This document shows, piece by piece, positions 1 to 26,756 of a stretch of DNA of 26,756 nt (positions are counted from its first letter, which is position 1; the number at the start of each line of letters is the position of its first letter). The DNA comes from a virus: positions 1 through 26,756 of IMG/VR virus record IMGVR_UViG_3300027851_000113; one strand, written 5' to 3'. The notes under the pieces are model-generated. The model was given only the letters and a program-made list of their open reading frames with translations. It was not told where the DNA came from and did not search any database. The position numbers and the translations under genes are program-made.

Positions 1-17
1 ACGTAATACAAAACTAG

Positions 18-1532
18 ATGAAACAAGTAGATTTCAACCCAACAGCACTTGAAAAGATGCGCAAAGGCATCAACATTGTAGCTGAAAGCGTAGGTAAAAC
101 GATTGGCCCACGCGGCACAAATGTATTCATAGACAACGCAACAACTCCTAAGTTCACCAACGACGGTGCTTCTATCGCTCACCAGATTACTCTTCCTGAC
201 AAACTAGAGAACGCAGGAGCGTGGGTAGCACGTAACGCTTGCGCCCAGACAAACGACGACGCAGGAGATGGAACTACTACAACGGTAGTCCTTTTGAAAT
301 CAGTGATTGACGAGTGTCTAGCGCGTCCTGAAAACAAGACGGTAATCATGCAGTCTTTGCTTGACGCTAAGACAAAAGCTCTTGATTTGCTCAAAAAGCA
401 ATCCAAGCCCATTTCACAGAAAGAAGTCATAAATGTCGCACGTATCTCAGCAGAAAACGAGAAACTAGCACAGCTAATTACAGAGGTAATTGGTAAGGTA
501 GGTAGTAAGGCGGTGGTTACGGTAGAAGAACGTCAAGACGGCTTTGATTCTGACTACAAACTCGTACAGGGATATGAAGCGCATGTTGGTTTCATGTCCC
601 CCTACTTCCGCAATGACCAGCAAAAAGCTCGCGCCGTGTACTCAGACATCCCAGTACTATGTACTTCTAAGAAGATTGGTACCGTAAATGACCTAAAGTT
701 CTTTGAGAAGTTGGCAAAGGAAAATATAGGAGAATTGGTCATTGTAGCCGAAGATATAGAGCCAGCAATTCTCGGTATATTCGTTGCAACAAAAATGTCG
801 GGAAAAATGAACCTACTTGTTATTAAGGCTACAGGCCCTCTTCTTGAAGATATTGCCGCTGCTACAGGAGCAACCCTCGTTAGCGACGAGACAGGAGTGA
901 ACTTTGAAAATCTAGATATTAAACATCTCGGTGAATGCTCTAAGATTATCTGTGAGGAGAAAAAGACAGTATTCATGTCTGGTGCAACCTCAGCGAAGAA
1001 ACAGGCAGACCGTCTTACGGCGTTCGCAGAAGCAAATCCAAACCAGTACGAAGCCAAGAAACTGCGAGAGCGCGCCGCAAAACTAAAAGGCGGAGTTGCA
1101 GTTATTAGAATAGGCGCACATACCGATGCAGAAAGAAACTATCTCAAAGACAAAGCCGAAGATACCATCCATGCAGTCCAAGCAGCACTCGAAGAAGGAG
1201 TTGTCGAAGGTGGAGGGATTTCGCTTTACCGGTTGGCTGAAAGCCTCAAACCAAAGTCCGTCGGAGAGTCAATCTTGGCACGTGCACTCACTTCACCCTT
1301 ACGTCAAATCATACACAATTCTGGCAAAGAATATGCTGAAATCATCAAAAATCTCCCCGAAGGCCAAGGATATGATGCTAAGCGAGACCGCTATTGCGAC
1401 TTCTTCAAAGAAGGAATCCTCGACCCAGTCAAAGTAGAACGTTGTGCTATAGAGAACGCAGTCTCTACCGCTGCACACTTCATCACCACACACTCTTCGA
1501 TTACTGACTACGAAAAACCTGAAACAAAGTGA
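18..1532 (+). CDS. groEL: Phage-encoded GroEL-type (group I) chaperonin
   Basis: This 504-residue protein is a group I chaperonin subunit, expected to form ATP-driven cytoplasmic folding rings. The nucleotide-binding signatures are intact: TIGPRGTNV at residues 28-36, the NDG motif with Asp49 (GroEL Asp52), AGDGTTT at 82-88 with Asp84 (GroEL Asp87), and the AED Asp382 (GroEL ATPase Asp398) followed by EEGVVEGGG. It is shorter than the usual ~540 residues, mainly because the Gly-Gly-Met tail is missing; it ends in a short charged tail. A groES-like gene follows 17 bases downstream, so the two probably form one unit. In this position, ahead of the terminase and capsid genes, the likely clients are virion proteins. 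Only 17 bases precede the ATG in the window, so its promoter cannot be judged. The family call is certain; the clients are inference. Confidence 0.96.
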   Translation: MKQVDFNPTALEKMRKGINIVAESVGKTIGPRGTNVFIDNATTPKFTNDGASIAHQITLPDKLENAGAWVARNACAQTNDDAGDGTTTTVVLLKSVIDECLARPENKTVIMQSLLDAKTKALDLLKKQSKPISQKEVINVARISAENEKLAQLITEVIGKVGSKAVVTVEERQDGFDSDYKLVQGYEAHVGFMSPYFRNDQQKARAVYSDIPVLCTSKKIGTVNDLKFFEKLAKENIGELVIVAEDIEPAILGIFVATKMSGKMNLLVIKATGPLLEDIAAATGATLVSDETGVNFENLDIKHLGECSKIICEEKKTVFMSGATSAKKQADRLTAFAEANPNQYEAKKLRERAAKLKGGVAVIRIGAHTDAERNYLKDKAEDTIHAVQAALEEGVVEGGGISLYRLAESLKPKSVGESILARALTSPLRQIIHNSGKEYAEIIKNLPEGQGYDAKRDRYCDFFKEGILDPVKVERCAIENAVSTAAHFITTHSSITDYEKPETK

Positions 1533-1538
1533 ACCTAA

Positions 1539-1544
1539 TATAAT
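1539..1544 (+). promoter_or_regulatory. Perfect -10 box (TATAAT) just upstream of groES
   Basis: TATAAT lies five bases before the groES ATG (spacer ttcat), in the 17-base gap after groEL. No Shine-Dalgarno sequence is present. Transcription from here would start at or next to the start codon and give a leaderless mRNA. No convincing -35 hexamer was found, so activity is inferred. Confidence 0.45.
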
Positions 1545-1549
1545 TTCAT

Positions 1550-1813
1550 ATGCTTAAAATCCACCCACTCGCCGACCAGATTCTCCTAGAAATGGACAAA
1601 GCTAAACTAGGAGCACTTGAAACCTCTAGTGTAAAGACAGGCATGGAATGGGCAACTGTAAAAGCCCTAGGCCCTGACGTAAAAAGCAAGGAACTCAAAA
1701 TAGGAGTAAAGGTCTTTGTTAAAAGCTGGGCGATAGACACCATTCTCTACGAGAACGCAGACTATCACTTCACCAGTGAAGAACGTAAGGGAATCGTTGC
1801 GATAATCAAATGA
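1550..1813 (+). CDS. groES: GroES-like co-chaperonin
   Basis: This 87-residue protein has the size and layout of a GroES subunit, the lid of the chaperonin ring. The N-terminus LKIHPLADQILLE matches the first strand of GroES (IRPLHDRVIV). It is followed by a loop (about residues 19-32), a VKALGP segment like GroES VLAVG, a VGVKVFVK-type strand near residue 58 and a terminal GIVAIIK like the GroES end. The mobile loop is atypical: the Ile-Val-Leu contact tripeptide that binds GroEL is not evident, and the loop reads Thr/Ser/Lys-rich. This may reflect co-adaptation with the adjacent phage GroEL. It starts 17 bases after groEL, and its last codons overlap the next ATG (ATGA). Confidence 0.82.
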   Translation: MLKIHPLADQILLEMDKAKLGALETSSVKTGMEWATVKALGPDVKSKELKIGVKVFVKSWAIDTILYENADYHFTSEERKGIVAIIK

Positions 1814-2040
1814 TTTGCAATAATATCTCAGAAACTCATAACCCAATAGTATTAGGCGAGGATAACAACGCCATTCGTGTCTACTGCGACCAATGCGGTC
1901 ATGAAACAAGAATAGGCAAGGATATAAAAGGAAATCCTGAGCATAGACTATACGGAGAATGGTTTAAGAGAGATGTACTCCAGCCAGGCCCACCACTCTA
2001 TTACAAATACACTGGCGCACAAGGCATGAATGTGGTGTAA
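1810..2040 (+). CDS. Small CxxC protein of unknown function
   Basis: This 76-residue protein is not recognised. It has Cys3 and a CDQCGHE motif at about residues 26-32, followed by basic and aromatic residues, which suggests half of a zinc ribbon or a metal site completed by His10/His31. The C-terminal third is rich in Tyr, Pro and Gly. The start ATG overlaps the groES stop as ATGA, so translation is probably coupled to groES. It could be a small regulator or an assembly factor; the sequence does not decide. Confidence 0.6.
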   Translation: MICNNISETHNPIVLGEDNNAIRVYCDQCGHETRIGKDIKGNPEHRLYGEWFKRDVLQPGPPLYYKYTGAQGMNVV

Positions 2041-2043
2041 TAT
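2038..2043 (+). promoter_or_regulatory. -10-like TAATAT before the GIY-YIG gene
   Basis: TAATAT overlaps the stop codon of the previous gene and lies four bases before the ATG at 2048, in an AT-rich stretch with no Shine-Dalgarno sequence. It matches TAnnnT, but the spacing is shorter than the six bases seen at better examples in this window. Confidence 0.25.
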
Positions 2044-2047
2044 AAAT

Positions 2048-2389
2048 ATGGATACCAGTAATCTAATTGAGATAGAACCAACGTCTATTCAAGTGACTAG
2101 ACTTCTGCAAAAACGTACCCCAACAACATATGTCTTGAGATGCGAGGACTGGTATAAGATTGGTTATACACAAAACAGTCTAAATGGTCGTATTGAAGCA
2201 ATGAGAACTGGTAATCCATTCCAAATTAGACTGGTGTACGCAATTCAGACTGAGAGATGTAAAGAACTAGAAGAGGCACTTCATATTCATTTCGTTGATA
2301 GAAAGCACTATAGAGAGTGGTATAAGCTTTTAGCAGAAGATGAATATGAATTGGAGAGATTTATAACAGATTTTTTATGGCAAAAGTAG
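2048..2389 (+). CDS. GIY-YIG nuclease (T5orf172/MUG113 type)
   Basis: This 113-residue protein resembles the T5orf172 branch of GIY-YIG endonucleases. The 'GIY' strand is TTYVLRC (residues 26-32), the 'YIG' strand is WYKIGYTQ (35-42), and Arg48 sits where the catalytic Arg is expected (NGRIEAMRTGNP). A helix with KELEEALHIHF (72-82) carries the candidate metal-binding Glu. The ATG at 2048 is preferred to one at 2030, because the latter starts inside the previous gene and adds six residues with no domain role. Its position next to the terminase genes suggests a role in genome processing or packaging, but a free-standing homing nuclease or a host-DNA nuclease is equally possible. Confidence 0.8.
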   Translation: MDTSNLIEIEPTSIQVTRLLQKRTPTTYVLRCEDWYKIGYTQNSLNGRIEAMRTGNPFQIRLVYAIQTERCKELEEALHIHFVDRKHYREWYKLLAEDEYELERFITDFLWQK

Positions 2390-2763
2390 GAAGACCAGAA
2401 GTTATAAGTGACGTAACACTCCTAAAATTAGAGGAAGTATTTGCATTAGGTGGAACAGACAAAGAAGCATGTCTTTATGCTGGTATTTCTCCGTCTACAC
2501 TTTACAAATATCAAGAATCTCATATAGAGTTCTCGGAGCGGAAAGACCTACTCAAACAAAGCCCTATATTGTTAGCTCGAAGAACTGTATTAGATAAGAT
2601 TACCGAAGATATACAAACTGCTCGATGGTATATTGAACGTAGGGATAAGGATTTTAATCCAAAGCAAGAAGTAGACATCACCACTCTCGGAGAGAAAGTA
2701 AACTCAGACGTAATGCTCCTTGCAGAACAAGCCGCTGAACTCCTAAGAGAAAAGAAAACATGA
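2377..2763 (+). CDS. terS: Terminase small subunit
   Basis: This 128-residue protein fits phage terminase small subunits, which recognise the genome end and load the large subunit. The N-terminus VGRPEV is followed by a helix-turn-helix (about residues 14-45) containing TDKEACLYAGISPSTLYKY. A long helix (50-95) follows, with RRTVLDKI and ARWYIERRDKDFNPK, the 'hydrolysis of a row of Lys/Arg then F-x-P-K' pattern common in this family. The C-terminal helix is probably for oligomerisation. It overlaps the nuclease gene by 13 bases and is followed after three bases by the large subunit, the standard order. Confidence 0.87.
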   Translation: MAKVGRPEVISDVTLLKLEEVFALGGTDKEACLYAGISPSTLYKYQESHIEFSERKDLLKQSPILLARRTVLDKITEDIQTARWYIERRDKDFNPKQEVDITTLGEKVNSDVMLLAEQAAELLREKKT

Positions 2764-2766
2764 TGC

Positions 2767-4314
2767 ATGGTACAACTCCCTACAATCAACCAACTTACCG
2801 CTGCTAATATCCATTTGTTCATAGAGCACTATGACATAAAGAATGAGCAGGGAATGGCTCTAGAGTTCAAGGATAGAGCTTTCTTGTGGGACATCTATTC
2901 AGACATGTCTCCGTTCCAAGCAGTACTCAAAGCTCCTCAGATTGGCATGACAACCCTCATGACAATCAAGAGCTTCTGGGTAGCACACAACAGGCAAAAG
3001 GATATTATTTACACACTTCCAACGCAGCAAGATGTCCACCACATGGCTTCTTCTTCGATTAACCGTATCGTTGCGCAGAATCCTATCTTTAGTGAATGGG
3101 TAAAGGATCACGACTCAGTAGAGAGCAAACACGTAGGCAGTCAAACAATCCACTATCGAGGCACTTGGACAAACAAACAGGCTATGATGGTGCCGTCTCA
3201 CTTGAACATTCATGACGAGGTAGACGCTTCTAAGCCTGACGTTATAGAGCAATACGAAACACGCCTCCAAGCTACAGCAAATGGTATGCGTTGGTACTTT
3301 AGCCACCCAACACTCCCTGATGTAGGCATAGATAAGTTCTGGCAGATTAGCGACCAGAAGCACTGGTTTATTACCTGTCCCCACTGTGATGCAGTCCAGT
3401 ACCTTTCATGGCCTGACTCCATAGACAAAGAGCGTAGGTGCTATGTGTGCAAGGAATGTAACGCAGAGCTTAAAGACGAGGACAGACGCAAAGGTAAATG
3501 GTATCCGAAGTATAAGAACCGTCAGTTCTCAGGGTACTGGGTATCACAGCTTATGTGTCCTTGGATTACTGCCGACAAGATACTCACGGACTTCGCGGAG
3601 AAAACACCAGAGTACTTTTATAACTACGTTCTAGGACTTCCTTATACAGGGGGAGATTCAAAGCTCACGCAAGGCCACATCTTCCAAAACCTTACCTTTT
3701 CACAAGACGTACCAGAGAAAGACGAGCGTGTGGTACTTGGAATTGACACAGGCATGAAGCTAGACTTTGTGCTTGGTAACGAACGGCTAGGACTATTCCA
3801 TCATGGAGACGCAGACAACTATGAAGTATTGGACGGATTCATGCGTCGTTGGCCTTTTTGTATAGCAGTGATTGACGCTGGTGGAGACTTCATTGGTGCT
3901 CAACAGTTCTATGAGAGATGGCCTGGACGAGTATTTAAGGCATACGCAGGAGAGGATAGAAAAGACAACAAGCTCGTACGATGGGGGACTAAGGGAGATA
4001 AAGGACAAGTAGTCTATGACCTCAACCGCATGTGGCAGCTATGCGTAGATGAGATACGTGAACGTCGTCTACCTCTTCAAGGAACTGAGAACGATTGGTG
4101 GGAGTACTGGCTTGACTGGAAGAACATGTCTCGTATCAAAGTGTTTGATCCAAAGACCAACATGCTCAAAGGAACCAAATGGGTTAGGAATGGTAGAAAC
4201 CATCGCGCATCAGCCACTCTCTTCTGGCGTGTTGGCATGACTAAGTTCAGTGGCGGCAGTGCTACGTTCCTATCTCCTGGCATGGAGAATCCACAAAAAG
4301 GATATGAGGCGTAG
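2767..4314 (+). CDS. terL: Terminase large subunit, GpA-like
   Basis: This 515-residue packaging motor pumps DNA into the procapsid and cuts it. The ATPase half has an adenine/Walker A-like LKAPQIGMTT (54-63), a coupling-like TLPTQQD (83-89) and Walker B LNIHDEVD (146-153). A zinc-knuckle insert C204xxC207...C225xxC228xxC231, followed by GKWYP and the GYWVSQLMCPW segment, is typical of the lambda GpA-type family. The C-terminal RNase H-like nuclease shows GIDTG with Asp327 and VIDAGGD with Asp370/Asp374. Length is somewhat below lambda GpA but normal for environmental GpA-like terminases. The start is the third ATG in a cluster, three bases after terS. Its stop codon is the first triplet of a 14-base promoter-like element. 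Confidence 0.93.
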   Translation: MVQLPTINQLTAANIHLFIEHYDIKNEQGMALEFKDRAFLWDIYSDMSPFQAVLKAPQIGMTTLMTIKSFWVAHNRQKDIIYTLPTQQDVHHMASSSINRIVAQNPIFSEWVKDHDSVESKHVGSQTIHYRGTWTNKQAMMVPSHLNIHDEVDASKPDVIEQYETRLQATANGMRWYFSHPTLPDVGIDKFWQISDQKHWFITCPHCDAVQYLSWPDSIDKERRCYVCKECNAELKDEDRRKGKWYPKYKNRQFSGYWVSQLMCPWITADKILTDFAEKTPEYFYNYVLGLPYTGGDSKLTQGHIFQNLTFSQDVPEKDERVVLGIDTGMKLDFVLGNERLGLFHHGDADNYEVLDGFMRRWPFCIAVIDAGGDFIGAQQFYERWPGRVFKAYAGEDRKDNKLVRWGTKGDKGQVVYDLNRMWQLCVDEIRERRLPLQGTENDWWEYWLDWKNMSRIKVFDPKTNMLKGTKWVRNGRNHRASATLFWRVGMTKFSGGSATFLSPGMENPQKGYEA

Positions 4315-4348
4315 TACCACTACCCAACAGACATAAGTTTTATATTCT
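4312..4348 (+). promoter_or_regulatory. Putative phage late promoter, copy 1
   Basis: TAGTACCACTACCC (4312-4325) is followed by 17 bases, then TATTCT (4343-4348), then six bases, then the ATG at 4355. The same element at the same distance occurs at 6656 and 15710. It is the only sizeable gap around here, between terL and the portal cluster. One base of the 14-mer's palindrome (GTAGT-ACC-ACTAC) lies in the terL coding end. Confidence 0.75.
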
Positions 4349-4354
4349 GACTAT

Positions 4355-4552
4355 ATGAAAAAATCAGAAGAAAAAAAGCGTGAGCTTGCCAAGAAGATTG
4401 GTAACTTTAAGCGCGACATCAAGGAAGAGGACAAAGGCGAGAAACATTACATGAAGATGTCAAAGAAGTACCCTCGTGCTTCAAAGACGTTTAAGAATAT
4501 GGCAAAGGAAGAAGAAAGCCACGAGGAGAAATTAGAAAGCATTAGTAAATAG
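4355..4552 (+). CDS. Small, highly charged helical protein
   Basis: This 65-residue protein is about half Lys and Glu, predicted helical throughout. The C-terminal half (KYPRASKTFKNMAKEEESHEE) has an ExxH-like pattern faintly like short ferritin-like proteins, but one helix pair is not enough to assign that fold. It is the first gene behind late promoter copy 1 and sits two bases ahead of the portal gene, so it is made with the capsid proteins. It could be a small virion or DNA-associated protein. Function unknown. Confidence 0.65.
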   Translation: MKKSEEKKRELAKKIGNFKRDIKEEDKGEKHYMKMSKKYPRASKTFKNMAKEEESHEEKLESISK

Positions 4553-4554
4553 CC

Positions 4555-6426
4555 GTGGCCTCAACCCCATTTGCTCAAGGAATCTTCAACGCCGTCAAGG
4601 ACTCAATGGGTCTGATGAAAGACTTTAACAAAGTCAAAGATGTAGGCCCAACAGGAGACGGCAATGATGAACCACAGGAAGAGTATAAATCCTCATACAA
4701 AGATGAGGAGATTATCTCCCTTGTCAAAGCGTGGAAAGCGGCGTATTCGGGCTATTATGGCGACGTAGAGCCACTTCAGAAGAAAGCCTATGACTATTGG
4801 ATAGGAAAGCAAAAGACAGATACCCTTGAGTCTGTAGACGGACACGACACAGTAGACAACCTTATCTTCGAGGCTGTTGAAACATTCCTCCCTATTGCTA
4901 ACCGTGCAAACCCAGACCCACTCGTAAAGTCTAATAACCTAGACCTCGCAAAGAATGTAAAGGACGCACTCGTGGATTGGGCAGACAAACAGAAGCTCCG
5001 CATGAAACTCAAGAAAGGCACGCGTAACTGGGTGCTCTCACAGCTTGGTGTATGGAAGATGTCCTATAACGTCCTTAAAGACCAGATTGACTGCGATGTG
5101 GTTGATCCAAAGAATCTCATTCTAGACAAAGACGGACACTGGGACGAGGCAGGTTTGTTTACAGGTGAGTATATAGGTGAGAAGAAAAAGAAGTCAGCAT
5201 CTCTTCTTATTGAGATGTTCCCCGACCACGAGGAGCAAATCACATCCCTTGCTAAAGGAAAGATGGGCACCAAGCTGGAGTACACCGAATGGTGGTATCA
5301 CGGCACAGAAGTATTTTATGTAATTGACAACACTGTCCTAGGTAAGTTCAAGAACCCAAACTGGAACTACGATGGAGAGGAGAAGCGTATTGACCCAGAG
5401 ACACAAGAGGAAGTAGTCACCAAGATTATCGGCAAGAACCATAAGTTCGGCACTAACCAGCCAATGGCTCCATACGTGGGACTTGTTGTGTTTAACACAG
5501 GTGAGCATCCTCACGATGATACATCACTTATCCTCCAAAACATTCCAATGCAGGATATGGTGAACAAGCGATTCCGCCAGATAGATAAGAACGCAGACTC
5601 ACAGAACAACGGTGCACTTGCTTCAGGAGATGCATTCACCAAGGAACAGGCCGCTGAAGCCTCTACATTCCTTCGTAAGGGCGGTACAGTATGGGTGCCA
5701 AATGGAGACATCAACGCTGCATGGAAGCGTGATGCTGCCCCTAGCCTCCCACGAGACATCTTTGACCAACTCCGCGACTCACGAGATGAGTTGCGTAACA
5801 TCTTTGGTACTTCAGGTTCAACCCCTCAAGGCATCCAAGATGAGAACTCTGTACGTGGAAAGATTCTTGTATCCCAGCAAGACTCCTCGCGTATTGGTGG
5901 TGGTGTAACTGAGTACATCGAACAGTGCGCAGATACTATCTACAACTTCGTAGTGCAGTTTATGTATGTCTACTACGATGAGCCACACTACGTCGAGTCT
6001 ATGGGCATGTCAGGGGCACAAGAGACTATTGCTATTAGAAACACTGACTTCAATGAGGACGTTAATGTAACCGTTAAAGATGGCTCACTTATCCCAAAAG
6101 ACCCTCTTACAGAGCGCAACGAGGCTATGGACTTGTGGTCAGCTAACGCTATTGGTCTACCTGAACTCTATCAGCGTCTTGACTTCGCAGACCCAATGCA
6201 AAGCGCAAAGGAGACTCTTACATGGCAGATGGTTGCCCAAGGCAAACTCCCCCCTCAGGTACTTTTCCCTGACTTCGGAGCCAACCAAGCACAGGGCGCA
6301 ATCGGGGTAGGTGGCCCAGCAGTAAACCCTACTGGACAAATAGACACAACTCCTCCTCCACCTGACTCTGCACCTGCTGTCCAGCAAGAGTCGCAGCAAT
6401 TACTAAATAGCGTTCCACTTCAATAA
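4555..6426 (+). CDS. Portal protein
   Basis: This 623-residue protein is a phage portal, the dodecameric channel at the capsid vertex through which DNA enters and leaves. Features include VDNLIFEAVETFLPIANRA near residue 100, the wing/clip segment with NIPMQDMVNKRFRQIDKNAD (about 325-345), a Gly-rich loop, and the FDQLRDSRDELRNIFGTSG stretch (about 400-420) that precedes the long stem helices in many portals. The C-terminus is Gln/Pro-rich. The start codon is GTG two bases after the preceding stop; no upstream in-frame ATG is available. It lies downstream of terL and upstream of scaffold and capsid, the usual order for podovirus- and siphovirus-like heads. Confidence 0.88.
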   Translation: MASTPFAQGIFNAVKDSMGLMKDFNKVKDVGPTGDGNDEPQEEYKSSYKDEEIISLVKAWKAAYSGYYGDVEPLQKKAYDYWIGKQKTDTLESVDGHDTVDNLIFEAVETFLPIANRANPDPLVKSNNLDLAKNVKDALVDWADKQKLRMKLKKGTRNWVLSQLGVWKMSYNVLKDQIDCDVVDPKNLILDKDGHWDEAGLFTGEYIGEKKKKSASLLIEMFPDHEEQITSLAKGKMGTKLEYTEWWYHGTEVFYVIDNTVLGKFKNPNWNYDGEEKRIDPETQEEVVTKIIGKNHKFGTNQPMAPYVGLVVFNTGEHPHDDTSLILQNIPMQDMVNKRFRQIDKNADSQNNGALASGDAFTKEQAAEASTFLRKGGTVWVPNGDINAAWKRDAAPSLPRDIFDQLRDSRDELRNIFGTSGSTPQGIQDENSVRGKILVSQQDSSRIGGGVTEYIEQCADTIYNFVVQFMYVYYDEPHYVESMGMSGAQETIAIRNTDFNEDVNVTVKDGSLIPKDPLTERNEAMDLWSANAIGLPELYQRLDFADPMQSAKETLTWQMVAQGKLPPQVLFPDFGANQAQGAIGVGGPAVNPTGQIDTTPPPPDSAPAVQQESQQLLNSVPLQ

Positions 6427-6427
6427 C

Positions 6428-6655
6428 ATGGCATCAAACTTCCTTGAAAATAAACTACGTGAGTTTGCAAATAAGATTGCAGGCGTATCAGTCGTAGACA
6501 ACGAAAAGAACCCAAACTCAGCTCTTAATAGACAGAAACGAGCTATGAAAAACTCTAACGCTAAACCATCGTGGCAAGCGCGTGGAGTAAAGCAAAATCT
6601 CGACAAGATGTACTCAAACACTAAAGGAAAGACCTTTGGCGTGCCAGGCAAATAG
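6428..6655 (+). CDS. Small basic protein of unknown function
   Basis: This 75-residue Lys/Asn-rich protein begins one base after the portal stop. An N-terminal helix (FLENKLREFANKI) is followed by a flexible basic tail ending in Gly-Lys. The beginning is similar in style to the next small gene (both open with F-L-E-x-K-L), suggesting the two are distant paralogues. Its stop codon directly abuts late promoter copy 2, so it closes a transcription unit that starts at 4355. It may be a minor virion protein; nothing identifies it further. Confidence 0.65.
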   Translation: MASNFLENKLREFANKIAGVSVVDNEKNPNSALNRQKRAMKNSNAKPSWQARGVKQNLDKMYSNTKGKTFGVPGK

Positions 6656-6692
6656 TAGTACCACTACCCACACCACACATTCTCTATAAGAT
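6656..6692 (+). promoter_or_regulatory. Putative phage late promoter, copy 2
   Basis: TAGTACCACTACCC (6656-6669), a 17-base gap, TAAGAT (6687-6692), six bases, then the ATG at 6699. Spacing is identical to copy 1 to the base, while the gap sequence differs, which is what a promoter rather than a recent duplication should look like. Confidence 0.75.
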
Positions 6693-6698
6693 AAAGAT

Positions 6699-6860
6699 AT
6701 GCCAAAGTTTTTAGAACAAAAGCTAGAGAAAGAGTATGGAAATAATCCACACGCTATCTACGGCACACTTAACAAGATAGGTGCTATGAAAGGCTCCAAG
6801 GAAACCAAGAAAGGTAAAGCCATGGAGCGCAAGCACAAATTAGCTAAAAACATTAAATGA
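6699..6860 (+). CDS. Small basic protein (53 aa)
   Basis: The reading frame from the ATG at 6699 to the TGA at 6858-6860 encodes 53 residues, starting PKFLEQKLEKEYG and ending Lys-rich. It is preceded exactly by a late-promoter element and overlaps the next start as ATGA, which supports it as a real gene despite its length. The opening resembles the protein encoded at 6428. No function can be assigned; a virion-associated or nucleic-acid-binding role would fit its charge. Confidence 0.7.
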   Translation: MPKFLEQKLEKEYGNNPHAIYGTLNKIGAMKGSKETKKGKAMERKHKLAKNIK

Positions 6861-7006
6861 TTTGCGAAAATTGTAACGGAACAGGACTAGAGACACAGTG
6901 GCTTGTATGCCCTGTTTGCTCTGGTATCGGTCATGACGGCACTCTTGTGAAAGAAACAGTGGTCTCAAAAGTGAAGAAAGCAGTTAAGAAAGCAACAAAG
7001 AAATAA
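6857..7006 (+). CDS. Mini zinc-finger protein with DnaJ-type CxxCxGxG motifs
   Basis: This 49-residue frame starts in an ATGA overlap with the previous gene. It contains two CxxCxGxG motifs, CENCNGTG (residues 3-10) and CPVCSGIG (18-25), the pattern that forms one zinc centre in the cysteine-rich domain of DnaJ. The rest is a basic tail of repeated Lys-Lys and Val/Ala. No J domain is present. DnaJ zinc modules bind unfolded protein and assist disulphide chemistry, so a chaperone-accessory role alongside the phage GroEL/GroES is imaginable. A nucleic-acid-binding zinc ribbon is the plainer alternative. Confidence 0.72.
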   Translation: MICENCNGTGLETQWLVCPVCSGIGHDGTLVKETVVSKVKKAVKKATKK

Positions 7007-7007
7007 C

Positions 7008-7202
7008 ATGAAAGCAAAACTAGGCTCAGGTTCTCGCTTCAAAGCAGTAGAAGAAAGTGCAGAAAAGTCTGGTGCTTCTGATCCAGCAGCTGTCGCAGCC
7101 GCAGTAGGCATGAAGAAATACGGCAAGAAGAAGATGGAGAAGATGGCACAGAAAGGCAAAGCACGTGAAAAGAAGCGTGAGATGGCAGAGAAAATTAAAT
7201 AG
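7008..7202 (+). CDS. Small Ala/Lys-rich phage protein
   Basis: This 64-residue protein begins KAKLGSGSRF, then has an Ala-rich stretch ending GMKKYGKKKMEKMAQKGK and a basic tail. Proteins with this 'LGSGxRFKA...Ala-x-IG/VGxKKYGKKKM' layout are frequent beside portal and capsid genes of phages and are usually unnamed, so the gene is very likely real. It starts one base after the preceding stop and ends the small-gene cluster before the hairpin at 7209. A DNA-compaction or virion role is guesswork. Confidence 0.72.
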   Translation: MKAKLGSGSRFKAVEESAEKSGASDPAAVAAAVGMKKYGKKKMEKMAQKGKAREKKREMAEKIK

Positions 7203-7208
7203 TATCTA

Positions 7209-7249
7209 AGGGTTTTCTAGAGTGTAGCCCTCCGCAAGGTAAAAACCCT
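7209..7249 (+). terminator. Hairpin with 8-bp stem between small-gene cluster and scaffold
   Basis: AGGGTTTT (7209-7216) pairs with AAAACCCT (7242-7249) around a 25-base loop. A run of six T lies 14 bases further on (about 7263). It follows the last small gene by six bases. It could be a weak intrinsic terminator or a leader structure in the 99-base gap before the scaffold gene at 7302; the T run is too distant for a canonical terminator. Confidence 0.4.
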
Positions 7250-7301
7250 CCGTATCAGCTAATTTTTTCTCGGATGTTTAGTAAAACCTCCCGTAACTCA
7301 T

Positions 7302-8129
7302 ATGGAAATAACACCACAAGGATTTGAGAGAGCGTCAGACAAATTGACTCAGGAACAACTTAACGCACCAATAGACGAAGTAGTTGCGGAGCCAGCCGCG
7401 GAGTCCGTCCCCGAAGAGGCCGTTGAGGAATCTGAACAGGAAATCCCTGATAAACCAGAGACCGAATCAGAAGACACAGAGGATTCAGAAGAATCCGAAG
7501 AGGAGGAAAAGGTTCCCAAGTCACGCTTTCTCACAATGCATCAGCGGGCAGTAGAAGCTGAAAGGCTACTACGTCAGCTTGAGGCAGAACGCGCAGACGC
7601 TCCTGAACCAGAGAAACCCCTAGCCGACGATGAGTCACTGAAACAGCACTACATCGACATATTCGGAGAAGGGGAACTAACGGAGAAACTCTATCAGGCA
7701 GAACTCGCACGATTAGCTTCCATTGAAGAAAAGGCAGCTGAACGGGCGTTTGAACGTCTTAGCCAACGTGAAGAGCAAGCGGCACAACTTATCGAAAAAC
7801 GAGTAGAAAGTTTTGACCGAGCATTTGATGAACTTAGTGCACTTGAAGGACGGGACTTCTCAGATGATGAACAGGTAGCAATACTTGACATCGTAGAGAA
7901 ATACTCTCCTAAAGATTCAAAGGGCAAACTGATAGGTGACTATCTCATGCCTCTTGACCAAGCACTGGAGATTTACCAAGTGCAGAATGCTCCTAAAGTT
8001 CAGGCAAAGAAAATCGAACGCAACAAGGTAGCTTCTCTTAGTGGAGCACGCTCTGAAGGCAAACCAACAGGGGAATCAGCATCAGACTGGAAACCAGGTT
8101 GGAATGGCGAATGGAGAAACAAAATCTAA
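7302..8129 (+). CDS. Capsid scaffold-like protein
   Basis: This 275-residue protein has the hallmarks of a phage scaffolding protein, the internal template for procapsid assembly. It has a very acidic N-terminus (about residues 20-70, mostly Glu, Ser and Asp), a long Glu/Ala/Arg-rich coiled-coil region (75-185), and a basic C-terminus with KKIERNKVASLSG near residue 245, the part that usually binds the capsid protein. It lies 22 bases before the major capsid gene, the classic position. A 99-base gap with a hairpin precedes it, and no Shine-Dalgarno sequence is seen. Call rests on composition and position. Confidence 0.75.
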   Translation: MEITPQGFERASDKLTQEQLNAPIDEVVAEPAAESVPEEAVEESEQEIPDKPETESEDTEDSEESEEEEKVPKSRFLTMHQRAVEAERLLRQLEAERADAPEPEKPLADDESLKQHYIDIFGEGELTEKLYQAELARLASIEEKAAERAFERLSQREEQAAQLIEKRVESFDRAFDELSALEGRDFSDDEQVAILDIVEKYSPKDSKGKLIGDYLMPLDQALEIYQVQNAPKVQAKKIERNKVASLSGARSEGKPTGESASDWKPGWNGEWRNKI

Positions 8130-8151
8130 TTAACACTTAACTTTAATCATT

Positions 8152-9180
8152 ATGGCATTCTCAAATCAGGTAGATGTCCTGACGATGGAGGATATTGTTC
8201 CAAACGTAGTGGACACCGTACTTCGCTCAAACGCGCTTACGACCCGTCTTCTTACTAAGGACACAAAGAAGTTCCGTTCTGCTACACAGGATTTCCCAAT
8301 CAAGTATCAGAAAGGAACAGCTACGCAATCCTTTATCGGCTTCCAGACACTTCCAACATCACTTACGGCAACCCGTACGTTGATGAAGTACAATCCAGCG
8401 TTCAACGCGGCAAACGTCGCACTTGCAACGTCTGATACCGCAGCTAACAACACGCTCCGCAAGGTTCTTGACCTTACGGAAGTGGAAATGATTTCGCGTG
8501 CACAGGACTTGGCAGACTCTATTGGTACACAGTTCTACGCTTCACAATCGCTTTCAACCGACTTCCTCGGTCTTGGAAACATCGTGAGCGCAACTGGTAC
8601 TATCGGCGGTCTCTCACGTACGACCTACAGCACGCTTCAGTCAACAGTTACTGCTTCAGGCGGTACGCTTTCTCTCTACAAGATGCGTACCTTGAAGAAC
8701 AACATCTCCGACGGTGGTGTTGCTCCTACTGAGTCATTTACTGACTACGCAACGTGGGCACTCTATGAGCAGCTTTTGCAGCCTCAGGAGCGTATCAACA
8801 AGGACGTAAACGTAGCACCTAACTTCAAGGGCTACACAGGATATGAGGCAATCATGTTCGCAAACCTTCCTATTACGCCAGACCGAAAGGCAACCTCAGG
8901 CTACCTCTACATGCTCAACGCAGACTTCCTCAACTTCTACACCCTCGACATGCTCGGTGGTCTAGACAAGAGTGGATTCTCAGGTGAGAAAGTAAAGGTT
9001 GGCTCTAAGCTCTTCCTTGGTTCTCAGTACAGCCCAGACGAAAACTTCGGCTTCTTCTGGACAGGTTTCATTCACGCTACAAACGCGATGGCTTGGAACT
9101 CGTTCATTGTCGTCGCAGGTAACCTCGTCTCTGCTAACCCTCGTCGTCACGGTGTCCTTACAGGCATCACATCGGTCTAG
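8152..9180 (+). CDS. Major capsid protein
   Basis: This 342-residue protein fits the HK97-fold major capsid families of podoviruses. It begins FSNQVDVLTMEDIVPNVVDTV, then has an extended segment with a FPIKYQKG motif (about 49-56), a spine-helix region with EVEMISRAQDLADSIGTQFYA (about 112-132), and a C-terminal part with the FWTGFIHATNAMAWNSF stretch and a PRRHGVLTG end. It lies immediately after the scaffold candidate and before decoration-like genes. Codon use looks regular with frequent C-ending codons, as expected for the most highly expressed gene. Upstream, TTTAAT lies four bases before the ATG; no Shine-Dalgarno sequence. Confidence 0.87.
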   Translation: MAFSNQVDVLTMEDIVPNVVDTVLRSNALTTRLLTKDTKKFRSATQDFPIKYQKGTATQSFIGFQTLPTSLTATRTLMKYNPAFNAANVALATSDTAANNTLRKVLDLTEVEMISRAQDLADSIGTQFYASQSLSTDFLGLGNIVSATGTIGGLSRTTYSTLQSTVTASGGTLSLYKMRTLKNNISDGGVAPTESFTDYATWALYEQLLQPQERINKDVNVAPNFKGYTGYEAIMFANLPITPDRKATSGYLYMLNADFLNFYTLDMLGGLDKSGFSGEKVKVGSKLFLGSQYSPDENFGFFWTGFIHATNAMAWNSFIVVAGNLVSANPRRHGVLTGITSV

Positions 9181-9191
9181 GTTTATTAGTC

Positions 9192-9197
9192 TAAGTT
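9192..9197 (+). promoter_or_regulatory. -10-like TAAGTT six bases before ATG
   Basis: TAAGTT (TAnnnT) sits exactly six bases before the ATG at 9204 in the 23-base gap after the capsid gene. No 14-base late element and no -35 hexamer is found upstream. Predicted output is a leaderless mRNA. Confidence 0.4.
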
Positions 9198-9203
9198 ATT
9201 GCT

Positions 9204-9614
9204 ATGACTAATATCCTCAAATACGCAGGAATTGTAGCCCTCGTGGTATCTATCGTAGTTGCTGTAAAGGTATTTGCTCCTATTCAAGCCAACACACTTG
9301 GCGCGGTAGGAAATCAACTTATCGAACAGTATGACCCTTACGTGCGATACAACGGAGGTATCAACTCTGCTCTTCCAATTCAGACTTCAGGGACACTTAC
9401 TGGCGGTGCATCCACATTTAGTGGGGATGTGACGGTAACTACGAGCAACACGGCTACTTCAACGCTTACAGTTGGTTGTATACAGATGTATGCTACTTCT
9501 ACTGCAACCGCTGTACGTCTTGAGTTCAGCACAACTACGCAGCTTGCTTCCTACCCAAATGGAACAGTTCCAACAGGTTCGGTTGCGTGGAGATACGGTA
9601 CGTGCCCTAACTAA
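9204..9614 (+). CDS. Membrane-anchored or exported beta-rich protein
   Basis: This 136-residue protein starts with a hydrophobic segment (about residues 7-24, AGIVALVVSIVVAV-type) following a single Lys, so it is either signal-anchored or secreted. The rest is Thr/Ser-rich: TSGTLTGGASTFSGDVTV, then TATSTLTVGCIQMYATSTA. I associate the latter with surface proteins of Parcubacteria and with phage fibre segments. Two Cys (in VGCIQ and near the C-terminus, RYGTCPN) could form a disulphide outside the cell. It lies between the capsid and decoration-like genes, an odd place for an exported protein. Function unknown. Confidence 0.72.
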   Translation: MTNILKYAGIVALVVSIVVAVKVFAPIQANTLGAVGNQLIEQYDPYVRYNGGINSALPIQTSGTLTGGASTFSGDVTVTTSNTATSTLTVGCIQMYATSTATAVRLEFSTTTQLASYPNGTVPTGSVAWRYGTCPN

Positions 9615-9623
9615 TTACTAATC

Positions 9624-9629
9624 TAAGAT
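9624..9629 (+). promoter_or_regulatory. -10-like TAAGAT six bases before ATG
   Basis: TAAGAT followed by six bases (aaaatt) precedes the ATG at 9636. This is the same box and spacing as late promoter copy 2, but without the 14-base element. It is preceded by a C (CTAAGAT), as at 9191. Confidence 0.4.
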
Positions 9630-9635
9630 AAAATT

Positions 9636-10355
9636 ATGTCTTCACTTCGTTCAGACCTTCTCATCAACCCACAGGAGTTGTTCGACATCTCTGTCAGCAC
9701 GACTTCAGATGGCACACAGTTGGGCGGTCTCGCTACTACAGGTGACGGGCGTTATTTCCGCTATGCTAAGGCAGGAGCTACGGCTCTCGTCCCAGGTAAA
9801 CTTCAGCAGTCTTCTGCAGAAGCAACTGGCAACGAGAACCTCGGTGTTGCTGCAGCAGCTATCGGTGATACGTCAATCACCACTACATCAACCGTAACTG
9901 TTACTGCAGACCAGTACGCAGGTGGTTATGTAGTCGTTACTACAACTCCTGGTCAGGGCTATCAGTACCAGATTGCAGGTCACGCAGCAGCTACTTCAGC
10001 AGTTGTTACCCTCAATCTTACTGACCCTATTCAGGTCGCACTTACGACAAGCTCAGTTATTGACCTTGTTGCTAACCCTTACAATGGCGTTGTTGTCAAT
10101 CCTACGACTGCAACTGGTCTTCCAGTTGGCGTAGCGGTTGCTGCAACTCCAGCTAACTACTACGGTTGGATTCAGACTGGTGGTGTTGGTACTGTCCTTG
10201 CAGACGGTTCAATCACTGTTGGTACTAACCTCGTAGCTTCTAACGGCACAGCAGGTGCGGTAGAGCCACTTACAGGTGTTCAGGCACTTGTTGGTGTTGC
10301 TGTCACGGGAATTGCCACCACCGAATACGGTGCGGTAAATCTTCTCTTGAACTAA
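9636..10355 (+). CDS. Capsid decoration / virion structural protein
   Basis: This 239-residue protein is rich in Thr, Val, Ala and Gly with few charges. It has the repeated beta-strand layout of phage head-decoration and minor structural proteins: GLATTGDGRYFRYAKAG near residue 35, then AIGDTSITTTSTVTVTADQYAGGYV (about 76-99), and the closing VGVAVTGIATTEYGAVNLLLN. The 'conserved G-R-x-F-R-Y-A...L-V-P-G-K-L-x-Q' opening is common in proteins encoded next to podovirus capsid genes. It probably coats the outer surface of the capsid. It ends a cassette: a long hairpin follows at 10366. Confidence 0.68.
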   Translation: MSSLRSDLLINPQELFDISVSTTSDGTQLGGLATTGDGRYFRYAKAGATALVPGKLQQSSAEATGNENLGVAAAAIGDTSITTTSTVTVTADQYAGGYVVVTTTPGQGYQYQIAGHAAATSAVVTLNLTDPIQVALTTSSVIDLVANPYNGVVVNPTTATGLPVGVAVAATPANYYGWIQTGGVGTVLADGSITVGTNLVASNGTAGAVEPLTGVQALVGVAVTGIATTEYGAVNLLLN

Positions 10356-10365
10356 CGTCCTCTCA

Positions 10366-10403
10366 CTATCCACAAGGGGGTCTTGACATCTTCTTGTGGG
10401 TAG
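10366..10403 (+). terminator. 11-bp stem hairpin after the capsid cassette
   Basis: CTATCCACAAG (10366-10376) pairs with CTTGTGGGTAG (10393-10403) with one G-T pair and a 16-base loop. It lies 11 bases after a stop codon in a 94-base gap. There is no following T run, so it may be a Rho-assisted terminator, an RNA-processing site or an operator overlapping the promoter at 10394. Confidence 0.45.
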
Positions 10404-10421
10404 TACAGAGCATGGTATAGT
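10394..10421 (+). promoter_or_regulatory. Sigma70-like promoter with extended -10
   Basis: TTGTGG (10394-10399), a 16-base spacer, then TGG-TATAGT (-10 at 10416-10421). The nine bases TGGTATAGT are identical to the -10 region of the minus-strand promoter at 20776, suggesting the same host-type sigma factor. Transcription would start near 10428, about 22 bases before the ATG at 10450. The nearby TTGACA at 10383 is too far (27 bases) to be the -35. Confidence 0.5.
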
Positions 10422-10449
10422 TTGTGTATAACAAAATAATCTATAAACA

Positions 10450-10983
10450 ATGTCATCGTACCTAGATTTTGAAGGACTCTACGACCCAAAACGAACATTC
10501 GCAGTTACTAACTGGTCAGATGAAGATATCCAGGTAAACTGGAAAGACGAGACAGGCGACAACTTCTATACTCTCCATAAAGGCGAAGTTAAAACCTATC
10601 CCCAGTATCTTGCTTATTTCATTACTAAAGAGCTTGTAGACCGTGAGATGTATAAAGACGCTGCAAAGCTTCCTAACAACCCAGACGGCTCATATACAAA
10701 AGCTCGTGAGCGTGCAGAAATGGCAGTAGCAAACAAGGACATGCGCAAGCCATACGAGGATAAGACCATTCAGGAAGTAATCGAAGGCCAGGAATCTCCT
10801 GAGGTAACAGCAATGCGAGCTAAAATCCGTGAGCAGCTTATTCAGGAAGGCACACTTTCCTCTGAAATGAACAACAACGCTGACGGTTCTGAAAAAGAAG
10901 AGTTTGCAGACGTTCCAAAGAAAGAAGCTAAAAAGCCAGGTCGTCCTAAAAAGAGCGCAGAAGAAGTAAACGCAGGGGCTTAA
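10450..10983 (+). CDS. Phage protein of unknown function with basic tail
   Basis: This 177-residue protein has an N-terminal half that looks like a small beta domain (TFAVTNWSDEDIQVNWKDE, then YTLHKGEVKTYPQYLAYFI). A Glu-rich helical middle follows, then a Lys/Pro C-terminus with KKPGRPKKS, an AT-hook-like motif. The N-terminal layout occurs in unnamed proteins of environmental phages near the capsid genes. A head-completion or DNA-contact role is possible but unproven. It opens a new cassette behind a hairpin and a sigma70-like promoter, and the next gene follows after two bases. Confidence 0.7.
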   Translation: MSSYLDFEGLYDPKRTFAVTNWSDEDIQVNWKDETGDNFYTLHKGEVKTYPQYLAYFITKELVDREMYKDAAKLPNNPDGSYTKARERAEMAVANKDMRKPYEDKTIQEVIEGQESPEVTAMRAKIREQLIQEGTLSSEMNNNADGSEKEEFADVPKKEAKKPGRPKKSAEEVNAGA

Positions 10984-10985
10984 AC

Positions 10986-11741
10986 ATGGCAATGCGGCTT
11001 CTGTCCCCTTCCCAGGGAAAGAGTCGTAGGGAACTGGACATACATTCTCAAGAACTCCGTATAACAGAACTCGATGGACTAATCGAGCGCAAACGCCTTG
11101 AGCTACAACAGCTAGACAGGGACATGGTTCGTGCATTGTCTGAGAAGGGAGCAGAACGGTTTGAGGAGGACGAGAAGTGGAAACAAAAGATACATACCCT
11201 AACCGAAGAAGTCATCCAGCTTGAAGCGCGTAAGAAGCGTGCACTTGTACCACTAGAGGAAAAAGAGAAAGAGTTAGATACTAGAGATAGTGCTCTTTCT
11301 AAGCGTGAAGAAACGGTCAAAATAAAGGAGTCAGACCTTGAGTATACGAAAAAGGCACTTGAAGATAAGTTAGACGCAGTGTCAGAGCGAGAGGTAGAGG
11401 CAAATGAATATGCAGCTACTCTAAGCAATCGTGAATATGCAATTAAAATGCAGGAAGACGAGCTTAAATCGCGTATGAATGCACTTACAACTATCCTTCA
11501 AGAGTCGTTTACAGACATTCAAAAAGCACACGATGAAGCTGCAAAACACAAGGCAATTCTCAAGGGACGCGATATTACACTTGCAGAACGCGAGCGTAAG
11601 GTAGCCGAGATAGAAAAGACATTTGATGACCGAGACCGTGCTATCACAGACCGTTACCGCACGCTTATGAGAGCTATTACTGAAGTAAATCTTAAAGATA
11701 ATGTCACTAAACAAGATCCAACACTCGGCACCGACAAATAG
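10986..11741 (+). CDS. Long coiled-coil protein
   Basis: This 251-residue protein is almost entirely coiled coil: Glu, Lys, Arg and Leu dominate with heptad spacing from about residue 20 to 235, and there are no membrane segments. The blocks KREETVKIKESDLEYTKKAL and similar (SNREYAIKMQEDELKSRMNA) recur, indicating internal repetition with a 'REx(n)K-x-x-E-x-x-L' rhythm. It begins two bases after the preceding stop. It may be a structural spacer, a tape-like rod or an assembly factor. Its last 41 bases overlap the next gene in another frame. Confidence 0.72.
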   Translation: MAMRLLSPSQGKSRRELDIHSQELRITELDGLIERKRLELQQLDRDMVRALSEKGAERFEEDEKWKQKIHTLTEEVIQLEARKKRALVPLEEKEKELDTRDSALSKREETVKIKESDLEYTKKALEDKLDAVSEREVEANEYAATLSNREYAIKMQEDELKSRMNALTTILQESFTDIQKAHDEAAKHKAILKGRDITLAERERKVAEIEKTFDDRDRAITDRYRTLMRAITEVNLKDNVTKQDPTLGTDK

Positions 11742-12015
11742 TACTGGAACAGGTAGTACTACTGCTTCTGCAACTATCACAGGTACAGCAGGACACACCA
11801 TCTACATCACAGATATTGCAGCAAGCTCTGATAAATCAGGTGCTATCCTGTTGGTAAAAGACGGTTCCACTACAATTTGGCAGCAGATTATTGGTGCCAC
11901 GGCATACTGGCAGAAATTCGAGTCACCACTTACCATCACTGCAGGAAATGACGCAGTGGTATCGGTAGACGGAACCTCTGCTTGTAAAGCAAATATCGGC
12001 GGCTTCATACAATAG
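11701..12015 (+). CDS. Small beta-rich structural protein
   Basis: This 104-residue protein is rich in Thr, Ala, Ser and Ile with alternating hydrophobics, like a single beta-sandwich. Features include TASATITGTAGHTIYITDI (about 21-40), LLVKDGSTTIWQQ (50-62) and a DAVVSVDGTSACKANIGGFIQ-type end. It resembles small phage virion or decoration proteins with a jelly-roll-like pattern. The start lies 41 bases inside the coiled-coil gene; no later ATG is available before the domain begins, so the overlap is probably real. Its exact place in the virion is unknown. Confidence 0.65.
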   Translation: MSLNKIQHSAPTNSTGTGSTTASATITGTAGHTIYITDIAASSDKSGAILLVKDGSTTIWQQIIGATAYWQKFESPLTITAGNDAVVSVDGTSACKANIGGFIQ

Positions 12016-12018
12016 TCT

Positions 12019-12309
12019 ATGACTTCTGGTTCTGTAATTCGAGACCAGAACCGAGTCCCAGTCTGGTGGGGGCTTTCTAGTGTTGATGGAAAAACGCTCG
12101 TACCTATCAGCATCAACTCATCAACTGGAAAACCAATGTTTGAAATTGGCACCTCAATATCGGCTGTCATTTCCAATATCCCAGAGACTATCCCTAGAGA
12201 TGAAAATAGGATTCCCTGTCTTACAGGAGTGTCGAATACGGATTCATCAGTGCGCATTCCTGTATCGGTAAATCCAACTACGGGGGCCATACTCGCTATA
12301 CTTCCATGA
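12019..12309 (+). CDS. Two-repeat phage structural protein
   Basis: This 96-residue protein consists of two copies of a ~33-residue module: residues 8-41 (RDQNRVPVWWGLSSVDG ... SSTGKP) and 60-92 (RDENRIPCLTGVSNTDS ... PTTGAI). Each module reads R-D-x-N-R-x-P-x(3)-G-x-S-x-x-D, then a P-x-x-I/V strand, then T-G. A third copy opens the next protein. Such modules appear in tail-associated proteins of environmental phages and may be small beta-hairpin trimerisation or binding units. It starts three bases after the previous stop and ends in an ATGA overlap with the next gene. Confidence 0.72.
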   Translation: MTSGSVIRDQNRVPVWWGLSSVDGKTLVPISINSSTGKPMFEIGTSISAVISNIPETIPRDENRIPCLTGVSNTDSSVRIPVSVNPTTGAILAILP

Positions 12310-12653
12310 CTTACACACCTTCAAATTATGACGCGATACGTGACGGGAATAGAGTACCCATTGCTATGGGTGTGTCTAATACAGACTCTACTCAATCTCT
12401 GCCATTTAAAATAGATTCTGTTACAGGTCGTTTACTCATAGATTCTGCAACTGGAACAGCAATATACAACGAAGTTGTATCTGGCTCTGGCACTTCTTGG
12501 ACGCTTGCGCATACTCCTACAACGGACACTTTAATGCTTTACGCGAACGGCCAACGTCTTACTCCTACTGTTGATTATTCGCTTTCTGGCGCAGATATAA
12601 CTACAGTAACGAGTTGGGCTACAGGGACGCTTCTAGCAGATTATTTCTATTAG
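12306..12653 (+). CDS. Structural protein: repeat module plus beta domain
   Basis: This 115-residue protein starts in an ATGA overlap with the previous gene. Residues 12-46 are a third copy of the R-D-x-N-R-x-P module. After a short linker, residues ~56-115 form a domain with GSGTSWTLAHTPTTDTLMLY-ANGQRLTP, the 'G-S-G-T-x-x-T-L-x-x-x-P...L-x-x-N-G-x-R' pattern common in phage tail and fibre proteins. It therefore probably belongs to the tail or baseplate periphery. The splitting of one repeat series over two coupled genes suggests that the two products assemble together. Confidence 0.72.
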   Translation: MTYTPSNYDAIRDGNRVPIAMGVSNTDSTQSLPFKIDSVTGRLLIDSATGTAIYNEVVSGSGTSWTLAHTPTTDTLMLYANGQRLTPTVDYSLSGADITTVTSWATGTLLADYFY

Positions 12654-12654
12654 T

Positions 12655-14445
12655 ATGGCTGCACACAAAGAAGGAAACGACCTAGTGATAGACTCTTGGG
12701 AACAAGGTATTGCTGACGCACCTGAGCAAGGTATTACGTTTATGCGCAATATAAACCTTGTGTCTATCCCAGGCGAGGCACCTGTGAACTATAAGACGGC
12801 AGAAGGAGGAGTGCCACCTGCTGGTACATCTGGTGCTTCTTGTACGCTCACAGCCTCTACAAACGCCGTAACATGGACTACAGGTGGTGTGACCCTATAT
12901 TCAGGAGCAGCAGTGATGTTTGGTTCAACAGCGGGAGGCGTTACTGCAGCAACAGTGTACTGGATTTCAAATGTCACAAATGGTTCAACAGGTTCGTTCA
13001 AAGTGTATACAGATATAGGCCATTCCCAGGTGGTGACACTTTCTAATGCAAGTAACACGTTTACAGTAATTCCTTTTGGTAAACCAAAACAAAAAGCAAT
13101 AGACTCGGTAAATAAGTATGTATTCATGCTTGACGATGCTGGACGAGCATGGTGGATTAACTCTAGTAGCAATCTCGTATTTTTAGGAAATACCACTTTA
13201 ACAAGCACACACGGTAATGGGCTGTGTGTGTTTGGTAACTACCTTTTCGTTTTTAGAGACTCTGCAATAGACTATTTTCCTATTACCTATATTACCTCTA
13301 CCAGTACACCTGTTTGGACATACGGTTGGAATTCGTGGTCTATAACTACTGACTCAAGTACTGGATACAGCCACTACGCTATTGCTGCACAAGATAACGG
13401 GATGTATTTCTGTAATGGTCAGAATATCCAAAGCATATTGGTCGTGGGTGGGTCTGTCTTTGACCCCACGAATAGCGCAACATATACGGCCACTCTTCCA
13501 AGTGGCTATGCTCTCCTACTCCCGACTGTAGACCGAGCAGTCTGTTTGGCCGAACTCGGTACATCGCTTCTCGTTGGCGGTATTCAAAATAAAATCTATC
13601 CGTGGGATAGAGTAAGTACTTCATATAGTTATCCAGTAATTGTTGCTGAAAGCTACATTACACGCATGGTGACTACTAACTCAAGTACTTATGTGTTTGC
13701 AGGAAATCGTGGACGTATTTATATAACAAACGGTGCAAACATAAACCTGTTTAAGAAAGTACCAGACCATATTGTCGGTATCTTTGGAGCTTCTAATGGA
13801 ACAGATCCATACTACACATGGCTTGATGCAATCTATTGGAAGAACCAGATATTCTTTAGTTTTACTGTAACCAAGAATGACGGCACTGCGGTGACTAACA
13901 TGGGCGGCCTATGGGCACTTGACGTTTCAATGAATATCATGGGTACTGCTACTGCTGTTGGACTACGCATGACTAACACACTTTCACAAGGGGCTACGTT
14001 CTTCCCACACGTGATCGCGCCAAACGTAAACAGTAATAATCCAGCTGGTACAGGTCTGTATCTTGGCTGGTCAAGTGCTACCACAACCTCTTACGGTATA
14101 GACGTAACTACTTCTAACCCATACAGCGACCTTTCTACTGAAGTAGTAGGAGAAATCTATACTGACCTTATTAAAACAGGTACATATATTGCGCCACTTT
14201 CGTTTACACAAGTAGAGTGGAAACTCGCCGAACCTCTTGTATCAGGAGAAAAGGTACGTATTTCTATACGTCAATCCTATTCAGATGCCTGGACAGTTGT
14301 TGGAACTACTGACACGGCAGGTGTGCTATCTGCAGCATACGATATGCCAGTGCAAAATGGCCAATGGGTGCAATTCTACATAGAGCTTCAATCAACTACT
14401 TCGTCGCCTTCTTTTGTCCGACTTAAAGAGATAAGAGTACGCTAG
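12655..14445 (+). CDS. Large structural protein, probable tail hub/nozzle with propeller-like repeats
   Basis: This 596-residue protein begins with the segment KEGNDLVIDSWEQGIADAP and then contains successive blade-like segments: KYVFMLDDAGRAWWIN (~158-173), GNYLFVFRDSAIDYF (~196-210), TSLLVGGIQNKIYPW (~304-318), STYVFAGNRGRIYI (~341-354) and IYWKNQIFFSF (~389-399). The pattern 'short strand, Asp/Gly turn, Trp/Tyr strand' fits a beta-propeller, as in podovirus tail hub or nozzle proteins. The C-terminal 100 residues form a separate beta domain (EVVGEIYTDLIKTG onward). It starts one base after the previous stop and is followed by the fibre gene after one base. The propeller reading is inference. 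Confidence 0.62.
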   Translation: MAAHKEGNDLVIDSWEQGIADAPEQGITFMRNINLVSIPGEAPVNYKTAEGGVPPAGTSGASCTLTASTNAVTWTTGGVTLYSGAAVMFGSTAGGVTAATVYWISNVTNGSTGSFKVYTDIGHSQVVTLSNASNTFTVIPFGKPKQKAIDSVNKYVFMLDDAGRAWWINSSSNLVFLGNTTLTSTHGNGLCVFGNYLFVFRDSAIDYFPITYITSTSTPVWTYGWNSWSITTDSSTGYSHYAIAAQDNGMYFCNGQNIQSILVVGGSVFDPTNSATYTATLPSGYALLLPTVDRAVCLAELGTSLLVGGIQNKIYPWDRVSTSYSYPVIVAESYITRMVTTNSSTYVFAGNRGRIYITNGANINLFKKVPDHIVGIFGASNGTDPYYTWLDAIYWKNQIFFSFTVTKNDGTAVTNMGGLWALDVSMNIMGTATAVGLRMTNTLSQGATFFPHVIAPNVNSNNPAGTGLYLGWSSATTTSYGIDVTTSNPYSDLSTEVVGEIYTDLIKTGTYIAPLSFTQVEWKLAEPLVSGEKVRISIRQSYSDAWTVVGTTDTAGVLSAAYDMPVQNGQWVQFYIELQSTTSSPSFVRLKEIRVR

Positions 14446-14446
14446 T

Positions 14447-15712
14447 ATGAATGAACAGGAAGTAAAAGATATTGCAACAAAGGTGTATAACGATTTAGGC
14501 ACTCAGTTTGGAGTTGCTAAAGTACCTGCCCACCTCCACAATGGAGTGGATACAAACAACCTACCCCTTTCGTCTATAGCAAATTTCTTTCCGCAAGTAA
14601 CATCAGTACCTACAAACATTCCAAACCAATTCAGTCAATACATTGTGACTCATACAGATGTGGCACAAATAGACTATTATGACCAAACTAACGGTGTATG
14701 GAGAAGTATAGCGGCTTCTAATACTACGTCTCCTCTAACTTTAGATATGACCGCTGGAGAGGACATAACGGCAGGTGACGCTGTAGCTGCGTATCCCGCT
14801 CAGACTTCTTCCATTGTATTTGATACAAGCGCAAGTACATTTAATGGCCCAGTTACATCAGTTACTCTAAGTATTACAGTTGGCAACAACTCTAATAGAT
14901 TGCTGCTGGTATTTTATACGGCATCCATGAGCAACACCTCAACTATAACAGGGACATACAACGGTGTAGCCATGACACATCTTATAAACCGAAGTGGCGG
15001 CAGTATTTTGTATTCTGGTTGTTTTTACGTCGTAGCACCAACCACTGGGACTCACGATATTGTAATAACAAGTACAAATATTGGGAATATCAGCATTGTA
15101 GGAATGAGTTACTACAACGTAGACCAATCAAATCCTATAGATACTAGTGGCTATGCTTCTGATTTTTCATCTGGCACATCAGTAAGTAAAACAATGACAC
15201 CATCTGTAGATGGATGCAGAATTGTCTCTGGGCTTGGATATAACAGCGCTGTAGCCCTTACTACCAAGACAAATATGTCTACTAACTTTACCACTAGTAC
15301 TACAGCTAGTGGGCCAGTTACGGGTGCAGGGGATAGTGGGAATATAATTCTTGCAACCAATACGACTATAACTGGTGGCTATACAAGTAATCTTGGTGGA
15401 GCAATTTTATCGTGTGTAATTATAAGACCATCATCAGCAGTCACTTATAATGCATATAAAGCATCAGCAAGTACTGCAACACCAAACAAGTATCAGGCGT
15501 TCGTAGGATTTGCTAACGCTTCAGCTTCTTCAGCGGCCACGGTATCAGTAGTGATTAGTGGTGTATGTAATGTACTGTCTGGTCTGCTACCAACACGTCA
15601 ATACTATATATCCGACACAGCTGGCGCTATTTCTACTTCTGCTGGGACTAACACACGGAAAGTAGGGATCGCACTTTCTGATACGGAGATATTAGTTACT
15701 AATATATGGTAG
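14447..15712 (+). CDS. Tail fibre / receptor-contact protein candidate
   Basis: This 421-residue protein has a short helical N-terminus (EQEVKDIATKVYNDLG), then VPAHLHNGVDTNNLPL (26-41), the H-x-H-N-G-x-D motif found at the base of many phage fibres. A Thr/Ser-rich beta middle follows (~115-340), with repeated strand pairs. The C-terminal ~75 residues (VGFANASASSAATVSVVISG ... ISDTAGAISTSAGTNTRKVGIAL) match a small knob-like domain common in tail proteins of environmental phages. It is the last gene of its operon, and its stop codon forms the start of late promoter copy 3. Host receptor binding is the most likely role. Confidence 0.72.
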   Translation: MNEQEVKDIATKVYNDLGTQFGVAKVPAHLHNGVDTNNLPLSSIANFFPQVTSVPTNIPNQFSQYIVTHTDVAQIDYYDQTNGVWRSIAASNTTSPLTLDMTAGEDITAGDAVAAYPAQTSSIVFDTSASTFNGPVTSVTLSITVGNNSNRLLLVFYTASMSNTSTITGTYNGVAMTHLINRSGGSILYSGCFYVVAPTTGTHDIVITSTNIGNISIVGMSYYNVDQSNPIDTSGYASDFSSGTSVSKTMTPSVDGCRIVSGLGYNSAVALTTKTNMSTNFTTSTTASGPVTGAGDSGNIILATNTTITGGYTSNLGGAILSCVIIRPSSAVTYNAYKASASTATPNKYQAFVGFANASASSAATVSVVISGVCNVLSGLLPTRQYYISDTAGAISTSAGTNTRKVGIALSDTEILVTNIW

Positions 15713-15746
15713 TACCACTACCCCGCCTATATAGAAATGGCAATAT
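15710..15746 (+). promoter_or_regulatory. Putative phage late promoter, copy 3
   Basis: TAGTACCACTACCC (15710-15723) again begins exactly 43 bases before an ATG (15753). At the canonical 17-base gap the box reads CAATAT (15741-15746), a weak match. A better TATACT lies three bases further on (15744-15749). The first triplet is the stop codon of the fibre gene. Confidence 0.72.
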
Positions 15747-15752
15747 ACTACT

Positions 15753-16670
15753 ATGCGAACATATTCTAATTACCTCTCAGACTTCCAGTCTTTGAGCCAG
15801 AACAGTTCAAGCGCAAACCAGACGTTCGGTATGCGTCTGGTAAATGACGCATTACGCTATCTTGTTGGCGTGTTTTTCTTTAATGAGACGACTTATCTTC
15901 CCGCAGGAGGAACGGTTGCGAGCCAAGCAGCATACACACTTCCACATGATGTAAAGCAGGTTATCAACGTCACCGTTACTATCGGTAGCGTCCTTTGGCA
16001 ACCAGTGGAATGTGCTACACGTAAACAGTACGACGCTCTGAACGTGATTCAATTCACCAACAACTATCCACAGTTCTACTACATTTACAACAACCAGCTT
16101 CTTATCTGGCCTACTCCAGCGAATAACGGGGATACTATAACCGTTCACTACAAGAAGCGTATTACAGACCTATCCCAGGCGGATTACACAACTGGCACTG
16201 TGTCTGCTACGCAAACAAGCGCAACCGTAACTGGTTCAGGTACAACCTGGACTACAAACATGGCAGGTAGATGGCTAAATATCGCCACCACAAACAGTGA
16301 TACTACCTCAGGAGATGATTCATGGTATCAAATTGCAAGCGTAGAAAGTAGCACATCTCTGACCTTAAATAATCCTTATGTAGGGCAAGATGTAACGGGT
16401 GGTTCTTACATCATTGGTGAAGTACCGATTCTTCCTGAGGACTTCCAAGACCTTCCTCTCTATCGTGCACTGATGCTTTATTTCTCTTCTACTGGTTCTG
16501 GCGCACCAAACGCCGCCCAGAAGGTAGCGGAATATAAAGGACTTTACGATGCTGGGTACGCGCAGCTAGAAGCAGAGTTTGGTTCAAAGACTTCTAGTGT
16601 GGGCATTACCCCACAAGACTACCCAACCGTGAGTCCGAACCTTTTTCAAAGTAATATAACTGGCCCCTAA
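15753..16670 (+). CDS. Head-tail adaptor / tail accessory protein candidate
   Basis: This 305-residue protein begins with a helical stretch with MRLVNDALRYLVGVFFFNE (~27-45). It continues as a beta-rich middle with the PQFYYIYNNQLLIWPTP segment (~108-124) and a GTVSATQTSATVTGSGTTW stretch (~150-168), and ends with a helix pair EDFQDLPLYRALMLYFSS (~228-245). The PxFYY...L-x-x-x-P-x-P pattern and the final amphipathic helices resemble podovirus adaptor proteins that bind the portal base and close the head. It is the first gene behind late promoter copy 3 and precedes two ejection-protein candidates. No specific homologue is recognised. Confidence 0.6.
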   Translation: MRTYSNYLSDFQSLSQNSSSANQTFGMRLVNDALRYLVGVFFFNETTYLPAGGTVASQAAYTLPHDVKQVINVTVTIGSVLWQPVECATRKQYDALNVIQFTNNYPQFYYIYNNQLLIWPTPANNGDTITVHYKKRITDLSQADYTTGTVSATQTSATVTGSGTTWTTNMAGRWLNIATTNSDTTSGDDSWYQIASVESSTSLTLNNPYVGQDVTGGSYIIGEVPILPEDFQDLPLYRALMLYFSSTGSGAPNAAQKVAEYKGLYDAGYAQLEAEFGSKTSSVGITPQDYPTVSPNLFQSNITGP

Positions 16671-16671
16671 T

Positions 16672-18171
16672 ATGGCAATACCTGGAGTAAAATGGACAGA
16701 CGCAGTACCACAGAAGAAACCTGTTGGACTTTTGAGTTATCTAAATACTGGACAGAAGGCACAACCTTCGCCCACAGTGCAGACTACAACCCCAGCTACT
16801 ATGGGGGTACGTGCTACGTCTCCGTCTGCGAATCTAACCCCTGCTCCATCTACGCTTCCAAAGTCCCAAGTAGCGACCAATACATCTTCTCCAATCAGTA
16901 ATTCGTATAGTGGTTCAAGTTCTAACGCAAATCCAGGATACAAACCAGATTCTCTTATATCTACAATGGGCGTTGCAAAGACTCCGCAAGAAATGGCTGC
17001 GGCTAATAATGCTACAACAGGCGCAGGTTCTGTAGATCCAACTGCAACTATTCAAACTCCAGCACCTACACCAACATATGCTGGTATTCTAGGCCAGTTG
17101 GTACAATCTGCGTCAAAGCCAAGCCAGCAATACACTGACCAAATGGCACAAGCTAACGCCTACAATGAGGCACTCAATCGTTCCCGTATGAACGAAGCTA
17201 CTGGTCTAGCACAAAACTTTCAAAATCCTATTCCTATAGAGTTCCAGCAAGGCCGTGGACAGGTACTTGAGAACCAGTATCTACAGCAGCAAAACGCACT
17301 CTCAAACGCTTATACGGGTGCTGCTAACCTTGTAGGGGCGGCAAATACACAGCAAGGACTTCAGCAAAGTGCCCTTGGTACTGCCGCTGGGTACGCACAA
17401 CCACAGATCACGCAATACGGTCAAACTTCATTCAATCCTGTTACAGGAGAGTTTGCAGGTGGTGGTTCACTTCCATCAGAAGTACTTAGTCAGTACGCAC
17501 AAATGGCTGCAAATGGTCAGTACACTGCTATTCCGTCATTTATCACCAGCAACCCTGTACTAAGTGCGCAATTAAACACAGCAGCTAAACAAATAAATCC
17601 AAACTACAATCCAATAGTTTCGGCTGCACAGGGCACCGCTACCGCACAGAACACTCAAACAGCGGGCACAGCAGGAGTACAGGCTAACCAGTCTGTACTC
17701 AATCCAGCGTACAACAACTACCTACAACTTCAGCAGACTACTCAAAACATTGACCAGTTCGGTAACCTCCTTACTCAGACCATGCAAGAGGGAGGAATCA
17801 ACCCATCAGACGTTAAGTTTGCAAACGCTAAACTTGCAGATATTCGTAATCAGCTTTCTAGTGGTCAGCAAGCAATTTATGACAACACACTCGCAAGCCT
17901 TCGCTCTCGCGTTTCTGGGCTTCTTGCTGCAGGTGGTAGTGAGATTCCAAGTCAAATTACTTCAGATGCTACGAAGATTCTCGATGGTACACTTCCCGTA
18001 TCGGCTCTTACAGGCGTTCTCCAGCGTATTCAGCAAGAAGGCAACGTATTGCTTAATAACGCTGCAAACGTCGTGAATACGGCATACCAGGGCACACAGG
18101 GTGCACAAGGAGGTCAAGGTACACAGTCTGCTGGTTCACAAGGTGGAGATTTAACGTGGGCTAACCTTTAA
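16672..18171 (+). CDS. Ala/Gln/Asn-rich virion protein, probable ejection protein
   Basis: This 499-residue protein starts with a Pro/Thr/Ser-rich disordered region (~20-130). A long helical, Gln/Ala/Asn-rich part follows (~140-240, with AQANAYNEALNRSRMNEATG), then a middle with YNPIVSAAQGTATAQNTQTAG, and an amphipathic helix region (~355-470) ending in a Gly-Gln-rich tail. There is no signal peptide and no strong membrane segment. Size, composition and position directly before a transglycosylase-bearing virion protein fit an internal-virion or ejection protein that leaves the head with the DNA. It starts one base after the preceding gene and ends three bases before the next. Confidence 0.55.
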   Translation: MAIPGVKWTDAVPQKKPVGLLSYLNTGQKAQPSPTVQTTTPATMGVRATSPSANLTPAPSTLPKSQVATNTSSPISNSYSGSSSNANPGYKPDSLISTMGVAKTPQEMAAANNATTGAGSVDPTATIQTPAPTPTYAGILGQLVQSASKPSQQYTDQMAQANAYNEALNRSRMNEATGLAQNFQNPIPIEFQQGRGQVLENQYLQQQNALSNAYTGAANLVGAANTQQGLQQSALGTAAGYAQPQITQYGQTSFNPVTGEFAGGGSLPSEVLSQYAQMAANGQYTAIPSFITSNPVLSAQLNTAAKQINPNYNPIVSAAQGTATAQNTQTAGTAGVQANQSVLNPAYNNYLQLQQTTQNIDQFGNLLTQTMQEGGINPSDVKFANAKLADIRNQLSSGQQAIYDNTLASLRSRVSGLLAAGGSEIPSQITSDATKILDGTLPVSALTGVLQRIQQEGNVLLNNAANVVNTAYQGTQGAQGGQGTQSAGSQGGDLTWANL

Positions 18172-18174
18172 GAT

Positions 18175-20064
18175 ATGCCTCCCGTCACACTAAAAGACGG
18201 AACGCAACTAGACCCTAAGGTGGTTAAGGTCATGCGTGCAATCCGCAGTGTAGAAAGCGGAGGAGATTACAATGCTGTTGGAGACAACGGTCAGTCTAAA
18301 GGTGCGTACCAATTCAACGGAGACAACTGGAAAAATTGGGCAGGTGAATATCTTGGAAACAAGGACGCTCCGATGACTCCTGAGAATCAGAACAAACTGA
18401 TGTATGCGCGTATTGAAAAGCAAAAGAACGAAGGACTTTCACCAGAAGAAATAGCTGCACTTCATAACGGTGCGCACAAAGACCCAACGACGGGGAAATA
18501 TACATACAACAACCCAGTATACGGTGAGAAGTTCCGTGCTGCTCTTGCAAAAGAAGCCACCCCACAGCAACAGGGTAATTTCGTAAATCCAGGCACTCCT
18601 ACACCTCAGGGAAACAACTTTGTGCAACCTCCTGCTGTACAACCAGCTGCATCACAACCAACAACTGACACACAACAGCAGCCAGAAAATAAACCTGGTC
18701 TCCTTTCACAAGTAGCAAGCGGTGTTGGTGGTTTCCTACGTGCTGCTGAATCTCCATTTCTCGGTGTTGCAGCTATCCCAACTCAAGCACTTGCTAAAGC
18801 CCTTGGACAACCTGACCCTTTCCAAAAAGGTATTGGAGGAGGAGCAACGCCTGGTGATGTAACGCCTCTTAATCTTGAGCAGAAAGCTGGTGACATTGCG
18901 CAGGTAGGAAGTTACTTTGTTCCTGGTTCTGGCGTACTTGGTGCAGCTGGTATGGGTGCACTTCAAGGAGCAGGTGCAGCTATGTCTAGAAAAGAAGACC
19001 TCGGAACTGTCGCAGGTCAAGGTGTGCTTGGAGCTGGGCTTGGCGCAGGAACAGCTCTTGCTGCAAAGGGTATCGGATACGGTCTAAATAAGGCAGGAGA
19101 AGCACTTAGCGGAGAAGGAGTACAGAAGGCTGTACAAGGAGTCAAAACTGCATACTCAAAAGCTCTCAATCTTAATGCTGCCGAGCGCGGGTTTGAATCA
19201 CGAAGCGGAAAAGACCTTGCTCAGGTACTTCTCACACACAGTGCACCCCTAGAAAGAAATGCAAACGGTACACTCAACGCAAGCGGAGCTATAGACAAAC
19301 TCCAATCTGCTCTCAATCCTCTTAACAAGCAAGCTGATGCTTTGGTGGGTAATGCGATGATAAACAAACAGGTGTCACACTTTGTGCCTCTAGACCAGGT
19401 AAAAAGCAAACTCCTTACTACAATCAGAAACTCTGCTATGGACTCTCTAGAGAAAGAGAACTCTGTTCGTTCTGCCACTAAACTCATGGGTGCTATAAAA
19501 CGGGAGTATGGAGATGTGGTATCCCCACAAGTAGCTGAGAAGATTAAACAAACACTTCAAGGAAGTGCGTTCAAAAAAGCCCTCACAACTTCAGACTCTC
19601 TTCAGAAGAACGTAAGTTATTTGGCAAGCCGTGTGATGAAAGACAGCACAGAAAAGGCTATTGGAGGTGCAGCTGGAAAGGAGTATGCAGCCCTCAATGC
19701 TCAGCGTGGAGACCTTGTAGATGCTATTACACGCCTTACAAAGCTAGATGGTAGTCGTCTTGTTAAGGGAGGAAAACTAGGAAATATGGCAGGAGGTCTT
19801 ACAGGAGCGATAATCGGATCGCAGTCTGGTGGACTTCTCGGAGGTCTTGCAGGTGATTACTTCGGTGCAAAAGCCGCAGAGTTCCTAAATAACCCAGCAA
19901 CACAGATAGCTATTGCAAACGCTAAAGCGCAATCTATGGGCAAACTTCCAGCACTGCTTGGTAGAGCGTCCAAGCCTGTAGGAACTGCATTGTCTAAGAC
20001 AGGAGGTGCAGTAAGTAAATCAGCACGCCCAATAGGACTTCTTGGTAACTTACTTGCCAAGTAG
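18175..20064 (+). CDS. Virion lytic transglycosylase, ejection-type
   Basis: This 629-residue protein carries an N-terminal lysozyme-like transglycosylase domain (~12-125). AIRSVESGGDYNAVG has the catalytic Glu27, SKGAYQFNGDNW (41-52) follows, and AALHNGAHKD (94-103) ends the cleft. A Pro/Gln linker (~128-180) leads to several Ala/Gly-rich hydrophobic segments (~185-205, 243-270, 286-308). A helical region (~325-520) and a Gly-zipper stretch with GGLTGAIIGSQSGGLLGG (~542-559) follow. This layout fits podovirus ejection proteins that degrade peptidoglycan locally and help form the trans-envelope channel. It is the last + gene before the convergent minus-strand gene, with hairpins after it. Confidence 0.82.
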   Translation: MPPVTLKDGTQLDPKVVKVMRAIRSVESGGDYNAVGDNGQSKGAYQFNGDNWKNWAGEYLGNKDAPMTPENQNKLMYARIEKQKNEGLSPEEIAALHNGAHKDPTTGKYTYNNPVYGEKFRAALAKEATPQQQGNFVNPGTPTPQGNNFVQPPAVQPAASQPTTDTQQQPENKPGLLSQVASGVGGFLRAAESPFLGVAAIPTQALAKALGQPDPFQKGIGGGATPGDVTPLNLEQKAGDIAQVGSYFVPGSGVLGAAGMGALQGAGAAMSRKEDLGTVAGQGVLGAGLGAGTALAAKGIGYGLNKAGEALSGEGVQKAVQGVKTAYSKALNLNAAERGFESRSGKDLAQVLLTHSAPLERNANGTLNASGAIDKLQSALNPLNKQADALVGNAMINKQVSHFVPLDQVKSKLLTTIRNSAMDSLEKENSVRSATKLMGAIKREYGDVVSPQVAEKIKQTLQGSAFKKALTTSDSLQKNVSYLASRVMKDSTEKAIGGAAGKEYAALNAQRGDLVDAITRLTKLDGSRLVKGGKLGNMAGGLTGAIIGSQSGGLLGGLAGDYFGAKAAEFLNNPATQIAIANAKAQSMGKLPALLGRASKPVGTALSKTGGAVSKSARPIGLLGNLLAK

Positions 20065-20067
20065 CTT

Positions 20068-20097
20068 TTCAGCACTCTTCCAAAAAGAGAATCTGAA
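20068..20097. terminator. Interrupted hairpin between convergent genes
   Basis: TTCAG/CTGAA outer stem and CTCTT/AAGAG inner stem (loop ccaaa) directly follow the transglycosylase stop. No long T run follows. With the hairpin at 20105 it probably insulates the two convergent genes. Confidence 0.4.
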
Positions 20098-20104
20098 TAG
20101 CTCA

Positions 20105-20128
20105 AATAGTGCTTCGAGTAGCATTATT
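20105..20128. terminator. 9-bp stem hairpin overlapping the end of the minus-strand gene
   Basis: AATAGTGCT (20105-20113) pairs with AGCATTATT (20120-20128), one G-T pair, loop TCGAGT. It overlaps the stop codon (20124-20126) of the minus-strand gene. It is near-symmetric, so it could act in both directions. Confidence 0.45.
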
Positions 20129-20768
20129 CAACAGTTACTTCTACAGTCTTTGTAGCGTCCTCGGCAGTGAATGTGAACGTGAACTTTCCTGTAGCTACTG
20201 GGTTTTCAATAGGGCAACCATTGTTTACGAATGGTGAAGAATGTGGAGCTACACAGAAGAAGTTTGGCTGTCCTGGTAGTCCGTCTACACCTGGTTGGTT
20301 TATTACAAAGGTTGAGTCAGCAAAGTCGGGGTCATCTGTTGTAACAGTTACAGGGACTTTAGTTACTTTGTTACTTGGGTTAAGGACAGTAACACTCAAC
20401 CCTAATTTACCTGTACCCGCTTTTACAACTGGGTCTGCTGGCTTTCCATCTACAAGCGTTTCTACATTTATAGTCCATTTAGAAGGTGCGACGCTTCCGA
20501 GGGTTTCTGTTTGTTGTGTCATAGGTGTCTGAATTATAGCTGGTGCATTGGTACTAGGAGTAGTGGTAGGTGTGGTTACAGGTGGGGTGACTGTTTGTTG
20601 TGAAACAGGCTGCAAAATCGCTTGGACATTTGCAATCGTAGCAGCATCAACTCCAAATGCCTGTAGTACCTGGATTATTGCAGATGTCTGTTGCGTAGTA
20701 AGTGTCGAGGCGTATGAGACTGAGGGAATGAGCATCAAACCGAACAATAAGGTAAGTGCGTATTTCAT
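20124..20768 (-). CDS. Exported surface protein of Parcubacteria type (candidate moron)
   Basis: This is the only minus-strand gene. The 214-residue product has a signal peptide (KYALTLLFGLMLIPSVSYA, cut near residue 20), then a short helical module (TQQTSAIIQVLQAFGVDA ... VQAIL, ~24-52). A Thr/Pro/Gln linker (~53-90) and a beta domain (~95-214) follow, the latter with VNVETL-like strands, DPDFADSTF and two Cys that could pair outside the cell. The N-terminal module is one I associate with cell-surface proteins of Parcubacteria. The ATG at 20768 is chosen over 20825 because only it gives a clean signal peptide and lies seven bases after a strong promoter box. Likely roles are surface alteration or superinfection exclusion, by inference. 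Confidence 0.82.
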   Translation of the reverse strand: MKYALTLLFGLMLIPSVSYASTLTTQQTSAIIQVLQAFGVDAATIANVQAILQPVSQQTVTPPVTTPTTTPSTNAPAIIQTPMTQQTETLGSVAPSKWTINVETLVDGKPADPVVKAGTGKLGLSVTVLNPSNKVTKVPVTVTTDDPDFADSTFVINQPGVDGLPGQPNFFCVAPHSSPFVNNGCPIENPVATGKFTFTFTAEDATKTVEVTVE

Positions 20769-20775
20769 ATCCGAG

Positions 20776-20804
20776 ACTATACCAAATAGTTTTCCACAGG
20801 TCAA
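20776..20804 (-). promoter_or_regulatory. Strong sigma70-type promoter, leaderless, for the minus-strand gene
   Basis: Read on the minus strand: TTGACC (20804-20799), a 17-base spacer ending in TGG, TATAGT (20781-20776), seven bases, then the ATG at 20768. Spacing and boxes are near ideal, and transcription would start at the start codon. It contains the same TGGTATAGT as the + promoter at 10394. Confidence 0.82.
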
Positions 20805-20831
20805 TACAGTTATAAACATGGACAAATACGA

Positions 20832-20837
20832 TATTAT
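20832..20837 (+). promoter_or_regulatory. -10-like TATTAT six bases before the HTH gene
   Basis: TATTAT is followed by six bases (gtagtg) and the ATG at 20844. It forms a divergent pair with the minus-strand promoter about 50 bases away. No clear -35 hexamer. Confidence 0.45.
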
Positions 20838-20843
20838 GTAGTG

Positions 20844-21188
20844 ATGTTAGTCTACTTTTTTGACCTAAAACGCTTGAGTAAACCACTCAATGAGTATTCT
20901 CAGCTTGAAGAGATGCTAGCTCTTCGTTCTCTTGGGTGGTCATACATGGCTCTAGCGGATAAGTTTAATGTCCCAAAGACAACAATACGTTATTTGTGTA
21001 GACGTTTTGGTCTTGCAAACAACGTTCGTGTGACTGTCCTGCGCCAAGACGTTAGTACCACTACCAGCCACCATATCGAGACGTATACTGAGGAAGATAG
21101 AATAAATCCAGGCAAAACATACGCAGAGTATTTACAAGAAGAGAAAGATAGAAAATGGCGCAAACTACTTCAATCACAACAAAAATAA
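20844..21188 (+). CDS. Small helix-turn-helix DNA-binding protein
   Basis: This 114-residue protein has a helix-turn-helix (~22-58): LEEMLALRSLGWSYMALADK is followed by FNVPKTTIRYLCRRFG, as in sigma region 4- or resolvase-like HTH domains. The C-terminal half is charged, with TYAEYLQEEKDRKWRKLL. The ATG at 20844 is preferred to the GTG one codon earlier because TATTAT lies exactly six bases upstream. It is divergent from the exported-protein gene, a typical position for a regulator of its neighbour. A copy of the late-promoter element lies inside its coding sequence at 21053, and its end overlaps the next gene by 34 bases. Targets are unknown. Confidence 0.75.
   Translation: MLVYFFDLKRLSKPLNEYSQLEEMLALRSLGWSYMALADKFNVPKTTIRYLCRRFGLANNVRVTVLRQDVSTTTSHHIETYTEEDRINPGKTYAEYLQEEKDRKWRKLLQSQQK
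21053..21089 (+). promoter_or_regulatory. Putative phage late promoter, copy 4 (inside the HTH gene)
   Basis: TAGTACCACTACCA (21053-21066; 13 of 14 bases match), a 17-base gap, then TATACT (21084-21089), the best -10 of the four copies. Transcription would start near 21096, giving a leader of about 59 bases to the gene at 21155. Unlike the other copies it is not at an ATG. Confidence 0.6.
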
Positions 21189-22675
21189 ACAAAATCTTAT
21201 TTGCGTCAGCAATGGTATCTGGCGTGTTCCTAAGCAGTTTTTCCCTTGCAGGAGCAGTTTCTACTTTCATTACAGGGCAAGGTGGTACGGGCACAACTAC
21301 TCCATCAGGTATCTTATACGGGGATAATGGCGCGACTACTCACTTAAATACTGTAGTTATAGGTTCGGGTCTTACTTTTGCTGGCGGGACACTTTCAAAT
21401 TCTGCATCTCTAAATGCTCTTGGTACTACTACACCCTGGACGCAAGGTTATCTTGCCTATGTAGCAAGTAATTCCGCTGTGGCATCTGTTGCAACCTCGA
21501 CTCTAACGCCAACTTCTCCGCTTACAGGTTCGTTTGTTCAAATAGGTTCAGGAGGCTCACTTGGTTGCCAAACCGCATCAGGTTCACAAGCAGGATGTCT
21601 TTCCTCGACCGATTGGACTACGTTTAACAACAAAGGCTCAGGTACACTCACCGCCGTCACAGGGACGTGGCCTATCATATCCTCTGGTGGTACAACGCCA
21701 AATATAACGTGGGGTGGCCTTGCTTCTTCTTCTCCAATATCCGCAGGACTTCTTTATGCAACGGGAGTAAATACCTTTGCTTCAGTATCAACCTCTTCGC
21801 CAGTCTCTCTTAACATATCTGGCAATGCCGCGACAGCTACGACGCTCGCAGGGGTTCTTTCTTCTTCATTAGGTGGCGCTGGTTCAGTATCAGGTATCTT
21901 GAAGGCTAATGGTTCGGGAACTGTCTCTGCTGCCGTCTCAGGCACTGACTACGCGCCAGCAACCTCGGGTACATCTATTCTAAAAGGAAATGGCTCTGGT
22001 GGCTTCTCTAATGCCTCAAACGGCACCGATTACACTCTGCTTACAGCTACCACCTGTACTTCAGGAGACTTTGTCTCTGCGCTCACGGCAAGTGGTGGGG
22101 TAACGTGTTCTACTCCATCAGGAGGTGGAGGTTCAAGCTCTGTTGCAACATCTACAAACGAAACAGCGGGATATATCCCTTACTGGACTTCTACTAACGC
22201 TACTCCAGCACTTCTTGGAAGTATCGCAACTTCAACCCCAACTATCGGAACAGTACTTAGCTATTCAGGTACACTTGGAAACCTAATTGGAGGCACATCA
22301 GGTACATTCAGCATAAACAACAGTGCAGTAACTAACGCGATGCTTGCAAACTCAACCATCTCAGGTATATCGCTCGGTTCTAACCTAAATGCACTCACCG
22401 CTACAAATGGAACTCTTACGTTCTCAGGTTCTTATAACGGCTCTACGGCTAGGACTGTTGGACTGAATCTTGGGAACGCAAACACGTGGACGGCACTTCA
22501 GCAGTTTGGTAACGCCACTTCTACGCTCTTCGGAGCAACGAAAGCCTGGATACCCACCATTACCTCTCTAGCTACTACTTCTGTAGAGGCAGCTAACGGC
22601 GTAGACGTTGGAAACGGAACACACGGCATCCACGTAATACCAGGAACGTCTACTACTACTATCTCATTCTACTAA
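21155..22675 (+). CDS. Secreted fibre-like protein with signal peptide
   Basis: This 506-residue protein joins a Sec signal peptide (Lys10/Lys13, hydrophobic core ~14-33, cut after AGA near 34) to a fibre-like body rich in Thr, Ser, Gly and Ala. The body includes TGQGGTGTTTPSGILYGDNG (~40-59), a CLSSTDWTTFNNKGSGTLTAVTG segment shared with phage fibres, and repeats of the type SGTDYAPATSGTSILKGNGSGG (near 265 and 290). The C-terminus has LNLGNANTWTALQQFGNAT. Fibre bodies on virions do not normally have signal peptides, so the product may be an exported surface adhesin. The ATG overlaps the HTH gene by 34 bases, but the charged N-terminus supports it over the internal Met20. Confidence 0.78.
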   Translation: MAQTTSITTKINKILFASAMVSGVFLSSFSLAGAVSTFITGQGGTGTTTPSGILYGDNGATTHLNTVVIGSGLTFAGGTLSNSASLNALGTTTPWTQGYLAYVASNSAVASVATSTLTPTSPLTGSFVQIGSGGSLGCQTASGSQAGCLSSTDWTTFNNKGSGTLTAVTGTWPIISSGGTTPNITWGGLASSSPISAGLLYATGVNTFASVSTSSPVSLNISGNAATATTLAGVLSSSLGGAGSVSGILKANGSGTVSAAVSGTDYAPATSGTSILKGNGSGGFSNASNGTDYTLLTATTCTSGDFVSALTASGGVTCSTPSGGGGSSSVATSTNETAGYIPYWTSTNATPALLGSIATSTPTIGTVLSYSGTLGNLIGGTSGTFSINNSAVTNAMLANSTISGISLGSNLNALTATNGTLTFSGSYNGSTARTVGLNLGNANTWTALQQFGNATSTLFGATKAWIPTITSLATTSVEAANGVDVGNGTHGIHVIPGTSTTTISFY

Positions 22676-22676
22676 T

Positions 22677-22784
22677 ATGATTTACTTCCTCGCTGGTGTA
22701 GTAGCTTCTCCTCTTATTTTCGGAGCATTACTTCTACTTGCTTTTGTCTTTGGGCCAGACGAAGCTCATTCATGTGACATATGA
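22677..22784 (+). CDS. Single-span membrane micropeptide (35 aa)
   Basis: An ATG one base after the previous stop opens a 35-residue frame, IYFLAGVVASPLIFGALL and onward, one hydrophobic helix (~3-25), ending in an acidic GPDEAHSCD tail. Its TGA overlaps the next ATG (ATGA), as is usual for real genes in this window. It could be a small holin-like or regulatory membrane peptide, but one span without charge pattern is not enough to say which. Confidence 0.6.
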   Translation: MIYFLAGVVASPLIFGALLLLAFVFGPDEAHSCDI

Positions 22785-23836
22785 AACGAGCACTCGCCAC
22801 ACTCACTGCCCTATCTCTCGTACTCTTTTTCTCGCCTTTCCACGTAGAGGCGGCTACTGCTACAGTTAATTATCTCATCGTAGCTGGTGGTGGAGGAGGA
22901 GGAAGTGGCACAGGCGCAGGTGGTGGCGGAGGTGGCATGATTACAGGTTCAACGTCCATCACTCTTGGTACAGGATACTCAATTACTGTCGGTGCTGGAG
23001 GTGCAGCAGGTGCATCAGGACTCAACGGCACAAATGGAGGTAATAGTGTCTTTAATTCTCTCACTGCTATTGGAGGAGGAGGAGGTGCTACAAACCAAAC
23101 AAGTGGAAATGACGGAGGTGCAGGAGGGGGAATGTCTATAAATACAGGAGTCGCAGGTATCGGTTCACAAGGCGGCAACGGAGGATACGCAATAACGTCG
23201 GCACCAAATTACGGAGCCTGTGGCGGCGGAGGAGGCGGAGCTAGCGGAGCAACTGGAGGAAGCGCTACAAATACATCAGGTGGTAATGGAGGGGCAGGGA
23301 CGGCTTCATCTATATCTGGCTCGTCAGTAACGTACGCAGGTGGTGGCGGAGGTGGGACTTTTAGCGGTGGCACATTAGGCAGCGGTGGGACAGGTGGTGG
23401 TGGCGCAGCGACAGTATCGGGTACAGATGGACTCGGTGGCGGAGGTGGTGGGTCAATCAACAACGGCACTTCAGCTGGAAATGGTGGTTCCGGTATTGTA
23501 ATAATCTCAGCCCCCACAAGCGACGGAATCACTGCAACTGGCTGCACCCACACCACTTCAGGTGGAAACGACATCTGGTCATGTACTTCTAGCCAGACCT
23601 GGACGCCTACGATAACTCCGTCAAACTCTTGCACCTACTCAGGCTCAGGCGACTGGAATATCCTCGGTTCAGACCACTGTTACATTACTGGGAACACCTA
23701 CGTCTTGGGTGCTTGTAATTTCATTGGAACGGGCGACCTAAGCCTCGCGGGTACAATATCCTGCTCGACTATCCACGGAGCTGCGGGCTTCAGTGTCTTT
23801 GGAAAAAACGGAACAGGAATCTTATATACACGTTGA
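22781..23836 (+). CDS. Secreted glycine-rich protein with Cys-rich end
   Basis: This 351-residue protein has a signal peptide (Lys2/Arg3, hydrophobic core ~4-20, cut near residue 24). After VNYLIVAGGGGGGSG (~29-43) a Gly-rich repeat domain follows (to ~245) with many runs of four or more Gly broken by Thr/Asn/Ser. This type of domain is found in secreted and phage tail proteins. The C-terminal ~105 residues contain about seven Cys (TGCTHTTSGGNDIWSC and later) and TSSQTWTPTITPSN, an extracellular disulphide-type module. It starts in an ATGA overlap with the micropeptide and is followed by another exported protein, forming an exported trio. Confidence 0.78.
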   Translation: MKRALATLTALSLVLFFSPFHVEAATATVNYLIVAGGGGGGSGTGAGGGGGGMITGSTSITLGTGYSITVGAGGAAGASGLNGTNGGNSVFNSLTAIGGGGGATNQTSGNDGGAGGGMSINTGVAGIGSQGGNGGYAITSAPNYGACGGGGGGASGATGGSATNTSGGNGGAGTASSISGSSVTYAGGGGGGTFSGGTLGSGGTGGGGAATVSGTDGLGGGGGGSINNGTSAGNGGSGIVIISAPTSDGITATGCTHTTSGGNDIWSCTSSQTWTPTITPSNSCTYSGSGDWNILGSDHCYITGNTYVLGACNFIGTGDLSLAGTISCSTIHGAAGFSVFGKNGTGILYTR

Positions 23837-23838
23837 CC

Positions 23839-24495
23839 ATGAAAACACGCTTTATCATCGCGCTCATAATCATCCTCGTAGGCCTCACTCTGTGGGGTAT
23901 TAGGGCGTTGGCGAGTAGTAGTGTGGGGCCGAATAGCCCGTATGCGGCAACGAATGATAGTTCAGTAGGGACATATGCTTGGAATAATCCAACTAATGTT
24001 GAAGTTAGTGATGGTCAATATGCTTCTGTGTCTACCGGAGGTAACTCATTCACGTACTATCTATATGCTACGGGATTCGGTTTCTCTATTCCTACGGGAG
24101 CGACTATAGATGGTGTAGTAGCTCAAGTGCAAAAAGTAACCTTGGCAGGGGCAGGTTCTACAGTTGATAATTCAGTAAAACTCATAAAAGGAGGGACTAT
24201 TTCAGGTACTGATAAGGCCGATACAACGACTCCGTGGCCTTATACAGAGGCATACGTTTCTTATGGTGGGAGTTCCGATTTGTGGGGACTGTCTCTTACT
24301 CCTAGTGATGTCAGTGCTTCTAACTTCGGTTTAGCCTTTTCAGCGGAAGGAGGGTATCAAGATATAAATGGATACCCAGCAATAGACCATATCGAACTTA
24401 CTGTCTACTACACCACCGCCTCTGGCACTCACGCCTCCGTAACCCAAACATCAGGTAAATGGGTCATTACAGGCGGTAAGACAATAATCCAATAA
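23839..24495 (+). CDS. Exported beta-sandwich protein
   Basis: This 218-residue protein has an N-terminal signal (Lys2/Arg4, core IIALIIILVGLTLWG, cut after ALA near 25). The mature part is a Thr/Ser/Tyr/Gly-rich beta domain: AWNNPTNVEVSDGQYASVS (~47-65), FSIPTGATIDGVVAQVQKV (~80-98), and IDHIELTVYY (~182-191), the outline of an extracellular jelly-roll. The end SVTQTSGKWVITGGKTII looks like a surface or assembly motif. The ATG at 23839 is preferred to the TTG at 23833, which overlaps the previous stop. Such jelly-roll domains occur in CPR surface proteins and phage fibres. Confidence 0.75.
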   Translation: MKTRFIIALIIILVGLTLWGIRALASSSVGPNSPYAATNDSSVGTYAWNNPTNVEVSDGQYASVSTGGNSFTYYLYATGFGFSIPTGATIDGVVAQVQKVTLAGAGSTVDNSVKLIKGGTISGTDKADTTTPWPYTEAYVSYGGSSDLWGLSLTPSDVSASNFGLAFSAEGGYQDINGYPAIDHIELTVYYTTASGTHASVTQTSGKWVITGGKTIIQ

Positions 24496-24497
24496 CT

Positions 24498-24623
24498 ATG
24501 CACCCCTACACTCCACAACCAAACTGTGCAATCTGCGGAATGCCAGAGCTAGACCACTATTGGAAATGTCCTAAATGCGGCATGGTTGGAAATGGTGTGG
24601 ATAATCATGAATGCCATGACTGA
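24498..24623 (+). CDS. Small double-CxxC zinc ribbon protein (41 aa)
   Basis: The frame from ATG 24498 to TGA 24621-24623 gives 41 residues with CAIC (10-13), CPKC (24-27) and a closing NHECHD. This is a classic zinc-ribbon spacing with extra His/Cys near the end. It starts two bases after the previous stop and overlaps the next gene, as coupled genes do. Together with the proteins at 1810 and 6857 it makes three tiny Cys-ligand proteins in this phage. A DNA, RNA or protein contact role is likely; the target is unknown. Confidence 0.65.
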   Translation: MHPYTPQPNCAICGMPELDHYWKCPKCGMVGNGVDNHECHD

Positions 24624-24969
24624 ACTATCGTATGATGAGATAGAAAAGATAATTCGGTCTGCTGTCGGGCGGGTCGTACATGATACGCCATCTAAAGAAA
24701 CCCGCGCTATGATTGAAGAACTCCAGAAGAATGATATAGAACTTGGAAAGAAAATAGACGACCTCACAGACCTTGTAAAGAATCACAATGTAAAACACGA
24801 GAAAGACATGGAGGAAATAATGCCTATCATTCAGGAGTATCGTGACAAGGTAGCTGTACAAAACTTCACATTTCGCTGGAGTGACAGGATACGCTCAATA
24901 GCCAGTACCATTACTGCACTTGGTATAATAGGTGCGTTAGGTTATTGGATAATCCACCAAGTAAAATAG
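24616..24969 (+). CDS. Coiled-coil plus C-terminal membrane-helix protein (holin/XhlA-like candidate)
   Basis: This 117-residue protein from ATG 24616 has a helical N-terminus, a long charged coiled coil (~27-80: EELQKNDIELGKKIDDLTDL and EKDMEEIMPIIQEYRD), and one C-terminal membrane helix (~94-113: IASTITALGIIGALGYWII) with a short Lys tail. That is the layout of XhlA-type and similar phage membrane proteins that work with endolysins. Other possible starts are 24607 and 24586; 24616 is preferred because it overlaps only the end of the zinc-ribbon gene. It stands before a peptidase and a lysozyme-like gene, which suits a lysis role but does not prove it. Confidence 0.62.
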   Translation: MTELSYDEIEKIIRSAVGRVVHDTPSKETRAMIEELQKNDIELGKKIDDLTDLVKNHNVKHEKDMEEIMPIIQEYRDKVAVQNFTFRWSDRIRSIASTITALGIIGALGYWIIHQVK

Positions 24970-24970
24970 T

Positions 24971-26026
24971 ATGGAACGAGGCTTTCAACCGTCAGAGATA
25001 AAACAGGGTGATTATATCCTAGGGGCGGCGACCTCTCTTAAAGGAGAAGTGCTTGTTCCTGATGGTCAATGGGACGCGTGGCTTCCCGCTTTTGAAAACC
25101 AGAGTAAAGATGGTTTCGAGTCATACGCGTGTGTGAGTTTTGCTGTTACTTCCGCAGTTGAAATTTTGATGCGTCAGGAGTTTGGAGATATACAAAACCT
25201 ATCTGACCGCTTTCTTGCCTATGCAACAGGTACCGAAGCGAAGAAAGGAAATGACCCTACCACAGTTTGTAAGTTTCTAGGAAAGAAAGGTGATGTGCTT
25301 GAAAAAGACTGGGCGTACCCAACCCCTGCAACAGATTTCTATAAAACCCCTCCTAAGAATCTCTATACCCTAGCACTGGAGTTTACTGCTGAGTTTGAGT
25401 ACGACAACCAATGGGTGCCCGCTACCCCTGAAATGATGAAAGATGCGCTAACGCGTTCACCACTTACAGTAGCTGGGTATGGATGGGCACAGGACAACCA
25501 AGAAATGCCAATGTACTACACACCCGATGGTGCGCAGCCAAACCATTACTTTGTAGTGTATGGATACGAGGACGGGAAAGCATGGCATATCTTCGATAGC
25601 TACGAGAACAACTACAAGCGACTCCGTTGGGACTACGTGTTTACGCAAGTCAAGGAGCATACACTCCACAAAAATGTGGTGAATCCATCAGCCTTTGCCT
25701 TATTCATTCAATGGCTTCGCGTTGCTCTTGGACTTGACGCACCTACATTTGGTGCTGCACGCTCACCTAAGTGGAGTGAAGTGCGTAATAACTTCATAAA
25801 ACAACATCCTACGTGTGAAGTGTGTGGGACTAAGAAAGGTTGCGAAATCCATCATCGCCGTCCTTTCCATTTACATCCAGAACTGGAACTAGATGAAAAA
25901 AATCTTATAACACTCTGCCGTCCGCACCACTACCTTATAGGACACCTCATGTCCTGGTCTTCATATAATGTAAATGTTGGAGAAGACGCAGCGCACTTAC
26001 TAGAAGAAGTAAAAAACCGTCCATGA
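24971..26026 (+). CDS. Papain-like peptidase fused to HNH endonuclease
   Basis: This 351-residue protein joins two catalytic modules. N-terminal part (~25-235): papain-like cysteine peptidase, with Cys54 in SYACVSFAVTSAVEI, an FGDIQNLSDRFLAY substrate-lobe helix region, GDVLEKDWAYP (~107-117), His192 in PNHYFVVYGYE and Asp209/Asn213 in IFDSYENN. C-terminal part (~266-345): HNH nuclease with zinc Cys282/Cys285 (CEVCG) and Cys316/His319 (CRPHH), and catalytic His294/His295 with Asn311 and His320. There is no signal peptide, so it acts in the cytoplasm unless released by lysis. It is followed in an ATGA overlap by a lysozyme-like gene. Either module may target host factors; the fusion is unusual. 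Confidence 0.85.
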   Translation: MERGFQPSEIKQGDYILGAATSLKGEVLVPDGQWDAWLPAFENQSKDGFESYACVSFAVTSAVEILMRQEFGDIQNLSDRFLAYATGTEAKKGNDPTTVCKFLGKKGDVLEKDWAYPTPATDFYKTPPKNLYTLALEFTAEFEYDNQWVPATPEMMKDALTRSPLTVAGYGWAQDNQEMPMYYTPDGAQPNHYFVVYGYEDGKAWHIFDSYENNYKRLRWDYVFTQVKEHTLHKNVVNPSAFALFIQWLRVALGLDAPTFGAARSPKWSEVRNNFIKQHPTCEVCGTKKGCEIHHRRPFHLHPELELDEKNLITLCRPHHYLIGHLMSWSSYNVNVGEDAAHLLEEVKNRP

Positions 26027-26583
26027 CAATCCTTGCAACGGCACTCTCAGGTATTTTCTTCATAGTCTTTGGCATATTGCTAATTATGTACAAAAAGCTT
26101 AATATCACCCCATTCGTTGAGGAAGATATTCCAAGTACAGACCATGCTATTACAGAAGTGCCTATAATCACCCCACAAATGCCTCAAAATACCCATCAGA
26201 AGCCTGTTACACCGCCAACCGCTACATTGGATACTATGTGCATTGCAATCCGCGATTTTGAGGGTAAACCAGGAGATAGAAACTACAGAAATTGTAACCC
26301 TGGAAATGCTAAATACAGCAAAGTTGGCTATGCAAAAATGTACGGTGAGGTAAAGAAAGATAGCGGCGGCTTTGCAATTTTCAAAGACATGGAGACAGGT
26401 ATGCTGTATCTACACAACCTTATCAAGGTAAAGATTAAAAGAAATCCAGACCAGACGCTCCTAGACTTTATGAATGTCTACGCACCACCAAGCGACAACA
26501 ACCCTACGGTAAAGTACGCAAAATTCGTAGCAAAACGTCTAGGTGTGGATATTAACTTCCGTATGGGAGACTTAATCGTATAA
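26023..26583 (+). CDS. Signal-anchored lysozyme-like endolysin candidate
   Basis: This 186-residue protein has an N-terminal membrane helix (~4-22, LATALSGIFFIVFGILLIM), a Pro/Thr/Gln linker (~35-70), and a lysozyme-like domain (~73-186). The domain shows IRDFEGKPGDRNYRNCNPGN (76-95, candidate catalytic Glu80), GGFAIFKDMETGMLYL (115-130), then FMNVYAPPSDNNPTVKYAKF (149-168), a pattern seen in phage and CPR muralytic enzymes. The N-terminal anchor could give a SAR-type enzyme that becomes active when released from the membrane. It starts in an ATGA overlap with the peptidase-HNH gene. The start is followed quickly by the hydrophobic segment, supporting the chosen ATG. Confidence 0.77.
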   Translation: MTILATALSGIFFIVFGILLIMYKKLNITPFVEEDIPSTDHAITEVPIITPQMPQNTHQKPVTPPTATLDTMCIAIRDFEGKPGDRNYRNCNPGNAKYSKVGYAKMYGEVKKDSGGFAIFKDMETGMLYLHNLIKVKIKRNPDQTLLDFMNVYAPPSDNNPTVKYAKFVAKRLGVDINFRMGDLIV

Positions 26584-26586
26584 TAT
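26581..26586 (+). promoter_or_regulatory. -10-like TAATAT six bases before ATG
   Basis: TAATAT, whose first triplet is the stop codon of the endolysin candidate, is followed by six bases (aaatct) and the ATG at 26593. No late-promoter 14-mer upstream. Confidence 0.4.
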
Positions 26587-26592
26587 AAATCT

Positions 26593-26756
26593 ATGATTAC
26601 AATCAACGAAAAGACAGCAGCTTTCTTAAAAGCAGTAGCAGTTGCTATGGTATTTGGTGGACTTGAAGCAGTTGCGCAGAACATTGGCGCATCTGGACTC
26701 GTGTCTGCAACTATGGCGACGGTTATCGTCGGTGTTATTGGACTCTTGGAGCAGAC
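26593..26756 (+). CDS. Holin-like small membrane protein (partial, runs off the window)
   Basis: The frame is open from ATG 26593 to the window end (54 residues seen). After a short charged start (ITINEKT) come two hydrophobic helices, about 9-28 (AAFLKAVAVAMVFGGLEAVA) and 35-52 (GLVSATMATVIVGVIGLL), separated by a short Gly/Ser turn. This is the size and layout of class II holins. It follows the signal-anchored lysozyme-like gene, which fits a holin/endolysin pair. The C-terminus is outside the window, so the tail charge that would support a holin is not visible. Confidence 0.6.
   Translation, partial: MITINEKTAAFLKAVAVAMVFGGLEAVAQNIGASGLVSATMATVIVGVIGLLEQ

Follow-up and report, generated by a model that had tools for sequence, protein, structure and literature searches.

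A conserved upstream box at a fixed distance from a sigma70-type -10 element precedes structural gene blocks in a clade of uncultured phages

Three gene blocks of an uncultured phage are preceded by the same 14-nt sequence at the same distance from the start codon, which raises the question of whether the repeat is part of a promoter and, if so, of what would read it. The window analyzed here is the whole 26,756 nt stretch of the phage fragment IMGVR_UViG_3300027851_000113 (positions 1–26,756), which is recognizable as phage DNA from its gene content (terminase, portal, scaffold, capsid and SU10-type adaptor) and has no close cultured relative, the best cultured terminases being about 22% identical. 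It also carries genes for a phage-borne GroEL (PF00118; 18–1532) and a probable GroES (1550–1813), conserved through the group, and, between groES and the terminase gene, a gene for a protein with a T5orf172/MUG113 domain (2030–2389).

Exact copies of TAGTACCACTACCC occur on the plus strand at positions 4312..4325, 6656..6669 and 15710..15723, and the ATG codons at 4355, 6699 and 15753 each lie 43 bases downstream of the first letter of their copy, as the initial annotation had reported. The hexamers that it described are likewise present on the plus strand, 17 bases behind the 14-mer and 6 nt ahead of the ATG: TATTCT (4343..4348), TAAGAT (6687..6692) and the weakest of them, CAATAT (15741..15746). 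The element was said to head the portal, scaffold/capsid and ejection clusters, and indeed the first gene of each block sits right downstream, coding for a small Lys-rich protein in the portal block (4355..4552, plus strand), a 53-aa Lys-rich protein in the scaffold/capsid block (6699..6860, plus strand) and an SU10-type adaptor protein in the adaptor/ejection block (15753..16670, plus strand; PF24175, E = 6.6e-14). In two copies, those starting at 4312 and 15710, the initial TAG doubles as the stop codon of the upstream gene, which is the terminase gene in the former and gene 14447–15712 in the latter.

None of 100 Markov shuffles of the window contained 14-mers in three copies, and the window has just one other 14-mer in triplicate, which belongs to a low-complexity, Gly-rich coding repeat; the TAGTACCACTACCC element itself counts as two overlapping registers. 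Allowing up to three mismatches, there are nine matches in the window vs. 2.06 expected. These include a fourth copy, TAGTACCACTACCA, missed by the initial annotation, which has one mismatch and lies at 21053..21066 (plus strand) within a gene for a small helix-turn-helix (HTH) protein (20841..21188, plus strand). It is followed at the same 17-base gap by TATACT (21084..21089, plus strand), with the start of a gene for a fibre-like protein (21155..22675, plus strand) 65 bases downstream, and has a homologous site in contig G005 (position 4696, minus strand). A de novo search for k-mers repeated at the same distance was too noisy to be of use.

Relatives were drawn from viral contigs, and the clade comprises the window and six other genomes or fragments (L126, L131, L132, G003, G005 and G008), whose terL and capsid sequences, where present, are 68–78% and 81–87% identical to those of the window, respectively. 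G008, of about 40 kb and with 123-base end repeats, is probably complete. The six other members contain related boxes at homologous gene junctions, with the consensus sTAGTRCCACTAsC, and across the clade the boxes are located between terL and the portal gene, between the portal and scaffold genes, ahead of the adaptor gene and ahead of the fibre gene; they are absent from the replication regions. The preferred spelling of the box differs from genome to genome, for example CTAGTGCCACTAGC in G005, CTCGTACCACTCCC in G008 and CTAGTACCACTACCGTA in L126, and this combination of genome-specific variants with preserved spacing is the pattern expected for a co-evolving, phage-specific DNA-binding factor. 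No site was found in L127 (terL 70% and capsid 49% identical to the window), which is probably a recombinant, as its terminase and structural genes look as if they had different histories, and the more distant relatives G004, G009, G014 and L135–L138 showed no promoter of this type. The idea that G004 might have a spacing one helical turn longer received no support from other sites.

The spacing was examined by scoring all TRCCACT-type cores, on both strands, for a downstream TAnnnT. The spelling of the core was picked after viewing the family, but the offset and the downstream box had been given beforehand by the initial annotation, so the test on the relatives is close to independent. In the six clade members other than the window, TAnnnT occurs 17 bases behind the 14-mer (offset 21) in 16 of 116 cores, while the average over the remaining 39 offsets is 1.8 (Poisson, 1e-10). 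There was no peak at this offset in motif-less relatives (1/83) or with the reversed core (1/112), and a scan of the whole collection for the exact 14-mer, which retrieved matches in other contigs that mostly lack a -10 and was reused as a control, gave TAnnnT at this place in only three of 106 distinct 14-mers from other viral contigs. In the window alone, four of 25 cores have TAnnnT at offset 21, of which one, on the minus strand within a coding repeat, is probably due to chance; the hexamer of the third exact copy, CAATAT, falls outside the pattern.

Alignment of 20 sites revealed two blocks, sTAGTRCCACTAsC (-44 to -31) and TAnnaT (-12 to -7), at a fixed distance from each other and with the box on the same strand as the downstream gene. 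The second block is a TATAAT-like -10 hexamer, as in sigma70 promoters, with T-12, A-11 and T-7 in 19 of the 20 sites each and A-8 in 14. Positions -12, -11 and -7 served for selecting most of the sites, but -8 did not, and the frequency of adenine there is significant (P about 1e-4). Poor -10 hexamers are found at the third exact copy and at L126 position 6894 (TTATCA). The 14-mer had been described as sitting where a -35 region would be without being a sigma70 -35, and this holds across the sites: at 15–19 bp, the best match to TTGACA is 2–3 of 6 positions at 19 of the 20 sites and 4 of 6 at the remaining one. Conservation of the box is highest at -40 to -34, farther upstream than the usual -35 contact. 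In contrast, within the same window the gene at 20124–20825 (minus strand) is preceded by a promoter of its own, TTGACC-17-TATAGT, 7 nt ahead of its probable ATG. This is the only gene on the opposite strand and has a secreted-looking product; G005 and G008 also have opposite-strand genes at a similar place.

The proposal that the repeat marks a promoter thus receives strong support from the comparative data, both from the spacing in the relatives and from the homologous junctions. We regard the two blocks as a real, phage-clade-specific class of promoters, with a new box sequence and a known principle, that of a phage box combined with a host -10. The 14-mer is probably the upstream half of such a promoter heading the structural blocks, in which a factor bound to the box would replace the -35 contact. 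The architecture would consist of sTAGTRCCACTAsC at -44 to -31, about 17–18 nt of free sequence and TAnnaT at -12 to -7, with transcription predicted to start at the ATG or within about three bases of it. The TAnnaT hexamer suggests that the polymerase is a holoenzyme of host type, having a sigma70-like region 2, which would read the -10 through its main sigma. A DNA-binding protein specific to the phage would occupy the box, substitute for the missing -35 contact and turn on the structural genes late. Both activation and its lateness are predictions, and the timing is suggested solely by the structural nature of the downstream modules.

The ATG lies 6–9 bases behind the -10 in 15 of the 20 sites and 20–23 bases behind it in three, and there is none within 40 bases at the two sites internal to genes. 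With a sigma70-type enzyme, the first transcribed base usually lies about 6–7 bases downstream of the -10, so most of these mRNAs would be leaderless or have a leader of 2–3 bases. Sequences resembling a Shine-Dalgarno precede only one of 31 genes in the window, vs. 14% of random positions, and 1–5 of about 40 genes in the relatives. This scarcity would fit a host that initiates translation without Shine-Dalgarno pairing; the general character of the secreted and fibre proteins leads us to suspect a member of the Patescibacteria as that host.

The near-palindrome GTAGT-ACC-ACTAC, which had been noted as a property of the element, turned out to be restricted to the three exact copies of the window. 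Over the 20 sites, pairing of the arms from the centre outwards occurs in 20, 17, 11, 13 and 12 sites, and the left arm is partly the stop codon of the upstream gene at two of the three window copies. The conserved portion of the box is its right part, CCACTA, and, with the outer pairing decaying, a site for a symmetric dimer is not to be assumed.

Several known systems share part of this organization. T4 middle promoters keep a host sigma70-type -10 and have the -35 replaced by a phage box at a rigid distance, the MotA box, (a/t)3TGCTTtA, being centred at -30 and 12 ± 1 bp from the -10 (PMC2988021); MotA acts there with AsiA by sigma appropriation, a mechanism defined by a factor that contacts both the box and sigma region 4. 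The promoters of the window clade resemble them in combining a phage box with a sigma70-type -10 and no -35; however, their box has another sequence, is centred near -38 and lies 17 bp from the -10, they are found at structural genes with the ATG at the start site, and there were no matches to the MotA or AsiA Pfam families (E ≤ 0.01) among 79 clade proteins, mostly non-structural, from G003, G005 and G008, a comparison that remote relatives could escape. They consequently fall outside the definition of T4 middle promoters in box, position and factor. The late promoters of phiEco32 and 7-11, with few well-conserved copies per genome ahead of structural genes, are read by a sigma of the phage itself (PMC4331800); the clade shares the few conserved copies and their location, but no sigma domain was found in its phages. 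As with the promoters of T7-type single-subunit polymerases, a phage-specific conserved sequence lies shortly ahead of genes, but here the sequence is split into two blocks, one of them a sigma70-type -10, and no such polymerase was found, although the control genomes were also without PF00940. Ordinary sigma70 promoters share the TAnnaT hexamer and differ in lacking the upstream box and having a -35. At the same junction, sigma70-like promoters matching at least 10 of 12 positions occur in 7 of 33 distant relatives vs. 6% of shuffles and in none of the seven clade members, which is suggestive only of some distant relatives using ordinary sigma70 promoters there. Finally, no promoter report for GTACCACTA was found in the literature among the matches listed.

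The initial annotation predicted a phage-encoded activator or sigma-like factor, of which the activator remains plausible and the sigma found no counterpart. In six records, among them G003, G004, G005, G008 and G009, searches with Sigma70_r2/r4 found nothing at E ≤ 1, with positive controls; PF00940 was absent from the six records, as it was from the control genomes; and protein scans of near-complete relatives did not match RNA_pol families either. A search of RNA families likewise gave no match. The HTH protein encoded at 20841–21188 is the best candidate for the factor reading the box, although weakly supported. Its gene was found in each of the four long genomes with the motif and, more diverged, in G004, G024, G026 and G029, of which G004 showed no promoter of this type; additionally, it sits among late genes, an odd place for an activator of late genes. 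A fold search with its model (pLDDT 67; 82–89 in the HTH core) retrieved only non-significant matches, at E near 1, which included sigma region 4 and LuxR-type HTH domains. The next candidate after it is a 65-aa protein whose gene lies upstream of groEL in relatives.

The box might instead be a long -35 that is recognized by an alternative sigma, from the phage or, conceivably, from the host, acting with a sigma70-like -10 and no separate activator. The rigid spacing, the overlap of the box with -36 to -31 and the precedent of phiEco32 and 7-11 (PMC4331800) agree with this, but the negative sigma searches argue against a phage sigma, and the location of the most conserved positions upstream of the usual -35 contact argues against either source; we consider this reading unlikely. 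It is also improbable that the box is an operator, with a repressor occupying -44 to -31 and silencing the structural promoters until its release. Operators commonly overlap the -35 region and the window does encode an HTH protein; however, with the box set aside these promoters are left with a weak -10 and lack a -35, and would be poor even when free.

Two further readings dispense with a promoter. The repeat could act as a hairpin or as a site for mRNA processing, packaging or recombination, without any start of transcription, since the arms of the window copies can pair and the element is found at the ends of genes, overlapping stop codons. This is very improbable, because the dyad decays over the 20 sites while the distance to TAnnaT is fixed and the strand matches the downstream gene. 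Mere chance repetition within one genome, for which nothing speaks but the low copy number, is already refuted by the shuffles, the peak at offset 21 and the homologous positions in six other phages.

Returning to the promoter with a factor on its box, a broader scenario, which we put forward tentatively and with some doubt, is that a clade of phages of an uncultured, Shine-Dalgarno-sparing host evolved an activator of its own, one not related to MotA, that would replace the -35 contact of the host RNA polymerase and lead to leaderless structural operons. Late control in these phages would then be linked to the translation of leaderless mRNAs without Shine-Dalgarno sequences. The box drifts lineage by lineage, as co-evolution with the factor would predict, and the two blocks provide a checkable promoter grammar for phages without a close cultured relative, by which late operons become predictable in the metagenomic genomes of this group.

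Other features accompany these sites. In G005, a box at 5807 (plus strand) faces opposite to the other late promoters, ahead of a small Lys-rich ORF. Downstream of the promoters, the window (4355–4552, 6699–6860 and 7008–7202) and G005 (about 5850–6045) encode small Lys-rich proteins that resemble one another at the C-terminus. The scaffold gene is preceded by a leader rich in C/G blocks (7195–7301; GGGTT...CTAGGG...CCCCCGTAA) conserved in seven relatives, whose consensus fold is weak (-4.3 kcal/mol) and contains some compensatory pairs. The capsid and neighbouring genes have AT-rich leaders (8152, 9636 and homologues), often with TAATTA about 20–28 nt ahead of the ATG.
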